Shown piece after piece: positions 1-64,000 of a stretch of 64,000 bases of DNA. A program made the position numbers and the translations under genes. How positions within the stretch are numbered: the stretch's first letter is position 1; every line of letters begins with the position of its first letter. Origin of the DNA: Phycisphaerae bacterium (GTDB lineage Bacteria > Planctomycetota > Phycisphaerae > Phycisphaerales > Phycisphaeraceae); contig JAUIGU010000011.1 of assembly GCA_030432595.1 (NCBI GenBank), positions 1 to 64,000 on the forward strand, read 5' to 3'. The notes under the pieces are model-generated. The model was not told the origin of the DNA. It searched no databases and saw only the letters and a program-made list of their open reading frames with translations.

Positions 1-2
1 AT

Positions 3-28
3 AAAGCGGCCGACGGTGTCGGCCGTTC
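3..28. repeat. REP-like hairpin, GACGGTGTC family
   Basis: An 8-bp stem (positions 7-14 with 18-25) closes on a GGT loop and is preceded by AAAGC. The hairpin at 8258-8276 has the same design (AAAGC, stem ending GAC, GGT loop, GTC), so this looks like a dispersed palindrome family and not a one-off terminator. There is no T-tract. Confidence 0.45.
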
Positions 29-92
29 GGGGCGCGTGTGTTTGCGAGCGCTCGACGGCGGCCACCGGCCGCCGCTTTGTAGAACTGCCGGC

Positions 93-122
93 TCTTTGAC
101 AAGTGAAGCAGGGGCGTTGTCG
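93..122. repeat. Dispersed 30-nt repeat, copy 1
   Basis: This stretch contains ACAAGTGAA followed closely by GGGGCGTTGTCG. The same two blocks recur in the same order at 36426-36457, with only a 2-nt spacing difference. No coding role is seen. Nothing else in the first 279 bases looks like a gene. Confidence 0.4.
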
Positions 123-147
123 CTCCACGAAAGCACGAGAGAAGAGA

Positions 148-176
148 GAAGCCCACGTTCGGTGAACGTGGGCTTC
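148..176. repeat. REP palindrome, GAAGCCCACG family
   Basis: A perfect 13-bp inverted repeat (148-160 with 164-176) has a 3-nt loop. The outer arms GAAGCCCACG and CGTGGGCTTC are shared with copies at 58439-58466, 59761-59791, 60131-60159 and 60383-60411; 9233-9255 is a close relative. Four of these copies surround the RAYT gene near 60 kb, which is the likely source of the family. Confidence 0.7.
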
Positions 177-218
177 GGGGGCCGTCACACCATTACGAGC
201 CCACTCCCAAAAACAAAC

Positions 219-241
219 AACCCCGCGAACACTGCGGGGTT
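219..241 (-). terminator. Rho-independent terminator of the SpoIID-like gene
   Basis: An 8-bp stem (AACCCCGC with GCGGGGTT) is followed on the minus strand by the T-rich run TTGTTTGTTTTT. It lies about 40 nt beyond the stop codon at 280. Confidence 0.7.
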
Positions 242-279
242 GCCTGTGGATGGGGTTCGTTTGCGTTGAGCATTCTAAA

Positions 280-1968
280 TCAAGCGCAGCGTCGCCGTGT
301 GAGCGCCGCGCTCAAACCGGTCAGCAGGATCAGCGACGCGGGTTCGGGGACATTCGAAGCGCCCGCGAAGTCCGGCGACGCCGTGTCGCCCCAGTTCGTC
401 AATACGCGGTCCAGCTCGTTCTGCTCGATCAGGCCCGTGGGAAGGTCCGCCAGCCAGCCGGCCGGCACGCCGTCCACGTTGGAATCCACGCCCCAGTTCT
501 GCAGCACCAGGTCCAGGTCGCCCTGTTCCACCTGGCCCGAAAAGTTGTAGTCGCCGATCAGCGCGGCGAACTCGGCCGTCGGGTCCCAGAAGATTTCGTC
601 CAGGTACACCTGCGCATCGGTGTTGCCGAACAACTGGATCGAATCGAGCGTTACGCGGTCGCCGTCGATCTGCCCGTTGCCGCCGCCCAGCCAGGGCTCC
701 CAGAACAACGACTCGTCGAGGAACCACTCGTACTTGTGCCACTGCCCGTCGGCGATCACGTCCATGAGCAGCCCGCGGTCGGCGGTGGTCGGGTCGTCCA
801 GCGCGATGGAGACCTGGAGCCCCGGGTCGTCGGTCTTGAGGTAGAAGCCGACCGAGCCTTCGGAGTTGAATTGAAGGTTGGCGATCCGCGCGGCGGCGTT
901 GGAGCTGCCGCCCACCTCGGTGTACTTCGCGCCGGCGACGTGGCGGAGCAGGAAGTCGGTGCCGGAGGATTCGTCGTACTGGATGTCGATCAGTTGTGAC
1001 GACGACCCGGAGAACGCTTCGCTGTCGGTGCGGTCGGCGGTGGAGCCGGCGAGGTTGGCGGTGGTGCTGCCGGAGAAGTCGGGGGCGCGGTGGAAGACGC
1101 CTTCGTGGCCGGCGATGATGCCGTCGGAGGCCCGGCCCGAGCCGTAGTCGTCGAAGTTGGTCAGCGTTTTGTAGCCGAGGCTCACGCCCGTGCCGTCGGT
1201 GGTGACGGTGCGGAGCTGGATGTCGGCCCCGTAGTAGTACTTGAGGATGTCGAGGTAGTTGACGGAGTTGTCGGAGAGGTAGTCGGCGCCGTTCTGCGAC
1301 TTCGCGCCGCGGTTGGGCCAGTTCGGGTTGGTGGGCGTGCCCTGGAAGCCCAGCGGGGTGCCGAGGTTGTTGCCGCCGGTGTCGCCGTTGGCGTAGGTGT
1401 AGGTGACCCACTGCTGGGTGCTGGTGGGGTCGGAGTCGCCGGGCTGGGTGATGACGCCGGGGTTATCGAAGTTGAAGGGGCGTGAACCGGGCGGGATGGC
1501 GCCGGCGACGTAGAAGGACGCGATGAGCACGTCGCGTTCGACGCCGATGTTGTCACGGACCCAGAGGATCTCGCCCTCGGTGGCGGCGGCGGCGTCGAGG
1601 TGGATCTGCCGGGGAGGCGTGGGGTTGGAGGGGTTGGGCTCGTAGACCTGGTCGGAGGTGCCGTTGTTGATGAACCCCTTGTTGTCCATCTGGTAGTAGG
1701 CGAAGGTGCGGGCGGCGACGGCCTGGGCCTTGAGGGCTTCGAAGGACGCGAGCCCGTTCTCGGCCTGGACGACGTTGGGGACGTAGTCCGTCTCGGTGGC
1801 GACGTTGCCGAACCCGGTGACGTTGATGAACGGCAGGGCGTCGAACTCGACCTGGGCGGCGGCGGGTTCGCCGAGGCTTGCCCCGATGACCGCCCCCAAC
1901 AGTCCGACGGACAAGGCCGGCCCGGTCGCGCGACGGCGGGCGACAAAAACAACATCGCGGATGGGCAT
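280..1968 (-). CDS. Secreted SpoIID/LytB-domain protein with dockerin-like loops and PEP-CTERM tail
   Basis: The 562-residue protein has an N-terminal signal region (RRR, then a hydrophobic run ending AAAQ). Around residues 55-210 is a SpoIID/LytB-like region with the diagnostic stretch EALKAQAVAARTFAYY. In Firmicutes this family includes a peptidoglycan lytic transglycosylase and its activator. A middle region of roughly 150 residues resembles a beta-sandwich carbohydrate- or ligand-binding domain. Two calcium-loop motifs follow (GDYNFSGQVEQGDLD and TGLIEQNELD, each ending NWG), then VPEP, a hydrophobic stretch and RRR, which is a PEP-CTERM sorting signal. An AGGAGG site lies 6 nt before the chosen ATG. 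It is probably exported and processed at the cell surface. The SpoIID assignment is by motif only, and catalytic activity is not shown. Confidence 0.8.
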   Translation of the reverse strand: MPIRDVVFVARRRATGPALSVGLLGAVIGASLGEPAAAQVEFDALPFINVTGFGNVATETDYVPNVVQAENGLASFEALKAQAVAARTFAYYQMDNKGFINNGTSDQVYEPNPSNPTPPRQIHLDAAAATEGEILWVRDNIGVERDVLIASFYVAGAIPPGSRPFNFDNPGVITQPGDSDPTSTQQWVTYTYANGDTGGNNLGTPLGFQGTPTNPNWPNRGAKSQNGADYLSDNSVNYLDILKYYYGADIQLRTVTTDGTGVSLGYKTLTNFDDYGSGRASDGIIAGHEGVFHRAPDFSGSTTANLAGSTADRTDSEAFSGSSSQLIDIQYDESSGTDFLLRHVAGAKYTEVGGSSNAAARIANLQFNSEGSVGFYLKTDDPGLQVSIALDDPTTADRGLLMDVIADGQWHKYEWFLDESLFWEPWLGGGNGQIDGDRVTLDSIQLFGNTDAQVYLDEIFWDPTAEFAALIGDYNFSGQVEQGDLDLVLQNWGVDSNVDGVPAGWLADLPTGLIEQNELDRVLTNWGDTASPDFAGASNVPEPASLILLTGLSAALTRRRCA

Positions 1969-2200
1969 TCAGGCCTCCTGAGGAAACCGGCGGAAGCGCC
2001 GGCATGTTCTATAAGTTAACCCCCGAACGCCGGGAAACCAACTGGATTCATCACAAAACCCCGGGAACGGACCGAAAACCGCGAAATCAGCCGCCAGAGA
2101 CCAACTTCCGCCGGTGTCCGGGGTTGGAAGGTGCTCAACCACGTCGGGTGGACGGGCCAAACCAGTGACGCCCGCCCGCCGCGCATCCCCAGCGCGGATT

Positions 2201-3139
2201 TCAAGAATTGCTCGTCACGGCGATACGGACGGAGGCCGTGTGGATGTCGCCGGGGGCGAGGGTGGCGGCGTCGTCGGCGATCAGGCCCGACTCGATGCAC
2301 AGGAAGTTCGGCCAGGCGTCGTCGGGCAGGTCGGCGAGGCGTTTGCTCTTCTCGATCCATGGGTTCCATACGACGGCGGACGGAGCGCCGTCGGTGGTGA
2401 TACGGATCGTGCGGTCCCAGCCGGGGTCGTGGAGCGTGGTGTCGGGCGGGGTGTTCAGGAAGATGCGGTCGAACTCGCCGGTGAAGCGGATCGGGGTGTC
2501 GTCCTGGGCCGTGCGTTGATTGTTGGCGAGTTGGTCGATGCAGGTTGCGCCGCCGAGCCCGGTGACGTGGACCTGGCGCACGTCGCTGACGGCGAAGTAG
2601 GTGTGCAGGGCGAGCTCGAAGGGTCGCGGCGCGTCGGTGGTGTTGGTGGCGGTGAAGGTGAGGCAGAGGCTGGGCGATGTGTCTTCGGGGGCTCGCCCGC
2701 TCCGGCTCGCTTCGCTCGCCACCTTTCCCGGGGGGAGAGGATTGAAAGCGGACACCCGGTACGTCACGTTGAAGTGGTCGGTGTGAGTGCGGAGCGTGGC
2801 GTCGAAGAACGGGTCGTGAGCGTTCTCGGGTCGGTCGTCGGTGAAGGCTTCGACAAGTTCCCAGGGCTTGTTGCGGACCAGGCCGTGCGCCGGCGCGTCG
2901 GGGTCCGTTTGATTGCCGCCGAACCAGGGGAAGCAGACGGGCACGCCGCCGCGCAGGGGTTTGGTGCCGGTGAGCACGGCGTCGGGGCTGAGGTAGAGCA
3001 GGGGTTGGGGTTGGCCGGCGGGCTGAACGTGGGTGAGCGTGCCGCCGTGGAGGTAGAGCGTGGCGCTGCCGGCCTGGGTTTGAGTGTGCAGGGCGGGCAG
3101 GCCGTGGTGGTCCGCGGGCGTGAGGGCGGTGCGGGTCAT
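2201..3139 (-). CDS. D-hexose-6-phosphate mutarotase (aldose 1-epimerase superfamily)
   Basis: The 312-residue protein matches the YeaD-type mutarotases, which interconvert the anomers of hexose 6-phosphates. The recognisable blocks are LRGGVPVCFPWFG near residue 60, the ALHTYFAVSDV stretch with the conserved histidine, GEFDRIF, and the C-terminal VVWNPW followed by CIESG. The start is the ATG at 3139, preceded by AAGGAAG; the longer open frame upstream has no family similarity. Between LTYR-type strands near residues 135-155 there is an in-frame insert (VASEASRSGRAPEDTS) encoded by a dispersed palindromic repeat at 2691-2740. No operon partner is evident, and the next gene is divergent. Confidence 0.85.
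   Translation of the reverse strand: MTRTALTPADHHGLPALHTQTQAGSATLYLHGGTLTHVQPAGQPQPLLYLSPDAVLTGTKPLRGGVPVCFPWFGGNQTDPDAPAHGLVRNKPWELVEAFTDDRPENAHDPFFDATLRTHTDHFNVTYRVSAFNPLPPGKVASEASRSGRAPEDTSPSLCLTFTATNTTDAPRPFELALHTYFAVSDVRQVHVTGLGGATCIDQLANNQRTAQDDTPIRFTGEFDRIFLNTPPDTTLHDPGWDRTIRITTDGAPSAVVWNPWIEKSKRLADLPDDAWPNFLCIESGLIADDAATLAPGDIHTASVRIAVTSNS
2691..2740. repeat. REP-like element inside the mutarotase gene
   Basis: The stretch combines a GCGAGCGAAGCGAGCCGG block with a CTCTCCCCCCGGGAAAGG block (minus strand). The same arrangement, GGGAGAGGTGGC followed by a GC-rich palindromic block, appears in the intergenic element at 49786-49903. It is translated in frame as an extra loop of about 16-18 residues. 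Confidence 0.55.
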
Positions 3140-3295
3140 GGTGGCTTCCTTGCGGGGGGTGGCCGGCCCGTGACGTGAGATGAGATCAGGTGGCCACCGG
3201 AAAGCATACGGAGGCCGGCGTGGCGTTGCGGCGTGGCGTTCGCGGATCGGCGACGAGGCCTGCGGGGAAACCCGACGCGGGGGCAGGGGGTGCTT

Positions 3296-3301
3296 TAGAC
3301 T
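3296..3301 (+). promoter_or_regulatory. -10 hexamer of a leaderless promoter
   Basis: TAGACT lies exactly 6 nt upstream of the ATG at 3308, so transcription would begin at or next to the start codon. There is no Shine-Dalgarno site and no clear -35. Confidence 0.5.
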
Positions 3302-3307
3302 GCGGCG

Positions 3308-4267
3308 ATGGTCTATCGGCTGGCCTGCCCGTCGTGTCAGAAGGCCACGGAGCACCCGTTTGTGCGTCCGGGCGCGGTGGCCGTGTGCGCGGACTGTCGC
3401 ACGGTGTGGCGGATCGAGAAGGACCACATCACCCGGTCGATACCGAGCGCCGGAGCGGCAGCGAAGCCCGGCGACGCGGACGCGGTGAGCCTCTCGGAGG
3501 CCGAGTCGGGGCCGCGGCCGTCGGCGACGCACGGCAGCCGGGCGGGGGACACCGCGATCGTCGGCCTGTCCGGGTTGTCGGAGGTGATGCGCAGCGGGGC
3601 CGTGCCCGGGCGGACCAACCCGCACGAACCGGCGCTGCTGGAAACCACGGGCGGCGTCGCGGCGGGCAAGGCCGCTTCGTCGGCGGGTGTCGCGGGGAGC
3701 GGTCGGGGCACCGGCGCAGCGTCCGCGACAGCGCCCACCAACCCCGCGCAGCGCCGCGCCCTCGAAGCGGCGCGTCGGCGTCGCCGGCGGACGCTCTTGG
3801 TGCTGTTCATGGCCCTGACGGTCATGGTTGGCACGCTGGGCGTTGCGGTCGCGCTGATGGCCTCACGGGAACCGCCGGACGGCGAAGGCGCGGACGGCGG
3901 CACCGAAGTCGAGCTCGCCGACCCCAATGCCGACCTGCCCCCGCCGCTGCGGCCGGCCCGGCTGTTGGGGCTGGATGATGAACGCTTCGACCGCGCGGTG
4001 CGCAGCGATGTTCACGCCGTCGCCGACGCGGGGGAACGCCCCGAGCTGGTCACGGTGCGTCTGATCGCCGCCGAAGATGATCCGCCGCCGCCGTTCAACC
4101 TGATCATCACCGCCCGCACCCAGGCCGGCATCGTGCACGCGTGGGCGGCCTCCGAAACGCGGGCGTTGACCCGGGCGCACGGCCTGCGCTTTATCGCCCG
4201 ACTGCCCGACCCGCCGGACCCCGCCGAGTTCCCCGCCTGGACGGTGACCGTCACGGCCGACGAATAA
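3308..4267 (+). CDS. Zinc-ribbon, single-pass membrane protein of unknown function
   Basis: The 319-residue protein opens with a zinc-ribbon-like pair, CPSC near residue 8 and CADC near residue 27. A low-complexity Ala/Gly/Pro-rich linker follows. After a basic cluster (ARRRRRRTL) one hydrophobic helix of about 23 residues lies near residues 162-185. The remaining C-terminal half is acidic and would be outside the cytoplasm. The topology suggests a cytosolic sensor or adaptor head tied to an envelope domain, but I do not recognise the family. It is followed after 64 nt by a rhomboid protease gene on the same strand, so the two may be co-transcribed and the protein might be a partner or substrate of the protease; that is inference. 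A leaderless start is supported by TAGACT 6 nt upstream. Confidence 0.7.
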   Translation: MVYRLACPSCQKATEHPFVRPGAVAVCADCRTVWRIEKDHITRSIPSAGAAAKPGDADAVSLSEAESGPRPSATHGSRAGDTAIVGLSGLSEVMRSGAVPGRTNPHEPALLETTGGVAAGKAASSAGVAGSGRGTGAASATAPTNPAQRRALEAARRRRRRTLLVLFMALTVMVGTLGVAVALMASREPPDGEGADGGTEVELADPNADLPPPLRPARLLGLDDERFDRAVRSDVHAVADAGERPELVTVRLIAAEDDPPPPFNLIITARTQAGIVHAWAASETRALTRAHGLRFIARLPDPPDPAEFPAWTVTVTADE

Positions 4268-4331
4268 ACCCCACGCCTGAATCCCCACGCGGCGACCCGA
4301 CCCGACGCCGGCCCCGACACCCGACGCGCCC

Positions 4332-5576
4332 ATGATCATCTTCCCCCTCGGCACCGACCGCCGGCTCCAGCGCACGCCCTGGGTCAACTACGCGCTCATC
4401 GCCGCCAACGTCGGCATCTTCCTGTTCACCGAACGCCAGATCAAGGCGATCAGCAGCGCAGTCCAACAGTACTACCAGCACGCGATCGAGAACATCGACC
4501 GCCCCGACATCCGCGCGTTCCTTGACGACAACCCGCTCTACCAGGCCTACCTCCAGCCCGAGACCCTGCAGCTCAGCCAGTTCTTCACCTACCAGTTCCT
4601 CCACGCCGACCTGCTGCACCTCATCGGCAACATGCTCTTCCTCTTCGTGTTCGGCAATGCCGTCGAAGACCGCCTCGGCAAGATCGGGTACCTCGCGTTC
4701 TACCTCGCCGGCGGCGTCCTCGCGGGCTTGGGGCACGTCTACACCTCCCACGCGCCCGTGCTGGGCGCGTCCGGCTCCGTCGCCGCGGTCACCGGCGCGT
4801 TCCTCGCGCTATTTCCCCTGGCCAACATCACGCTGGGGTACTGGATCATCATCGTGTTCGACACGTTCGTCGTCTCGGCGATCGTGCTCATCCTCTTCCG
4901 CGTCGCGCAGGACTTCATCTTCAACTTCTCCGGCATCGGCGGGGTCGCCTACATGGCGCACCTGGCCGGGTACGCCTACGGGTTCAGCGCGGGCATGGCC
5001 GTGCTGATGCTGCGCCTGGTGGATCGAGAACCCTACGACATGCTCACGCTGCTGGAGCAGAAACGCAGACGCAGCCAGTTCAAACGCCTGTCGCAGAAAG
5101 ACGGCTACCACCCGTGGGACACCGCGCGCCCCGGCAAGGGCGAGGCGCCGCCCAAGCCAGGCGACGCCGGCGAACTCACCGACGAGCAGCGCGACCTGAT
5201 GGAACGCCGGGCCGTGATCTCCAAAGCGGTGGCCGCCCACGACCTCCCGGGCGCTGCCGCCGCCTACGCCGCGCTCCTCGAGCAGTACCCCGATCAGGTC
5301 ATGCCCCAGCAGACGCAACTCGACCTGGCCAACCAGCTCATGGCCGAGCAGAAGCACGCCGTCGCCGCCCGCGCCTACGAACTCCTGCTCAGCAAGTTCC
5401 ACACCTACACCGACGCGGCACAGGTCAAACTGATCCTGGGCCTGATCTACGCCCGGTACCTCGACGAGCCCGGCCGCGCCCGCGAACTGCTCACCGAAGC
5501 CACACCACGCCTCGTAGGCGACGAGAGACAACTCGCGGAAAAAGTCTTGAGCGACTTGCCCGAAAATACGTCGTAA
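4332..5576 (+). CDS. Rhomboid-family intramembrane serine protease with C-terminal TPR-like region
   Basis: The 414-residue protein has about six membrane helices in residues 18-240. The catalytic serine lies in LGASGS near residue 145, and the partner histidine lies in MAHLAGY near residue 213. The helix pair around HADLLHLIGNMLFLFVFGNAVED is typical of the family. Rhomboids cleave single-pass membrane proteins within the bilayer. The region from about residue 285 onward is soluble and helical, resembles tetratricopeptide repeats, and probably binds a partner in the cytosol. The upstream neighbour is a zinc-ribbon membrane protein. The start is the ATG at 4332; no Shine-Dalgarno site is visible, and no better start exists. 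Confidence 0.88.
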   Translation: MIIFPLGTDRRLQRTPWVNYALIAANVGIFLFTERQIKAISSAVQQYYQHAIENIDRPDIRAFLDDNPLYQAYLQPETLQLSQFFTYQFLHADLLHLIGNMLFLFVFGNAVEDRLGKIGYLAFYLAGGVLAGLGHVYTSHAPVLGASGSVAAVTGAFLALFPLANITLGYWIIIVFDTFVVSAIVLILFRVAQDFIFNFSGIGGVAYMAHLAGYAYGFSAGMAVLMLRLVDREPYDMLTLLEQKRRRSQFKRLSQKDGYHPWDTARPGKGEAPPKPGDAGELTDEQRDLMERRAVISKAVAAHDLPGAAAAYAALLEQYPDQVMPQQTQLDLANQLMAEQKHAVAARAYELLLSKFHTYTDAAQVKLILGLIYARYLDEPGRARELLTEATPRLVGDERQLAEKVLSDLPENTS

Positions 5577-5591
5577 CCTGCGGTCCGGCAC

Positions 5592-6287
5592 TCAAACCTG
5601 CAGCCCCTCCAACGACGACAACCCCAACGGCTCCTTCACGTAGAACGGCTCCGCGTACTGCACGCCGATGCGCGACCCCATGTACCCGTTGAGCTGCTTC
5701 ACCCAGTCGATCACCACGCGGTTCTGCTGCGGGATCACGAACTGCGTCTGGTACGCCCGGATCGACTCGACCTTCGTGTCGATCTGCTCCGAGATGTCGA
5801 TCAGGAAGTTGGGCTGCGCGACGATCTTCAGGTGCGTCGCGAAGTAGTAGACCAGCCTCTTGGGGTAGATCGGGTCGCCCGGCAGGTCGATCTTCGTGAG
5901 CTTCGCGTCGAACCGTGCGTCCTCGACGATGCGCGTCGTGGCGACGTGGTCCGGGTGCGCATCCTCGAAGTAAGGCAGAAACACCAACTCGGCCTGGTGC
6001 TTGCGGATCACGCCCGCGACCTTGTGCCGCGCTTCGATCGAATGAACGATCTCGCGGTTCTTCAGGCCCAGCAGCTCGCGCGTCACGTTCCCGGTGCCCG
6101 CATCGAGGATGCGCAGCGCCGCGGTCCATTCCTGCTCGCGCGCTTCGGGCGAGCCGTGCGGCGTGGGTTCGCCGTTGCACATGTCAAGCAGGTGCACACG
6201 GTGGCCCTGGCTCGCGAGGCGGGTGATGGTGCCGCCCATGCCGAGCTCTTGATCGTCCGGGTGCGGGCCGACGACGAGGATGTTCAT
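5592..6287 (-). CDS. PIG-L/LmbE-family zinc deacetylase
   Basis: The 231-residue protein begins MNILVVGPHPDDQELGMGGT, where HPDD is the zinc-binding motif of N-acetylglucosaminyl deacetylases. The second metal motif, HPDH, is near residue 113. Family members remove acetyl groups from GlcNAc-containing small molecules. The close resemblance to BshB1-type enzymes (NGEPTPHGSPEAR, followed by NREI) makes bacillithiol or a related thiol a possible pathway, but no bshA or bshC lies nearby. The start at 6287 gives the normal family N-terminus; the upstream extension to 6416 does not resemble the family. It converges with the rhomboid gene, with a gap of only 15 nt. Confidence 0.85.
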   Translation of the reverse strand: MNILVVGPHPDDQELGMGGTITRLASQGHRVHLLDMCNGEPTPHGSPEAREQEWTAALRILDAGTGNVTRELLGLKNREIVHSIEARHKVAGVIRKHQAELVFLPYFEDAHPDHVATTRIVEDARFDAKLTKIDLPGDPIYPKRLVYYFATHLKIVAQPNFLIDISEQIDTKVESIRAYQTQFVIPQQNRVVIDWVKQLNGYMGSRIGVQYAEPFYVKEPLGLSSLEGLQV

Positions 6288-6375
6288 GGGTGATTCCGTG
6301 TTTGTTTCGCGGGCGGCGCGCCGCGTCCCGCGTGGGGCATCCAATCCGCGGTCTTGGGACGCTGCGCGTCGCCCG

Positions 6376-6852
6376 CTAAACGGGGTTTCGCCGCGCGGCG
6401 TGCTTGGGGTTCTCAACGGGGAACTCGAAACGCCACGGGTTTGTTCCGCATCCGTGACACGCCGTCGGCGGCTCGGTTTTGACGTGCGGGTCGTCCGGGT
6501 CGCCCAGCGGCGCCTTACAGTTCGGGCAGAACAAAAACGTGCCGTCGTCGGCCATGTGTTCGACGACGAACCGCCGGTACCCGCGCTTGTAGTGGCTCGA
6601 CGCCTTGGCCAGCGCGATGGTGAAGGTGACGATGCCCAATGCCGCGCCGATGCCCATCACCGCGGGCCGGCCCGCCTGGTCGCCGATGATCAGCCCGGCA
6701 ATGAACACGACCACGCCGAGGATCGCCGCGATGCGCAGGCGCGTGTCCGCCGCGCGGTGGTCCACGTCGATGCGCGGCCGCCAGAGCTCGTGGATCACCT
6801 TGCTCGCCTGGCGCGAGGTGTGACGGAGGGGTTGGCCGTTGGTCTGGTTCAT
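6376..6852 (-). CDS. Two-helix membrane protein with C-terminal zinc ribbon
   Basis: The protein has about 158 residues. Two hydrophobic helices (near residues 42-60 and 65-82) form a hairpin. They are followed by a basic segment (SSHYKRGYRRF) and a C-terminal zinc ribbon with CPNC and CHGC pairs. I do not recognise the family. Both termini should be cytosolic. The ATG at 6852 is chosen because it begins a clean N-terminus; an upstream ATG at 6912 is also possible. It lies 75 nt downstream of the GT4 gene on the same strand and may be co-transcribed with it. Confidence 0.65.
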   Translation of the reverse strand: MNQTNGQPLRHTSRQASKVIHELWRPRIDVDHRAADTRLRIAAILGVVVFIAGLIIGDQAGRPAVMGIGAALGIVTFTIALAKASSHYKRGYRRFVVEHMADDGTFLFCPNCKAPLGDPDDPHVKTEPPTACHGCGTNPWRFEFPVENPKHAARRNPV

Positions 6853-6927
6853 GTCGGAGGAAAACGAGGCAACCGGTCGCTCATGCTCCCGGCTCTGATC
6901 AGGCCGTACCAAACAGAGCCGGAAGCG

Positions 6928-8202
6928 TCAGCGACCGGACTGCACCAGCCGATCATAAAGCGTGAGCAGGTCGCGGTTCATCTTCTCGGCGCTGAAATGC
7001 TCGCGGATGTGTTGCTGACCGGTTTCGACGAGCCTTCGTCGCAGATCGTGGTCGGTGAGCAGTCGGGCGATCGCGCTGCCGAGTTGGTCCGTGTCGCCGA
7101 CGGGTACGAGCAGGCCCGTCTTTTCATGGACGCACACCGACGGAATCCCGCCGACGTCATACCCGACGATCCCACACCCCGCCGCGAGCGCCTCGACGAG
7201 CACCCGGCTTTGCCCTTCTTGGTAACTGGGCAGCACGCACACATCGATGGCGCGGTACAGAGCGGGCATGTCGTCGAACGGCACGAGGTTGAGCATCGTG
7301 ATTCGGTCGCGGTGCGGCGAGTCGGCGATGGCCCGCTCGACGGCGGCGCGGTCGAACCCGTCCCCGACAAACACGACTTGAGTCCGAGCGAGCCGGCCCA
7401 TGTCGGGCCGGTTCTTCGGGGCGTTCTTTGTCGAGGCATCCGGGCCGACACGGCCCGGCTCGCTTTGCAAGATGGTTGGCAGCGCCGCGATCAGGTCGCG
7501 GTGGCCCTTGAGCGGGTCGAGCCGGGCGACCAGGCCGACGACGGGCTGCAGCGGGTCGAGCCCGAGTTGTTGCTTGGCTTGTTCGCGCGGCAGGTCAATG
7601 GCGAAACGTGCGAGGTCGACGCCACTGGGGATCACCGTAAACTTCTCGCGCTCGGCAATCTTCTCTGTAACAAACGCGTCCACCATCTCGGGTGCGATGG
7701 CGACGAGGTGGTCGCAGCGTTTCGCGGCAAATCTCTCCAATGCGACATACAGCCTGTGCCGTAGCCGGCTCTGGCGTTCGTGAAAGGGCAGACCATGGAC
7801 TGTATGGACCACAATCGGAGAGGGTGTGTCGTCCGACATTTCCCAGAGCAGCCGACGGATTGGTTTTACATACTGCCATCCGGCCCAGCGGGCAAGGACA
7901 CCGGCTTTGCTTGAGTGTGAGTGAATTACCTCGGGAGCGATCTCTTTGTCCATCAAGCGAAAAAGATCGACTTGGGCCTGCAGGTCTTTCCCGGGAGAAA
8001 CCTCGCGCACGAGTGTCGGGATTTCGTGCAGCGTTGCGCCGCTGGCTTTGGCTTCGTCCAGCAGCGAGCCCTCGGGGCCGTGGATCGGGCCGTAGGCGAG
8101 GTGGACGTCGTGCCCGGCCGCGACCTGCGCGGCACAGGACATGACGGTGTTCTGCTGCGCTCCGCCGAGGATGAGCCGCGTGATGACGTGGAGGATGCGC
8201 AC
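6928..8202 (-). CDS. GT4-family glycosyltransferase
   Basis: The 424-residue protein has the GT-B fold of family 4 retaining glycosyltransferases. The N-terminus VRILHVITRLILGGAQ carries the acceptor-side glycine loop. IPSGVDLARF, the VGLVARLDPLKGH strand and the donor-site block SYQEGQSRVLVEALAAGCGIVG follow in the expected order. It probably adds a sugar to a lipid-linked or surface glycan; donor and acceptor are unknown. The GTG at 8202 is chosen because it starts the family N-terminus and has TACAAC exactly 6 nt upstream. Between the PTILQ helix and the VVFVGDG strand the protein carries about 28 extra residues encoded by a pair of inverted REP elements at 7388-7463. Confidence 0.85.
   Translation of the reverse strand: MRILHVITRLILGGAQQNTVMSCAAQVAAGHDVHLAYGPIHGPEGSLLDEAKASGATLHEIPTLVREVSPGKDLQAQVDLFRLMDKEIAPEVIHSHSSKAGVLARWAGWQYVKPIRRLLWEMSDDTPSPIVVHTVHGLPFHERQSRLRHRLYVALERFAAKRCDHLVAIAPEMVDAFVTEKIAEREKFTVIPSGVDLARFAIDLPREQAKQQLGLDPLQPVVGLVARLDPLKGHRDLIAALPTILQSEPGRVGPDASTKNAPKNRPDMGRLARTQVVFVGDGFDRAAVERAIADSPHRDRITMLNLVPFDDMPALYRAIDVCVLPSYQEGQSRVLVEALAAGCGIVGYDVGGIPSVCVHEKTGLLVPVGDTDQLGSAIARLLTDHDLRRRLVETGQQHIREHFSAEKMNRDLLTLYDRLVQSGR
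7388..7463. repeat. BIME: two inverted REP elements translated inside the GT4 gene
   Basis: GCGAGCCGGCCCATGTCGGG (7388 onward) and the reverse-oriented copy ending at 7463 are each internal palindromes with the same head, GCGAGCC. The intergenic pair at 36356-36406 has the same head, the same GTGTC core and the same tail-to-tail arrangement. Here the element lies wholly within a reading frame and keeps it open. Confidence 0.7.
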
Positions 8203-8208
8203 GGGACA

Positions 8209-8214
8209 GTTGTA
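8209..8214 (-). promoter_or_regulatory. -10 hexamer of a leaderless promoter
   Basis: TACAAC on the minus strand lies 6 nt before the GTG at 8202. No Shine-Dalgarno site is present. Confidence 0.4.
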
Positions 8215-8257
8215 ACCACCGATGAACACGGATGCACACCGATGTGTCTTTACAAAG

Positions 8258-8276
8258 CCGCGGACGGTGTCCGCGG
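8258..8276. repeat. REP-like hairpin, GACGGTGTC family
   Basis: CCGCGGAC and GTCCGCGG form an 8-bp stem with a GGT loop, preceded by AAAG. It matches the hairpin at 3-28 in design. It sits in the 181-nt gap between the GT4 gene and truA, beside degenerate text of the type GATGAACACGGATGCACACC. Confidence 0.45.
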
Positions 8277-8383
8277 TGCGCATGATGGGTTGATGCAGGG
8301 AAGGCTCGCCGGCGAATCGAAACGGCGATACGCGATTGGGGCACCGCCGGTGCCATAGGTGGCTTTATATGAGCGATCCGGGT

Positions 8384-9193
8384 TTATCCGGGTTCATAGG
8401 TGGTTTCGTCTTGCTTGTATCGAATCCATTCCAGCACCAACCCGCTCGCTGGCAACGTCGGGCCGGCGTTTTGGCGGTCGTTCGTGTGGAAGCAGTGGCG
8501 GACGGTGTCGTAGCGCAGGCGGCCGCGGCCGATGTCCACCAGCGTGCCGGCGATGATGCGGACCATGTTGTAGAGGAAGCCGTTGCCCGAGACGACGATG
8601 TGCAGCTCCGCGCCGGTGGGCAGGTCGTGTGATTCGATGTGGCAGTCGTGGATGGTGCGGATCGTGGACTCGCGGCCGTGCCCGGCGGCGGCGAAGGCCG
8701 CGAAGTCGTGTTCGCCGACGAGGTCGCGGGCGGCGTCTTTCATGAACTCGAGGTCCATCGGTTCGTAGCCGTGGTAGACCATGTGGCGGATCGCGAGCGG
8801 TTTGCGCCGCTGCGTGAAGACGCGGTAGCGGTACTGCTTGGAGGTGACATCCGTGATGACGTTGAAGCCGGGCGGCGCGAGCTCGGCCTTGATGACGTCG
8901 ATGTCGTCGGGCAGGTGTCCCGAGATCGCGCGGGCGAGGCGGTCGACGGGGATGGGCGTGTCGGCGTCGAACTGGGCGCACTGCCCGAGCGCGTGCACGC
9001 CCGAGTCGGTGCGCGACGCGCCCAGCACGTTGATCTTGCCGGTGGGCGGGCGCACCACGTCGCGCACGGCCCGCTCGACTTCCTGCTGCACGGTGGGCAG
9101 GCTGGTGCCGTCGGGCTGCGGCTGCTTCTGCCAGCCGTGGTACGCCGACCCGTCGTAGGCGAGGGTGAGTTTGTAGCGCTGCAGGTCCGACAT
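8384..9193 (-). CDS. truA: tRNA pseudouridine(38-40) synthase TruA
   Basis: The 269-residue protein has normal length for TruA, which isomerises uridines 38-40 in the tRNA anticodon arm. The catalytic aspartate is D63 in GASRTDSGVHA. Other family blocks are the N-terminal LAYDGSAYHGWQ, the KQYRYRVF strand, the HDFAAF motif, and NGFLYNMVRIIAGTL near the C-terminus. The last codons overlap a degenerate dispersed repeat (8372-8405), which supplies the terminal residues YEPG and the stop. A TAAACT hexamer lies 9 nt before the ATG at 9193. Confidence 0.95.
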   Translation of the reverse strand: MSDLQRYKLTLAYDGSAYHGWQKQPQPDGTSLPTVQQEVERAVRDVVRPPTGKINVLGASRTDSGVHALGQCAQFDADTPIPVDRLARAISGHLPDDIDVIKAELAPPGFNVITDVTSKQYRYRVFTQRRKPLAIRHMVYHGYEPMDLEFMKDAARDLVGEHDFAAFAAAGHGRESTIRTIHDCHIESHDLPTGAELHIVVSGNGFLYNMVRIIAGTLVDIGRGRLRYDTVRHCFHTNDRQNAGPTLPASGLVLEWIRYKQDETTYEPG

Positions 9194-9232
9194 CGGGCGG
9201 CAAGTTTAGTGGGTGAGCCTGACGCGACACGG

Positions 9233-9255
9233 GCCCACGGACTGAGTCCGTGGGC
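9233..9255. repeat. REP palindrome, GCCCACG family
   Basis: An 11-bp perfect inverted repeat with a 1-nt centre (GCCCACGGACT) lies in the gap between truA and the siroheme-decarboxylase-like gene. It shares GCCCACG/CGTGGGCTTC with the palindromes around the RAYT near 60 kb. There is no T-tract. Confidence 0.6.
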
Positions 9256-9288
9256 TTCGATGATGTTGCCTTTGCTTTCGCTCGTTCT

Positions 9289-10455
9289 TCAGCCTTTCAT
9301 CTCGTCGGGGTCGATCCCGCGTTCGTTGCACCAGGCCTTGTACGCGATGGGGCTGACCTCGCTGGGCTTGATCTCGCTCTGGCCGCCCCAGAAGACGTTG
9401 GTGTATTGCACGGGGATGCCGGCCTCTTCGAGGTGTTGATCGATGGCGGCCTTGTGCGCGAGGACTTTGTCTTTCTCCGTGCCGTGCGAGACGCCCATGA
9501 TGTTGACGTCGGAGAACGCGGGGCCGCCTTGCCGCCAGTAGGCGTGGGTCATGCAGTGGTGCCGGCCGACTTCTTTCCCGGCGTCGAGCTCCATGCCCGG
9601 CGGGACCTTCCAGTGGAACAGCGCGTTGTATTTGGTAACGCGTTGGCCGTCTTTGTGGCGCTTGACGTGTTCGAGGAAAGTGGAGAAGCGCCCGATGACG
9701 CCGAGGTTCTGGAGCTGCTCGGCCTGTTCGCAGAAGTCGTCGAGCGATTCGCCGGCTTCTTCCGCGCGGCCGGCCCAGAGGCTGACGGGTTGGTCGGGGT
9801 CGGCTTGCGTGGTGAGTAGTTCTTCCGGGGTGAACTCGCGCTTGAGCGCCATGAGCACGCGCCACTGGCGGTCGTTGAGGTCCACGACGGTGGTGTCCAG
9901 GACGCGGCCGGGTTCGTCGGTGCGGTCGCCGGGCGTGAGGTCCTTGCGGCGGACGTGCCCGACGCCCAGGGCGAAAAGCTTTTTGGCGGGCAGGAGCTGG
10001 AAGCAGGTCGCCCCGGTCTGCTCGGCGAGGTACGCGCAGTGTTTGGCGAGGGAATAAGGCTTGGGGACCTTGACGGTGGTCCAGAGTTTGAAGGCGGAGC
10101 CGGGTGTTTCTTTGTCGGTGGTGCGGAGGACGACGTGTCCGGAGAACGGGTCTTCCTTAAACATGAAGTTGAACGCGTCCTGCAGGTTTTTCGGAGGCAC
10201 GTTCCACGCGACCAGGGCGCCGGGCGCGAGCGAGGTGGCGAGCAGGGTCTGGCGGACGCGGCGGATGGTGCCGGCCTCGAGCATGGCGGCGAGGCGTTCG
10301 ACGACGACGGGCAAGGCGGTCTCGGCCTGTTCCGCGATGGCGTGCAGCGGGTCGCGGCGGAAGCCCTGGATGCGGTCTTCGGAAATGGCGAGGACCTTCG
10401 CGTTGACCGGGTCGGTGACGGAGGTGGGGATGGATGAGGCGGCGGGCGCAGGCAT
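9289..10455 (-). CDS. Tandem Lrp/AsnC-type protein, siroheme decarboxylase (AhbA/AhbB)-like
   Basis: The 388-residue protein has two winged-helix plus ligand-binding units. VLAISEDRIQGFRRDPL near residue 25 opens a region with the IRRVRQTLLATSLAPGALVAWNVPP block. A second DRQWRVLMALKREF helix-turn-helix near residue 198 is followed by IGRFSTFLEHVKR, a NALFHWKVPP strand and HHCMTHAYWR. The F/WxVPP and HCY-type blocks are those of the Ahb/Nir siroheme decarboxylases, which trim siroheme for heme b or d1 synthesis. General Lrp/AsnC regulators are the alternative. No other heme gene lies in the window, so the reaction is unproven. The start at 10455 has TACCAT 6 nt upstream. Confidence 0.65.
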   Translation of the reverse strand: MPAPAASSIPTSVTDPVNAKVLAISEDRIQGFRRDPLHAIAEQAETALPVVVERLAAMLEAGTIRRVRQTLLATSLAPGALVAWNVPPKNLQDAFNFMFKEDPFSGHVVLRTTDKETPGSAFKLWTTVKVPKPYSLAKHCAYLAEQTGATCFQLLPAKKLFALGVGHVRRKDLTPGDRTDEPGRVLDTTVVDLNDRQWRVLMALKREFTPEELLTTQADPDQPVSLWAGRAEEAGESLDDFCEQAEQLQNLGVIGRFSTFLEHVKRHKDGQRVTKYNALFHWKVPPGMELDAGKEVGRHHCMTHAYWRQGGPAFSDVNIMGVSHGTEKDKVLAHKAAIDQHLEEAGIPVQYTNVFWGGQSEIKPSEVSPIAYKAWCNERGIDPDEMKG

Positions 10456-10461
10456 GCTTGG

Positions 10462-10467
10462 ATGGTA
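10462..10467 (-). promoter_or_regulatory. -10 hexamer of a leaderless promoter
   Basis: TACCAT on the minus strand lies exactly 6 nt before the ATG at 10455. No Shine-Dalgarno site is present. Confidence 0.4.
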
Positions 10468-10509
10468 GGGGATTCTCGATCGCGCAGGAATTGCGCGGTG
10501 ATAGAACGC

Positions 10510-10810
10510 CTGAATGAACCACCAAGAGCGCCAAGGCAGAGAACCAAGCCTGCCACGAGATGGATATCAGAAAGCACAGAGACACGGAGACATAGAGGGT
10601 TTGCGTATTCCTGATTGTGCAGATGGCCGCAGTTACTGAACACGCAGATTCAGGATGAGCAGGAGTAGAGGGTCAGCCTTCAATGCGTCTTATTGAATCA
10701 TCCCGGCCAATTTGATTTCCGCGCGTCCAATCTGCGTCCATCTGTGAAATCTGCGGACGAAGGTCTCTGCCTCGTCTTGGCGATCTTGGCGTCTTGGCGG
10801 TTGGGTCCGT
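10510..10810. repeat. Gene-free region with degenerate inverted repeats
   Basis: The 614-nt gap between 10456 and 11069 has no convincing gene. It contains CACCAAGAGCGCCAAGGCAG near 10519 and, in reverse orientation, CGCCAAGACGCCAAGATCG near 10780-10800. It also holds the AT-richer fragments TCAGGATGAGCAGGA near 10650 and GATTTCACAGATGG-type text near 10730-10755. Similar fragments occur at 8215-8245 and 50745-50835. These look like decayed, dispersed non-coding repeats of unknown origin. Confidence 0.45.
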
Positions 10811-11069
10811 GGCTGTTTTTCTTTTGAAGATGCGTTTTGGGTCGATGTTGCGTGTGTTGTTCGCACGGAGGCGAGCGTTCTTTTCTCGTCTGGACACGAC
10901 ATGGCGACCACGGGTTCCGATAAGTGTTGTCCGTTCATGGAGGTGGACGACGCGCGTTGCGCCCGCCGATGGTCACTGGCCCGGTTGCACGAAGCCTTCG
11001 GCGTGTGCATGGGCGGGCAGCACCTGACGTGTCCGACGTACCACCGCCTCTCGTGGGAGCAACAAGGCT

Positions 11070-12104
11070 TTGAACCCCAGCACCTCCGCCAAACCGTTGC
11101 CCTGGGCGAGCCCCAGCGCTCAACCGTCCAAAGCGTCCGCCTCACCGTTGCCGGGCACGCCGTCGCTGCGGCTGACGACCAGCAAAGACAAGGACGACGC
11201 GGCCAAACGCCCCGCCTCACGCTTCGACGCACCGGTTCGTGACTTCCTCACGTTCTGCAAGGTCGAGTGCGGGTTCGCGCCGGCCACCATCGCCGCCTAC
11301 GCCGCCGACCTGCGCGATCTGTGGGTGTGGATGGTCAAGCAGAAGTGCCGGAGCTGGGAAGACCTCGACTTCGAGCGCATCACCGCGCACCTGCGGAGTT
11401 TGCAGGACAAGGGCCTGGCCGTGTCGTCGATCGCGCGGCACGTGGCGACGCTGCGGGTGTTCTGCCGCTTCCTCAAGAGCCAGGAACATATCCTCGAAGA
11501 CCCGGCCGAGGAGCTGAGCCAGCCGTCGCGCTGGAAGAAGCTGCCCAACGTGCTGGGTCGCGAAGAGATGGACCGCCTGCTCGCGGCACCCGACGCCGAC
11601 TCGGCGTTGTACCTGCGAGACGTCGCACTGCTGGAGCTGCTGTACGCCGGCGGGTTGCGGGCGTCGGAGGCGGCGAACCTGGCGGTCGACGGCGTCCACC
11701 GCGAGTTGCACGTCGTGCGCGTGATGGGCAAGGGCAGCAAAGAGCGGATTGTGCCGATCGGCGGCCCGGCGCTGCGCTGCCTGGAGCGCTACCTCGACGA
11801 CCTGCGTCCCGACCTGGTCAAGGAGCCGACCGACAAGGTGTTCCTGTCGCGGACCGGCCAGCCGATCACCCGCGTGGTGGTCTGGCAGATCGTCAAACGA
11901 CACGCCGAGAAGGCGGGTCTGGAGGATGTGCATCCGCACACGCTGCGTCACAGCTTCGCGACGCACCTGCTGGCCGGCGGGGCGGACCTGCGCGTGGTGC
12001 AGGAGCTGCTGGGCCACAGCAACATCGCGACCACGGAGGTCTACACGCACGTGGACCGGTCGCGGCTGAAGGAAGTGCTGGCCCGGTTCCATCCCCGGCC
12101 GTAA
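11070..12104 (+). CDS. Tyrosine recombinase XerC/XerD
   Basis: The 344-residue protein carries the full catalytic set of Xer recombinases: R197 (GLRASE), K221 (GKGSKER), H290 and R293 (HTLRH), H316 (LGHSN) and nucleophile Y325 (VYTHVD). The core-binding SAM-like domain spans about residues 50-140. Xer proteins resolve chromosome dimers at dif. No dif-like site or mobile cargo is seen beside it, so a housekeeping role is more likely than a phage or integron integrase. The TTG at 11070 is one possible start. The first 50 residues are low-complexity, and the true start could be further downstream. XerD resemblance is stronger than XerC, but I cannot separate them by eye. Confidence 0.88.
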   Translation: MNPSTSAKPLPWASPSAQPSKASASPLPGTPSLRLTTSKDKDDAAKRPASRFDAPVRDFLTFCKVECGFAPATIAAYAADLRDLWVWMVKQKCRSWEDLDFERITAHLRSLQDKGLAVSSIARHVATLRVFCRFLKSQEHILEDPAEELSQPSRWKKLPNVLGREEMDRLLAAPDADSALYLRDVALLELLYAGGLRASEAANLAVDGVHRELHVVRVMGKGSKERIVPIGGPALRCLERYLDDLRPDLVKEPTDKVFLSRTGQPITRVVVWQIVKRHAEKAGLEDVHPHTLRHSFATHLLAGGADLRVVQELLGHSNIATTEVYTHVDRSRLKEVLARFHPRP

Positions 12105-12462
12105 CGGGCCGCTCGCCCGGCCTTGGGTTGGGCCGAGACTGCCCAAGAAACAGGCAGCGTCGACCGATTCATCGGGACGGTCCCATAAAGTGATGAAACC
12201 GTGCGCAGGGGTGGCTTTTGCAGGGTGTTTGGTGAGAAAATGTGGTCACTGGCTCAAGTCCGGGTCGAAAACGTCGTAGCCGGTAAGTGACACGGGTTCC
12301 GTGGCGGCCGGCGGCGGCTCGGGGGACGGGCCGCTCACGACGCTGACGTGGTTTTTACGAGCCGGTGTGCATCTGGTACAAAGTTTGCAGCAAGGTGGGT
12401 CTGCCGTCGCGTGGACGGCCGACCGAGATTCAGGGTTCCCAACCGCTAAGGAGTGTTTCGCA
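12105..12462. other. Gene-free stretch before the porin-like gene
   Basis: These 358 nt between xerC/D and the outer-membrane protein gene contain no convincing reading frame. The region presumably holds the promoter and leader of the downstream gene, but no clear -35/-10 pair could be placed. Confidence 0.4.
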
Positions 12463-13329
12463 ATGTCCATCGGACAATCGTTCTTCAAGTACAGCCTGAC
12501 CGCGGCGGCCGCTGCGGGCTTGGCCGTCCTCCCCGCCGTCGCGCAGGAAGAGGCCCCGTCGATCAACAACGGCGCGGTCTCGTTCTCCGCGGGTTTTGAC
12601 ATCCCCACCGCCTACGTCTTCCGTGGTTACGAGATCGAAGACACCGGCCTGATCCTCCAGCCCTACGTCGAGGCCAGCTTCGCTGTCGCCGAAGACGTCG
12701 ACGTCTACGTCGGCCTGTGGAACTCGATTCACGAGAACGAGACCGCCGCCGCCGCCGGCGACAGCAACGACGAGTGGTTCGAGGCCGACCTCTACGCCGG
12801 CGTCTCGCTGGGCATGTTCGATCCGTTCTCGATCGACATCTCGTACATCCACTACCTGTACCCCAGCAACACGTTCGGGGACTACAAAGAAATCGACATC
12901 GCCGTCGGCTTCGACGACAGCGACCTGTGGGACTACGCGATGAGCCCCTACGCGCTGATCGCCTTCGAGTTTGACACCACCGCCACCGGCGACGACGACA
13001 ACATCTACCTCGAGCTCGGCGGCGAGTGGGCCTTCTCACTGGTCGAGTCCGAGGACTACCCCATCGACCTGACCGTGCCCGTGGCCATCGGCCTGTCGCT
13101 CGACGAGTACTACGTCGATTCCACCGGTGACGACGAGTTCTTCGGCTTCGTCAGCATCGGTGCCAACCTCGGCATGCCGCTGACCTTCATCCCCTCCGAG
13201 TTCGGCAGCTGGTCCGCCGGCGCCGGCCTGACCCTGTACATCCTCAACGACGACGTCGCCGGCCTCGACGACGGCGACAACGACGAGTGGAACCTCGTCG
13301 GCACGCTCGGCGTGGCCATGGAGTACTAA
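12463..13329 (+). CDS. Outer-membrane beta-barrel protein, TorF/TIGR02001-like
   Basis: The 288-residue protein has a signal peptide ending near PAVAQ (residue 28). The mature part is acidic and made of alternating strand-like segments: FSAGFDIPTAYVFRGYEIED, VDVYVGLWNS, EADLYAGVSLGMFD and a C-terminal LVGTLGVAMEY ending in an aromatic residue, as barrel proteins often do. The VFRGYE stretch near the mature N-terminus is typical of the TIGR02001 putative porin family. The substrate is unknown. The start is fixed by AAGGAG upstream of the ATG at 12463. The gene stands alone, between xerC/D and a strong terminator. Confidence 0.75.
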   Translation: MSIGQSFFKYSLTAAAAAGLAVLPAVAQEEAPSINNGAVSFSAGFDIPTAYVFRGYEIEDTGLILQPYVEASFAVAEDVDVYVGLWNSIHENETAAAAGDSNDEWFEADLYAGVSLGMFDPFSIDISYIHYLYPSNTFGDYKEIDIAVGFDDSDLWDYAMSPYALIAFEFDTTATGDDDNIYLELGGEWAFSLVESEDYPIDLTVPVAIGLSLDEYYVDSTGDDEFFGFVSIGANLGMPLTFIPSEFGSWSAGAGLTLYILNDDVAGLDDGDNDEWNLVGTLGVAMEY

Positions 13330-13425
13330 GCTCCGACATCCCGTCACACTCCCACGCCGGCGGACCCCGCGTCGTACGGAACCCCGACGCCCACCACCGC
13401 GGAGCGTGAAGCAAGAGACGACCCG

Positions 13426-13460
13426 GCCCGGCCCGCAAACACGCGGGCCGGGCTTTTTTT
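13426..13460 (+). terminator. Rho-independent terminator of the porin-like gene
   Basis: An 11-bp GC stem (13426-13436 with 13443-13453) with a 6-nt loop is followed by seven Ts. It lies about 100 nt beyond the stop at 13329. The rest of 13330-13679 shows no gene. Confidence 0.9.
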
Positions 13461-13679
13461 ACGCCCGTTTGAAACGACAAACAGCCCGGCGTCACCCCGG
13501 TGCCCGCCCCGGTCCGGTTGTGACGTCTGGGGTCCCCGGCCGAACCAGAAAAACAGGGAGGCCGGGGTGGACGGCGAAGACTTGAATCGTAGCTTTCGGG
13601 TTGAGCGCGTGACCGCCGTACCGGCCGATCCTGCCGTGGTCCCGCCAACGCCGCGAACCGAGGCTTCGGAGCCCCCGCC

Positions 13680-14480
13680 ATGAAAGCGTCGCACCTGACC
13701 GCCGTCCTCCTGTCCGCCTCGCTCGCCGCCCCCGCCGTGTTCGCCGAAGAAGAGGCCACCGGCCCCGCCCCGATCACCCTCACCGGCACCATCCGCGACT
13801 TCCTGCAGTCCCACCCGGACATGCAGTACAGCAACAAGAGCTACGGCGTCCGCACCGGCCTGGTCGAGAACGAGCTCGACGCCGACGGCAAGCCCGTGCT
13901 CAACACCGCCGTCGACTACCACAACGGCATGATCTCCGGGCCCGACTCTTTCGCCGAGTGGTTCCGCGACGTCCCCAACACCAACATCACCGAAGCCCAC
14001 GCGATCACGCTCGAGGCCCACCCCGACAACCCCGACGTCTACTACTTCGCCCGGGAGATGCAGCTCGAGGGCGACCTCAAGTACTTCTTCCCCATGGACG
14101 GCCGCGGCTTCAACGACATGCAGTCCACCTCCGTGGGCACCCACAACTACTACTTCACCTACGAACTCCGCACCGACTTCACCTACACCTTCCCCGAGTA
14201 CCGTGACTACGACCTGACCTTCAAGTTCGTCGGCGACGACGACGTCTGGGTCTTCATCAACGGCAAGCTCGCGGTCGATATCGGCGGCGTCCACGGCCAG
14301 GCCTCCGGCGAGGTCAACGTCGACGACATGGCCGAAGCCCTGGGACTCGAGCCCGGCGAGAACTACGAGCTCGTCCTCTTCTTCGCCGAACGCCACACCA
14401 CCCAGTCCAACTTCCGCATCGAAACCACGCTGACGCTCGGCCCGGTGCCCCCGACCTCCACCAGCCCGTTGTACGACTGA
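13680..14480 (+). CDS. Secreted fibro-slime domain protein
   Basis: The 266-residue protein has a signal peptide (MKASHL, hydrophobic run, AVFAEE). It is followed by a single fibro-slime (TIGR02148, PA14-like) domain. The signature is FVGDDDVWVFINGKLAVDIGG near residues 180-200 followed by HGQASGEV. The N-terminal LTGTIRDFLQSHPDMQY block is also characteristic. Such domains occur in secreted adhesins and carbohydrate-binding proteins; the ligand here is unknown. It lacks dockerin loops and a PEP-CTERM tail, unlike many secreted proteins nearby. It is flanked by hairpin terminators, so it is likely monocistronic. Confidence 0.85.
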   Translation: MKASHLTAVLLSASLAAPAVFAEEEATGPAPITLTGTIRDFLQSHPDMQYSNKSYGVRTGLVENELDADGKPVLNTAVDYHNGMISGPDSFAEWFRDVPNTNITEAHAITLEAHPDNPDVYYFAREMQLEGDLKYFFPMDGRGFNDMQSTSVGTHNYYFTYELRTDFTYTFPEYRDYDLTFKFVGDDDVWVFINGKLAVDIGGVHGQASGEVNVDDMAEALGLEPGENYELVLFFAERHTTQSNFRIETTLTLGPVPPTSTSPLYD

Positions 14481-14538
14481 ACCGCGGTTACGACGCAGGC
14501 AACACGGACCAACGCGAAATCCAACCGCCAACCCACGC

Positions 14539-14566
14539 AACGCCCGGCCGCGCCACGCCGGGCGTT
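14539..14566. terminator. Hairpin between convergent genes
   Basis: A 10-bp stem (AACGCCCGGC with GCCGGGCGTT) with an 8-nt loop lies between the converging fibro-slime and carboxypeptidase genes. The T-run is weak on both strands, but the position suits a bidirectional terminator. Confidence 0.6.
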
Positions 14567-14575
14567 GTCATTACC

Positions 14576-15358
14576 TCACTCCACCGCCGGCGGCGCGGGG
14601 TACGACACCGCCGCCATCATCATCCGGCCGTAGCGCTCCCACAACTCGGCGGACGAAAGGTCCGTGTCCGACTTGTAGAACTCGACCGTGATCGTCGGGA
14701 TCTGTTGATCGACGCCCAGCCACGAGCCCAGCGAGCCGGGCCGACTGCCCAGCTTCTTGACCGGCAGCCCGCTGGCGTCGGCGAGCGCCTCGGCGAGGGG
14801 GCGCGTCGTTGCTTCCGGTCCGTCGTAGTCCATGCACTTGAGCGGCTGGTGCAGCGTGATCACCCGTGCCGGCCGGGGGAGGCTGTTGAACAGGTCGTAG
14901 AGCGCCTTGCTCTCGGGTTCGGACAGCGGGTGCTGCCCGTGACGGTCGCGCGTGGTGGAGTGGTTGCCCGCGGGGAAGTTGCGGTTCAGGTCGATGCCGT
15001 GGTCGTTGAACCGGCGCGCTTCCGCCAGGCCGTCGGGGTTCGCGTTGACCACGACGACGACGCGCCGGCCGTCGAGCAGGGCGGGGTCGGCCCGCAATTC
15101 CTCGATCATGCGCTTCACCAACGGCACGCCCGCCGGCTCGCTGCCGTGGATCCCGGCGATGAACACGATCAATTCCTCACCGCCTCCGAGGCTGACGCAC
15201 TCGATCGCGCGCCCGCCCAGCGAGGTGCCGATCGACTGCGAACCCTCACGGATGTTCAGCACGTGCGGCTCCAAGTAGTCCGTCGAAGAAACGCCGGCAC
15301 ACCCGCAAAGGACCGCCAGCCAACACACGATCACCAAACCACCGGCAAAACAACGCAT
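14576..15358 (-). CDS. M14-family zinc carboxypeptidase, probable lipoprotein
   Basis: The 260-residue protein has an N-terminal signal ending in VLCGCAG, which could be a lipobox. The metallocarboxypeptidase ligands are visible: H and E in IHGSEP (near residue 73), then NANPDGL, DLNRNFPAG, LHQP and the catalytic glutamate in TVEFY near residue 229. The size and motifs resemble MpaA-like murein-peptide amidases and succinylglutamate-desuccinylase-like enzymes. A likely role is trimming peptides in the periplasm. GGAGG upstream of the ATG at 15358 supports the start. The upstream open frame extension to 15598 is not family-like. Confidence 0.82.
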   Translation of the reverse strand: MRCFAGGLVIVCWLAVLCGCAGVSSTDYLEPHVLNIREGSQSIGTSLGGRAIECVSLGGGEELIVFIAGIHGSEPAGVPLVKRMIEELRADPALLDGRRVVVVVNANPDGLAEARRFNDHGIDLNRNFPAGNHSTTRDRHGQHPLSEPESKALYDLFNSLPRPARVITLHQPLKCMDYDGPEATTRPLAEALADASGLPVKKLGSRPGSLGSWLGVDQQIPTITVEFYKSDTDLSSAELWERYGRMMMAAVSYPAPPAVE

Positions 15359-15488
15359 AAACAACCTCCGTCCCGGATGATCCGTACAGCCACGCGCTGA
15401 TGCATGAACCGGGACGCCGATTCTCGACGTTTCGCGCCCACCTCGCAACCCGCGGATCGGATTGTGTCGTTGATTGACCCGCGGCTGC

Positions 15489-18224
15489 TCAAACGCGGCG
15501 TCGCCGCCACGCCAGACCCAGCGTGGACATGACGACCACGATGCCGCCCGGCTCGGGCACCACGCCGGGGTTGAGCGCAAAGCCCGGCGCCGCCGCACTG
15601 CCCCAGTTGATCAGCACCGCGTCCAGGTCACCCTGCTCGACCTGCCCGCTGCCGTTGAGGTCGCCGGTCGCCCAGGAAATCCCGTGCTGCGCGGCGGTCA
15701 GGCCCCAGTTCTGCAGCACCGCGTCGAGGTCGCCCTGTTCGACCTGGCCGTTCAGGTCGGCGTCGCCGGGCATCGCGACCGTGACCAAAACCGAGTCGGC
15801 CGCGTACGTCACCGCCAGCGCGAACCCGCCGTCCACTTCAACGCCGGCCACGCTCGAGAACACACCGGACAGCGCGCCAGCATCGACCACCGTGAAGACC
15901 TCCCCCACGGCCGGGTCGTAACCGTCCAGGAGCAGCAGTTCGAGCGGCCCCGCGACGGACAACGACCCGCCGGCTTGCAACAGATCGTTCTCGGCGACCC
16001 CCAACTCGATCTCCACGCGGCCGTCCGCCGCCAGCGCGGCGTCGTGTTCGATGGAGAGCGTGCCGGCGCTGCTGCCCGGCGACACGCCGCCCAGCGTCAG
16101 CGTGCCGCTGCCGAAAACGCTGCCCGCGCCGCTGAGCGTACCGGTGATCGAAACGTTGCCGACCACGTCGAGCGCTTCGCCGGCCGGCAGCAGAAGGTCG
16201 CCGTCGAGCGTGGAACGGATCAGCACCATGGTGCCGCGGTTCTCGACGCCGTTGTTAGCGGTGAGGCCTGAGTCGGTCAAGACAACGTCGCCGCGGTTGA
16301 CCACGCTTTCGGCCTGGATCGTTGCGTTCAAGGCGTTGAGTTGCCCGTTGGTCCAGACGTTGATCGCGCCGCCGTTGTCGAGCTGAGCCAGGCGTCCTAA
16401 GTCCACGACGCCGGAGCCGGACACGTCGGTGTCGTCGTAGCCGATGTCGAGTTGACCCGTGTTGGTCCAAGTTGAATCGGTCAACGCGAGGCGTCCATCG
16501 CCGCCGTCTTCTTCGAACTCGGGGACGCTGATTGAGGCGTTGCCGGTCAGCAGGGCGCTGCCGCCGCGGAAGGCTAACGCCGCCGGCGCGTCCGCGACCG
16601 CGACTTCCAGGTTGCCTTGAACGTTCACGGTGCCCTGATCGACATCCAGGGTTGCGCGGGTGTCTCCGAAAAAAGAAAGCTGGCCGAAGACGGCGTCGCC
16701 GGCCACCATAAGCTGCCCGCCGTCGCGCAGTCTCACACGAGCTTCGCCGCCCTCGAGCCCTTCGACGGCGAAGTCGTTCCGGTCGGCACCGGCGACGTAC
16801 AGGTCGCCCTCCACTTCCCACGTCGAGCCGGCCCCGGTGATCCGGGCGTCGCCGAACGCGCCGATGCCGGGTTGGAACACGAAGGACGTGTCCCCGGTGA
16901 CGAGTCGGCCTCCGTTTTCGACGACCACCACGGGGTCGCCCTCATTGCCGAAGTAGGCGAGCCCGGTCTCGAACCGGCTGCCCGCGCCGCGGACCGTGAG
17001 CACCGCGGGTGACGCAAACTCCGCGAAGTTGAGTTCGCCCGAGCGGACCACGCCGCCGTTCTCGACGGTCACCGACGCCGTGCCCACGTCCGACCCACCG
17101 TTGGCGGCGACCGAGAGCACGCCGATCACATCAAGCATCGAACCGGCGTCGGACACGAGCACGTCCGCGCGAGAAGGCACGGTCCTTGACCCTAAGTCGG
17201 CGCTGCCTGCGGTAAGGACCGCGCCGCCCCGCACCTCCAGGCGACCGGACAGGTCATTATCGCCAACAACCAACGCGTTCTGAATCGTGCCCGTCGTGCC
17301 CGTTCCGTGGAGCGTCAGCGCACTCGCCATCGGGCCGTCGGTCGCGGTGAACGGCCCTGCCGGGTTGGCGCCCACCGTCACGTCGTCGGCGGTCAGCGTG
17401 GCGCCGCCGTCCATGGCCAACACACCCACGCCACCGAGCACACCGACGCTCACGTCCTGAGCCACGACCCGGCCGTCCGCACCGGACACCAGAACCGAAC
17501 CGGTGTCGCCGAACCCGGGCGCAACCGTCAGGCTCGGCGCTTCGATCCACCCGCCCGCGCGGACCTCGACAAGTTGCGGCGCGCCGCTGCCGCCAACGAT
17601 GTGCCCCGTCAACGACGTCCAACGGGTCGGACCGCCGATCGGGAGAGACCGACCAAACACCAGTCCGTCAATACCGACACCGCCGGTCCCGACCAGCGCC
17701 TCGAGTGACAACGCATCCGGCCCCACAACATCCAGCGCGAACCCTTGCCCGGGCACGAAACCGCTGCCGCCCGAGACGTCGAGCGTCAGCCGGTAGTCGC
17801 CGGCGGGTAGCGGGTCGACCGTGAGCGTGCCGCCCTGATCCGCGACGCCCGGCCACGACAGCAGCGCATCATTCAGCGGGAACGCCGCGGCGTTGTTGTT
17901 CGAACCCACCTGCGCATCCAGCCCATCGAACAGCCGGAGCCGCGGATCAAACCCGCCGGCCGGGATGGCTGCGCCCGCCGCGTTGACGCCGCCCGAAAAG
18001 CTGAACGTCTCGAAGCGCAGCGTCTCGGCACTCCCGACCGACGCATCGAGCGCAAGCCCGAGGTCGAGCGCGTCCGCGGCGTCGGCAAAACGGCCGGTCA
18101 ACGAGAAGAACCCCTCGGCGGTCCCTCGCGGCGAGACCGCGGCCAGCCCGAGGCCAAGGAACCCGGCGGCGCGCAAGCCGCGCAGCGCGGACCGGAACGT
18201 GCAGGCCGAGACACTGGATCGCAT
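15489..18224 (-). CDS. Large secreted beta-repeat protein with two dockerin-like loops and PEP-CTERM tail
   Basis: The 911-residue protein has a signal region (residues 1-37). A pre-peptidase-like beta domain (residues 38-190) is followed by about 550 residues of short glycine-rich strand repeats of the type VVENGGRLVTG and LRDGGQLMVAG, typical of autotransporter-like right-handed beta-helices. The C-terminus has two calcium loops (GDADLNGQVEQGDLDAVLQNWG and a GDLNGSGQVEQ loop), then VPEPGG, a hydrophobic run and WRRRRV. It is probably exported, sorted by an exosortase and displayed as a surface fibre or matrix component. GGGGGAAG before the ATG at 18224 supports the start. Its last 46 residues are nearly identical to those of the adjacent 696-residue protein, so the two are tandem paralogues. 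Confidence 0.82.
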   Translation of the reverse strand: MRSSVSACTFRSALRGLRAAGFLGLGLAAVSPRGTAEGFFSLTGRFADAADALDLGLALDASVGSAETLRFETFSFSGGVNAAGAAIPAGGFDPRLRLFDGLDAQVGSNNNAAAFPLNDALLSWPGVADQGGTLTVDPLPAGDYRLTLDVSGGSGFVPGQGFALDVVGPDALSLEALVGTGGVGIDGLVFGRSLPIGGPTRWTSLTGHIVGGSGAPQLVEVRAGGWIEAPSLTVAPGFGDTGSVLVSGADGRVVAQDVSVGVLGGVGVLAMDGGATLTADDVTVGANPAGPFTATDGPMASALTLHGTGTTGTIQNALVVGDNDLSGRLEVRGGAVLTAGSADLGSRTVPSRADVLVSDAGSMLDVIGVLSVAANGGSDVGTASVTVENGGVVRSGELNFAEFASPAVLTVRGAGSRFETGLAYFGNEGDPVVVVENGGRLVTGDTSFVFQPGIGAFGDARITGAGSTWEVEGDLYVAGADRNDFAVEGLEGGEARVRLRDGGQLMVAGDAVFGQLSFFGDTRATLDVDQGTVNVQGNLEVAVADAPAALAFRGGSALLTGNASISVPEFEEDGGDGRLALTDSTWTNTGQLDIGYDDTDVSGSGVVDLGRLAQLDNGGAINVWTNGQLNALNATIQAESVVNRGDVVLTDSGLTANNGVENRGTMVLIRSTLDGDLLLPAGEALDVVGNVSITGTLSGAGSVFGSGTLTLGGVSPGSSAGTLSIEHDAALAADGRVEIELGVAENDLLQAGGSLSVAGPLELLLLDGYDPAVGEVFTVVDAGALSGVFSSVAGVEVDGGFALAVTYAADSVLVTVAMPGDADLNGQVEQGDLDAVLQNWGLTAAQHGISWATGDLNGSGQVEQGDLDAVLINWGSAAAPGFALNPGVVPEPGGIVVVMSTLGLAWRRRRV

Positions 18225-18403
18225 GATGTCTTCCCCCTGTGTGAAACGGTGAACGAGTCAGAATCAACGAAAGTCAACGCCCGGCGGCGAGCCTCCGACG
18301 CCGAGACAAGATAGCAGATCAACCCCGAGCCCCGACCTCGCGGAGCCGAGTCGATTCGTCGCGTTGTCGATGGAACACGGAAGGCGAACCAACACGCTCG
18401 GAT

Positions 18404-20494
18404 TCAAGCCCGCCGCCGAACCCGCACGCCCCCCAACCCGATCAACCCCAGCACCACGCCCCCCGGCTCGGGCACGACGCCGGGGTTGAGGGAGAAGTCC
18501 GGCGCGGCAGCGCTGCCCCAATTGAGCAACACCGCGTCCAGGTCGCCCTGTTCGACCTGGCCGTTGCCGTTGAGGTCGCCGGTCGCCCAGGAGACGCCGT
18601 GCGTCGCCGCGGTCTTGCCCCAGTTGAGCAGCACGGCGTCGAGGTCGGCCTGTTCGACCTGGCCGGAGAGGTCGGCGTCGCCCAGAACGGCCAATTGGAA
18701 TCCGACACTTGTCTCGTCGTAAGTCACCACCGCGCCAAAACCGGGCGGCAACACGGTGATGTCGACCTCGTTAAAAACGCCCGTGATGGAATCAGCGGCC
18801 AACAAGTCATATTGCTCGTATGAAGACAAGCCGGTCAAGCCGGAAATCGTTAGCGTCAGCGCGCCATTGATCTCGGCGTCGCCGTCGACCAGTACTGTGT
18901 CGCGCCGGCTCAATGAATCGACGTCGATCAGCAACTCGGCACCGAGGTTCATGTGGTAGTCACCGCCGATGGTGAGGGCGCCCGTTTCATCGCCCGCCGG
19001 GGCGAGAGTGCCGGAGCGTTGGTCGAACCCGCCGGTAATCACCGACGTGGCCAAGCCTTGCCCGTTGAAAGTGAAGCCCGACCCGTCGCCGATCTCGAGG
19101 CTGGGGACTTCGAGCAGGTCGCCGTCAAACCGGGCGGTCGATGTTGCATCTATCTCGAAAGCCCCGGCTCCGATGACCGAGATGCCGGGTCCGATCACCA
19201 AGCTGCCGCCGTCACGGGCCTGGATACGGCCGTGGTTGCGGATCACGCTCGGCTCGTTGTTTTGCGGCGATTCAGAGCGGAAAAAATTCAGCACGCCCGT
19301 CGGGTCGTCGGCCGAGATGACGCCGTTGTTCACGATTTCTGCTCTCTCCGAAAACTCAACACGTCCGTTACCCCGGAGTGTGTGAAATACGTCGTCGTTG
19401 GGGTTGCCATTGAAAGTGATTGATCCATCATTCGTGAATACCGCGTCTCGTCCTAAGGAGAATAACCCGTTGTTGACGAATACAATTTCTCCGGTCCCCT
19501 CTATCTCCCATGCAGTGTTATTGGTGACCCAAGCATCCGAGTTAGTGAATGCTCCGCTCTGAGCAACCACGACTTGTCCATCGTTGTCCACAATGCCGGA
19601 AAACCTGGTGCTTTGGTTGGTTTGTATGCGCCCTTCGTTTCTGAAGTCCCGGAATTGTCCGCCTCCGAGCAATACGGTTCCCGTCCCGGATGTGCGGAAG
19701 GTGCCGCCAAAGACTGAGGTATCCCCAAAACCGAAATCGATGACCGAACCGTCGAGGGCTTCGATGATGCCGCCGGTATTGTCGATGCGTGTCTCAGTTG
19801 AACGGAGGGTGCCTCCGTTGGAGGCACGGAGGATGGACCGGTTTAGCAGATGCGGTGTTGTCCGTTGGGGGGAATTCGCGATCTCGAAAACGAGGTTTTC
19901 GCCGGCTGTGTCAGCGTCAATGACGCCGGTGTTTCTGAGGGTGCCATCGGCAAAGAAATTGATAACACCCCAGCCCGCAATCGTGTTGTCCGTGTTGTCC
20001 AGGAACGCGTCTTCCAGACTCATTTCAGACGTTGAACTCGTGACGGAACCACGGCCGGCAAGTCGGAGGGTGCCGCCGCCTTGAAGGGTCGTATTCCCTT
20101 CGCGGATGCTTAAGTCGACGCCGGTAAAATAGGTGCTGCTGTCGATCAACAAGGTCCCGGCGTTGTCGATGACGCTCAGCCCGCTGGTTTGAGCGGAGAC
20201 ATCGAGGCGGCCTTGGGCGACCGTCAGCACGACACCGGAGTCAATTGTGAGGTTCTGAATCTGGCCGCCGCCGTTTCCGACCGCCGCGTCGATCGTGAAC
20301 AACGCAGAGTCGTCGTTGCCCGGTGCTTGGCCGGCCGCGGTGGGGCTGGTCCAGTTCAAGGGGTCATTCCACTGCTGGTTTGCGGCATTGCCGGTCCAGG
20401 TAAAGCTGTCTTGGGCGGCGATGGCAGCAGGCCGAACAAGGGTAGGCACGACAGCCCAAGCGACAAAAACGACGAATCTGAATTTAGTACACAT
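18404..20494 (-). CDS. Secreted beta-repeat protein with two dockerin-like loops and PEP-CTERM tail
   Basis: The 696-residue protein has a signal peptide ending near AIAAQ. The mature part starts SFTWTGNAANQQWNDPLNW, the common opening of autotransporter-like strand-repeat proteins. Repeated segments such as NTGVIDADTAGENLVF and IRNHGRIQARDGGSL make up a beta-helix of about 500 residues. Two calcium loops (GDADLSGQVEQADLDAVLLN and GDLNGNGQVEQGDLDAVLLN) precede VPEPGG, a hydrophobic stretch and RVRRRA. It lies 179 nt upstream of its paralogue on the same strand. Coding sequence between about 19300 and 20100 is less GC-rich than its surroundings, suggesting a different history for the passenger. 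Confidence 0.82.
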   Translation of the reverse strand: MCTKFRFVVFVAWAVVPTLVRPAAIAAQDSFTWTGNAANQQWNDPLNWTSPTAAGQAPGNDDSALFTIDAAVGNGGGQIQNLTIDSGVVLTVAQGRLDVSAQTSGLSVIDNAGTLLIDSSTYFTGVDLSIREGNTTLQGGGTLRLAGRGSVTSSTSEMSLEDAFLDNTDNTIAGWGVINFFADGTLRNTGVIDADTAGENLVFEIANSPQRTTPHLLNRSILRASNGGTLRSTETRIDNTGGIIEALDGSVIDFGFGDTSVFGGTFRTSGTGTVLLGGGQFRDFRNEGRIQTNQSTRFSGIVDNDGQVVVAQSGAFTNSDAWVTNNTAWEIEGTGEIVFVNNGLFSLGRDAVFTNDGSITFNGNPNDDVFHTLRGNGRVEFSERAEIVNNGVISADDPTGVLNFFRSESPQNNEPSVIRNHGRIQARDGGSLVIGPGISVIGAGAFEIDATSTARFDGDLLEVPSLEIGDGSGFTFNGQGLATSVITGGFDQRSGTLAPAGDETGALTIGGDYHMNLGAELLIDVDSLSRRDTVLVDGDAEINGALTLTISGLTGLSSYEQYDLLAADSITGVFNEVDITVLPPGFGAVVTYDETSVGFQLAVLGDADLSGQVEQADLDAVLLNWGKTAATHGVSWATGDLNGNGQVEQGDLDAVLLNWGSAAAPDFSLNPGVVPEPGGVVLGLIGLGGVRVRRRA

Positions 20495-20548
20495 CTGATC
20501 TCTCCCTCGGTGGTTCTCTCCCGTGAAATCAGAATGTAGTTGAATAAG

Positions 20549-21931
20549 TCATGAGTCGGATTTAGAAATTGTGATGTTTTCCATTTTTCGAATGACCAGC
20601 GTGTCGTTTTGGCCGCCGAAGCCGAAGCTGTTGGAGAGGACGGTGTTGACGTTCGTGTTGCGTGCTTCGTTGGGGACGTAATCGAGGTCGCACTCGGGGC
20701 CCGGCGTGTCCAGGTTGGCGGTGGGGGGGATCGTGTCGTGCTTAATCGCGAGGACGGCCGCGATGGCCTGCACCGCGCCGGCGGCGGCGATGAGGTGGCC
20801 GAGCATCGACTTGATGGAACTGATGGGCGGGACGACGGACAGGTCGACATGGCCCGAGTCGTTTGCCGGGGCGCCCTCCCCCGACCCCTCCCGGGGGGAG
20901 GGGAGGAAGACGCGTTTGATCGCTTTGGTTTCGATCTTGTCGTTCTCTTGCGTGCCGGTGCCGTGCGCGGCGATCCAGTCGATGTCGGTGGGTTTCACGC
21001 CGGCCATGTCGAGCGCTTGTTGCATCGCGAGCGCGGCGCCGCGGCCTTCGGGGTGGATGTCGGTGATGCGGTAGGCGTCGGCGGTGGAGCCGTAGCCGGC
21101 GACCTCGGCGAGGATGGTCGCGCCGCGCGCTTTGGCGTGCGCTTCGGTTTCGAGGATGAGGATGCCCGCGCCCTCGCCCATCACGAAGCCTTCGCGGTCG
21201 GCGCTGAAGGGGCGCGACGCGGTCTGCGGCGTGTCGTTGCGGTTCGAAAGGGCGGTGAGGCGGTTGAACCCGGTGACGCCGAAGGGGTGGATCATGGTGT
21301 GGCAGCCGCCGGTGATCATGACGTCGGCGGCGCCGCGTTTGAGGATTTCGGCGGCCTCGCCGATGGCCTGGGTGGAGGCGGCGCAGGCGGTGAGGCAGTT
21401 GTACGCCGGTCCGCGGGCGTCGAACTCGAGCGCGAGGTGCGACAGCGGCATGTTGGGTTCCTGCTCCGCTTCGCGGTCGACGTCGAACGCGGACGGGCCG
21501 GCTTTGGCGGCGGCGGCCCAGCGTTTCCCGTCGACGGTCTGTGTGTCCGCGTCCCAGCCGGCGAGGTTGGTCGCGACGTACGGCTCGAAGTCGAGCGTAC
21601 CCTCGCCGGCGCCTAAATAGATGCCTAAACGGTCGCGGTCGAGTTGATCGAATCCGTCGAGCCCGGCCTGCTTCCACGCCTGCGCCGCGGCGCCCAGCGC
21701 GTACGACGTGTTGAGCCCGACGTGTTCGTGCAGCTCGGGGTGGTCAACGTGGTCGCGGTGGTGGTAGTCGCGGACCTCGGCCGAGAAGGTCGTGGGGAAC
21801 GTGGTGGCGTCGAAGTGCGACGTGCGATCGACGCCGGAGCGCCCGTTCGTAAGCCCCTGCCAGACGGTTTGTAGGTCGTGGCCCAGCGGCGTGACCCAGC
21901 CCATGCCGGTGATGACGATTTTGGTGGTCAT
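20549..21931 (-). CDS. Beta-ketoacyl synthase, FabF-like, intact active site
   Basis: The 460-residue protein is a KAS II type condensing enzyme that elongates acyl-ACP by decarboxylative condensation with malonyl-ACP. The triad is present: C183 in LTACAAST, H323 in AAHGTGT and H379 in SMLGHL, with the supporting lysine K374. Residues 344-360 (PSPREGSGEGAPANDSG) are an insert absent from ordinary FabF proteins; it is encoded by a palindromic repeat at 20874-20903. The start ATG overlaps the stop of the RlaP gene by 4 nt, indicating translational coupling. Together with the degenerate ketosynthase upstream it could form a KS-alpha/KS-beta pair. Confidence 0.92.
   Translation of the reverse strand: MTTKIVITGMGWVTPLGHDLQTVWQGLTNGRSGVDRTSHFDATTFPTTFSAEVRDYHHRDHVDHPELHEHVGLNTSYALGAAAQAWKQAGLDGFDQLDRDRLGIYLGAGEGTLDFEPYVATNLAGWDADTQTVDGKRWAAAAKAGPSAFDVDREAEQEPNMPLSHLALEFDARGPAYNCLTACAASTQAIGEAAEILKRGAADVMITGGCHTMIHPFGVTGFNRLTALSNRNDTPQTASRPFSADREGFVMGEGAGILILETEAHAKARGATILAEVAGYGSTADAYRITDIHPEGRGAALAMQQALDMAGVKPTDIDWIAAHGTGTQENDKIETKAIKRVFLPSPREGSGEGAPANDSGHVDLSVVPPISSIKSMLGHLIAAAGAVQAIAAVLAIKHDTIPPTANLDTPGPECDLDYVPNEARNTNVNTVLSNSFGFGGQNDTLVIRKMENITISKSDS
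20874..20903. repeat. REP-like palindrome inside the ketosynthase gene
   Basis: CCCCTCCC at 20885-20892 pairs with GGGAGGGG at 20896-20903, flanked by CCCTCCCCCGA. The composition and layout match the CCCTCTCCCT family of the intergenic element at 49786-49903. It is translated in frame. Confidence 0.5.
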
Positions 21932-22767
21932 GTGTGGGCTTCCGTGTTGGGGGAGAGGATCGCGTGATGGATCATGTCATCGAGGGATGTGTTGGGGACT
22001 TCGTTGATGGGAAGCCGCTCGGCGAGGCGGCGACCCGCTTCGAGCGCCTCCTCGATCCACCCGTTCAGCACGGGGTCGGCGCTGGCCCGGCCGAGTTCTG
22101 CGTTGCCTTGTTTTGCGGCAACGAGTTGGTCGATCGCGGATCGCACGTTCGGCGATAGCTGGATGTCCGTCAGCGTTTCCGGGAATGATGTGGGCGACTG
22201 CCGGCCGTGCTGCTCGATGTAGCAGACGCAGGCAAGCGGCCGCAGCACGTAAAGGTACTTCTTGCGGATCGGCTGCGGTTCTTCCTCGATGTACTTGCCG
22301 TAGACTTTGCCGGCGAGGCTTAAATAGTGGTAGACGGACTTCTTCGCGTCAAAGTACTTGTTGCGCAGATCGACGAGGCGCTTGGAGACAACACCGTCCG
22401 CTTCGTAGATGATCGGCGAGTCCAGCCATTCGAGCAGAGACGAGTTGCTCTTGCGCAACAACTCCGCGATCTTGCGGATATCCCAGCCTGCGAGGTCGAA
22501 GTCGCCGCCGTCGTGGAGGTCGAAGGCGTCGGCGGGCGGCCGCAGCCGGAGGTAGTCGGCGGCCCGTCGGACGTAGATGAACCGCACGTCGAAGTCGCTG
22601 TCGTCCGAAGCGAAACCCCACGCCCGACTCCCGCTCTCGCAGGCGAAGACGACGCGGAGGTTTCGCTCGCATTCGACAGCACGCAGTCGGTCGTGGATCA
22701 GCGGACGCACACGATCTACGGCCGGGTCATTGCCAAAGCCGGCGGCATGGGGAGCGGTCGGGGTCAT
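21928..22767 (-). CDS. RlaP-type nucleotidyltransferase
   Basis: The 279-residue protein matches the RlaP family (PF10127) of DNA polymerase beta-like nucleotidyltransferases. The catalytic block is ESGSRAWGFASDDSDFDVRF near residues 44-63, with the GS and D-x-D metal ligands in place. LDLNGWD-like FDLAGWDIRKIAELLRKSN and LLEWLDSPIIY follow as in the family. Relatives are associated with RNA repair ligases and are thought to add nucleotides to RNA ends or to a protein. It is sandwiched between two ketosynthase genes with 4-nt overlaps on both sides, an unusual context with no obvious functional link. No RNA ligase is nearby. Confidence 0.82.
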   Translation of the reverse strand: MTPTAPHAAGFGNDPAVDRVRPLIHDRLRAVECERNLRVVFACESGSRAWGFASDDSDFDVRFIYVRRAADYLRLRPPADAFDLHDGGDFDLAGWDIRKIAELLRKSNSSLLEWLDSPIIYEADGVVSKRLVDLRNKYFDAKKSVYHYLSLAGKVYGKYIEEEPQPIRKKYLYVLRPLACVCYIEQHGRQSPTSFPETLTDIQLSPNVRSAIDQLVAAKQGNAELGRASADPVLNGWIEEALEAGRRLAERLPINEVPNTSLDDMIHHAILSPNTEAHT

Positions 22768-24107
22768 GACGCGACTCGGGAAAGTACCGCCGCCGTGTTC
22801 TGCCCGCCGACGCTCGTCGCGTAGACCAGCGCGTGGTCGAAGGACTTCGGCGTCATCGCGCTGAAACCACCGATCGGCGCATCACGGTTGAGGATCGGCG
22901 GGAGCTTCTGTTCGTGCAGCGCCTGGGCGGCGATCGCGAGTTCGTAGCCGCCGGCGCCGGCGCTCAAGTTGCCGACGCTGGCTTTGGGGGTGTAGACGGG
23001 CGTGGCGTCGAGGTGGTCGGCGAAGACGGTGCGCAGCGCGTTCGCCTCGGCGGCGTCCCACGCGGCGTGGCCCAGGCCGAAGGGGATGATGAAGCCGATG
23101 TCTTGGGGTTCCAGTTTTGCTTCGCGCAGCGCATTGCGGATGGCGGCGGCGATGGCGGCGCCTTGCGGGTCGGGCGTGCGGTTGCTGTCGGCGCGGTTCA
23201 CGGTCTGCGACGCGGCGAACCCGGCAAGCTTCGCGTACGCACCCCCGGAAGTAGCGCCGCCACCGGCGCAACGTTTCTCGAATGTGTCCGCGGCTTCGAG
23301 CACAACGATGCCGCCGCCCTCGCCCACGGCGGTGCCGCGGGCGTTCTGGTCAAACGGCCTGACACACGCCGCCGGGTCGCTCAGCGCGTCGTCGCCCACA
23401 AGCCGGCTGGTCAGCACTTGGCGGTAGTAGGCCATGGGGTTGAGCTGGCTGATCGCGCCGCCGCAGCAACACACGTCGGCCTGGCCGCGCTGGATGACGC
23501 GCAGCGACTCGCCGACGCTTAGCCCGCCCGACGACTCGCCGCAGGTGATCGTGTTGCTCGGGCCCTGCGCGTCGTGGATGATCGTCACGTGGCAGGCGAG
23601 CATGTTGGGCAGGTACTTCAGCAGCCACAGCGGCGTGAGCTGTTGCATGCCTTCTGCCCCCCAGTGGTGCAGGTCGAACACGCCGCCCTGACTCGAGGTG
23701 GCCAGTGCAGCCGTGAGTTCGTCGGTGTCGGCGGCGATGAGGCCCGCGCCGATGTGGCAGCCGCTGCGGACGGCGTCGTAGGTACGCCCCCCGGAAGTGG
23801 CGGCGTCCGGGTCGGTGCCGGGCGTGACCAGCCCTGCGTCGCGGACGGCCAGGTCGGCGGCGATGACCGCGAGCTCGATGTCGCGGGCCATGACCTTGGT
23901 GGCCTTGCGGTAGCTCTTGGGCACGAAGTCGCGGAGCTTGTACTCGCCGACCTCGCCCGCCACGGGCGCGCCGAAGCCCGACGCGTCGAAGGCCGAGACC
24001 GCGGCTAGCCCAGACTTCCCCGCACACAGAGCGGCCCAGTTGTCGTCCTTGCCCAAGCCCAGCGCGCTGACGGGCCCGACGCCGGTGATGTACACGTCCC
24101 TGCTCAT
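22764..24107 (-). CDS. Ketosynthase-like protein lacking both catalytic histidines (KS-beta-like)
   Basis: The 447-residue protein has the full thiolase fold of FabF: MSRDVYITGVGPVSALG, GCHIGAG, VGEGGGIVVLE and the C-terminal SVGGQNTA. A cysteine is kept at the nucleophile position (C189, ITCGESSG). The first histidine motif HGTGT reads FGLGH, so F343 replaces the histidine, and the second motif GH reads GN (N380). It is therefore unlikely to decarboxylate malonyl-ACP normally. It could act as a chain-length-factor-like partner of the intact ketosynthase in the same operon, or as a structural acyl-binding protein. Two ATSGG inserts at residues 103-107 and 285-289 are encoded by a repeated DNA segment. 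TAGACT lies 9 nt before the ATG. Confidence 0.85.
   Translation of the reverse strand: MSRDVYITGVGPVSALGLGKDDNWAALCAGKSGLAAVSAFDASGFGAPVAGEVGEYKLRDFVPKSYRKATKVMARDIELAVIAADLAVRDAGLVTPGTDPDAATSGGRTYDAVRSGCHIGAGLIAADTDELTAALATSSQGGVFDLHHWGAEGMQQLTPLWLLKYLPNMLACHVTIIHDAQGPSNTITCGESSGGLSVGESLRVIQRGQADVCCCGGAISQLNPMAYYRQVLTSRLVGDDALSDPAACVRPFDQNARGTAVGEGGGIVVLEAADTFEKRCAGGGATSGGAYAKLAGFAASQTVNRADSNRTPDPQGAAIAAAIRNALREAKLEPQDIGFIIPFGLGHAAWDAAEANALRTVFADHLDATPVYTPKASVGNLSAGAGGYELAIAAQALHEQKLPPILNRDAPIGGFSAMTPKSFDHALVYATSVGGQNTAAVLSRVAS
23235..23261. repeat. Short direct repeat, copy A, within ketosynthase gene
   Basis: GTACGCACCCCCGGAAGTAG matches GTACGCCCCCCGGAAGTGGC at 23782 with few changes. Both are in the same reading frame and encode ATSGG in loops of the ketosynthase. 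Confidence 0.45.
23782..23805. repeat. Short direct repeat, copy B, within ketosynthase gene
   Basis: Second copy of the repeat at 23235-23261, in the same orientation and frame, 547 nt away within the same gene. Confidence 0.45.
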
Positions 24108-24174
24108 GCGGCGGTCAGTCTACGGGCAGTGGGAGAGGGTTTCAGGGCGCGCCGCCGGGAACGACGCCGCAATG

Positions 24175-24204
24175 AAAAACCGGCGGTCCGTGTGGACCGC
24201 CGGT
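24175..24204 (-). terminator. Rho-independent terminator of the 1155-residue surface protein gene
   Basis: ACCGGCGGTCC pairs with GGACCGCCGGT across a 4-nt loop and is followed on the minus strand by five Ts. It lies between the stop at 24238 and the ketosynthase start at 24107, so the ketosynthase operon needs its own promoter. Confidence 0.85.
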
Positions 24205-24237
24205 CTCGCTCCCTTGCACGGGTGGAAATTGAAATGA

Positions 24238-27200
24238 TCAGGCCGCGGGCCGGCGACGCCGCAGGGTCAGGCCGCCCAGCGCGAGCAGGGCGGCGGTGGT
24301 CGGCTCGGGGACGGCGCTGCCGCTGAAGTCCGGCGCGGCGGTGTTGCCCCAGTTGAGCAACACGCCGTCGAGCTCGTCCTGATCGATGAGGCCCGAGGGC
24401 AGGTCATTGACCCAGCCGCCAGGGATCGGCGGGACGGAGTTGCCCCAGTTGCCCAGGACGAGGTCCAGGTCGCCCTGTTCGACCTGACCGCTTCCGTTGT
24501 AGTCGCCGGCGATACCGGCCAGGACTTCGAGCGTGACCAGCGTCGCGCCGTAATCGACGGACCAGATCAGCCCCGGGTCCAGCGCCGGGAGGTCGAGGCT
24601 GGCGAACGTGCCGAACACGCCGCCGACCGCCGAGAGGATGCCGAACGCGTCGCCGGCGACGGGGTTGAACCCGCCGATCAGGTCCACGTCGAGCTCGCCG
24701 TTGAGTGACGAAGCGCCGGTGAGGTTGTAGCGGTCGTACGCGTTGAGCGCCGTGCCGCCCAGGTCGATGTTGAGCGTGCCGCTGGCGGCCTGCTGGAAGT
24801 CGGCACCGGTGACCTGGCCGTCGCCGGTACCGCCGATGTTCATGTTGCCCTGGTTATCCAGCAGCACATCAACGTCGGCCCCGTTGGCCAGGTTGAGCGA
24901 GCGGTTATTGACATTGATCAGCGCGCCGCCGCCCGCGAACGTGGCACCGGACAAGATGTTCGTGGCCGTGTTGTTGAGCCGCAGGTTGCCGTTGAGCGTC
25001 GTGTTGCTCGAGGCCTCGAAGACGGTGGTCCCGCTGACGGCGAGGTTGGAGGTGCCCGCGTTGACCGTGACGGTGCCGCCGATGTCCGTGGCGACGTCGC
25101 CCTCGTAGGTGCCGCCGTTGAGGATCAGGTTCGACGCCGGGTCGAACTCGAGCTCGAAGCCCGTGACGGTGACGACGCGGCCGGCGTTCGCCTGGACCGT
25201 GCCGTTGAAGAGGAACGTCGCGTTGTCGGAGATCTTCAGGTCGCCGGTGATTGCGCGGAGTTGGCCGTTGTTGGTGGTGCCGTCCCAGTCGTTGAGGGTG
25301 TGGCTGACGGAGAGGCTGCCGCCCTCGGCGTCGATGGTGGTGTTGTTGATGACCCGGGCGATGATGTCGCCGGTGCCGTTGATGCCGCTGGCCAGGTCGT
25401 TGGTGACGGTGGAGCCCTGGAGCCGACCGCCATCGAGGATGACGGACGTGGCGATGTTGGTGTTCCACGGGTCGGTGATGTTGAGCACGGCCGCGCCGCC
25501 GGAGGTGCCGATCCGGCCCATGCCCACACCGAACCCGCCGTTGACGTTGAGCAGGCCGTCCTGGGCGATGAGTTGCGACGTGCTGTCGCCGCGGACCGGG
25601 GCGTTGATGGTCCCGTTGCCGCGCAGGGCTTGGCCGCTGTCGATGGCGAGCGTCCCGGGACCGTTGATGGTGGCCCCGTTGATCTCGTTGGTGCTGCCGG
25701 GCGTGAGGTTGCCGCCGAACAGTTCGATCTCTTCCGCGGCGTCGTTGATATTGACGGCGCCCTCGAAGATGGCGCGGGCGACCATGTTGCCGTCACCGTT
25801 CATGTTGAACGTGGAGGTCGGCTGGAACTCGACGGCCGAGCTGCCGCCGATGACGGTGCCCGGTGAGGCGTCGCCGTTGTACGTCAGGGTGCCGTCCATC
25901 TGCCAGGTGGCGTTGCCGTCGAGGTTGACGATCAGGGCGCCGGAGTTGTTGATGGTCAGCGTGCCGTCGATGCCGTCGCTGGAGACGTCGATGCTGGCGG
26001 CGTTGACGGTGAGTTGGGCGTTGAGCGTGTCGTTGCCGTCGTCCAGGTCTACGGTGCCGCCGGAGAAGTTGTAGGTGGTGACCGCGTTGATGGTGGCGGT
26101 CCCGTTACGCAGGATGCTGCCGGCCCCGCCGTCCCAGGTGGTCGAGGTGGTGTTGATGATGATGGACCCGAAGTCCAGCGCCGTGCCGGCCGCGACGTTG
26201 ACGTCGAGGGTGTTATCCACGATGACGGCGGAGTTGATGTCGGCGTCGGCGTTGCCGGTGCCGGTGACGTTGATCGTCGCCGCACCGGCACCGATGGTCA
26301 TCTGCGAACCGGAGACGTCGGAGTCGCTGGCGGAGGTGTCCATGTTGAACACGCCCTCGAAGACCCAGGCGCCGCCGTCTTTGCGGAGCGTGCCGCCGTT
26401 GATGAAGGTCGAGCCGTCGTAGCCGTCGGGGTCGGCGGCCGTGTCGATGTCGGGGCTGTTGATGTCCAGCAGCGCGCCGTCGTTGACCGTGACGCTGTTC
26501 AGGCCGTCCCAATCGAAGACCGGCTGGTCGATAGTGACCGTGCCGTTGACGGTCAGTGTGTTGGTGCCGGACGAGACATTCAAGTCGGCGCCGACCTCGA
26601 AGTCGGCCGTGCCGTTGACGACCATGTTGCCGTCCAGGTCGAACGTGCCGCCGGTGGCGTCGAGGTTGGAGTTGATCTCCAGGTCGCCGTCGATGTCCCA
26701 GGTGCCGTCGCTGACCGTGACGTTGGAGTCCAGGATCAGCGTGTCCCAGGTGTCGGCGATGACGACGTTGCCGCCGGACATGGTCCAGTTCGCGCCGTCG
26801 ATGTGGGCGCCCGGGCCGGGGTTGGGGTCCTGCCCGATGATGATCAGGCCGAACGCGCCGGTGTTGACGTTGATCGTGCCGGTGTCGAGTTCCCAGGAGT
26901 TGGCGATGTCGATGGTGCCGCCGGTGTTGAGGTTGATGGTGCCCGAGTAGGCGTCGTTGGGCTGGACGTCGATGTCGAGGGTCTGGTTGCCGTTGACTTG
27001 GAGCACCGCGGTGATGGGGACCAGGCCGTCCCAGTCGAAGCGCGCATTGGCCGCGTTGGCCCCGAGCGCACGGACCTGAAGCGTCCCGGGAGCGGGGGAT
27101 CCGCCGATAAAGATCGGCGCGGTGTTGGCCGTGAGCGTACCGTCGTTACTGAAGACGTTTGTCGCGGTGACATCGGCACCTTCGAGGTCGATCAGGCCCG

Positions 27201-27705
27201 AGCCAATGATGGTGCCCCCGTTGTTTAGATCGATCAGGGAGGAATCGACTTCGAGCCGGCCGTTGAACATGGAGACCGTGCCGCCGGAGTTGACGATCAA
27301 CTCGTTGGTATCGAACGAATCGACGCCTCCGTTGTTCCGGACGATCAATTGTGTGCTGGAACCGCCGAGGGTCGTGACGCCGTTGACAATCAGTTCGTTG
27401 CCGTTGGTGTCGACGTCCGCGCCGTTGCTCAGCGTCAGCGAGTTGATCTGTACGCCCGGCAAGTCGTAGATGGTCGTGTCGTTGGCGGCGTTGGCCAGGT
27501 TGCCGATGTTCACGGGCTGGTTCTGTGGCGAGCCATCGGGGTTCCAGTTGCCAAAGTCGCTCCACAGCTTGCTCGCGCTGTTGCCCGCGTCGTCCCAGTC
27601 AATCGCCGTGCTAGGCACGGCAATGGCGCTCATCAGCGCGAAAGTTGAGAACGACAAGCCCTGCCGCGCACGCGCGACATTCCGTCGGGTTTGATTCCAC
27701 GTCAT
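24238..27705 (-). CDS. Giant secreted beta-repeat protein with dockerin-like loops and PEP-CTERM tail
   Basis: The protein has 1155 residues. After an N-terminal signal (RRNVARARQGLSFS, hydrophobic run, STAI) the mature part opens with IDWDDAGNSASKLWSDFGNW. About 950 residues of short beta-strand repeats follow, such as GTINVNTGAFGLII and TLTVNGTVTIDQP; aspartate, asparagine and threonine are abundant and cysteine is absent. Such proteins form long beta-helices. The C-terminus carries GDYNGSGQVEQGDLDLVL and SGLIDQDELDGVLLNWG calcium loops, then VPEP, a hydrophobic run and LRRRRPAA. A surface or matrix role is likely. The ATG at 27705 is preceded by GGAAGG. Upstream positions 27836-27856 form a small hairpin in an AT-rich leader. 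Confidence 0.85.
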   Translation of the reverse strand: MTWNQTRRNVARARQGLSFSTFALMSAIAVPSTAIDWDDAGNSASKLWSDFGNWNPDGSPQNQPVNIGNLANAANDTTIYDLPGVQINSLTLSNGADVDTNGNELIVNGVTTLGGSSTQLIVRNNGGVDSFDTNELIVNSGGTVSMFNGRLEVDSSLIDLNNGGTIIGSGLIDLEGADVTATNVFSNDGTLTANTAPIFIGGSPAPGTLQVRALGANAANARFDWDGLVPITAVLQVNGNQTLDIDVQPNDAYSGTINLNTGGTIDIANSWELDTGTINVNTGAFGLIIIGQDPNPGPGAHIDGANWTMSGGNVVIADTWDTLILDSNVTVSDGTWDIDGDLEINSNLDATGGTFDLDGNMVVNGTADFEVGADLNVSSGTNTLTVNGTVTIDQPVFDWDGLNSVTVNDGALLDINSPDIDTAADPDGYDGSTFINGGTLRKDGGAWVFEGVFNMDTSASDSDVSGSQMTIGAGAATINVTGTGNADADINSAVIVDNTLDVNVAAGTALDFGSIIINTTSTTWDGGAGSILRNGTATINAVTTYNFSGGTVDLDDGNDTLNAQLTVNAASIDVSSDGIDGTLTINNSGALIVNLDGNATWQMDGTLTYNGDASPGTVIGGSSAVEFQPTSTFNMNGDGNMVARAIFEGAVNINDAAEEIELFGGNLTPGSTNEINGATINGPGTLAIDSGQALRGNGTINAPVRGDSTSQLIAQDGLLNVNGGFGVGMGRIGTSGGAAVLNITDPWNTNIATSVILDGGRLQGSTVTNDLASGINGTGDIIARVINNTTIDAEGGSLSVSHTLNDWDGTTNNGQLRAITGDLKISDNATFLFNGTVQANAGRVVTVTGFELEFDPASNLILNGGTYEGDVATDIGGTVTVNAGTSNLAVSGTTVFEASSNTTLNGNLRLNNTATNILSGATFAGGGALINVNNRSLNLANGADVDVLLDNQGNMNIGGTGDGQVTGADFQQAASGTLNIDLGGTALNAYDRYNLTGASSLNGELDVDLIGGFNPVAGDAFGILSAVGGVFGTFASLDLPALDPGLIWSVDYGATLVTLEVLAGIAGDYNGSGQVEQGDLDLVLGNWGNSVPPIPGGWVNDLPSGLIDQDELDGVLLNWGNTAAPDFSGSAVPEPTTAALLALGGLTLRRRRPAA

Positions 27706-27950
27706 AACGTCCTTCCCTTGCAAAAATGTGAAATTGGGTCTCCTCACAAACCTTGCTTCACGACCCGCCGCCAGACATGCGCGGGTCGGGCAAATACCTT
27801 AACCCGGTGAAGCGTTATTTCACAAGACCGAATCCGTGAAAATAGGGGTTTTTCACAATTATCCGCGCACGAAAAACCGCGAACCCACGGCGGGAACACG
27901 GTTCAATGCGTTTTCCATGTCGAACAATCACATAACAACCGCGCGAACCA

Positions 27951-28895
27951 TCAACGCAGCTCGGCGTCGCCCCGGCCGTTGAAGTGGCCGTTGTCGCTCA
28001 CGCCGTCGCCGTCCGAATCGTCGATCTCGCGCGGCGTCACCGCGCTGCCGTGGCCGTCCGCGAACGTGAAGCCGGCCGTGTCGCCGCCGTTGCGCGGCGC
28101 CGGCGCCGAGCGATAGAGCCATGCGTAGTCCGGGTCGTAGTTCCCGGTGTTCTCGTCGCTGCCGCCCTCGTAATACGCGAAGCCGTCGCCCGTGCCCTTG
28201 CCGTTGCCCTTCGAGCCCAGGTCGCGCGAACCCAGCGGCGGGTCGAGCGAATACACCGCTGCGCCGCCGTCGCCCGGCTCGTTGCCGGAACTGCCGTCGC
28301 GCGAGCCCGCCGTGTCGCCGACCACCACCGTTTCGGTCGGTGCCAGGATGTCGCGGTCGATGCGCGCGTGGTACGTCGGCGTCGGGCGTGCGTTGCCCAG
28401 GTACTGGAAGTTGTAGCCGTACCCGCCGTGGCGCGGTGCGCCGTCGGCGGTGTTGCCGTTGGGGCTGCCGCCGCCGTTGCGCGCCGCAACGTCCGGCGGC
28501 GTGTCCGACACGTGGTGCCAATACACCTTGCCGAAGTTCTCCCAGTCCGCGTCCTGGAGCTGCGGGCTGCGGAACACATCGACGTTGGGCATGTACTCGT
28601 AGAGGTAATCGACCCAGCGCGGCTTGGTGCCCTCGATCTGCGTGATCGCCGACGAGTGCATCGGGAAGTAGCCGTCGCGCTCCGCCCGGTACGCCGCGAG
28701 CCCGATGCCGATCTGCCGGAGGTTCGACAGCGACGCCATCGACCGCGCCGAATCCCGCGCCGCGCCCAGAGCCGGAAGCAGAATCCCGATCAGCAGCGCG
28801 ATGATGGAGATGACCACCAGCAACTCGATCAGCGTGAAGCCAGTGGACGCGGGACGGATCGACAGGCGGGACTGAAGTCGGTGGGAAGGACGCAT
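27951..28895 (-). CDS. Type II secretion/pilin-like protein with prepilin cleavage motif
   Basis: The 314-residue protein has the prepilin N-terminus [26 protein letters not shown], with cleavage expected after the glycine and methylation of the new phenylalanine. The rest, with [24 protein letters not shown] and [13 protein letters not shown]-like blocks, resembles the DUF1559/H-X9-DG pseudopilins that planctomycetes carry in large numbers. They are thought to be minor pseudopilins or surface proteins. Many copies per genome are usual, and this one has no secretion-machinery gene beside it. No Shine-Dalgarno site is visible at 28895. Confidence 0.9.
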
Positions 28896-29159
28896 CGGGG
28901 GCCTCGGATGGGGTTTGGGGAGCCCGATTTGTAGTTGCGACTCACTTTCACGTCAAATGGATTGAGACACAGTCGCGACATTGAGGTTTTCAGGGTCCCT
29001 GACGGGTGCAGAAAGCCGTTCGCGAACCTTTCTGTCCTTGGGTGGAAGGGCGGCCGGCCGTTCTTATTAAATAGATCGCCTACCGTACGGCTCGCCGCCC
29101 CGGAGCTTTGCTTGTTCTCACGACTGATCCGACACTTCGCCCCGGCCCAGCGGGCCCCC

Positions 29160-30473
29160 ATGACCCGGCCGGCCTACGCCCACGAACTGGTCGCGTCCGG
29201 CACCATGCCCTTCTCCTCGGCCATGATCGAGGGCGGCGTCGTCGGCGTCGTCGCCAAGAACATCTTCGAGGTCAGCAACCTCGGCTTCGCCGCCATCTAC
29301 GCGGCCCCCATGTTCGCCAACGTCACCTCCCTCATGTGGGCCCGCGCGTCGCGCGGCCACCGCAAGACGCCCTTCGTCGTCACCCTCATGGCGATGCTCC
29401 TCGTGCTCGTCGCCTCGGTGGCGCTGTTGCCCACCACCGGCTGGGGCGCCACGGCGCTCGTCGGCATCGTCGTCTCCACCCGCGTGCTCATGGCCGGCAT
29501 GATCGCCGTCCGCTCCACCATCTGGCGGCAGAACTACCCGCGCTCGGCGCGGGCGCAGGTCACGTCGCGCTTCGTCCTGGTCGCGTCAGTCATCCTCGCG
29601 GTCTGGCCCGCCGTCGTCGGGCCCATCCTCGACCACAACCCCGTGTGGTTCCGCTACCTCTACCCCGCCACGGCGCTGCTCGGGTCGGTCGGCGCGATGT
29701 CCTTCTTCCGCATCCGCGTCCGCGGCGAACGCGCCCTGCTCAAACACGAGCGCGAACCGCACCACGACGACGCGCCGCGCCAACCCTCGGGCCGGCCGCA
29801 CAACGCCGTCTCCGTCCTCCGGCACGACCGCTTCTTCCGCGGCTACATGTTCTGGCAGTTCCTCGCCGGCGCTGCCAACATGACCGGCTCCACCGCCTTC
29901 GCGCTCTACGTCGTCAACACCCTTAAAGACATGCCCATGGAAAACATGCAGGGCATGCTCATCAACGCGACGCTGCCGCTGGGGCTCGCGGTGCTGTCCA
30001 TGCCGTGGTGGGCGCACCGCATGGACGCCCTGCACATCGCGCGCTACCGCATCCTCCACGGGCTCACGTGGATCATCAACCAGTCGATCAACTTCGTCGC
30101 CGCCACCGTCGGCTGGCTCCCGCTCATGTACTTCGCCGGCACGACGCACGGCCTCGTGCGCGGCGGCGGCATCCTCGCCTGGCAACTCGGCCACAACGAC
30201 TTCGCCGACAAACGCCTCGTCCCGCTCTACATGGGCATCCACCAGACCCTCACCGGCGTCCGCGGCGCCTTCGCCCCGTTCCTGGGCACGCTCCTGCTCG
30301 CCGGGTGGGAACCGTTCTCTCTGTTCGGAAAGGAATTCCGCGGGTGGAACGGCATCGGCCCAAACGTCTTCCTCATCACCGCCGGCCTGTCCGTCGTCGC
30401 GTGGTGCGGCTTCGTCCACCTGAGCATCCAGATGAAAAAGGCCGGACGCGATGCGGCGGAAGACGCGGGGTGA
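29160..30473 (+). CDS. MFS-type transporter
   Basis: The product has 437 residues when started at the ATG at 29160; the frame is open to 28935, but the added residues are not membrane-like. About ten to twelve hydrophobic helices are visible: six in residues 18-180, a basic and histidine-rich loop (RALLKHEREPHHDDAPRQ) near residue 195, then further helices from residue 225 to 425. The layout fits the major facilitator superfamily. No substrate motif is recognised. It converges with the ABC ATPase gene across a 34-bp inverted repeat. Confidence 0.75.
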   Translation: MTRPAYAHELVASGTMPFSSAMIEGGVVGVVAKNIFEVSNLGFAAIYAAPMFANVTSLMWARASRGHRKTPFVVTLMAMLLVLVASVALLPTTGWGATALVGIVVSTRVLMAGMIAVRSTIWRQNYPRSARAQVTSRFVLVASVILAVWPAVVGPILDHNPVWFRYLYPATALLGSVGAMSFFRIRVRGERALLKHEREPHHDDAPRQPSGRPHNAVSVLRHDRFFRGYMFWQFLAGAANMTGSTAFALYVVNTLKDMPMENMQGMLINATLPLGLAVLSMPWWAHRMDALHIARYRILHGLTWIINQSINFVAATVGWLPLMYFAGTTHGLVRGGGILAWQLGHNDFADKRLVPLYMGIHQTLTGVRGAFAPFLGTLLLAGWEPFSLFGKEFRGWNGIGPNVFLITAGLSVVAWCGFVHLSIQMKKAGRDAAEDAG

Positions 30474-30481
30474 AAGAGAGT

Positions 30482-30573
30482 GATGAATGATGAGAGATGA
30501 TTGATGATTTCAGCACTGGCTTTCGGCAACGAAAAATGATGCTGAATTCATCAATCATCTCTCATCATTCATC
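30482..30573. repeat. 34-bp inverted repeat between convergent genes
   Basis: Arms 30482-30515 and 30540-30573 match at 33 of 34 positions around a 24-nt loop. The arms are AT-rich and built from GATGA/TGATGA units, unlike the surroundings. It could terminate both genes, fold in either RNA, or be a miniature mobile palindrome. Confidence 0.8.
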
Positions 30574-30575
30574 AA

Positions 30576-31334
30576 TCAATGCACCCCTGCAATCGTCCCC
30601 GCCTCGATGTCCAGCTCGCTCGCCGGCGCGTCCTTGTGAATCGCCCCGTCGCGCACCCACACCACGCGGTCGCACTGCGCCAGCATCTGGTGATCGTGCG
30701 TCGTGCTCACCACCGTCACGCCGTGTTCCCGGCTCAACCCCGCAAACACCTCGATGATCTCCGCGCCGGTATTGAGGTCCAGGTTCGCGGTCGGCTCGTC
30801 CGCGAGGATCAGCGCCGGCTCGTTCACCAGCGCCCGCGCGATCGCGACGCGCTGCTGCTGCCCGCCGGACAATTCACCGGGTCGGTGATCGAGACGATGC
30901 CCCAGCCCGACGCGTTCGAGCTGTGCCTTCGCGCGCTCGTCGGCCTGCTCGACCGACGCCCCGCCGAACACCGCCGGCAGCGCGACGTTCTTCAGCGCCG
31001 TCAGCGACGCGATCAGGTTGTACGCCTGGAACACGTACCCGATGTGCCGACACCGCACGTACGCCAGCTGCGCCGGCGACAACGCGGGCAACGACAACTC
31101 CCCGATCCGGATATCCCCCGCCGTCGGCTTGTCCAACGCCCCGATCAGGTTGAACAACGTCGACTTCCCCGACCCCGACGGCCCCATGATCGACAGGTAT
31201 TGCCCTGACGGAATCTCCAGGTCGATCCCCCGCAACGCATGCACGACCTGCCGGCCACGCTTGTACTGCTTGGTCACGCCGCGGGTGGTGACCAGAGCAT
31301 CCTCGGTGTCGGAGATAAGCGGTTCGTGACTCAT
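30576..31334 (-). CDS. ABC transporter ATP-binding protein, LolD/MacB type
   Basis: The 252-residue protein has a Walker A motif GPSGSGKS near residue 52, the Q-loop VFQAYNL, the signature LSGGQQQR, Walker B LILADEPT and the H-loop TTHD. The subfamily is the one that energises FtsX/MacB-type permeases for lipoprotein release or efflux. No permease gene is adjacent, so its partner must be encoded elsewhere or be one of the FtsX proteins near 45-52 kb; that link is speculative. TAACGT lies exactly 6 nt before the ATG at 31334, so the transcript may be leaderless. Confidence 0.92.
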   Translation of the reverse strand: MSHEPLISDTEDALVTTRGVTKQYKRGRQVVHALRGIDLEIPSGQYLSIMGPSGSGKSTLFNLIGALDKPTAGDIRIGELSLPALSPAQLAYVRCRHIGYVFQAYNLIASLTALKNVALPAVFGGASVEQADERAKAQLERVGLGHRLDHRPGELSGGQQQRVAIARALVNEPALILADEPTANLDLNTGAEIIEVFAGLSREHGVTVVSTTHDHQMLAQCDRVVWVRDGAIHKDAPASELDIEAGTIAGVH

Positions 31335-31340
31335 GGGCTG

Positions 31341-31346
31341 ACGTTA
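31341..31346 (-). promoter_or_regulatory. -10 hexamer of a leaderless promoter
   Basis: TAACGT on the minus strand lies exactly 6 nt before the ATG at 31334. It is a weak match to the -10 consensus, but the spacing equals that of other starts in the window. Confidence 0.35.
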
Positions 31347-31349
31347 AGC

Positions 31350-31919
31350 CTACTCCATTGAATACTGGATGATCTTGACATCAGAAAAGTCGAGCCGCAG
31401 AACATGCTCGCTCGGTCGTATCGATTTTACGACCACGGTGAACTCGACTTTGACTTGCTTCGACTTCGATGCGGCCAACACTTCTCCAAATGAACTGGTA
31501 TGTAGGCTTTGTATTTTTCCCAAGACTTCATTCTCATTGATTTGTGGGTACTTGGTCTTCAATTTCGCAAGCTTGCTCTTGATTGCATTTGTGTCTGGCG
31601 GCACCCCCCGTTCGGAATTGGAAGGAAACTCAACGCGTTCAACCAAATAACCATCGGTAAAAAAAGTAGTGCCCGGAGCATTCTGTGTTTTGGTGATCAG
31701 GTCCGAGACGATTCCAGAGAGCTGTTGTTGTGAATCGAGATATGTTTCGTAGTGCTGTCGCTGAAGACTCGTCACGCCTGACTCTCCACCGAAAAACCAG
31801 AACTCGCCGGATTGATTGGGATAAAAGCATGTATCAAGACACTGATCATCCGACAGACGGAGGATCCACCAAGGCGATTCTGGACTTTCCCTAATAGGGT
31901 TGAACTCGCTATTGGGCAT
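31350..31919 (-). CDS. Hypothetical protein, AT-richer than its neighbours
   Basis: The 189-residue protein is not recognised. It has no signal peptide or membrane helix. The N-terminal half is rich in aromatic residues (WWILRLS, CFYPNQSGEFWFFGG). The C-terminal half has a helix rich in lysine followed by strands (VKVEFTVVVKSI, HVLRLDFSDVKIIQYS). The coding sequence is clearly less GC-rich than the flanking genes, which suggests recent acquisition. The ATG at 31919 is preferred because TATGAT lies exactly 6 nt upstream; the alternative is TTG at 31949. Its stop lies 16 nt before the ABC ATPase start. Confidence 0.6.
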   Translation of the reverse strand: MPNSEFNPIRESPESPWWILRLSDDQCLDTCFYPNQSGEFWFFGGESGVTSLQRQHYETYLDSQQQLSGIVSDLITKTQNAPGTTFFTDGYLVERVEFPSNSERGVPPDTNAIKSKLAKLKTKYPQINENEVLGKIQSLHTSSFGEVLAASKSKQVKVEFTVVVKSIRPSEHVLRLDFSDVKIIQYSME

Positions 31920-31925
31920 CCCGTG

Positions 31926-31931
31926 ATCATA
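31926..31931 (-). promoter_or_regulatory. -10 hexamer of a leaderless promoter
   Basis: TATGAT on the minus strand, one base from the consensus, lies 6 nt before the ATG at 31919. This decides the choice of start. Confidence 0.55.
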
Positions 31932-31984
31932 TCGGAGACTTTCGGCCAATCGGGCTCTTTCCTTACCTTACGGGATAGATGGCG

Positions 31985-31990
31985 TACAAT
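31985..31990 (+). promoter_or_regulatory. -10 hexamer of a leaderless promoter
   Basis: TACAAT lies exactly 6 nt before the ATG of the GH5 gene at 31997. A poor -35 (CTTACC) sits 17 nt further upstream. Confidence 0.5.
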
Positions 31991-31996
31991 TCCGGC

Positions 31997-33205
31997 ATGA
32001 TTCACAGAACATCTTTTCGTGGCCTCTTGGCCGGGATCATTTCTATCGCAGGTCTGGCTTTTCCTCTTAGTTGTGGAGCCCAGCAGGAGGAGCATTCATC
32101 GATGGTGTCGGGCACCGCCGCCGACCTCGTCGCCTCCCTCACCCTCGGCTGGAACCTCGGCAACGCGCTCGACGCGCCCGAGGACGAAACCGCCTGGGGC
32201 AACCCGCGCATCACGCCGGAGCTTTTGCAGTCCGTCGCGGACGCGGGGTTCGACGCGGTGCGCATCCCCGTGACGTGGTCGAAGCACATGTCCGAGGGGC
32301 CCGATTTCACGATCGACCCCGCCTGGCTGAACCGCGTCGAGGAGGTCGTGGGTTACGCGCGCGACGCGGGGATGGTCGCGATCATCAACATCCACCACGA
32401 CGGGGCCGAGGGCTTCGACGCGGTCGAGTGGCTCACGCTCACCGACGCCGACGGCAACACGACCGACGCGAACAACGCCGCCGTCCGCGACCGCTTCGTG
32501 AAGGTCTGGACGCAGATCGCCGCGCACTTCGCCGACCACGAACACGACCTGTTGTTCGAAGGCATGAACGAGATCCACGTCGGCTACGGCAAGCCCGACC
32601 CGCGGCACCTGCCAATTGTCAACGAACTCAATCAGGCGTTTATCGACACCGTCCGCGCGAGCGGCCAACGCAACGCCGACCGCGTGCTCGTCGTACCCGG
32701 CTACAACACGAGCATCGACCACACGCTCGCCGGCTTCGTGCCGCCCGACGACACCGTGCCCGGCCGGCTCATCCTCTCGGTGCACAACTACGACCCGTAC
32801 CTGTTCGCGCTGCGCGCCGAAGTGAAGTCGTGGGGCCAGGGTTCGCCCGACACGGACCAGGGCAGCCAGGAAGCGGCCTTCGACCGCAAGTTCGACCGGC
32901 TCAAAGCAAAGTTCATCGACCACGGCCTGCCCGTCATACTTGGCGAGTACGGCTGCACCAACGTCGAAGGTGCCGAAGACTACCGCCGGTACTACGTCGC
33001 CTACGTGACGGCGTCGGCGAAGGAGCGCGGCATCCTCCCATTCATCTGGGACAACGGCGGGCAGGGCACCGGGGCCGAGCAGTTCGGCCTGTTCGACCGC
33101 GCGACCGGCGAACAATTTCAGCCCGAGTTGATCGAGGCGATGGTCGACGCGGGGAAAGGGCAGACCACCACGAACGACCTCGTCGCGCCCGACGTGTCGG
33201 AGTGA
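31997..33205 (+). CDS. Secreted GH5-family glycoside hydrolase (endoglucanase-like)
   Basis: The 402-residue protein has a signal sequence with a cysteine at its end (AFPLSCGAQ), so it may be a lipoprotein. The TIM-barrel of family 5 is clear: LGWNLGNALDAP, VRIPVTWSKH, INIHHD, the acid/base glutamate in FEGMNEIH (near residue 191), SVHNYDPY and the nucleophile glutamate in ILGEYG (near residue 317), then PFIWDNGG. Family 5 enzymes cleave beta-1,4-glucans or mannans; this one most resembles cellulases. It has neither dockerin loops nor a separate binding module. The next gene on the same strand is a GH51 enzyme, suggesting plant or algal hemicellulose as the diet. Confidence 0.9.
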   Translation: MIHRTSFRGLLAGIISIAGLAFPLSCGAQQEEHSSMVSGTAADLVASLTLGWNLGNALDAPEDETAWGNPRITPELLQSVADAGFDAVRIPVTWSKHMSEGPDFTIDPAWLNRVEEVVGYARDAGMVAIINIHHDGAEGFDAVEWLTLTDADGNTTDANNAAVRDRFVKVWTQIAAHFADHEHDLLFEGMNEIHVGYGKPDPRHLPIVNELNQAFIDTVRASGQRNADRVLVVPGYNTSIDHTLAGFVPPDDTVPGRLILSVHNYDPYLFALRAEVKSWGQGSPDTDQGSQEAAFDRKFDRLKAKFIDHGLPVILGEYGCTNVEGAEDYRRYYVAYVTASAKERGILPFIWDNGGQGTGAEQFGLFDRATGEQFQPELIEAMVDAGKGQTTTNDLVAPDVSE

Positions 33206-33210
33206 AAATG

Positions 33211-33281
33211 TTGAGCCTTGCTAATGCCGGCCGGGTCGCTTCAGCGTTCAGGCTCGGGGCCGCGCGGTAAGCAAGGCTTAA
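33211..33281. repeat. Inverted repeat after the GH5 gene
   Basis: TTGAGCCTTGCT at 33211-33222 pairs with AGCAAGGCTTAA at 33270-33281 with one mismatch, enclosing a GC-rich 47-nt segment. There is no T-tract. It could be a terminator-like RNA fold or a REP element. Confidence 0.45.
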
Positions 33282-33408
33282 GTCACGCAACCCAAGCTCT
33301 ACCGCTTCTGGCAACTCGCTACACAGCTGTGGTTGTTCGCGGGCTGCCGCGGCTCGGTGGCGGCGTACCATGCGCGTCCCGTCTTGCCCCATTTCCACGG
33401 AGCGTCTC

Positions 33409-35892
33409 ATGAAGCCTTCCACCCGCCCGTTGTTCTCGACCGTTTTGATCGCCGCGTTCGTGTGCTGTTTGATCGCCACGCCGAAACCCGCCCGCGCCGG
33501 TTCGGCCGAGATCCGCATCGACGTCGCCCACCCCACCGTCGAGCTCAGCCCGCACCTCTACGGCCTTTTCTTCGAAGACATCAACTACGCCGCGGACGGC
33601 GGGCTTTATGCCGAGCTCGTGCAGAACCGCTCGTTCGAGTACCACCCGCTCGGCGACCGCGGCCGCGCCAGCCGGATGGATGCGCTGTTTGCTTGGGAGA
33701 AGGTCGCGCGCGAAGGCGCCGAGGTCGAACTCGAAGTCGTCGACGACCGCCCGGTCCACAAGAACAACCCGCACTACCTCGAGGTCGAGATCGACAAGCA
33801 GGGCGTCGCCGGCGTCAGCAACGCGGGCTTCGAGGGCATCCACGTCGACGAGGGCGCAACCTACCGCGTCGCCGTCCACGCCCGCGCCGGCAGCGGCTGG
33901 CGCGGCGACGCGCAACTCACCGCCCATCTCGAAACCGCCGACGGCCAACCGCTCGGCTCCGTCGATCTCGGCGAAGCCACCGGCCGCTGGCAACACCTCG
34001 AAGCCACCATCACCGCCGATCAAACCACGGACGACGCGCGATTGCTCGTCACCACCGCCGGCCGCGGCACGCTCATGCTCGACATGGTCAGCCTGTTCCC
34101 GACCGAGACTTTCAACGGCCACAAGAACGGCCTCCGCCCCGACCTCGCCCAGGCCCTCAAAGACCTCAACCCCCAGTTCCTCCGCTTCCCCGGCGGCTGC
34201 ATCTCCCACGGCGACGGCCTCGCCAACGCCTACCGCTGGAAAGACACCGTCGGCCCGATCGAACACCGCAAACCCAACTTCAACACCTGGGGCTACCACC
34301 AGACCTACGGCCTCGGCTTCTTCGAATACTTCCAGCTCTGCGAAGACCTCAACATGGAAGCCCTGCCCGTCGTGCCCGTCGGCGTGTCCTGTGGTTTCCG
34401 CGGTCTGGAAGTCGTGCCCATGGACGAACTACAGCCGTGGATCGACGAAGCCGTCGATCTCATCGAGTTCGCCAACGGCCCGGTGACCAGCGAGTGGGGC
34501 AAGCTCCGCGCCGACATGGGCCACCCCGAGCCGTTCAATCTGAAGTTCATCTGCCTGGGCAACGAAGAGCACGACACCGCCGCCGTCCGCGAACGCTTCC
34601 CCCACTTCGTCAAGGCCATCCGCGACAAGTACCCCGACATCAAGATCATCGGCACGTCCGGCCTGGGCCCGGGCATCCCCATCTACGACCAGATGACCGA
34701 GCTCGACGTCTACAGCTCCGACGAGCACTACTACGAAGACCCGACCTGGTTCATCGCCAACCAGAACCGCTTCGACGACTTCGACCGCGACCGCCCGCTC
34801 ATCTTCGTCGGCGAGTACGCCTCGCGCGGCAGCACGCTCTTCAACGCCCTCGCCGAGGCCGCCTACCTCACCGGCATCGAACGCAACGCCGACATCGTCG
34901 ACATGACCTGCTACGCCCCGCTGTTCGGCCGCGACGGCCACACGCAGTGGAACCCGGACATGATCTACTTCAACAAACGCGACGTCGTCCGCACCGCCAA
35001 CTACTACGTCCAGCAACTCTTCGCCCAGAACAAGGGCGACGTCTACCTGCCCAACTCCGTCGAGCTCCACGCCGACCAGGAACTTGAAACCATCGCCGGC
35101 CGCGTCGGCATCGGGTCGTGGAGCACCGAAATCGAACTCGAATCCTTCACCGTCAACGGCGAAACACTCGACCCGGGCACGTGGAACGTGATCACCGGCG
35201 ACTTCGAGATGAACGACGGAAACTACGTCCAAAGCGACGGCGGCGCCCAGCCGGCGCTGAGCATCAGCCCCGAAGACTTCGAAGGAGAAGAAGTGACCAT
35301 CACCGCGCGCGTGAAGGTGAACGACGGGGCCGAGGGCTTCCTCGTCCGCTTCGGCGCCGACGACCGTGGCCGCGACGGGTTCTGGTTCAACGTCGGCGGC
35401 TGGGGCAACTCGCGCCACGCGATCGAGGCCTTCCAGGGCCGGTCCAAGGCCGAGGTCACCGCGCGGCGCGGCCGCATCGAGCAGGACCGCTGGTACGACG
35501 CCAAGGTCGTGCTCACGCCCGGCAGCATCAAGACCTACCTCGACGGCGAACTGGTCAACGACTACGCCATCGACCCCATCGGCATGAGCGTGTCGACCAC
35601 GTTGGACAAGAAGGCCGGCGAAGTCATCGTCAAGCTCGTCAACCCCACCGACGAAGCCATCGACGCGAACATCCACCTCGACGGCGTGGGCAACGTCGAG
35701 TCCCAGGCCGACATGATCACCCTCGCCGGCAACGCCGACGCCACCAATACTTTCGAGAACCCCGACGCCGTCGCGCCGCAGACGGAAACCGTGGCGGTCG
35801 GCAATACCTTTGAACACACCATCCCCGCGATGTCGCTCCAGATCATCCGGGTGAAGCTCGCCGAGCCGCAGACGGCGATGCGACCACGGTGA
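33409..35892 (+). CDS. Secreted GH51-family alpha-L-arabinofuranosidase
   Basis: The 827-residue protein has a signal peptide ending ARAG. HLYGLFFEDINYAADGGLYAEL opens the family 51 enzyme, followed by a carbohydrate-binding-like insert (residues 100-230). The TIM barrel contains LRFPGGCISHG, the acid/base glutamate in CLGNEEHD (near residue 384) and the nucleophile in FVGEYASRG (near residue 467). Residues about 590-720 look like a LamG/DUF1080-type sandwich inserted before the C-terminal beta domain, which ends MSLQIIRVKL. These enzymes release arabinose from arabinoxylan or arabinan. CGGAG before the ATG at 33409 supports the start. It probably works with the GH5 enzyme upstream. Confidence 0.93.
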   Translation: MKPSTRPLFSTVLIAAFVCCLIATPKPARAGSAEIRIDVAHPTVELSPHLYGLFFEDINYAADGGLYAELVQNRSFEYHPLGDRGRASRMDALFAWEKVAREGAEVELEVVDDRPVHKNNPHYLEVEIDKQGVAGVSNAGFEGIHVDEGATYRVAVHARAGSGWRGDAQLTAHLETADGQPLGSVDLGEATGRWQHLEATITADQTTDDARLLVTTAGRGTLMLDMVSLFPTETFNGHKNGLRPDLAQALKDLNPQFLRFPGGCISHGDGLANAYRWKDTVGPIEHRKPNFNTWGYHQTYGLGFFEYFQLCEDLNMEALPVVPVGVSCGFRGLEVVPMDELQPWIDEAVDLIEFANGPVTSEWGKLRADMGHPEPFNLKFICLGNEEHDTAAVRERFPHFVKAIRDKYPDIKIIGTSGLGPGIPIYDQMTELDVYSSDEHYYEDPTWFIANQNRFDDFDRDRPLIFVGEYASRGSTLFNALAEAAYLTGIERNADIVDMTCYAPLFGRDGHTQWNPDMIYFNKRDVVRTANYYVQQLFAQNKGDVYLPNSVELHADQELETIAGRVGIGSWSTEIELESFTVNGETLDPGTWNVITGDFEMNDGNYVQSDGGAQPALSISPEDFEGEEVTITARVKVNDGAEGFLVRFGADDRGRDGFWFNVGGWGNSRHAIEAFQGRSKAEVTARRGRIEQDRWYDAKVVLTPGSIKTYLDGELVNDYAIDPIGMSVSTTLDKKAGEVIVKLVNPTDEAIDANIHLDGVGNVESQADMITLAGNADATNTFENPDAVAPQTETVAVGNTFEHTIPAMSLQIIRVKLAEPQTAMRPR

Positions 35893-35959
35893 GGCAGCAA
35901 GTCGTGCGACGGCGTTCCGCTTCCTCGGTGTGATCTTTGATCGTGTCGAACATCTCGCC

Positions 35960-36031
35960 TAGCTGCGACGCCACGCGTCGCAGCCGAGTACACGTTGCAC
36001 AGGTTGCCAGCGACGCGTGGCGTCGCAGCTA
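35960..36031. repeat. BIME: two inverted REP elements
   Basis: TAGCTGCGACGCCACGCGTC (35960 onward) and its reverse complement ending at 36031 are each internally palindromic (GCGACGC/GCGTCGC). They lie in the 660-nt gene-free gap between the GH51 gene and the ABC exporter. Confidence 0.75.
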
Positions 36032-36355
36032 CACGCCATGACGGTTTTCTGCGCACGCTTGGCCCGGTACTTCGCCGAGGAATTGTTGACGGGCGGGTAA
36101 AATAAAAACAGCGAGAGTGGAGCGTGGCCTCCGCGTGGGTGCCAGGTGGGTGAGGGCTTGAGTTCCTTAATCACGAATTGCCGTGCGGCCCTGGACGCGG
36201 GTGAATCAGGAAGGAACCTGATTGCACGCCGCCTCCCGCCGGAACCCCCCGAGTGAGTCCCATCCGAAACGCGGTGACGGCGGGCTGAAAAGCCGACGCT
36301 GGCCGGGGGTCTGAATGGACCGTGACGACGGTCCCGCCCCGGATTTGTTTCGAAA

Positions 36356-36406
36356 GCGAACCGGGCCGTGTCAGCCCGGAAACCGGGGTGACACACCCCG
36401 GCTCGC
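36356..36406. repeat. BIME: two abutting REP elements of the GCGAGCC family
   Basis: A plus-oriented copy (36356-36381, GCGAACCGGGCCGTGTC) abuts a minus-oriented copy (36381-36406, GCGAGCCGGGGTGTGTC on the minus strand). The same family in the same inverted pair lies inside the GT4 gene at 7388-7463. The surrounding 35893-36552 shows no gene. Confidence 0.7.
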
Positions 36407-36425
36407 TCAGAGGCGCACACGGTGT

Positions 36426-36457
36426 TCTTTCACAAGTGAATCCGAGGGGCGTTGTCG
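36426..36457. repeat. Dispersed 30-nt repeat, copy 2
   Basis: This is the second copy of the ACAAGTGAA / GGGGCGTTGTCG element at 93-122. It lies just downstream of the GCGAGCC-family BIME. Confidence 0.4.
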
Positions 36458-36552
36458 TCCCCAAAATCGTCCGTGTCATGTGCACGGATAGCCGACTCCC
36501 GGCTGAATGCACCCGGTCATAGATCGTTGTGTCAACGTGAGGAGCGGGCCGA

Positions 36553-38328
36553 CTAACCCGCAACCAACCCCTCCGCATCCCCCACCTGCGCCTTAAGCAT
36601 CCGCTGAAAGTGTCGGCCGTCGGCGCTCAGTTCGTCGAACGTCCCGGCCTCTACGACCTTGCCCTGGTCCAACACGAGGATGCGCTCGGCGTTGCGGATC
36701 GTGCTCAGGCGGTGCGCGATGGTCACGACCGTTCGGCCGCGCGTCAGCGTGTCCAGCGCGTCCTGAATCAAACGCTCGCTCTCGTAGTCGAGTGCGGACG
36801 TCGGCTCGTCGAGCAGCAGGATCGCCGGGTCACGCAACAGCGCCCGCGCGATGGCGAGGCGCTGCTTCTGTCCGCCGGATAGCATCACGCCGCGCTCGCC
36901 GACGACGGTGTCGAAACCATCGGGCAATTCGTCGATGAACACGTCTGCGTGGGCCAGTCTCGCCGCCTCGCGCAGCGCGCCGTCGCTGGCATCGCTCTTG
37001 CCGAAGCGCAGGTTGTCCGCGATCGTGCCCGACAGCAGCACGCTGTCCTGCATCACGATCGCGGTCTGCCGGCGGAACCACCGCATGTCGATGTCCCGCT
37101 GCGGCACGCCGTCGATCCGCACCTCGCCCGACTGCGGCGCATACAACCCGAGCAGCAGGTTCACCACCGTGCTCTTGCCCGCTCCGCTCGCGCCGACCAG
37201 TGCGACGCGCTGCCCCGGCTCGACGATTAGGTTCAATTCTTGCAGCGCGTGCCGCTCGGCCCCGGGGTAGCGGAACGTGACGCCGTCAAACTCGAGCCTT
37301 CCCTGGATCGGCGACCACTGTTTGTCGCCGGTCCACTGCTCGGTGTCCGCCTCGTCCAGCAGTTCGCGCAGCGATTTGTACGCCTCCTGCCCGAGGAAGT
37401 ACTGGTCGCTCAGGTTCGCGAACATCTGGATCGGCTGCACCAGCGGCGGCAGCCCGGCCACGAACGCGAGCACCAGGCCCGGCGTCACGTGGCCGTAGAT
37501 CGAGAGGATCGCCCCGCCTGCCACGACGATCAGCGTCAGAAACTGGATCGACCCCCACGAGAACGCGCCGAAGCTCGACGAGATCTGGATCATGCTCACG
37601 CGCGACTGGGCGACGTCTTCGTTCTTCTCGTTGAGTTGTTCCCTGGTTCGGCCCTCTTCGCCGAAGCTGCGGACCAAGCGCAGCGCGCCGAAGAACTCGG
37701 TGGCGATGCCGGTCATCTCTTCCTGCTTGACCCGGTTGTCGCGGTGGCGGGCCTTCATCTTGCGGAAGTAGTACGTCCGGGCGAAGGCGAACACGGGCAG
37801 CATGAGCAGCACGACCGCGGCGAGCTGCCAGTTGAGCGTGACGAGGATGCCCATGGTGATCAGGCTGTACGTCGCGTTGGGGATGAACCCGTTGAGGATG
37901 GGCATCGCGACGCCGTCGATCTTCTGCGTGTCGAACGCGTACTTGGCCAGCAGCTCGCCGGTCTTCGCGCGGTCGAGGTACCCGAAGCTGAGCATCTGCA
38001 CCTTGTGGAACACGGCCTCGCGCAGCCGCAGCACCATCGCCGCCACCGCCTTGCCCAGCAGCGTCGCCCCGCGCACGCTCAAAATCTGGTGCAGCACCAG
38101 CAGCCCGACCATGAGCACGCCTAGCGTGAGGATGCCTCGCAGGTCGCGCTCGGGCATCTGCACGTCGAGGATGTGCTTAAAGATCACCGGAAACGGCGCG
38201 ATGCACAAAATCCGCCCCAGCGCAAAAAACAACCCCGGCCCAAACGACCGGCGGTGGCTCCAGAGAAAGCCGAGCAGGGACGGCGCCTGCGGCGAGACGG
38301 GTTCGGAAAGATTCGGCGTCTTGAGCAC
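36553..38328 (-). CDS. ABC exporter, MsbA-like fused permease/ATPase
   Basis: The 591-residue protein has a six-helix type I exporter membrane domain (residues 25-310). The ATPase domain has Walker A GASGAGKS (near residue 390), signature LSGGQKQR, Walker B ILLLDEPTSAL and H-loop IAHRLS. This class flips lipids, lipid-linked glycans or drugs. The GTG at 38328 is chosen because it gives the normal family length; the long open frame continuing to 39453 reads antisense-frame through the desaturase gene and is not real. The desaturase gene lies immediately upstream on the same strand (33 nt), so a role in lipid handling is plausible. An N-terminal fragment of a paralogue survives at 39561-39637. 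Confidence 0.9.
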   Translation of the reverse strand: MLKTPNLSEPVSPQAPSLLGFLWSHRRSFGPGLFFALGRILCIAPFPVIFKHILDVQMPERDLRGILTLGVLMVGLLVLHQILSVRGATLLGKAVAAMVLRLREAVFHKVQMLSFGYLDRAKTGELLAKYAFDTQKIDGVAMPILNGFIPNATYSLITMGILVTLNWQLAAVVLLMLPVFAFARTYYFRKMKARHRDNRVKQEEMTGIATEFFGALRLVRSFGEEGRTREQLNEKNEDVAQSRVSMIQISSSFGAFSWGSIQFLTLIVVAGGAILSIYGHVTPGLVLAFVAGLPPLVQPIQMFANLSDQYFLGQEAYKSLRELLDEADTEQWTGDKQWSPIQGRLEFDGVTFRYPGAERHALQELNLIVEPGQRVALVGASGAGKSTVVNLLLGLYAPQSGEVRIDGVPQRDIDMRWFRRQTAIVMQDSVLLSGTIADNLRFGKSDASDGALREAARLAHADVFIDELPDGFDTVVGERGVMLSGGQKQRLAIARALLRDPAILLLDEPTSALDYESERLIQDALDTLTRGRTVVTIAHRLSTIRNAERILVLDQGKVVEAGTFDELSADGRHFQRMLKAQVGDAEGLVAG

Positions 38329-38360
38329 GCCGTCAGCGTAGCCGCGATCGACCCCGGCGG

Positions 38361-39443
38361 TTACGACGCGAGGCGTTCGTGGCGCGGCACGCGGACGTGG
38401 GTGGCCAGGCCGAGGCGTTCGAGGAGTTTGATCTCGTAGTAGCTGAGGTCGAACTCCCACCAGCGGTGCTGGTTCGAGGCCGAGCCCTGGTCGTGGTGGT
38501 GGTTGTTGTGCCAGCCCTCGCCGACGGTGACCAGGGCGATGAGCCAGTTGTTGGTCGAGTGGTCGTCGGTGTCGTAGTTGCGGTAGCCGAAGACGTGGGT
38601 GAGCGAGTTGACCGCCCAGGTGATGTGCCAGACGACGACGGTGCGGACGAGCACGCCCCAGACGAACAGGCTCAGGCCGAACTGCAGACCCGCGATGACG
38701 CCGCCCCACACCGCCCAGCCGATCACGAACCCGACGACGAAGAAGAGCAACGCGTGCAGCGTGTAGATCACGGGCAGCCGCCACGAGTCTTTTTCCAGCC
38801 GCATGTACCACGGGTCGGAGAGGACGTCCTTCGCGTAGCGCTCGTAGGTCGGCATCGACTCGTGCCGGCGGTTGCGGACCAGCAGCCACCCGACGTGGGC
38901 CCACAGGAAGTGGACCAGCGGCGAGTGCGGGTCGGGCTGTTCGTCGGAGTTCTGGTGGTGGAACCGGTGCGTGGCGACCCACCGGCCGGGCGTGTCCTCC
39001 ATGCTGCACAGCGCGAGCGTGACCAGCGCGTGCTCGACCCACTTGGGCGTGCGGAAGCTGCGGTGCGTGAGCAGCCGGTGGTACCCGATGTTGATGCCCT
39101 GGCCGAACACGTGCACGCCGAGGACGGCGACGACCAGCCCGGTCCACGAGAACAGCCACGGCACGAACGCGAGCAGCGCCAACGCGTGGATGCCGAAGAT
39201 CGGCACGGCGTACAGCCAATAGATCGACCCGGGCTCGACCGTGTCGGGCAGCGGCAGGCGGTGGGCGAGCGAGTCGTCGACTCCGGCCTTGTCGCCGGCG
39301 GCCTCGGGAACGCTGCGGCGGGTGGTGGTCGCGTTGGAAAGGTCCGGGGTGGTAATGGCAAGACCTCGCGGGGCGGACTCGTCGCGCGGCGACCGTGCGG
39401 GCCACGCTGACAACACATCCCCATCGTAATCCCTTAGGGACAT
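38361..39443 (-). CDS. Membrane fatty acid desaturase (delta-9 acyl-CoA type)
   Basis: The 360-residue protein has the three histidine clusters of the di-iron desaturases: HRLLTH, HRFHH and HNNHH, in the expected order and spacing. There are four to five membrane helices. It introduces a cis double bond into saturated acyl chains at the membrane face. The first 60 residues are hydrophilic and variable. The ATG at 39443 gives this N-terminus; the open frame further upstream translates a gene fragment and is not part of the protein. It is probably co-transcribed with the ABC exporter 33 nt downstream. Confidence 0.92.
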   Translation of the reverse strand: MSLRDYDGDVLSAWPARSPRDESAPRGLAITTPDLSNATTTRRSVPEAAGDKAGVDDSLAHRLPLPDTVEPGSIYWLYAVPIFGIHALALLAFVPWLFSWTGLVVAVLGVHVFGQGINIGYHRLLTHRSFRTPKWVEHALVTLALCSMEDTPGRWVATHRFHHQNSDEQPDPHSPLVHFLWAHVGWLLVRNRRHESMPTYERYAKDVLSDPWYMRLEKDSWRLPVIYTLHALLFFVVGFVIGWAVWGGVIAGLQFGLSLFVWGVLVRTVVVWHITWAVNSLTHVFGYRNYDTDDHSTNNWLIALVTVGEGWHNNHHHDQGSASNQHRWWEFDLSYYEIKLLERLGLATHVRVPRHERLAS

Positions 39444-39560
39444 GGCCCACCACGACTGCCTTAGCGGCGGTTCACTTTCACCAGCGTGACCCGCCACGTA
39501 CCGCCTCATGTGTCGATGCGCCCCACCCGTCTGCGTTCGAGCCCAGACCGGTCTGCCGCC

Positions 39561-39637
39561 ACACGCCGGCCCGCACGATCGGCGGTCGCTCCCGAGAAAG
39601 CCCAACAGGGCGGACGCCCGCGGCGAGACGGGCTCGG
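39561..39637 (-). pseudogene. Remnant of an ABC exporter 5' end
   Basis: The minus strand encodes EPVSPRASALLGFLGSDRRS followed by CGPA. Residues 9-32 of the exporter at 36553-38328 read EPVSPQAPSLLGFLWSHRRS followed by FGPG, 17 of 24 identical. Nothing after this matches the exporter, so it is a truncated duplicate lying upstream of the desaturase. The remainder of 39444-39780 holds no gene. Confidence 0.65.
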
Positions 39638-39780
39638 GTATGGGGGGAGGAAAGCGGTCATCCGTGCGATAGTCCGGCACTTCGCACTTGTGAATCCGAT
39701 ATCAACGAAAGAATTCGAGTATCATCTACGATGCCTTCGGATGTATCAGATAACAAGAAGCGCATAATCACGGAGCCGTC

Positions 39781-42435
39781 ATGAGATCAATGCTGACACG
39801 GAGTCGTGTTCGCCGCGTGTTTCGGTGTTTGGTCTTCGCTTGTCTCCCGTTGATCCATATCAATGCTGACGTTCGAGCCGACGGCGTGGTCCGAGACCTC
39901 CCCGCCGCGGTTGATCGTGTGCGGATCGATCAAACGACGACCGATGGTTTCATCCACCCCGGCATCGGATTTACCCGTGAAGCATTGGAAAACGCCCGGT
40001 CACAGGTCATCGCTGGGCGCGACCCCTGGGCGGAGGGTTTTCTCGCCCTCGCGTCACACCCGGACTCTGCCCGGGCCGTGTCCTGCCGCAACCAGAGCCA
40101 GACCGACCCTTCCCGACCCGACTCGGACGCGTTCGACAGCCGAGGGATCAACAACCGCCTGCACGGCGATTCGTACAAGGCGCTCCGCCAAGCGTTGATG
40201 TACTACTTTACCGGCGAGGAGGTTTACCGCGAGAACGCCATGATGATCGTCCGGGTCTGGTCAAAAATGGACCCGGCCAAGTATCAGCGGTGGAACGAAG
40301 ACCATATCCACGCGTCCTACCCGATCCAACGGATGATCACCGCGGCGGAACTCCTGCGCTACACCCACGCCGACCGCCCCGACCTGGCCTGGACCGAGCG
40401 CGACACCGACGCGTTCACCCGTAACTTCGTGGTCCCGGCGGTCACGACGTTCCTCGACGGCAACGGCTGGTTCATGAACCAGAACGGCTACCCGATCGCC
40501 GCCGCGATGGCGGGCGACATCTTCACGAACGACCGCGCCAACTACGAGAAGCGTGTCGAGTGGTTCACGGTCAACAAAGACGCTCCGAACAAAGGCTGGA
40601 GTTCGTCGATCCACGACTTGGCCCGGCTCGTCGACCGCGACGCGATCACCGGAGAAGTCATCGACCCGCCGGTGGTCCAGTTGATAGAGATGGGCCGTGA
40701 TCAGGCCCACGCCGGAGGCGATATTGAGATCTTCAACAACACGGCGCGGCTCATGAACGCGCAAAACACCAAAGTCGATCCCGTCACCGGTACCATCTCC
40801 ACCGAACCCGACGCGGTCGGCCCCTACGAGTTTCTCGACGACCGAATCCTCGCCGCGGCCGACTACTTTTGCCGGTTCATGCTGGGGTACGATACGCCTT
40901 GGGTGCCCGCCGCCTACGACATCGGGCCCAATGGCGGGATACGCGGCGTCTACCCCCGCATCGCCGACAGCTACCGTGGCCGTATCCGCGGCCTTGATTT
41001 CTGGGATGCCTACCACTACTACACGAGCAAAAAGGGCATCGACCTTTCCGTTGAGGCCCCGTACTACCACGAGGCATTCGCCAAGCGTATCGTTAACTCC
41101 GACACCGATTGGGTTTTCATCCCGACCGACGCGACCGGTGACGCCGCCAGGGTGCCGCCCCGTGTCCAGGAACCCGCGGTCGTTGAAGTCGAACGCCGGT
41201 CCAACATCTTCGGTAGCCCCGACACGTCGCTCCTGCGGCAAGACAACACCGAGTTTGTCCGCGTCACGCCCACACCCCGCGGGACGCGCATCGCCCTCCT
41301 GAGCGCGGACACCGGCGAGAAACGGATCGCCCTGCGCATCCGCACCCGCGGCGTGACCGAGCTCCACATGTCCGGCCTCGAAAAGCCGTGGCTGCTGCCC
41401 GACACACAGGGGAAGTGGCGTTACGCCGTGTACGACGTCGGCCAACTGGAGCGATTCCGCGACATCGTATTCATGACGTTCACCGGACCCGTCGGCACCG
41501 AGGTGGATGTCGACGCGCTGCTGCGTGTCGTGCCGGACGACCTCGACGCTCCGTCGTTCGACAGCGGCCGCGCAGCCTTCCGCGTGGTCGCGTTCGTCGG
41601 CGCGCCCGTCACACTGGACTTCGCCGCCGCCGGTGTCGTCAACGCGCCGGCGATCTCCAGCCTCGACATGCCTAGCGGCGCCACGCTGGACGGAGCGTCG
41701 GGGCGGTTCGCGTGGACACCGCCGGCCGAAGGCGACTTCCACTTCGTCGTCAACGCTGCCAGCGCCGACGCGATCACGGCCCGCCGCGTTCACATCACGG
41801 TCGCCCCGGACCGGCGCGCGGCCCGTCAGGTGATTCAAGCCGGCCTCGACCCGGACACGCCCTACGAAGCGGCTTCGCTGAAGCGCTACCGGTTGGCGCT
41901 GCGGGCGATCAACGCGATCGACGCGTGGGCCGATGACGCGGCGTATTTCGAGGCGTTGCGAGACCTCGAGCGCGCGTGCGCAGCACTGCGGCCGCTGACG
42001 CCCCGCCTGCCCGATGGCAGCATCGACTTCCCGCGGCTCATCGCCGCTTCAGACATCGGAGACGCGATCGGGCTTCTGACCGACGGGAACGACGACACCT
42101 TCCCCGTCTACACGCTTGCCCGCGATCGCGACTACGTCTTCGACTTTGGCGAGGGTTTCCGCGTCTCGGTCGATGCCTTCGCGGTCGAGGGCCGGCTCAA
42201 CTTCGAAGACCGTGCCCGCGACATGACGGTCTTCGGGTCGAATGATCAGGCCGAATGGACACGCCTGACGCGGCCGATGACCGGTCGGCCGGCGGAACTG
42301 TCGCGGTTCGAGACGACCCCGGAGACCCGTTCGCGGCGATTCCGGTACTTCCGCTTCCAGAAGAACCAGGCCCACTCACCGCTCTACGAGCTGGCTGAAT
42401 TGCGAATCTTCGGCCAGCGGTACGAGGACGAGTAG
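39781..42435 (+). CDS. Secreted alginate-lyase-family protein with Ig-like and discoidin-like C-terminal domains
   Basis: The 884-residue protein has a signal peptide (MLTRSRVRRVFR, hydrophobic run, DVRA). HPGIGFTREALENARSQV, SYKALRQALMYYFTGEEVYR and WFMNQNGYPIAAAMAGDIF belong to the alpha/alpha-toroid of the PF05426 alginate lyase superfamily (residues about 55-440). An AHAGGD-type histidine region near residue 305 and a YHYYTSKKG block near residue 415 follow. A beta region at 480-600, a putative Ig domain (MPSGATLDGASGRFAWTPP, near residue 640) and an F5/8-type discoidin-like C-terminus (SDIGDAIGLLTDGND near residue 757) complete it. It probably depolymerises an algal uronate polymer. CGGAG precedes the ATG; CATAAT at 39763-39768 could be its -10. 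Confidence 0.82.
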   Translation: MRSMLTRSRVRRVFRCLVFACLPLIHINADVRADGVVRDLPAAVDRVRIDQTTTDGFIHPGIGFTREALENARSQVIAGRDPWAEGFLALASHPDSARAVSCRNQSQTDPSRPDSDAFDSRGINNRLHGDSYKALRQALMYYFTGEEVYRENAMMIVRVWSKMDPAKYQRWNEDHIHASYPIQRMITAAELLRYTHADRPDLAWTERDTDAFTRNFVVPAVTTFLDGNGWFMNQNGYPIAAAMAGDIFTNDRANYEKRVEWFTVNKDAPNKGWSSSIHDLARLVDRDAITGEVIDPPVVQLIEMGRDQAHAGGDIEIFNNTARLMNAQNTKVDPVTGTISTEPDAVGPYEFLDDRILAAADYFCRFMLGYDTPWVPAAYDIGPNGGIRGVYPRIADSYRGRIRGLDFWDAYHYYTSKKGIDLSVEAPYYHEAFAKRIVNSDTDWVFIPTDATGDAARVPPRVQEPAVVEVERRSNIFGSPDTSLLRQDNTEFVRVTPTPRGTRIALLSADTGEKRIALRIRTRGVTELHMSGLEKPWLLPDTQGKWRYAVYDVGQLERFRDIVFMTFTGPVGTEVDVDALLRVVPDDLDAPSFDSGRAAFRVVAFVGAPVTLDFAAAGVVNAPAISSLDMPSGATLDGASGRFAWTPPAEGDFHFVVNAASADAITARRVHITVAPDRRAARQVIQAGLDPDTPYEAASLKRYRLALRAINAIDAWADDAAYFEALRDLERACAALRPLTPRLPDGSIDFPRLIAASDIGDAIGLLTDGNDDTFPVYTLARDRDYVFDFGEGFRVSVDAFAVEGRLNFEDRARDMTVFGSNDQAEWTRLTRPMTGRPAELSRFETTPETRSRRFRYFRFQKNQAHSPLYELAELRIFGQRYEDE

Positions 42436-42554
42436 GCAAGCGCTCACCGGGTTCAGAAGACCAATAAGAACGCCGACCCCGCCACGAATGTGGAGCCCGC
42501 GCCGTCAGCGCTGTTCTCATTAGCCGCTTCACCGGCAATGCCGCGAAGCGGAGC

Positions 42555-44708
42555 TCAGTACGGCAACTCAAACACCGACTTCGCCAGGAACGTGAAGCCC
42601 ACGCCGAGGGTGCCGATGAGGCCCATGCCGCAGGAGAAGCCCGCGGCGAGGACGGGGGCGTATTGGCGCCACTTGAGGCCCATCTTTCGGCGGAAGTAGT
42701 AGTGGCCGATGAGGGCGCCGATGAATTGGCCGACGACGGCGAAGGGTAATGTTTGGTTGAGGCCGCGCACGATGCCGTAGGTGAGGAAGACCGGGGCGCC
42801 CAGCCAGGCGAGGCCGCCGAAGACGACGGCGCCGGCGACGAAGCCCGCGGCGATGTAGTCGAGGCGGAAGGCCTGTTCGAATTCGCTGTACCCGCCCAAG
42901 GTTGATGAGAAAACGAGCGAGAGGTTTTCGGCGGTGACCTCCCACCACTCCTGGGCGAAGGGGTACTGCGGGCCGGGGATCGGGCCGAGCGACCAGATGA
43001 AGTGGGCGAAGAGCAGCGAGCCGACGAGGATGATCGGCGTGAGCAGCAGCTCGGACTTCCAGATCGACGAGAACTTGGTGCCGGTGAGTTCGCACTGGCG
43101 GTAGAAGACGGTCATCGAGCCGTAGTTGTGCATGGGGATGGGCAGGAACCACACGGCCACGCCCTGGTAGCCCGACAGGATGAACGAGCCCTCGCGGACG
43201 AAGGGCAGGTTGATCACTTCGCCGGCGATGCCTTCGAGGCGGGCGGTGACGTAAGAGATGATCGGCGTGTAGATGAGCGCATAGAAGAGCATGATCGCCA
43301 CAAGCGGCCCGTGGATCTCGCCGTCGGAGATCCAGAGCAGCCAGCACGACACGCCGAGGTAGAGGGCGGTGGTGACGATGTAGGTGAGGATGACGAACCA
43401 GGGCTTGATGTCGCCGCGGCCTTCGGGGACGTCCAAGGCGTCGTCGAGCTCGATGCCGAGGCGTTGTTCTTCCTTGCGTTTGCGCTTGGCTTCGCGGACC
43501 TGCCGGAAGACGGAGATGAAGCCCGCGGCGGCGATGGTCAGCGCGACGCCGATGGAGAAACTGAAATAAAAGTCGACGTTGTTTTTGTAAACCGTCTGCT
43601 GCATGGAGTCGCCGGGGTTCCACGACGTGAGCGTGCCGCCGTCGTATGCGCCGAGCAGGGGGATCGCGTCGGGGAGCCCTGAGTGCAGGATGGGGTTGAG
43701 GACGACGGTGACGAGCAGCCCGATGAACGAGCCGACCATCGCCCAGAAGGGCAGCACCATGCCGAAGATGACCTGGCCCAGGTCGAGCGAGATGGCGAAG
43801 GCGACGGCGGGCAGGAGCGAGGCGGTGTCCTGCGTGTAGTCGACGAAGGGGATGGGCAGGAGGGTGATGGGGCGTTCGAAGAGCGCGCCGGTGACGGTGG
43901 GGATGCCGAGGTAGACGAAGCCGAACGCGAGCCCGATGATCGAGCCGATGGAGAAGACGCGCCAGCGCCAGTTGCGTTGTTTGTCGTCGTTCAGTGGATC
44001 GGTGGGATCATCGTCGGGCGCGTGGGTGAGTTGGTCTTCGTCCTGTTCTTCGGAGAGCGCGAGGATGCCCTGAGCGCCGATAGGGGCCATGGGGAAGGGG
44101 AGGCGCTCGATGTCGGAGGTGACGCGGAACAGGCCGTAGCCAAGCACCATGTTGTCGATGCGGCCGATGATCATGGTGAAGGCGATGAGCCCGATGGCGG
44201 GCAGCCACTCCCAGCGGAGCAGCGAGCGGGAGGCGAGGACCTCGGGGTCCATGGGCGCGACCCAGTTGAGGCCGTCCATGGCGTCGGCGACGCCGGAGGC
44301 CCGCGCGGCGTCGGACTGGACGTAGAACTGCGACCACAATGCGCCCAGGCCGCCGTGGAAGCCGCCTTGCAACTGCGACGCGGTGACCATGATCGCGCCG
44401 GAGATGTAGAAGAGCGTGAAGATCTGGGCCTTGCGGAGGTGCTGGTTGGCGCGGCGGGCGACCTCGATGAAGAGGATGAGCGTGACCCACTGCGCGGCCG
44501 GGCCGATGGATGCGCCGGCGAGCAGGGTCATGTAGATCGACCCGGGCACCATGAGCAGCGCGACGAAGAGCGCGCCCAGGAGCGACGACCACGTGAAGCC
44601 GTTCTCGAACGTGCCGGGCGGCACCATGAGGTCGCGGAACTCCTCGAGCTCGCGGTCGACGCGCTTGGGTTTGGGCGTCTTGGTGGTGGTGGGCTTCTGG
44701 GTGGCCAT
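42555..44708 (-). CDS. OPT-like oligopeptide transporter family membrane protein
   Basis: The 717-residue protein has about 15 hydrophobic helices. The stretch MVPGSIYMTLLAGASIGPAA near residue 57 and FIEVARRANQHL resemble OPT/YSL transporters, which import peptides or metal chelates by proton symport. A large hydrophilic loop with acidic residues (EEQDEDQLTHAPDDD) lies near residues 215-235. A cytosolic loop (EAKRKRKEEQRLG) lies near residue 405. It is the last gene of a minus-strand cluster starting at 56511 and is separated from the FtsX fusion by 177 nt that contain a G-rich inverted repeat, so it may have separate expression. Substrate is unknown. Confidence 0.72.
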   Translation of the reverse strand: MATQKPTTTKTPKPKRVDRELEEFRDLMVPPGTFENGFTWSSLLGALFVALLMVPGSIYMTLLAGASIGPAAQWVTLILFIEVARRANQHLRKAQIFTLFYISGAIMVTASQLQGGFHGGLGALWSQFYVQSDAARASGVADAMDGLNWVAPMDPEVLASRSLLRWEWLPAIGLIAFTMIIGRIDNMVLGYGLFRVTSDIERLPFPMAPIGAQGILALSEEQDEDQLTHAPDDDPTDPLNDDKQRNWRWRVFSIGSIIGLAFGFVYLGIPTVTGALFERPITLLPIPFVDYTQDTASLLPAVAFAISLDLGQVIFGMVLPFWAMVGSFIGLLVTVVLNPILHSGLPDAIPLLGAYDGGTLTSWNPGDSMQQTVYKNNVDFYFSFSIGVALTIAAAGFISVFRQVREAKRKRKEEQRLGIELDDALDVPEGRGDIKPWFVILTYIVTTALYLGVSCWLLWISDGEIHGPLVAIMLFYALIYTPIISYVTARLEGIAGEVINLPFVREGSFILSGYQGVAVWFLPIPMHNYGSMTVFYRQCELTGTKFSSIWKSELLLTPIILVGSLLFAHFIWSLGPIPGPQYPFAQEWWEVTAENLSLVFSSTLGGYSEFEQAFRLDYIAAGFVAGAVVFGGLAWLGAPVFLTYGIVRGLNQTLPFAVVGQFIGALIGHYYFRRKMGLKWRQYAPVLAAGFSCGMGLIGTLGVGFTFLAKSVFELPY

Positions 44709-44730
44709 CGGGTTAGAGCGCTTCGGGCGC

Positions 44731-44886
44731 GGGTCTGGGGGCTGGGGCTTGGGGTTTGGGTGGGTGGTTTGTGGCTGGGACGGGTGTCTTGTGTTGTTTG
44801 GTGTTGGAAAGTGGGATCAAGTTCGTGTTGTCGTGTTCTTGTGCTTTCTTGCTTCGGTCATACCCCAAACCCCAAGCCCCAGACCC
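44731..44886. repeat. G-rich inverted repeat, possible G-quadruplex
   Basis: Positions 44731-44760 on the plus strand hold five runs of three to five Gs (GGGTCTGGGGGCTGGGG, then CTTGGGGTTTGGG), enough for a G-quadruplex. Positions 44863-44886 are its inverted copy (CCCCAAACCCCAAGCCCC), lacking one 7-nt unit. The right arm overlaps the stop codon of the FtsX fusion gene. Confidence 0.65.
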
Positions 44887-47800
44887 TACTCACCCCCGCC
44901 CTGTCTCTCACTGGAACTCTGTCGCTCACCCGAGCCCATCGAGCGCAGCGCCTCGTCGCGGTAGCGCTGGATGGCTTGAGGGGAAAGCGTTCGCCACAGC
45001 AGGAACTGGCGGCGGAGGTCGCGGAGGAAGACGCGGTTGGTGCGGTTCCAGTCACCGGTGCTGCCGGAGGTGCGGGTGGCGGTGACGGCGACCTCGTCCA
45101 CCCCCGGGAGGTCGGTGGGGGTGGGGGACAGCGAGAACTCCTGCGTCACGCCCAGGTCGAACGGTGCGAGCGCGACCTCGGCGAAGAGTTCGGGTCGGCC
45201 GTCACTTCCTTCACGTAAGGCAACGGCCTGGGTGGCGAAGCGGCCGAGCCCGGCGTCGCGGTGGGCGGCGAGGTGCTCGGCGAGGAAGGCCATCACGCCG
45301 GTCATGTCGTAGGCCGAGAGCGTGAAGGGCAGGCGGGCGTCGAGCTTGCCGTCCTTGGGTTTGGGCGGCTTCCACGCACGTTCGACGCCGGGGTTGGCGG
45401 AGCGTGCGGCGCGCCAGGCGGGGTAGAGCGCCGAGATCATGACGGTGATTCCGACGGCGGTGATGGCCAGCAGCGCGTTGCTCGACGCGTAGTTGATCGG
45501 CAGCGGCCGGCCGATACCGGCGTCGCTGAGCGCCTGGGCGCTCGCGGCGAGGACTTGCGCGAGCAGTTGCCCGCCCATGCCGCCGACGATGGCGTAGACC
45601 GCGGCTTCGGCGACGAACAGTGCGCCGACGTGCGCGGGGCCAAGGCCCAATGCGCTGAAGGTGGCGATTTCTTCCTTGCGGTCGGTGATGGAGCCCAGCA
45701 GCGTGCCGAACACGATCAAGCCGCCGAGGATGAGCGGCACGAACAGCGAGGGCCCGGCGTCGAGCGCCGCGGTGACGCCGAGCGTGCGTCTTTCCAACCC
45801 CGTGGTCCCGGCGGACCAGACGGGGACGGTCACGGCGCGGGCGAGGTCGTCGGGCATGCGGTCGCGTGCTTCCGTGTCTTGCGTGAAGACGGTCAGCAGG
45901 TGTGTGTCGCCGCCGAGCTTGCGCGTGAAGTCGGCGCCGCCGACGATGGTCTGTGTCGCACTGAGGTACTGGAACTCCTGGGCGTTGAACTCGCCGGCCA
46001 TGATCCCGTCCGAACCGGCACCGGCAATCAGTGTCGAGGCGGCGTCGAGAAAATCAACGGGCAACAGCGGGCGGTTGTCGAGGTGACGCAGGCGCGTGAG
46101 CCCGTCGGGGTCGAACGTGCCGGTCACGGTGGCGCGGACGCCCTCGATGCGGATGACGTCACCGACGTCGAGGTCGAGGCTGCGGGCGAGGCGCGGCGGG
46201 AGCAGGACGCCGTCGCCGGACAACGCGTCGGCGATTTGTTTTGGGTCGGTCGACCCCTCGGAGTTGAGCGCGGCAGCGAGCGCGGGCCAGCGCTGCACGG
46301 TGTCGGGGGTCAGGCCAATGACGGCGCGGGCCTGGGTGTCGGCGGTGCCGTCGTCCCGGGCGAGCGCGAGCGAGATGCCGGACCACCAGACGATCGGCTC
46401 GGCCGTGACGTTGTTTCCGGCGAGGGCTTCGCGGGTGAGCTCGCGCAGCGCCGGCGGCAGTTCCGAATAGTCCGGGCTGCGCACGAGCAGCGCTTCGGGC
46501 GGAGCGGTGTCGGGGGTCGGGCCCAGCGGCGTGGTGCGGATCGCGAGCTTGGGTTCGAAGCCGGCAAAGCAGACGACGGTGAAGGTGAGCACGGTGACGG
46601 TGAGCAGCGTGAGCGCGGTGCGGGTCTTGCGGCGGCGCATCGTGGAGATGCCGATCTGGATGGCGGCGACGAGCGTGGCGGCGTGCGAGGTTTCGAGCTT
46701 GTGCGAGCCCGCGCCCTGGCCGTGCATCGCGGCGAGTTCGACGCGGAACTTGCGCGTCAGCAGCACAATCACCAAAGCCGAGAGCAGCAGGATGGTGAAG
46801 GCGAGGAAGATAAGCACCGGCGCGGTCGCGATGGCGAAGCCCGGGTGCGTGAGGTAAAGCAGCACGAACGTGAGGAGGAAGCACGCCGAAAACCCCGCGA
46901 CCCTGCCGTGGATGCTCGATGCGCCGACGACGAGGCGCTCGAGCGCGAACGAGAACGGGATGGTGAGGCCCAGCAGTACGACGATGCCGGCCACGAGGTC
47001 GTTCATGGTCGAACGCAGCGGCAGGTAGACGCGGCGCGACAGCGCGTAACTGAGTCGGGCGGAGGTGCCTGCGTCGTGGGCGTCCGTTGTGCCGGCGAGG
47101 TCGTCGGGCTTTGGCAAGGCGTCGCGGCCGCGGCGGTGCAGGCCTTCGAGGTCTTCACGGATGATGGCGCGGCGGCGGAGCTGGGCGAGGCGGTCTTCGT
47201 CGAGCGTCCAGAGGTTGCGGGCGCTGAAGAGGGCGGCGTCGCGGGTGGGTTTTGCGTCGGCTTCCCCCTCGGGCGCGTCGAATTCGAGTCGCACCGCGCC
47301 GCCTGCCTGGAAGAACGATGCGTGTTCCACATCCTGCGAGGGGTGGAGGTAGACGAAGCCGAACGGCGAGAGCTTGCCGCGGATGGAGGCGTTTCCGCGC
47401 GGCCGGGTGTCGCGGTGGGGGAGCAGAACGGTGAGCGGCTGGGCGTCGTTGTACTCGTGTGGGCGGAAGACCACGGCGTCGCCGCGCGCGGGCAGCAGGT
47501 CGGTGCGCGGTGTGGCGGTGAGGTTGGCGAGCATCGTCTCCCAGGTGGTGATTGCGTTGACCTGGCCCTGCGCATCGAAGTCGGCGGCGAGGGTGACGAA
47601 GTGCTGGTCGAGCTCGTCGTGCAGCGCGGGCAGGGCGTACCGGCCGTTGGCGTTGGTGCGGAGGCGGCGCGCGGGCTCGTAATAGGACAGCCCGGACTGG
47701 GCGTGGATACGCCAGGCGTTGTCGCGGCCCCAATCGCCCTCGTGGGTGGGCCAGACGGCGATCATGACGCCGGCGGCGGGGCGGTCTTCGGACAGGCCGC

Positions 47801-49748
47801 CGACGACCCAGCGCTGCGCGGAGGGCCCGTCGCTGCCGCGCGGCGACCACGCCGGCACGCGGCGGAGCGTGTGGTTGGTGAACGTGCCGCGGCGCGGCAG
47901 GCCGGGCCGGTCGATCGCGGCGCGGATCAGACGCAGCGCGGCGTCGCCCTGTTTGAAGAAGCGCGGGAGGTCGAGGCGGTCGGCGGTGTCGGCGGGTTGG
48001 CCTTCGCGCGGCCGGGCGTCATGCAGGTTCGTGAGCGCCAGATGAAGGAACGCGTGGTGCCCGGCGAGGGTGCCGGCGGTCGGGATCTCGGCGGGGACGA
48101 GGCGGCGTCCGCCCCACGGGTCGCGCAGCGTGCGCGGGTCCAGACCGGCCCACTCGTCGTCGGTGGTGCCGACGTTTTCCGGCAGGCTGCCGCGCAGGTG
48201 GGCGAGGACGGTGGCGTAGTACCCCGGCGCGTCGCCGCTGGGGCGCACGGCACGGGCTTGCGTGAAGTCGTCGGTGTCGTTGCCCAGGTACGCGCCCCAG
48301 GTCGTCGAGTCGCCGGAGAGTTCGAGGTCGATGTGGAGGCGGACGCGTGGCTCGCGGTCGGCTTCGGGCGCGATCAGTTCGCGGAGGGCCGCGCGCTGGC
48401 GGTCGATGCGTCGGGCGTCGGCGACGGATTGCTCGCTCTGCCGCACGAAGGCGGCGGCGCGCTCCAGGACCTCTTCGCGCACAGGTGAGTCGGCGAGTTG
48501 GTCGTCCGACGCGGCGTCAGGGTTGTGGAGCGCGCGGCGCAGGGCGTCCCACTGCTGCACCCGGGACGCAGTTTCTTTGAGTTGTTGCTCGATGCGGGCG
48601 GTGTCTTTGTCCGGGTTGGATAGGTCGAGCCGGAGCGTGCGGCGCCTCTGGGCGAGGTCGGCAGCGGCCGCGTCGGCTTCGCGCTGGAGAAGGCGGCGCA
48701 GCGCGTCGTCGTCTCCGATCCGTGCTTTGTCTTGGATCGCGGCATCGAGCGAGGCGCGGAGGGTTTCGAGGTGTTCCGCCTCGGCCTGGTGGTTGGCTTG
48801 TTGGTCTTCGAGCTCGTCGGGGTTGAGCGTGAGGGTGTCGTAGAAGACGCGCGACGCTTCGAGCCCGACGGACTGGCCGTTGAAAAACACGAGCAGCACG
48901 TCCTGGCGCGGCGGGTCGTCGGCCCAGCGCCGCGCGGCGCGGAGCAGGATCGCGGCGTTGCCGGCCTGACGTGCGCCGGGGCTGCGGTGCGGCACGCTGC
49001 CCAGGCTGTCGAGGGCGGCAGACAACACGATGACGCCGTCGGCGTTGGCGGCGGGGTCGGTGCCGCGGATCATGGCGAACACGCTCGGGGCGTGGCGCGG
49101 CCGCCACTGCGCGGCTGCGTGCAACGTGGCGCGCGGGTGGGCTTGCGTCAGGTCGATGACGGGTTCTGTGTCGTGGTCGGCGGGCGGGGCGTAGAAGCGC
49201 GGGAAGTTGACCGGTACGGAGGCGTGCTTGATGAACCGCGAGGCGTCGCCCGACGCGCCGTGGTTGCCGCTCAGGAAGATCACGGCCTTGGCGCCACGCT
49301 CGAAGGCGCGGTGCCACGCGTCGGGGACCACGCCGTAGTCGAGCACGGCGATGGCGCCTTGCAGGTTGGCGTGGCGCGCGTCGGGGGATTCGCCGTCACC
49401 GAGGTAGACGACCGGCCCGGTCAAACCGCCGGGCGGCGTGACGGGCGGCACGATGACGTTGGGTCGCATGAGTTCCAGCGACATCGTTTTGCCGCCGACT
49501 TGAAGCCAGACCTGTTCGGGGTCGCTGTCCAGCAACCAGACGGGCGTGTCGAGGGTCACCACGTCGTCGACGCCCGAGGCGTCGAGCTGATCGCGTACGT
49601 ACGCGACGGCGTCGAGATTCTCGTCGCTGCCGGCGAGGCGGTGCGGATGTTGCGTCATGGCGCGGACGTCGGCGGTGAAAGCGGCGGATGCTCTGTCCGG
49701 TGTCTGCGCGTTTGTGGATGTCAACAAAACACAAATCAATAGGCACAT
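44886..49748 (-). CDS. M28-pseudopeptidase / FtsX permease fusion protein
   Basis: The product has about 1620 residues. A signal-like N-terminus is followed by an M28 aminopeptidase-like fold with a PA-type insert (residues 20-310). The metal ligands are gone: the usual HxD strand reads LSAALDS, the GADDN loop reads GARQAGN, and the GEE motif reads GQSVGLEASR. A 130-residue coiled-coil-like helical region rich in Arg, Glu and Gln (about 310-450) and a beta-rich segment come next. Membrane helices appear near residues 915-1020. A MacB-like periplasmic domain (LDVGDVIRIEGVRATVTGTF) is followed by three FtsX helices near 1320-1440. ATG 49748 is chosen; TTG at 49754 has better Shine-Dalgarno spacing. 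The longer open frame reads through a repeat. Confidence 0.78.
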   Translation of the reverse strand: MCLLICVLLTSTNAQTPDRASAAFTADVRAMTQHPHRLAGSDENLDAVAYVRDQLDASGVDDVVTLDTPVWLLDSDPEQVWLQVGGKTMSLELMRPNVIVPPVTPPGGLTGPVVYLGDGESPDARHANLQGAIAVLDYGVVPDAWHRAFERGAKAVIFLSGNHGASGDASRFIKHASVPVNFPRFYAPPADHDTEPVIDLTQAHPRATLHAAAQWRPRHAPSVFAMIRGTDPAANADGVIVLSAALDSLGSVPHRSPGARQAGNAAILLRAARRWADDPPRQDVLLVFFNGQSVGLEASRVFYDTLTLNPDELEDQQANHQAEAEHLETLRASLDAAIQDKARIGDDDALRRLLQREADAAAADLAQRRRTLRLDLSNPDKDTARIEQQLKETASRVQQWDALRRALHNPDAASDDQLADSPVREEVLERAAAFVRQSEQSVADARRIDRQRAALRELIAPEADREPRVRLHIDLELSGDSTTWGAYLGNDTDDFTQARAVRPSGDAPGYYATVLAHLRGSLPENVGTTDDEWAGLDPRTLRDPWGGRRLVPAEIPTAGTLAGHHAFLHLALTNLHDARPREGQPADTADRLDLPRFFKQGDAALRLIRAAIDRPGLPRRGTFTNHTLRRVPAWSPRGSDGPSAQRWVVGGLSEDRPAAGVMIAVWPTHEGDWGRDNAWRIHAQSGLSYYEPARRLRTNANGRYALPALHDELDQHFVTLAADFDAQGQVNAITTWETMLANLTATPRTDLLPARGDAVVFRPHEYNDAQPLTVLLPHRDTRPRGNASIRGKLSPFGFVYLHPSQDVEHASFFQAGGAVRLEFDAPEGEADAKPTRDAALFSARNLWTLDEDRLAQLRRRAIIREDLEGLHRRGRDALPKPDDLAGTTDAHDAGTSARLSYALSRRVYLPLRSTMNDLVAGIVVLLGLTIPFSFALERLVVGASSIHGRVAGFSACFLLTFVLLYLTHPGFAIATAPVLIFLAFTILLLSALVIVLLTRKFRVELAAMHGQGAGSHKLETSHAATLVAAIQIGISTMRRRKTRTALTLLTVTVLTFTVVCFAGFEPKLAIRTTPLGPTPDTAPPEALLVRSPDYSELPPALRELTREALAGNNVTAEPIVWWSGISLALARDDGTADTQARAVIGLTPDTVQRWPALAAALNSEGSTDPKQIADALSGDGVLLPPRLARSLDLDVGDVIRIEGVRATVTGTFDPDGLTRLRHLDNRPLLPVDFLDAASTLIAGAGSDGIMAGEFNAQEFQYLSATQTIVGGADFTRKLGGDTHLLTVFTQDTEARDRMPDDLARAVTVPVWSAGTTGLERRTLGVTAALDAGPSLFVPLILGGLIVFGTLLGSITDRKEEIATFSALGLGPAHVGALFVAEAAVYAIVGGMGGQLLAQVLAASAQALSDAGIGRPLPINYASSNALLAITAVGITVMISALYPAWRAARSANPGVERAWKPPKPKDGKLDARLPFTLSAYDMTGVMAFLAEHLAAHRDAGLGRFATQAVALREGSDGRPELFAEVALAPFDLGVTQEFSLSPTPTDLPGVDEVAVTATRTSGSTGDWNRTNRVFLRDLRRQFLLWRTLSPQAIQRYRDEALRSMGSGERQSSSERQGGGE

Positions 49749-49785
49749 CGACAAGCCAATAACCTTCCGAATCGCGATCCTCTCC

Positions 49786-49903
49786 GCCCTCTCCCTTTCA
49801 GGGAGAGGGCCGGGGTGAGGGTCCGCTCGGGCGTCGCGGGTGACGTTGGCCCCGACCCTCACCGACCCGCTGCGCGGGCCACCTCTCCCTGGAAGGGAGA
49901 GGG
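49786..49903. repeat. BIME of the CCCTCTCCCT family
   Basis: CCCTCTCCCT-TTC-AGGGAGAGGG (49787-49809) and an inverted partner CCTCTCCCT-GGA-AGGGAGAGG (49882-49902) flank GGTGAGGGTC/GACCCTCACC arms. It separates the FtsX fusion gene from the ATPase gene. Family relatives lie inside the mutarotase and ketosynthase genes. Confidence 0.8.
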
Positions 49904-49957
49904 AGGATGGCCCAAGCCTCGCGCCGGGGTCTTGCGTCTTGTCTCGCAAGCCTTGCG

Positions 49958-50725
49958 TCACTGGTCGTCCTCCCCGGCCATGTGTCCGACGGTGATCTCG
50001 AGGTCTTCGCGCTTCTGGATGCGTTCGATCCGGCCGTCGCGGACCCAGACGATGCGGTCGCACATGGCGAGCAGGCGGTGGTCGTGGGTCGAGCAGATGA
50101 CGGTGACCTGGCGGTCTTTGTTGATGCGTTCGAGCAGGTCGAGCACCTCGCGGCCGGTCTTGAAGTCGAGGTTCGCGGTCGGCTCGTCGGCGAGGAGGAT
50201 CATCGGGTTGTTGGCGAGCGAACGGGCGATGGCGACGCGCTGCTGCTGGCCGCCGGACAGTTCGAGCGGGCGGTGGTCCCAGCGGTCGGCGATGCCGACC
50301 TGTTCGAGCAGCTGCATCCCTTTTTTGTGGGCGGTTTCGGCGTCGATGCCGGCGAAGACCATGGGCAGCGTGACGTTCTCGAGCGCGGTCATGTAGCGCA
50401 CGAGGTTGTAGGACTGGAAGATGTAGCCGATCTTCCGGCAGCGCAGGAACGCGAGTTCATTGGCGGAGAGCTGGGCGGCGTCGACCTCGTCGATGAGGAT
50501 GCGGCCGGCCGAGGGCGCGTCGAGCGCGCCGACCATGTTGAACAGCGTGCTCTTGCCCGAGCCGGACGGCCCCATGACGGCGATGAACTCGCCGCGGTGG
50601 AAGTTGATCTCGACCCCGCGCAGCGCGTGGGTTGCGGCGTCGCCCGTGCCGTACTGCTTGGCGAGGTCGAGCGTGCGGATCGCGGCGGGGCGTTCCTGGT
50701 CGGGATGGGGTGGGGTGTTGGACAA
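49958..50725 (-). CDS. ABC transporter ATP-binding protein, LolD/MacB type
   Basis: The 255-residue protein has Walker A GPSGSGKS near residue 53, Q-loop IFQSYNL, signature LSGGQQQR, Walker B ILLADEPT and H-loop STHD. It sits between the genes for two FtsX-type permeases (50870-52354 and 44886-49748), so it very likely energises one or both. LolCDE and MacAB complexes use such ATPases to move substrates out of the inner membrane leaflet into the periplasm. The start is a TTG at 50725, preceded by TATAAA only 3 nt away, so the exact start is uncertain. It is closely similar to the orphan ATPase at 30576-31334. Confidence 0.92.
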   Translation of the reverse strand: MSNTPPHPDQERPAAIRTLDLAKQYGTGDAATHALRGVEINFHRGEFIAVMGPSGSGKSTLFNMVGALDAPSAGRILIDEVDAAQLSANELAFLRCRKIGYIFQSYNLVRYMTALENVTLPMVFAGIDAETAHKKGMQLLEQVGIADRWDHRPLELSGGQQQRVAIARSLANNPMILLADEPTANLDFKTGREVLDLLERINKDRQVTVICSTHDHRLLAMCDRIVWVRDGRIERIQKREDLEITVGHMAGEDDQ

Positions 50726-50739
50726 CGTTTTATAGGTAA

Positions 50740-50835
50740 GCGGTTTTTATCAGGAGGAGCAGGATGATCAGGATTGGAGCAATATGAATCAGGCGGTGGT
50801 TGTTTTGTCCATCCTGCTCATCATGAAAATCCTGT
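50740..50835. repeat. Degenerate CAGGATGAGCAGGA-type repeat
   Basis: The 144-nt gap between the ATPase and FtsX genes contains CAGGATGATCAGGATTGG and, inverted, ATCCTGCTCATCATGAAAAT. Related text occurs near 10650. It is AT-richer than its surroundings and non-coding. Confidence 0.45.
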
Positions 50836-50869
50836 TCTGAATGACTCGGTGTTGTGTGCAGGGTTTCGT

Positions 50870-52354
50870 TCACTCGACGCGCATGGCGGCGATGGGGGGC
50901 AGGCGGGCGGCGAACCAGGACGGCAGGAGCGCGGCGATGACCGAGAGCACCACGCCCAGCGCGAGCGCGCCCAGCGCGACGAGTCCGAGCGTGCCCAGCG
51001 CGTCGCCCGCCATCGCGAGCAGCGTGCCGTAGCGCACGAACCCGCCGGCGGCGGCGAGCGCTAACCCCAGTGCCGTGCCGACGACCCCGCCGGCCACGCC
51101 CAGCGCCGCGGACTCGAGCAGGAACATGGTCATCACCGAGCCGCTGCGGGCGCCCAGGCACTTCATGGTGGCGATCTCGGAGAAGCGTTCGGTGACGGAC
51201 ATGGTCATGGCGTTGGCGACGCCGACGACGCAGACCAGGCAGGACAGCGCGATGAGCAGCAGCGTGCGCGGCGGCAGGCCGAGCCAGCGCGACTCGGTGG
51301 AGGCGGACATCGCAGCGGGTTCGTTCGTGGCGGCGGAACTCGAGGCGGGCAGGGCGTCGGCGAGGCGTTGCTCGCGGCGGGCGTGGTCGGCGTAGTCGAA
51401 CAGCGCGTCCGCGGTGGGCGGGGCGTCGGCGGTGTTGCGTTCGGCCAGGCGTTCGTGGAGCCAGGCGGCGTCGGCGGGCGTGGCGATCACGTCGCGCGCG
51501 ACCTCGGGGGTGACGCTGTTGATCGTGACCCGGGCCCGGCGTGCGATAGCGCGGCGGACGTCGGGGTCCTGTAGCGCTTCGGTCATGGCCGCGGCGGTGT
51601 GCAGACGCTCGGCGAACGGGCGCAGGTCGGTGAGTTGTGCCTCGGTGATCCGGAAGCCGGCTTCGGCGAGTGTTTGCGACGCCTGCTCGTCCGAGGCGTG
51701 TTGCATCGTCGCGGGGTCGAGCCGGCTCAGGGCACGGATATGCCCGGCGCGGATGCGTTGGGCGGTGGTCATGAGTCGGGCCAGCGGTTCGTCGAAGAAC
51801 GCGACCCATGGTGCGGCACCGCCGGGCGGTTCGAGTTGTCGTTCGGCGAGGCGCTGTTCCAGACGTCGGCGTTCGTCGGGGTCGTCGAGCTGGACGGTGG
51901 CTTCGAGGAGCGGCTGGTCGCCGAACAACAACACGCGGTCGTCATCGGGCAGGGATTCGTGCCAGCGCTGGGCGTCGTGCCACTGCTGCGCGAGCCACTT
52001 GGCGTCTGCCAGTTCGGTGTCGGTCAAGCCGGCCCATGTGGCGTATTCGGCCAGCCGTTCTTCGCCGCCGTGTTGAAGGGTTTCGGTGATGGTGCGGACG
52101 GTGTCAGGCTGGCGCAGGCGGGTGAGTTGGGCGTCGGCCTTTCGGTAGGGGGCGATCGCCTCGGCGGCGCGGCGTTGCACGGTGGTGTCGATCGTCGCCG
52201 CGGCGAACACATACACCAGGAACGCCACCGCCAGTGCCTGCACGGCGACGGTCACGCCCGACCGCATCAGTCGGAAGCCCACGCCGGTGGCGACTAGGCG
52301 CAGGCTCACGCCGGGCGACAAGCCCTTCTGCCGTTCGGCGGCGAGGCGCGTCAC
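50870..52354 (-). CDS. FtsX/MacB-type ABC transporter permease
   Basis: The 494-residue protein has the four-helix layout of FtsX permeases. One helix near residues 32-52 precedes a large extracytoplasmic domain (residues 55-355) that is helical, rich in Arg, Glu and Ala, and unlike the usual MacB domain. Three C-terminal helices follow, with the FtsX block TERFSEIATMKCLGARSGSVMTMFLLESAALGV near residues 390-425. The GTG start overlaps the PqqD-like gene's stop by 4 nt, so the two are translationally coupled. Its ATPase is almost certainly the next gene downstream. Confidence 0.88.
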   Translation of the reverse strand: MTRLAAERQKGLSPGVSLRLVATGVGFRLMRSGVTVAVQALAVAFLVYVFAAATIDTTVQRRAAEAIAPYRKADAQLTRLRQPDTVRTITETLQHGGEERLAEYATWAGLTDTELADAKWLAQQWHDAQRWHESLPDDDRVLLFGDQPLLEATVQLDDPDERRRLEQRLAERQLEPPGGAAPWVAFFDEPLARLMTTAQRIRAGHIRALSRLDPATMQHASDEQASQTLAEAGFRITEAQLTDLRPFAERLHTAAAMTEALQDPDVRRAIARRARVTINSVTPEVARDVIATPADAAWLHERLAERNTADAPPTADALFDYADHARREQRLADALPASSSAATNEPAAMSASTESRWLGLPPRTLLLIALSCLVCVVGVANAMTMSVTERFSEIATMKCLGARSGSVMTMFLLESAALGVAGGVVGTALGLALAAAGGFVRYGTLLAMAGDALGTLGLVALGALALGVVLSVIAALLPSWFAARLPPIAAMRVE

Positions 52355-52827
52355 GTGTCACCGCCGGGTTGGTTGTTTGTGTCGTGGTCTTCTTCCTCGT
52401 CCGCGTTGTCCGCATCGACCGTGAGCACGATCAGGCTGCGCTCGACGAGCATCTTCAGGAAGGCGGCGACCATCAGCCGGGCTTCTTGAAACGAGAGGTG
52501 GTGCCGGTCCGCAAAACCTTCGACCAAAGTTTCGACCGACCGTGTGTTGTCCACGTCTTCCCAGACCTCGCGTCCCAGCGTGTCGAGCGCGAAGCGACGC
52601 CGGCCGCGCAGCGGGAACAGCCAGGACAGCGGCGGCCCGTTCCACCACCGCCGACGGATCGGCAGTTCGAGTACGACCCCTTCGGCGGTCCGGCGTTCGA
52701 GCACGGCCTTGTTGCGCATCGGCACGCCGTGCAGCAGCTGTTCGACGCTCAGCGCTTCGGTGAAGCGGTGCGTGCGTCGGCGGGTCATCACGCGGCGGTT
52801 CCGGGCGGGGGCGGCGGTGGTCATCAC
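52351..52827 (-). CDS. PqqD-family protein (peptide-binding winged helix)
   Basis: The 158-residue protein contains a PqqD-like domain in residues about 75-140: RRFALDTLGREVWEDVDNTR, then VETLVEGFADRHHLSFQEAR and FLKMLVERSLIV. PqqD domains (RRE fold) bind leader peptides of ribosomally made peptides and hand them to modifying enzymes. No radical-SAM enzyme or precursor peptide is visible nearby. The N-terminal 70 residues are basic and the C-terminus is strongly acidic (DADNADEEEDHD). It is coupled by 4-nt overlaps to both neighbours, an FtsX permease and an unknown protein, so it is probably an integral part of this transport system. Confidence 0.85.
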   Translation of the reverse strand: MMTTAAPARNRRVMTRRRTHRFTEALSVEQLLHGVPMRNKAVLERRTAEGVVLELPIRRRWWNGPPLSWLFPLRGRRRFALDTLGREVWEDVDNTRSVETLVEGFADRHHLSFQEARLMVAAFLKMLVERSLIVLTVDADNADEEEDHDTNNQPGGDT

Positions 52828-53840
52828 GGCGTGTCCAGGGCGCAGCGGAAGTCGGCCGGGTCGAGTTCGCGCGCGGCACGGCGTTCGAGTTCGAGCGTGA
52901 GCAGGTGTTGGCGGTCGTGATCGACGCGGCCGTGGACCGCGCGGACGCGCGGCCGCAGGAGGCGCTGCCAGCGCGGCTGGTTCGCGCGGCCGGAAACGAG
53001 CGTGTCGAAGTCCGGGTGTGGGGACGGTTCGATTTCAATCTGTCGCCCGGAGTGTTGTTCGCGCAACGTCTTCGCGAGATCGCCGTCGAACCACGCGTCG
53101 AGCAACCCGCGGCGGCGCACGGCGACCACTGGGCGATGGGGCTTCGTGTCGATTGAAAAACACAGCGACACGTCAGCCGGATTGGCCACGATCCGGTGGG
53201 GCGTCCAGCCGGCGGGGGTGTGCGCGTGCAGGCCGAGCAGCCGCCATTGCGTGGCTTCGTCGGCCGCACAACGGACGTGCGCTCGGCGCAACAGTTGGGC
53301 CGTGTCGATCGTCGGGGACAGGGTTGCCTGAGTGTGCCCGTGCTGCGATGACGGATGTTCCGGGATGCACGGCGGGTCAGTGACCGTGATCTCGACGACG
53401 CGCGGGCCGAACGAATCCAAGCGCAGCGCCCGCCCCAGCACCGACCCGTCGTCGCGCCGGCGCGTCACCCACGCCCACGGCCCTTCGCGATGTACCGGGC
53501 AGACCTCCGAGTCTTCATCCTCGGCCAGGACCGCGTGGCGGTAGTTGTTCAGGACGCGGTGCGCCTCGAAGGTTGATGCATCTTGTTCTTTCAGTGTGTC
53601 CCAGCGCAGTTGCAGGCGTGGCCGCAGCCGATCGGCGAACACCAGCGCGCCGTGGTTCGGATTGCAGGCATGACGCACACACGCCCAGGCCCGTGGCAGC
53701 GCGAGTTCGATCCCCATCCACGCGACGTGCTGCGCGAACGCGCCCCCCGATTCCGGATCGGTGCCGAGCCCTTGCGGCGCAACCCGATGGGTCGGCTCGG
53801 TCGCCGCGGAGCGTCCGGGTTGCAGGGCGGTCGGGCTCAT
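52824..53840 (-). CDS. Unknown protein with an internal two-fold repeat
   Basis: The 338-residue protein is not recognised. It has no signal peptide or membrane helix. Two segments look like diverged copies of one domain: LPRAWACVRHACNPNHGALVFADRLRPRL near residue 48 and PAGWTPHRIVANPADVSLCFSIDTKP near residue 208, each with W, R/H, NP, F and D at like positions followed by strands. It is coupled by a 4-nt overlap to the PqqD-like gene downstream and lies 4 nt from the large membrane protein upstream, so it belongs to the same operon. A cytosolic adaptor or substrate-recognition role is possible but unproven. Confidence 0.7.
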   Translation of the reverse strand: MSPTALQPGRSAATEPTHRVAPQGLGTDPESGGAFAQHVAWMGIELALPRAWACVRHACNPNHGALVFADRLRPRLQLRWDTLKEQDASTFEAHRVLNNYRHAVLAEDEDSEVCPVHREGPWAWVTRRRDDGSVLGRALRLDSFGPRVVEITVTDPPCIPEHPSSQHGHTQATLSPTIDTAQLLRRAHVRCAADEATQWRLLGLHAHTPAGWTPHRIVANPADVSLCFSIDTKPHRPVVAVRRRGLLDAWFDGDLAKTLREQHSGRQIEIEPSPHPDFDTLVSGRANQPRWQRLLRPRVRAVHGRVDHDRQHLLTLELERRAARELDPADFRCALDTP

Positions 53841-53844
53841 GGCG

Positions 53845-56511
53845 TCATTGCGGGAGGATGATATAGCTCGACGGCGTGGTGCCGGTCGTGAGGTAGTACG
53901 TCACGCCGACGGCGGTCCAGACCAGCGCGGCGATGAGTTCGCCGGCGATCACGCCGACCATGAGCGGCTTGGCCGCGCGGTAGCCGTTGGCGCCGGCGAG
54001 CTTGACGACCGCGAGCTTGCACAGCCAACCCAGCACGAACGACCACGCGAAGCGCTCCATCGGCGTCGTGCCCCACACCAGGAACAGCACCGGGTGGATC
54101 GGCCACCACGGCAGGCGCAGCCGCGCCGCCGCGCACACCAACAACGCAACGAAGCCAGCGGTCGTCCAGCCCCACGCTCCGGGCGCTGAGAGCGACATCG
54201 AAAAGCGCTGCGTCCAATCGCCCCACGCGACGGGGATCAGCGTGCCGTCCGCCGACATGTCCTGCACGCGCCGCGTCAGGTCGTTCCACGCCATCTCGGG
54301 GAACCACTGCACGCCCCACCAGTCCGCGTTGTTCAGGCCCAGGGCGTACTGCATCGTCAGCGTCACGACGCCCGCGATCAGCAGCGACGCGACGACGACC
54401 CCCGCGACCATGACCCCGCCCGAACCCAGCGACGGCATGCGGCGGCGAGCGCGGGATTCGTTTTGCGTTTCTGCCGCAGATTCGTTGGCACCGAGGTTTG
54501 ATGCGTCTTTGCGTTCCGCGAACTTCAGGCTGTGCACGATGAACGGCAGCACGGCTTCGCGCTGGTCGCCGATGACGATCATGCTCGCCAGGCCGATCAG
54601 CAGCAGCCCGGTCGGGCCCATCGCCTCGTGACCCAGCAGCGCCGCCAGCACGCCCACCGGGATCAGGCCAGGCTGCACGTAGAAGCATCCCGTCTCCGCC
54701 ACGACGCGCGCCATCACCAGCCAGATACCCAGCGACACCACGATCAACACCACGGCCCAGCCCCACCCCAGGCCCGCCTGTTGCAGCCACCACACCGACA
54801 ACACGCCCAGCAGCACCAACGCACGCCCGGCCCACACCGCGGCGCGCGGCGTCGCGCCTCGATCCGCGTTCCAACCCACCGTGCCCAGCGCCACCGACAG
54901 GTAGTACCGCCGACCCGTGTAAGCGATCACCAGAACCATCGCGACGAACGAGCCGAAGCGCAGCAGGTTGCCTTCCTTCGCGTCGTAAAACCCCTGGCCG
55001 AAGCTCGCGCCGCTGCCGATGACGACGATGCCCAGCAGCAGCCACGCGAACATCGACAGGCTCATCGAGAACCCGACCGACAGCGTCAGGAAGAACGTGA
55101 ACGCGATCACCGATGGGTAGAGGATCGGGTAGAAGACGCGGAATGTCGTGGGGACTTTTTCGGCGCCGGGGATCGCCGCCCGCGCGGGCGTGAGGTCGAA
55201 CGACGTGCGGATCTCGGGCACCGCGTTGAACCACTGGTGCAGGCCGTTGACGCCGTGCAGGATGAACATCGACGCCACGCCGATCCAGAACAGCTTCGAC
55301 GAAAAGATCGCCGGGAGGATGCCCGGCCGGCCCTGCGCATCGCGGCCGCGCTCGACGGTTTCCGACACGAACGACACGAGCGGATACGGCAACAACTCGC
55401 GCCGGCTCCACTGCGGGTGCACGATCATGGCCAGGCACGTCGCCATCAAACCGAACAGCAGCAGCAACCCCGTCCAGCGGTACAGCGACGGCGCCCACAC
55501 TCGCCACGGCAGCGCGTCCCACGGCCAGCGTTTGTCTTCCTGACGGGTGACCAGCAAACCGTCCGTCACCCACGGGTCCGCCAGGCCGTGCGCCGGCAAC
55601 ACGCCGTGGCCCTGAGGCGGCGGCAGCACGTGCGCCGGCAGCGCCGACGCCAACGCCCACCGGTTCGCCATCCGCTCGGCGTGCAGCACCAGGCCCGACC
55701 GCGCCGCGGTGTCCCGTAACGACCGCGCCCGCGCCCGCAGCGCATCCACCCGGCCCGCTTCGGCTTGTTCGTCCGTTGTTTCGCGCAGCGCTTCCAGCTC
55801 GGCCTCGACCGCGGCGAGTTCTTCGAGCAATGCGTCGCGCGTCTCCAACCAACGCACCGCCTCGTCGGGCAGCGCCTTGCTCGGCAGCGTCTCTACCCAG
55901 TTCACCAGCATCAGCGTTTCGTTCAGCGCCTCGATCACCCGTGCGCGTTCGTCGCTGGGCACGCGGTCCGCGTCGTCGATCGACGTGATCAGCGCCCGCT
56001 GAGTTTCCGAGAGCAACCGCCACACCTGTGTTGCCGCGGCCCCCGCGTCGTCGGCGCGCAACGCCTCGCCGAGTGTTCGGCCGCCCGTGGACTGCGCCGC
56101 CTCCCGCCGGCCGACGCCGCGCACGTGCGCGTCGGCCAGCATCGGCGAGCCGTCCGGCACGTACGACATCACCCCCGCCGCCTGCCAGCCCGTCTTGTTG
56201 CGCACCATGTCGCCCGGCAGCGCGAGCGCCGTCGCGAACGTGCGGTACAGCCCCGACCCCGGCCAGCCGCACGCCGCGAGCCCCAACGCCGTCACCAACA
56301 TCAGCTCGCCCGAACGCAGCGCCCAGTTTTTTTTCACCCGCGCCAACAGCGGGTTGACCGCCAGCCCCAGCACGACCACGATCCCGAACACGCTGACCGG
56401 CAGAAAGTTCCCGATAAACGGCGTCTGTTGGATGACCGCGTCGTTGAAATACGTGAACGACGCCACGAGCAGCGCCAGCAACAAACCCAGGATGACCGCG
56501 CGACCACTCAA
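53845..56511 (-). CDS. Large polytopic membrane protein, OPT/DUF6785-like
   Basis: The 888-residue protein has about 16 hydrophobic helices. The first two (residues 5-57) are followed by WPGSGLYRTFATAL near residue 84 and a long extramembrane segment (residues 95-310) with a coiled-coil-like part rich in Glu, Arg and Leu. The remaining helices run from about 330 to the C-terminus. PGLIPVGVLAALLGHEAMGP near residue 630 and the general plan resemble DUF6785/DUF6784 proteins, which look like distant OPT transporters. It starts with TTG at 56511 and is the first gene of the long minus-strand cluster ending at 42555. The family name is tentative. Confidence 0.7.
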   Translation of the reverse strand: MSGRAVILGLLLALLVASFTYFNDAVIQQTPFIGNFLPVSVFGIVVVLGLAVNPLLARVKKNWALRSGELMLVTALGLAACGWPGSGLYRTFATALALPGDMVRNKTGWQAAGVMSYVPDGSPMLADAHVRGVGRREAAQSTGGRTLGEALRADDAGAAATQVWRLLSETQRALITSIDDADRVPSDERARVIEALNETLMLVNWVETLPSKALPDEAVRWLETRDALLEELAAVEAELEALRETTDEQAEAGRVDALRARARSLRDTAARSGLVLHAERMANRWALASALPAHVLPPPQGHGVLPAHGLADPWVTDGLLVTRQEDKRWPWDALPWRVWAPSLYRWTGLLLLFGLMATCLAMIVHPQWSRRELLPYPLVSFVSETVERGRDAQGRPGILPAIFSSKLFWIGVASMFILHGVNGLHQWFNAVPEIRTSFDLTPARAAIPGAEKVPTTFRVFYPILYPSVIAFTFFLTLSVGFSMSLSMFAWLLLGIVVIGSGASFGQGFYDAKEGNLLRFGSFVAMVLVIAYTGRRYYLSVALGTVGWNADRGATPRAAVWAGRALVLLGVLSVWWLQQAGLGWGWAVVLIVVSLGIWLVMARVVAETGCFYVQPGLIPVGVLAALLGHEAMGPTGLLLIGLASMIVIGDQREAVLPFIVHSLKFAERKDASNLGANESAAETQNESRARRRMPSLGSGGVMVAGVVVASLLIAGVVTLTMQYALGLNNADWWGVQWFPEMAWNDLTRRVQDMSADGTLIPVAWGDWTQRFSMSLSAPGAWGWTTAGFVALLVCAAARLRLPWWPIHPVLFLVWGTTPMERFAWSFVLGWLCKLAVVKLAGANGYRAAKPLMVGVIAGELIAALVWTAVGVTYYLTTGTTPSSYIILPQ

Positions 56512-56612
56512 GGGCTACAGCCTCGGCGATGCAGCCCCTGGTTGCAACCGTTCCCAACGCACATCGCGGGACCTCATGAAAGGTGCGCCGACATCGGCGC
56601 ACTCGGCACGGT

Positions 56613-57212
56613 TTAAGCGGACGCTCCGCCTTGCTGTGGCGGCGTCAACCACGCCACGAACTCGAGGTTCTTTCCCTTCCCGCCGCGCACCGCCGCCGGC
56701 TCGCAGCCATGCACCGTCCACCCGGCGTCGGCGACCGCCGCGAGTGTGTCCCGCGCGATGGCCGCGGCGTCTTCGTCGTCCAGCCGGTGCCGGCCCGATT
56801 CGTAGTGCGGCTTGACCAGCGTCACCACCTGCCCGTCCGGGCCGCACCACTTCGCTGCCGCGGGCAGCGCTTTGGCCTGTTTCGTCCAGCCCAGGTCCAC
56901 CGTGACCAGCGCGCAATGTCCCGCGGCCTCCTCTGGGGGGTCGGCGTGTAGCGCGTTCGTGCGTTCCAGCACCGTGACCCGGTCGTCGTTTCTTAAGGTC
57001 CACGCCAACTCGCCGTAGGCCGTGTCCACCGCGAACACCTGGGCCGCCCCGCGTTGCAGCAGACAATCCACAAACCCGCCGGTCGAGCAACCCAGGTCCG
57101 CACAGACCGCCCCGGCCACGTCCAGCCCGAACGCCTCCAGCGCCGCGTCCAGCTTCAGCCCGCCCCGCGAGACGAACCGCCGCTCGCCGTTCTTTTCTAA
57201 GTCCGCGTTCAC
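56613..57212 (-). CDS. TlyA-like rRNA methyltransferase lacking the S4 domain
   Basis: The 199-residue protein begins close to RRFVSRGGLKLDAALEAFGL, followed by the SAM-binding CADLGCSTGGFVDCLLQRGA and the AVDTAYGELAWTLRNDDRV block, all typical of TlyA 2'-O-methyltransferases of rRNA. KPHYESGR near residue 135 matches the family. TlyA normally carries an N-terminal S4 RNA-binding domain of about 60 residues, and none is visible here. The GTG at 57212 is chosen because the upstream frame (to 57383) is not S4-like; TACAAT at 57291-57296 may be the -10. The start remains uncertain. Confidence 0.8.
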   Translation of the reverse strand: MNADLEKNGERRFVSRGGLKLDAALEAFGLDVAGAVCADLGCSTGGFVDCLLQRGAAQVFAVDTAYGELAWTLRNDDRVTVLERTNALHADPPEEAAGHCALVTVDLGWTKQAKALPAAAKWCGPDGQVVTLVKPHYESGRHRLDDEDAAAIARDTLAAVADAGWTVHGCEPAAVRGGKGKNLEFVAWLTPPQQGGASA

Positions 57213-57487
57213 GGCCGCCCACCCCGGGAACCCCCCGAATGCGGGTGCGTGCGGGTTGTCGTGCGGGTGGTCCAGCGTCGAAACACGGCCGAATTGTACC
57301 GATCCGGCACCCCGCCGAGCCTCCGCCGCCGCCCCGAAACCCGCCTCACGGCTCCAAAAACGCATTTTTTCGGGCCTGAACACGATTTGAGCGCGATTCT
57401 GCCGGGTTGGGGGGTGTGTTCTGAACCCCGTTCCGTTATCCTTATCCGGACGCGATCCGTGTATTCAGCCCCCGGAGGTTGTGAGTG

Positions 57488-58396
57488 ATGAACCGTGTTC
57501 TTGCCCCCGCCGCCCCGGCCCTGTTGGCCGCCGCGGCCTGCCTGGCCCCCGCCCCGGCCGACGCCGGCACGATGGTCGTCTTCGACACCGTGCTCGGCGA
57601 CATCAACGTCGAGCTCTTCGACGACGAGGCCCCGCTCCACGTCGCCAACTTCCTCGACTACGTCGAGTCCGGCGACTACGACGGCACCATCATCCACCGC
57701 TCCATGCCGGGCTTCGTCATCCAGGGCGGCCGCTACCTCTTCGACGGCCAGGACCGCGTCGAGCCCAACCTCTACCCCGAAGTCCCCTCGCGCGGGACCG
57801 TCCAGAACGAGCCGGGCATCTCCAACACCCGCGGCACCATCGCCTTGGCCAAGCAGCCCGATGACCCCAACTCCGGCAGCCGCGAGTGGTTCTTCAACCT
57901 CGCCGACAACTCCGCCAACCTCGACAACCAGAACGGCGGGTTCACCGTGTTCGGTCAGATCGTGGACGCCGCCGGCCTGGCCGTGATCGACGCCATCGCC
58001 GCGCTGCCGACCTTCGCCTTCGAGGCACCGTTCGAAGACGGGCCGGCCCGCAACTACTCCGACTCGGACTACGAAAACTTCGAGCCCGTCGGCACCGACG
58101 AACTGGTCATCATCAACGGCATCTCGGTTGTCGCGGAAGAGCCGGAGACGCCCGAAGAACCCGAGACCCCCATCGAGCCGATGGACCCCGAGGAACCGGA
58201 AGACCCCGAGACCCCGATCAACCCCTTCGACCCGGAAGACCCCGAAACCCCGGACGTCCCGGAAATGCCCGGCACCGGCGAATCCCCCGACACCGGCGAC
58301 GACGGCGGCAACCCCTCTGCCGTCCCCTCCCCGACCGCCTTCGCCGCGGGCCTGTTGGGCCTGGGCTTGCTGGCGTCACGCCGTCGGCAGGGCTGA
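57488..58396 (+). CDS. Secreted cyclophilin-type peptidyl-prolyl isomerase with sorting tail
   Basis: The 302-residue protein has a signal peptide ending PADAG. A cyclophilin domain (residues 29-205) contains IIHRSMPGFVIQGG, NTRGTIALAK and REWFFNLADN, the usual catalytic and substrate-binding blocks. A linker of about 60 residues made of PE/PD/PET repeats follows. The end, SAVPSP, a hydrophobic stretch and ASRRRQG, is a PEP-CTERM-like tail with VPSP in place of VPEP. The enzyme would catalyse proline isomerisation of exported proteins while anchored at the surface. GGAGG lies 10 nt before the ATG at 57488; a GTG three bases earlier is also in frame. Confidence 0.9.
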   Translation: MNRVLAPAAPALLAAAACLAPAPADAGTMVVFDTVLGDINVELFDDEAPLHVANFLDYVESGDYDGTIIHRSMPGFVIQGGRYLFDGQDRVEPNLYPEVPSRGTVQNEPGISNTRGTIALAKQPDDPNSGSREWFFNLADNSANLDNQNGGFTVFGQIVDAAGLAVIDAIAALPTFAFEAPFEDGPARNYSDSDYENFEPVGTDELVIINGISVVAEEPETPEEPETPIEPMDPEEPEDPETPINPFDPEDPETPDVPEMPGTGESPDTGDDGGNPSAVPSPTAFAAGLLGLGLLASRRRQG

Positions 58397-58438
58397 GCCC
58401 TCCGGGTACTTCGTTTCATCACCCCAGAAAAAACCCAA

Positions 58439-58470
58439 GAAGCCCACGCCGTCTCGGCGTGGGCTTTTTT
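58439..58470 (+). terminator. Terminator made from a GAAGCCCACG-family REP
   Basis: GAAGCCCACGCCG pairs with CGGCGTGGGCTT and is followed by a run of Ts (58465-58470). An A-rich tract lies on the other side, so it may work both ways. The stem is the same palindrome as the RAYT-flanking REPs. Confidence 0.85.
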
Positions 58471-58472
58471 CG

Positions 58473-58502
58473 TTGACTCCCGATCACGCTCCGCGGTAGC
58501 TT
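58473..58502 (+). promoter_or_regulatory. Promoter of the PD-(D/E)XK gene, leaderless
   Basis: TTGACT (58473-58478), an 18-nt spacer and TAGCTT (58497-58502) form a promoter directly after the terminator. The ATG at 58509 follows the -10 by exactly 6 nt, leaving no room for a ribosome-binding site. Confidence 0.65.
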
Positions 58503-58508
58503 CAACCC

Positions 58509-59777
58509 ATGCCGGGCCCTGACGCCTCCCCCGACCCCGCCGACGATGTTCCTTCCCCCGACGACCTCCTCGTCCTCGAAGATTTCGTTGCCGACAACGG
58601 CGACCTGCTCAAGCTTGAAGCCGAGATCGGCCGGTTCAACATCTTCGACGCGCTCGGCGTGGTGAACCGCGAACTCAGCCACTCCAACTTCCTCGCCTGG
58701 CTGCTCGATCCCGGCGAGTCGCACGGCCTGGGCGGGCTCTTCCTCCGCGCTGTCCTCATGGACCTGCTCCGCAACACCCCGCCCGGCGAGCACCGGCTCT
58801 TCAGCCCCATCAAACTCGACGGCGGCGAGCTCCGCGGCATCGACGTCCGCCGCGAATGGAAAAACATCGACCTGCTCATCACCGGCAAGGACCCCGCCTT
58901 CCTCGTCGCCCTCGAAAACAAGATCGGTTCCAGCGAACACTCCAACCAGCTCAAGCGCTACCACGACACGATCGAAAACGACCCCGAACTAAGCCAGATC
59001 GCCCACCGCCAGTTCGTCTACCTCACCCCCGAAGGCGACGAACCCAGCGAGGAAGCCTGGACCGTCTACAGCTACGCCCAACTGCACGACGCATTGCGCA
59101 AGACCGTGGATGCGCACGGTGACCAGATGGGCGACGACGTCCTCAACTTCCTCGAACACTACCTGAGCCTGATCCGGAGCCGACTGATGAGCGACGAGAC
59201 GATTGAGGAGTTATGCCGGGAGATTTACAAGAACCACCGGCAGGCGATTGATCTGATTGTGGAGCACGTGGGTTCTGGATCGGCGTTGGTCGTTTCTGAG
59301 GTGATGCAGGCGGTCGAAGCATCTGATCAAGGCTGGATCAAGCTGAATCAGACCGGGCGACGTGTGGTTTACGGACATCCGACCATCGCCGAGGATACCG
59401 AACCCATCGGCAAGCCCGGCAGATTTGGGGAAGCCCACTGGCTGGTCTTGCGCTTCGAAGTGGGCAAACGAGGATTAAGAACTCACGTTGTGTTGCAGCC
59501 GGTAGCCGACGTTCAGCTTCGAAAGCTGATCGTGGAGCGACTGGTGACGGATAAATCGGAGTTTGGATTCCGTCTTGCCGGCGGCGGCATCAAGTCCACT
59601 CGGTACGCCCGTCTATCGAATGAGTTCGTGATTAAGTTTGATCCGTCATCAGCTTTTGATGGGGTGAAACTGAAAGGTGCCGTGACCCAACGCTGTCATT
59701 CAGAAAAGCTGAGATTTCAACGGGTTGCCGACGCGGTTTCATTGCTCCTTGCCAAGCACAAGAAGCCCACGGATTGA
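58509..59777 (+). CDS. PD-(D/E)XK nuclease family protein
   Basis: The 422-residue protein has the PDDEXK_4-type nuclease core: D121 in WKNIDLLITG, then E136 and K138 in LVALENKIGSSEHSNQLKRY, the metal-binding and catalytic residues. ELSHSNFLAWLLDPGESHGLG near residue 55 is the usual N-terminal block. Such proteins are found as stand-alone nucleases, often near defence or mobile genes; the target is unknown. The C-terminal 180 residues are not recognised. From about 59180 on, the sequence is less GC-rich than the first half. The last codons (AAG AAG CCC ACG GAT TGA) lie in a REP palindrome. It is followed by the RAYT gene. Confidence 0.82.
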   Translation: MPGPDASPDPADDVPSPDDLLVLEDFVADNGDLLKLEAEIGRFNIFDALGVVNRELSHSNFLAWLLDPGESHGLGGLFLRAVLMDLLRNTPPGEHRLFSPIKLDGGELRGIDVRREWKNIDLLITGKDPAFLVALENKIGSSEHSNQLKRYHDTIENDPELSQIAHRQFVYLTPEGDEPSEEAWTVYSYAQLHDALRKTVDAHGDQMGDDVLNFLEHYLSLIRSRLMSDETIEELCREIYKNHRQAIDLIVEHVGSGSALVVSEVMQAVEASDQGWIKLNQTGRRVVYGHPTIAEDTEPIGKPGRFGEAHWLVLRFEVGKRGLRTHVVLQPVADVQLRKLIVERLVTDKSEFGFRLAGGGIKSTRYARLSNEFVIKFDPSSAFDGVKLKGAVTQRCHSEKLRFQRVADAVSLLLAKHKKPTD

Positions 59778-59791
59778 ATCCGTGGGCTTCT
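59761..59791. repeat. REP palindrome, left flank of the RAYT
   Basis: A 15-bp perfect palindrome (AGAAGCCCACGGATT) with a single central base. It contains the stop codon of the nuclease gene and ends at the RAYT ribosome-binding site. Confidence 0.85.
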
Positions 59792-59804
59792 GGGGAGGTT
59801 TGTG

Positions 59805-60398
59805 ATGGATAGGAATGGTGTTTGGTGCCACTGCATGGCGAGCACCTACGGGGCGTGGCTGCCGGGTGATCCGAAGGGGTTCCGCACGCGTGGTCACCGG
59901 GAGCACGTCGAGGGGGATTACAAGGAGACGCCGAAGGAGGATTACACGCGGCGGCACGACGCGGCGAAGCGTCGGATGACGCGGGAGGCGGTGGTGCTGT
60001 CGCCGGTGGCGCGGCGGGTGGTTTGTGAAGCGGTGATGCACGCGCTGCGTGACGTGCATGGGTTGGAGGTGTTGGCCATCGCGGTGGGGGCGACACACTT
60101 GCACGTTCTGGCGAAGTTCCCTCACCCCCGGAAGCCCACGCCGTCACGGCGTGGGCTTCGAGTGACGGACCCCGTGCGGTTCTTCATGGGGGTCGCAAAG
60201 GAGCGTTCGTCCAAGCGACTTGCCGCGGAGAAGCTTGCCGAGCCCGGCGGGGTGTGGGCACGGAAGGGGAAGATCGTGCGGGTGTGTGATCGACGCCATC
60301 AGGCCAACGCGTTCAACTACATCGTTGATCACCTTGACGAAGGGGCCGTGGTGTGGACGTATCGAGATGAATTCCTGGAAAAGAAGCCCACGCCGTGA
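59805..60398 (+). CDS. REP-associated tyrosine transposase (RAYT, Y1/HUH)
   Basis: The 197-residue protein is a single-strand-specific HUH transposase of the Y1 class. The HUH pair is H98 and H100 in GATHLHVLAKF, and the nucleophile tyrosine is probably Y162 in NAFNYIVDHL. MASTYGAWLPGDPKGFR near the N-terminus is a family block. RAYTs recognise and process REP palindromes and are thought to spread them. Palindromes with the same arms lie just before the gene, inside it (60131-60159, translated as RKPTPSRRGL at residues 109-118) and over its stop codon (60383-60411). GGGAGG precedes the ATG at 59805 by 6 nt. The internal REP makes normal activity uncertain. Confidence 0.88.
   Translation: MDRNGVWCHCMASTYGAWLPGDPKGFRTRGHREHVEGDYKETPKEDYTRRHDAAKRRMTREAVVLSPVARRVVCEAVMHALRDVHGLEVLAIAVGATHLHVLAKFPHPRKPTPSRRGLRVTDPVRFFMGVAKERSSKRLAAEKLAEPGGVWARKGKIVRVCDRRHQANAFNYIVDHLDEGAVVWTYRDEFLEKKPTP
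60131..60159. repeat. REP palindrome inside the RAYT gene
   Basis: GAAGCCCACGCCGT and its reverse complement form a perfect 14-bp palindrome around one base. It is identical to the copy at 60383-60411 apart from the central base. It is translated in frame between the HUH motif and the tyrosine region. Confidence 0.85.
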
Positions 60399-60411
60399 CG
60401 GCGTGGGCTTC
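60383..60411. repeat. REP palindrome at the RAYT stop codon
   Basis: A perfect 14-bp palindrome (GAAGCCCACGCCGT) with one central base supplies the last codons and the TGA stop of the RAYT gene. Confidence 0.85.
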
Positions 60412-60441
60412 GAGGGTTTAGTGTAATGAATTGGTTCTGCT

Positions 60442-61914
<1,473 letters not shown>

Positions 61915-61961
61915 TCAGGAACGGGGTGTCAGATTGACGGGAAACAGGCTCTTCTGGGGGC

Positions 61962-62024
61962 TACGGACTTCAGTCCGTGCTGCTCAGCCTGGATCGGGTC
62001 AGCGGGCACGGACTGAAGTCCGTG
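61962..62024. repeat. BIME upstream of atpD
   Basis: TACGGACTTCAGTCCGTGC at 61962-61980 and CACGGACTGAAGTCCGTG at 62007-62024 are inverted copies of one palindrome separated by 26 nt. They sit between the divergent atpD and PadR genes. Confidence 0.75.
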
Positions 62025-62103
62025 GCACCCGGCGGGCTGGGCGTGCCCGCAACGGGACGCAGACCATAACGAACCGTCCTGGCGCGGCCAAGCGATATTT
62101 CAT

Positions 62104-62131
62104 TTGGAAATATATCAAATCACGATATATT
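62104..62131 (+). promoter_or_regulatory. PadR promoter with overlapping operator palindrome
   Basis: TTGGAA and TATATT, 16 nt apart, form a -35/-10 pair. AATATATC (62109-62116) and GATATATT (62124-62131) are a perfect inverted repeat with a 7-nt spacer covering the promoter core. This AT-rich island in GC-rich DNA is where an autoregulating PadR dimer would be expected to bind. Confidence 0.6.
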
Positions 62132-62141
62132 GAGGCCCGGT

Positions 62142-62555
62142 ATGAACACCCCGCCCGCCAAATCCGCCGCCAAACTCGACCCCAAGGCCCGCCGCGACCT
62201 GCTCCACGGCTCTTTGGACGTGCTCGTGCTCTCGGTCCTGGCCGACGGCCCGCAGTACGGGTACGCGATCCAGCGCAAGCTGCGCGACGCCGGGGACCCC
62301 GAGGGTTCCGGGGTCAAGGCCGGCACGCTCTACCCGCTGCTGCATCGAATGGAGAAGGACGGCCTGGTCACGCCGAGCTGGGAGAAGACGACGGGCCGAC
62401 CGCGCAAGTGGTACGCGCTCAGTCCCGCGGGGCGGAAACGCCTCACGGTCCAGGCCGCGGATTGGCAGGCGCTGTTTGCGCGGATGCAGGGGTTGGTGTT
62501 GCCGGCGCTGCGGCAGGTGGCGAACCATTCGCCGTCCGACGCGGCCGCAACGTGA
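62142..62555 (+). CDS. PadR-family transcriptional regulator
   Basis: The 137-residue protein has the PadR winged helix: LVLSVLADGPQYGYAIQRKL, VKAGTLYPLLHRMEKDGLV and GRPRKWYALSPAGRKRL, followed by a short C-terminal dimerisation helix. PadR proteins are usually autorepressors that respond to small molecules or antibiotics. The palindrome over its promoter fits this. Its stop overlaps a possible ATG of the next frame (TGATG), and the downstream gene has a HAAS domain, a well-known PadR partner. The ATG at 62142 is chosen; GAGG lies 6 nt upstream. Confidence 0.92.
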   Translation: MNTPPAKSAAKLDPKARRDLLHGSLDVLVLSVLADGPQYGYAIQRKLRDAGDPEGSGVKAGTLYPLLHRMEKDGLVTPSWEKTTGRPRKWYALSPAGRKRLTVQAADWQALFARMQGLVLPALRQVANHSPSDAAAT

Positions 62556-62581
62556 TGTGTCACGCGACCAGGGAGCCCCCC

Positions 62582-63886
62582 GTGCCCGAACGCGAACTCG
62601 AAGCGTTTCTCGATGCAGTGACTCGAGACCCTCGGCTCGACGAAGCCGAGCGGCAGCGCATCGCGCACGAGCTCCGTGACCACCTCGACGAGCGCTTCCA
62701 CGAACTGATCGCCGAGGGTACGGACCGTTCGGCCGCCATCGGCACCACGCTGGACGAACTCGGCGACCCGCGCACACTGGTCGCCGCGTTCAAACTGTCG
62801 GACCGACGTGAATACCGGAGACACTTCATCATGAAAACAATGGTTGCCACCGCCGCCGCCGTAGGGCTCACGGCTTCGCTCCTGATGTTGACCGGCATCC
62901 CGAGCCGTGGTCAGGAAGGCCTCGCGGATACCGCCCACCCCCAGGCCGACACGGCGACCGAAGCGCGTCACGCCGCGTTGGATCAGGCGTCCGTTGCGCC
63001 GGACGAGTCTCCGACCGCGCCGGAAGCGATGGCCTTGCCCGGAAACGTCGCGGCGTTTTCGTTTGACCAGGACCTCTACTTCCATGCGTCCTCCGCCGCG
63101 ACGCTCGCGCGTGACGACGCCACGACCATTCCCGCGCTGACCGCGTACGGGCTGCGGTTCAGCCGGGACGTCCCGCACAACGTCCGCCTGGATCGCGGAT
63201 TATGGAACCCGGCCAGCGACCCGTACAAGGTGCAGGTGCCCGAAGGCGTGAACCTCGACGAACTGTCGGCGACCGCTCCGCGGGACGCCAACGCAGATGA
63301 AGCCGACGTGCCGCGCCCGCTGTACGCCGTGCTCGCGACGGTCTCGACCCGGGTGCGGGGCACGTTCAAGGTCCGGGTGACGCTGTTCGACGCCGACGAA
63401 ACCCCGCTGGGGCAGGCGGAGGCCCGCGTGTTGTCGAACCATTGGGTGTTTGCGACCACGGCGGCCGCGGCCCACGACCACACGCTCCAGAGCCACCTGC
63501 TGGTTTTCGACGACGTGCCGATCGACGCGGGACGCATCGCCCACGTCCGGGCCGACATCATCGAAGAGGCCGTGGAACTTCCGGAGTTGCCGGAACCGGG
63601 CCAAGCCAACGCGGGCGGGTTGGCCGAGGGCGATGCGGGCGAAAGGGGTTTCACGCTGGACCACGCCGTGTTCTCTCGGCAGACCGAGATGGATGTGCTC
63701 GCCAACGCGATTGCCGACCTGAACCGCAGCATCGACGGACACCGGGCAGTGTTTGAGCAGGTGCTGGCGGACCCGACCCTGGCCACGAGCAAGGACCGCG
63801 CCCGCCTGCGCTGGAAGCTTTATTCGCTTCAGTTGTTGCGGGCAGAGCTGGAAAGTAAGTATTCCGCTTACGCGCTGAGTTGCTAA
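62582..63886 (+). CDS. HAAS-domain membrane protein
   Basis: The 434-residue protein starts with a HAAS-type helical domain (PERELEAFLDAVTRDPRLDE, HELRDHLDERFHELIAEGTD and LDELGDPRTLVAAFK; residues 2-75) that is typically encoded next to PadR regulators. One membrane helix follows at about residues 87-108. The rest (residues 110-434) is exported, with strands such as YAVLATVSTRVRGTFKVRVTLFD and a C-terminal helix (ARLRWKLYSLQLLRAELE). I do not recognise the exported part. The GTG at 62582 has GGGAG upstream; the ATG at 62555 overlapping the PadR stop is the alternative. The two genes form an operon, probably an envelope-stress or antibiotic-sensing pair. Confidence 0.75.
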   Translation: MPERELEAFLDAVTRDPRLDEAERQRIAHELRDHLDERFHELIAEGTDRSAAIGTTLDELGDPRTLVAAFKLSDRREYRRHFIMKTMVATAAAVGLTASLLMLTGIPSRGQEGLADTAHPQADTATEARHAALDQASVAPDESPTAPEAMALPGNVAAFSFDQDLYFHASSAATLARDDATTIPALTAYGLRFSRDVPHNVRLDRGLWNPASDPYKVQVPEGVNLDELSATAPRDANADEADVPRPLYAVLATVSTRVRGTFKVRVTLFDADETPLGQAEARVLSNHWVFATTAAAAHDHTLQSHLLVFDDVPIDAGRIAHVRADIIEEAVELPELPEPGQANAGGLAEGDAGERGFTLDHAVFSRQTEMDVLANAIADLNRSIDGHRAVFEQVLADPTLATSKDRARLRWKLYSLQLLRAELESKYSAYALSC

Positions 63887-64000
63887 GCCAGGCACCTCCA
63901 CGCAAGGCGCTATGGTCTGTCGCGCGCGGCCTCTCGGATCGGAGGGGCACGCGTCGATGGCCTCGTGCTCACGGCATCGCGGTCGTTTCGGCAGCGCCAC

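What the first reader, a model, noticed from the sequence alone, without database searches (positions are those of the whole stretch)
42555..56511. A 14-kb operon-like envelope transport system of unknown substrate
Seven minus-strand genes are arranged as a large OPT/DUF6785-like membrane protein, an unknown two-repeat protein, a PqqD-like protein, an FtsX permease, a LolD-type ATPase, a giant M28-like/FtsX fusion and an OPT-like transporter. The first four are coupled by 4-nt gaps or overlaps. PqqD folds bind peptides, OPT proteins carry peptides, and FtsX/LolD complexes move substrates out of the inner membrane. Inference: the cluster could recognise, move and expose a peptide or lipopeptide. 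No known named system with this gene set comes to mind.
Basis: partly seen in the sequence, partly recalled or inferred. Interest (0 to 1): 0.75.

Follow-up and report, generated by a model that had tools for sequence, protein, structure and literature searches.

The report
Undescribed eight-gene envelope transport machine
A set of eight genes that keep together in planctomycetes and related bacteria probably builds one undescribed membrane machine, powered by two ATPases and carrying a dead protease as its outward-facing part, whose cargo is still unknown.

Summary
The seven genes are real, though the giant gene most likely starts at 49748, not 50063. They form a conserved system. Of 399 relatives of the giant gene found in named genomes, the best 80 loci were kept (71 of 80 titled as PVC phyla). 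Where there was room, OPT followed the giant gene in 66 of 66 loci; the ATPase preceded it in 55 of 58, FtsX in 53 of 54, PqqD in 39 of 46, the 'unknown' protein in 37 of 46 and DUF6785 in 29 of 46. The 'unknown' protein has a tandem PsbP/Mog1/DcrB-like fold, fused to PqqD in four loci. The giant's ectodomain has an M28 aminopeptidase fold, but 0 of 66 sequences keep two of four scored active-site residues. Best reading: a type VII ABC machine coupled to polytopic carriers and a cytosolic recognition pair, moving a peptide-like or amphipathic cargo outward. The association is well supported; complex formation, direction and cargo are inference. I found no description in print.

The parts
53845..56511 (-). 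DUF6785+DUF6784 polytopic membrane protein, 888 aa, TTG start; 12 hydrophobic segments by simple hydropathy
   Evidence: upstream of the giant gene in 29 of 46 loci, anywhere in the locus in 33 of 46
52824..53840 (-). Tandem PsbP/Mog1/DcrB-like fold protein, 338 aa, no hydrophobic segment by hydropathy, presumed cytosolic ('unknown two-repeat protein')
   Evidence: AlphaFold2 pLDDT 81.9; VIA-align Z 12.2 to cyanobacterial PsbP for residues 33-190 and Z 9.5 to Tsi3 for 197-336; 37 of 46 loci
52351..52827 (-). PqqD/RRE-family protein, 158 aa, with a conserved N-terminal extension
   Evidence: Pfam PqqD 1.2e-6, 40 of 41 homologues match; profile matches lasso-peptide PqqD-type structures; fused to the tandem-fold protein in L080, L087, L102, L127
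50870..52354 (-). FtsX-family permease 1, 494 aa, 4 hydrophobic segments and a large loop between the first and second
   Evidence: Pfam FtsX 2.3e-14; hydropathy; 53 of 54 loci
49958..50725 (-). ATPase 1 (LolD-like, with Walker A, signature, Walker B and H-loop motifs)
   Evidence: groups with the conserved ATPase-1 set, support 0.998; 55 of 58 loci
44886..49748 (-). Giant permease 2, 1620 aa from ATG 49748: hydrophobic leader, pseudo-M28 ectodomain with an inserted helical hairpin region (model residues about 310-459), further beta-rich domain, 3 extra hydrophobic segments, FtsX core
   Evidence: AlphaFold2 of residues 1-910 pLDDT 87.4, pTM 0.91; VIA-align Z 26.0 to BSAP aminopeptidase; active-site columns
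44973..45359 (-). C-terminal domain of permease 2 (residues 1464-1592), after the last hydrophobic segment, presumed cytosolic; very conserved, no family found
   Evidence: mean column identity 72% in 30 sequences; no PDB sequence match at E<=1; Pfam: one weak match in 1 of 30 members
42555..44708 (-). Divergent OPT-family membrane protein, 717 aa, 11 hydrophobic segments by simple hydropathy
   Evidence: Pfam OPT 3.6e-10, over its cut-off; 20 of 28 homologues match OPT at E<=0.01; mean column identity 57%; after the giant gene in 66 of 66 loci
30576..31334 (-). ATPase 2, sister of ATPase 1; normally next to OPT, here 11,220 nt beyond it
   Evidence: scores 389.8 with the ATPase-2 profile against 324.8 with ATPase-1; groups with the ATPase-2 set, support 0.983; same displacement in the congener G001

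Best explanation
One multi-subunit inner-membrane machine. SHOWN by comparison: the genes keep together across phyla; the ATPases have intact motifs and are sister paralogues; the permeases are FtsX-type; the ectodomain of permease 2 has an M28 aminopeptidase fold without the residues for catalysis; the two small proteins have PqqD and tandem PsbP/Mog1/DcrB-like folds and can be one chain. INFERRED: the two permeases and two ATPases form a type VII (MacB/Lol-like) ABC unit in which ATP binding in the cytosol drives movement of the periplasmic parts; the PqqD/tandem-fold pair captures the cargo (a peptide or a protein with a hydrophobic or leader segment) in the cytosol; the OPT protein, with the DUF6785 protein where present, carries it across the inner membrane; the pseudo-peptidase ectodomain binds its exposed end and, on ATP hydrolysis, lifts it from the outer leaflet for hand-over. 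Direction outward is the least certain step.
For: Linkage; adjacency in 17 of the 18 relatives that have both giant gene and OPT. Sister ATPases within the system: union of both sets 0.955 support against 14 other ATPases of the same genome. Pseudo-peptidase with its own conserved residues in place of the active site, fold match Z 26.0, and transferrin receptor, a non-peptidase of this fold (recalled), at Z 24.5. Cytosolic pair: fusion in 4 loci, PqqD family in 40 of 41, DcrB-like fold, which in Eag chaperones holds transmembrane helices (PMC7773334, passages seen). Type VII precedent that extracts amphipathic cargo from the inner membrane: YbbAP-TesA (PMC12646458, abstract and passages). Three extra hydrophobic segments before the FtsX core fit a periplasmic ectodomain plus normal FtsX topology. 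The genome has another Lol-like locus on C17, so this set need not be the housekeeping Lol system.
Against: No complex, substrate or transcript was tested. OPT proteins of known function are importers (recalled), which favours uptake. No conserved precursor peptide or modifying enzyme was found beside the genes. PqqD and the tandem-fold protein are absent from 7 and 9 of 46 loci and DUF6785 from 17 of 46 upstream regions, so they are not obligatory. G004 has giant gene, OPT and tandem-fold gene far apart; UNK-PqqD pairs (L061, L062) and a DUF6785 gene (L066) occur without the rest in about 20 kb. A shared fold does not show function.
Confidence: 0.38

Rival explanations
1. Uptake system: the pseudo-peptidase ectodomain is a receptor that concentrates peptides, metal-peptide or similar ligands in the periplasm; the ABC unit opens or feeds the OPT/DUF6785 carriers, which import with protons, and the PqqD/tandem-fold pair receives the ligand inside.
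For: OPT family membership; known OPT proteins import peptides or metal chelates (recalled); an M28-fold domain is a plausible peptide receptor; OPT is among the most conserved parts.
Against: Characterised type VII ABC units act on the periplasmic side or outward (abstracts); RRE-type proteins bind leader peptides of freshly made peptides (PMC7470986 passages).
Confidence: 0.27
2. Envelope lipid or lipoprotein trafficking, a Lol-like or YbbAP-like extractor that pulls an amphipathic molecule from the inner membrane, with the OPT protein acting as a flippase-like partner.
For: LolD is the best-scoring NCBIfam model for both ATPases; YbbAP-TesA extracts hydrophobic compounds; PVC distribution suggests an envelope function (inference).
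Against: Scores for LolD and LolC/E models lie below their cut-offs; another Lol-like locus is in the genome; lipid trafficking does not explain PqqD.
Confidence: 0.17
3. Force or signal transmission rather than transport, as in FtsEX or BceAB-type units: the ectodomain regulates an envelope enzyme or senses a ligand and the ABC unit relays it.
For: FtsX-type permeases with large ectodomains; FtsEX precedent (abstracts).
Against: Two large polytopic carrier-like proteins belong to the set; no conserved histidine kinase, regulator or cell-wall enzyme beside it (no other neighbour cluster in more than 6 of 80 loci).
Confidence: 0.13
4. The genes are merely neighbours (for example a core ABC unit plus separately acting carriers moved together by horizontal transfer) and form no single machine.
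For: Optional parts, scattered genes in G004, two sub-arrangements (L063, L072 against L054).
Against: 66 of 66, 55 of 58, 53 of 54 and 53 of 57 linkage across phyla; identical presence of giant gene and OPT in 18 of 61 genomes.
Confidence: 0.05

Closest known systems
Type VII ABC systems: LolCDE, MacAB, YbbAP-TesA, FtsEX, BceAB
   Same: LolD-like ATPases with separate FtsX-type permeases; large periplasmic part between the first and second core segments.
   Different: Two distinct ATPases and two unlike permeases; a pseudo-M28 ectodomain ahead of three extra segments; a conserved unknown C-terminal domain; OPT, DUF6785, PqqD and tandem PsbP-like partners. I know of no such partners in the named systems (recalled).
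YbbAP-TesA (PMC12646458)
   Same: Type VII unit working with a hydrolase-fold partner over the periplasmic domains.
   Different: TesA is an active, separate enzyme; here the enzyme fold is part of the permease and has lost active-site residues; YbbP is one duplicated chain, here there are two permeases.
M28 aminopeptidases and transferrin receptor
   Same: Fold: BSAP Z 26.0, 370 residues, rmsd 5.4; transferrin receptor 3kas Z 24.5.
   Different: 0 of 66 sequences keep two of four scored active-site residues, though the HxD aspartate is kept in 65 of 66; inserted helical hairpin region; fused to FtsX.
OPT family (PF03169)
   Same: Passes the Pfam cut-off (39.6 against 25.8 bits).
   Different: Weak match over the middle of the profile; no NCBIfam OPT model hit at E<=0.1; works beside an ABC unit.
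Eag/DcrB and PsbP/Mog1 fold proteins
   Same: Fold of both halves of the 'unknown' protein; Eag chaperones work as a claw-shaped dimer, here two domains are in one chain.
   Different: Sequence similarity not detectable by Pfam beyond one weak PsbP hit in 1 of 42 members; no T6SS gene was looked for or noticed in the clustering of neighbours.
RiPP clusters with an RRE
   Same: True PqqD-family protein beside transporter genes.
   Different: No conserved small ORF or shared maturation enzyme beside it.

Membership tests
Type VII (MacB/Lol-like) ABC system | FtsX-type permease with four core segments and a large extracytoplasmic part between segments 1 and 2 | tested here: met
   Pfam FtsX over cut-off for both permeases; hydropathy pattern
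Type VII (MacB/Lol-like) ABC system | LolD/FtsE-like ATPase with intact motifs | tested here: met
Type VII (MacB/Lol-like) ABC system | ATP-driven mechanotransmission between cytosol and periplasm | not testable with these tools
   needs structures or biochemistry
LolCDE | Scores over the curated LolD and LolC/E cut-offs | tested here: not met
   LolD 219.8 and 229.0 against 307.75; lolCE 35.4 and 27.0 against 362.45. Caution: the other Lol-like locus of this genome also misses the cut-offs
MacB | ATPase and permease in one chain | tested here: not met
   separate genes
OPT family | Pfam OPT gathering score | tested here: met
   42555-44708: 39.6 against 25.8 bits; 20 of 28 homologues at E<=0.01
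OPT family | The same for the DUF6785 protein | tested here: inconclusive
   no OPT hit in 27 members; hhalign probability 3.6 and 1.9%
M28 metallopeptidase | M28 fold | tested here: met
   Z 26.0 to BSAP, 25.2 to 2ek8
M28 metallopeptidase | Zinc ligands and catalytic residues (HxD, bridging Asp, Glu-Glu) | tested here: not met
   His in 7, bridging Asp in 2, first Glu in 3, second Glu in 0 of 66; 0 of 66 have two of these four; HxD Asp kept in 65 of 66. The last Asp and His ligands were not mapped
PqqD/RRE | PqqD domain over the Pfam cut-off | tested here: met
   29.1 against 23.4 bits; 40 of 41 at E<=0.01
RRE-dependent RiPP cluster | Precursor peptide and maturation enzyme beside the RRE | tested here: not met
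   no small ORF cluster beyond 4 loci, those from close relatives; no shared enzyme beyond 6 of 80 loci
DcrB/PsbP/Mog1 fold | Fold of each half | tested here: met
   first half Z 12.2 (2xb3), second half Z 9.5 (4n7s, Tsi3)

The most novel reading that the evidence does not exclude
A new kind of bacterial transport machine in which a type VII ABC unit with paired, diverged ATPases and permeases powers OPT-type carriers, with an RRE/DcrB-like cytosolic module that selects the cargo and a transferrin-receptor-like dead peptidase that takes it over in the periplasm; it would be a PVC-centred secretion or display route.
Probability: 0.3. Interest if true: 0.9.

Novelty: new variant of a known kind. 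Interest (0 to 1): 0.7.

Why it matters
PVC bacteria have unusual envelopes and few genetically tractable members, and most of their envelope transport is annotated by distant analogy. Here is a gene set that can be followed in hundreds of genomes, including the isolate Oligosphaera ethanolica DSM 24202 (two giant genes), with testable partners. If the parts work together it joins a type VII ABC unit and OPT carriers, which I have not seen described together, and uses a dead M28 peptidase as a receptor in bacteria as transferrin receptor does in animals (recalled).

Tried and rejected
Working M28 aminopeptidase: rejected on the active-site columns; the register of the bridging Asp rests on my reading of the 2ek8 alignment with a one-residue shift. 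DUF6785 as an OPT protein: hhalign gave only 1.9-3.6% probability, though both share an E-x-LP-[FY]-P stretch; left open. RiPP cluster: no precursor or enzyme. C-terminal domain of the giant as a PsbP-like domain: no (hhalign 0.7%). Housekeeping Lol system: below cut-offs, with another Lol-like locus in the genome. One operon from promoters and terminators: uninformative (0 promoter-like sites; 11 terminator-like against 7.4 in shuffles). PDB sequence matches for OPT and DUF6785 profiles: none for OPT, one weak (E 0.19) for DUF6785. Sensing unit and chance neighbourhood: kept as low-ranked rivals.

Limits: the 80 loci are the best-scoring of 399, so linkage may be lower among the rest. Linkage counts use my distance limits and only loci with enough sequence. 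Seven of the 20 regions are the same records as seven of the 80 loci, so searches are not independent. Genes were read as stop-to-stop frames. Homologues were not corrected for kinship; all 18 positives lie in the window's family, none among 24 genomes of other families of the order. The tree is one FastTree run on about 250-residue segments of 119 sequences, 14 of 17 other own-genome ATPase loci giving a segment.

Full report
OBSERVATION. The window is G000:C20:1-64000 of a 4.39-Mb genome in 73 contigs. The first four are joined by a 4-nt gap and two 4-nt overlaps; later gaps are 144, 209 and 177 nt. The giant gene's ORF opens at GTG 50063, but residue 106 (ATG 49748) begins a hydrophobic leader, and relatives align from about there. 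The stretch between holds an inverted repeat, as does the gap before OPT; the latter has 56 other short matches in the genome.

CONSERVATION. Searching 61 relatives with the 'unknown' protein and 149 phylum genomes with the DUF6785 protein gave 11 and 22 genomes with matches. In 20 regions taken around such matches the same genes recur, in the same order in for example L054, L058, L059 and L060, and in other families of the phylum with DUF6785 moved (L065, L067) or with the tandem-fold or PqqD gene missing (L064, L069-L071). Against this, L061 and L062 show only the UNK-PqqD pair and L066 and L068 only DUF6785 in the sequence held (L068 is a 4.6-kb contig).

A scan of named genomes with the giant protein's alignment gave 399 relatives, of which the best 80 were kept. 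By title: Planctomycetota 20, Lentisphaerae and kin 26, Kiritimatiellae 10, Verrucomicrobia and kin 14, 'PVC group' 1, Chitinivibrionales 3, Myxococcales 1, Omnitrophota 1, unassigned 4. Linkage with enough flank: OPT 66 of 66, ATPase 1 55 of 58, FtsX 53 of 54, ATPase 2 53 of 57, PqqD 39 of 46, tandem-fold protein 37 of 46, DUF6785 29 of 46 (33 of 46 anywhere). As a yardstick, no other group of neighbouring ORFs was shared by more than 6 of the 80 loci.

In the 61 relatives, the giant gene and OPT were found in the same 18 genomes, all of the window's family; read from the coordinates, they are adjacent in 17 of 18 (not in G004). The tandem-fold protein was found in 17, of which 16 are shared: it was not found in G001 and G030, and G002 has it alone at 66% completeness. 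In the class of Oligosphaera 27 of 78 genomes have the giant gene. The system is thus patchy, not universal, and multi-copy in some genomes (for example eight matches each for giant gene and OPT in G025).

THE MISSED EIGHTH GENE. A second ATPase stands next to OPT in most loci. In the window its counterpart is at 30576-31334 (-), scoring 389.8 with the ATPase-2 profile against 324.8 with the ATPase-1 profile. A tree of 119 sequences puts ATPase 1 with the conserved first set (0.998), this gene with the second set (0.983) and both sets together (0.955) apart from 14 other ATPases of the genome. Between OPT and ATPase 2 lie 11,220 nt with an alginate-lyase-like or other exoenzyme ORF (no clear family), an ABC exporter, a GH51 and a GH5 enzyme. 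In the congener G001, ATPase 2 (83% identical) is also displaced, about 13.4 kb from OPT on the same strand and next to the same MFS gene, with no match to the four window ORFs in between.

THE PARTS. (a) Tandem-fold protein: no Pfam family; model pLDDT 81.9; both halves match PsbP/Mog1/DcrB-type structures: Z 12.2 (2xb3), 10.9 (DcrB), 8.9 (SciW, an Eag chaperone) for the first half and 9.5 (Tsi3), 8.1 (RseB) for the second; Foldseek gives PsbP first at 6.9e-4. In L080, L087, L102 and L127 it is one chain with PqqD. Eag chaperones of this fold hold transmembrane helices in a claw-shaped dimer (PMC7773334, passages); a tandem in one chain could do the same, which is inference. (b) PqqD: 40 of 41 homologues match, and the profile finds lasso-peptide PqqD-type proteins in the PDB (2.1e-5). 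No small conserved ORF or enzyme accompanies it, and the RRE-Finder paper warns of PqqD-like proteins outside RiPP clusters (PMC7470986, passages). (c) Giant permease: model of residues 1-910 pLDDT 87.4, pTM 0.91; aminopeptidase fold with Z 26.0 to BSAP, transferrin receptor 24.5. In 66 sequences including the window's, the HxD histidine is present in 7, the bridging aspartate in 2, the two glutamates in 3 and 0; none has two of these four; the HxD aspartate is kept in 65. The replacements are themselves conserved (LDSFGEVP, PGARxAAN, DNQAR), which points to a kept binding or structural site rather than decay. Hydropathy shows three segments before the four of the FtsX core, which fits a periplasmic ectodomain. 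The C-terminal 129-residue domain is 72% conserved in 30 sequences and matches nothing known. (d) OPT: passes Pfam's cut-off but weakly, highly conserved (57%), no solved relative by sequence. (e) DUF6785/6784: no function known, kinship with OPT unproven.

HOW IT MOST LIKELY WORKS. Two FtsX-type permeases and two sister ATPases make a type VII ABC unit (strong by family, assembly not tested). The PqqD/tandem-fold pair recognises cargo in the cytosol, OPT (with DUF6785) carries it across, and the dead-peptidase ectodomain binds and lifts it on the far side (inference, 0.38). Uptake with the same parts is the main rival (0.27), then lipid or lipoprotein extraction (0.17), then signalling (0.13).

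WHAT IS KNOWN. Nearest are LolCDE, MacAB and the YbbAP-TesA complex, where a type VII unit offers cargo from the membrane to a hydrolase (PMC12646458, abstract and passages). The set fails LolD, LolC/E cut-offs and MacB's architecture. Paper searches for DUF6785, DUF6784, OPT-like transporter, and combinations of PqqD, FtsX, M28, OPT and Lentisphaerae or Planctomycetes gave no description; one search listed eight papers holding two of three terms, seen as a listing only. The library lacks most subscription papers, so absence there is not proof.

VERDICT. A real, widely conserved, apparently undescribed gene set; a new variant of type VII ABC systems by its core, possibly more by its partners.

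Noticed in passing
window 44731-44760 / 44859-44886 and 49783-49808 / 49882-49907: Inverted repeats in the gaps before OPT and before the giant gene; the first has 56 other short matches across the genome, a REP-like dispersed repeat.
   Followed up: partly
window 31350-42500: The stretch between OPT and ATPase 2 holds GH5, GH51, an ABC exporter and an exoenzyme-like ORF; in the congener G001 the same interval (about 13.4 kb) has no match to these, as if it were an insertion hot spot.
   Followed up: partly
window 44973-45359: C-terminal domain of the giant permease, 72% mean identity in 30 sequences, with FPFTVS and APFDLG motifs and no known family.
   Followed up: partly
L063 (G028) and L072 (G030): A second arrangement: giant gene, OPT, DUF6785-like, tandem-fold and PqqD genes in another order; many Lentisphaeria genomes carry a second, lower-scoring giant gene, perhaps this subtype.
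   Followed up: no
L064 / L135 (G169:C414): The M28-like part (430 aa) and the FtsX part (1285 aa) of the giant are separate neighbouring ORFs, suggesting two modules.
   Followed up: no
   Followed up: partly
window 24238-27747 and 57485-58396: A 1169-aa ORF with a weak PEP-CTERM match and a peptidyl-prolyl-isomerase-like ORF with a similar hydrophobic-arginine tail (read by eye).
   Followed up: no
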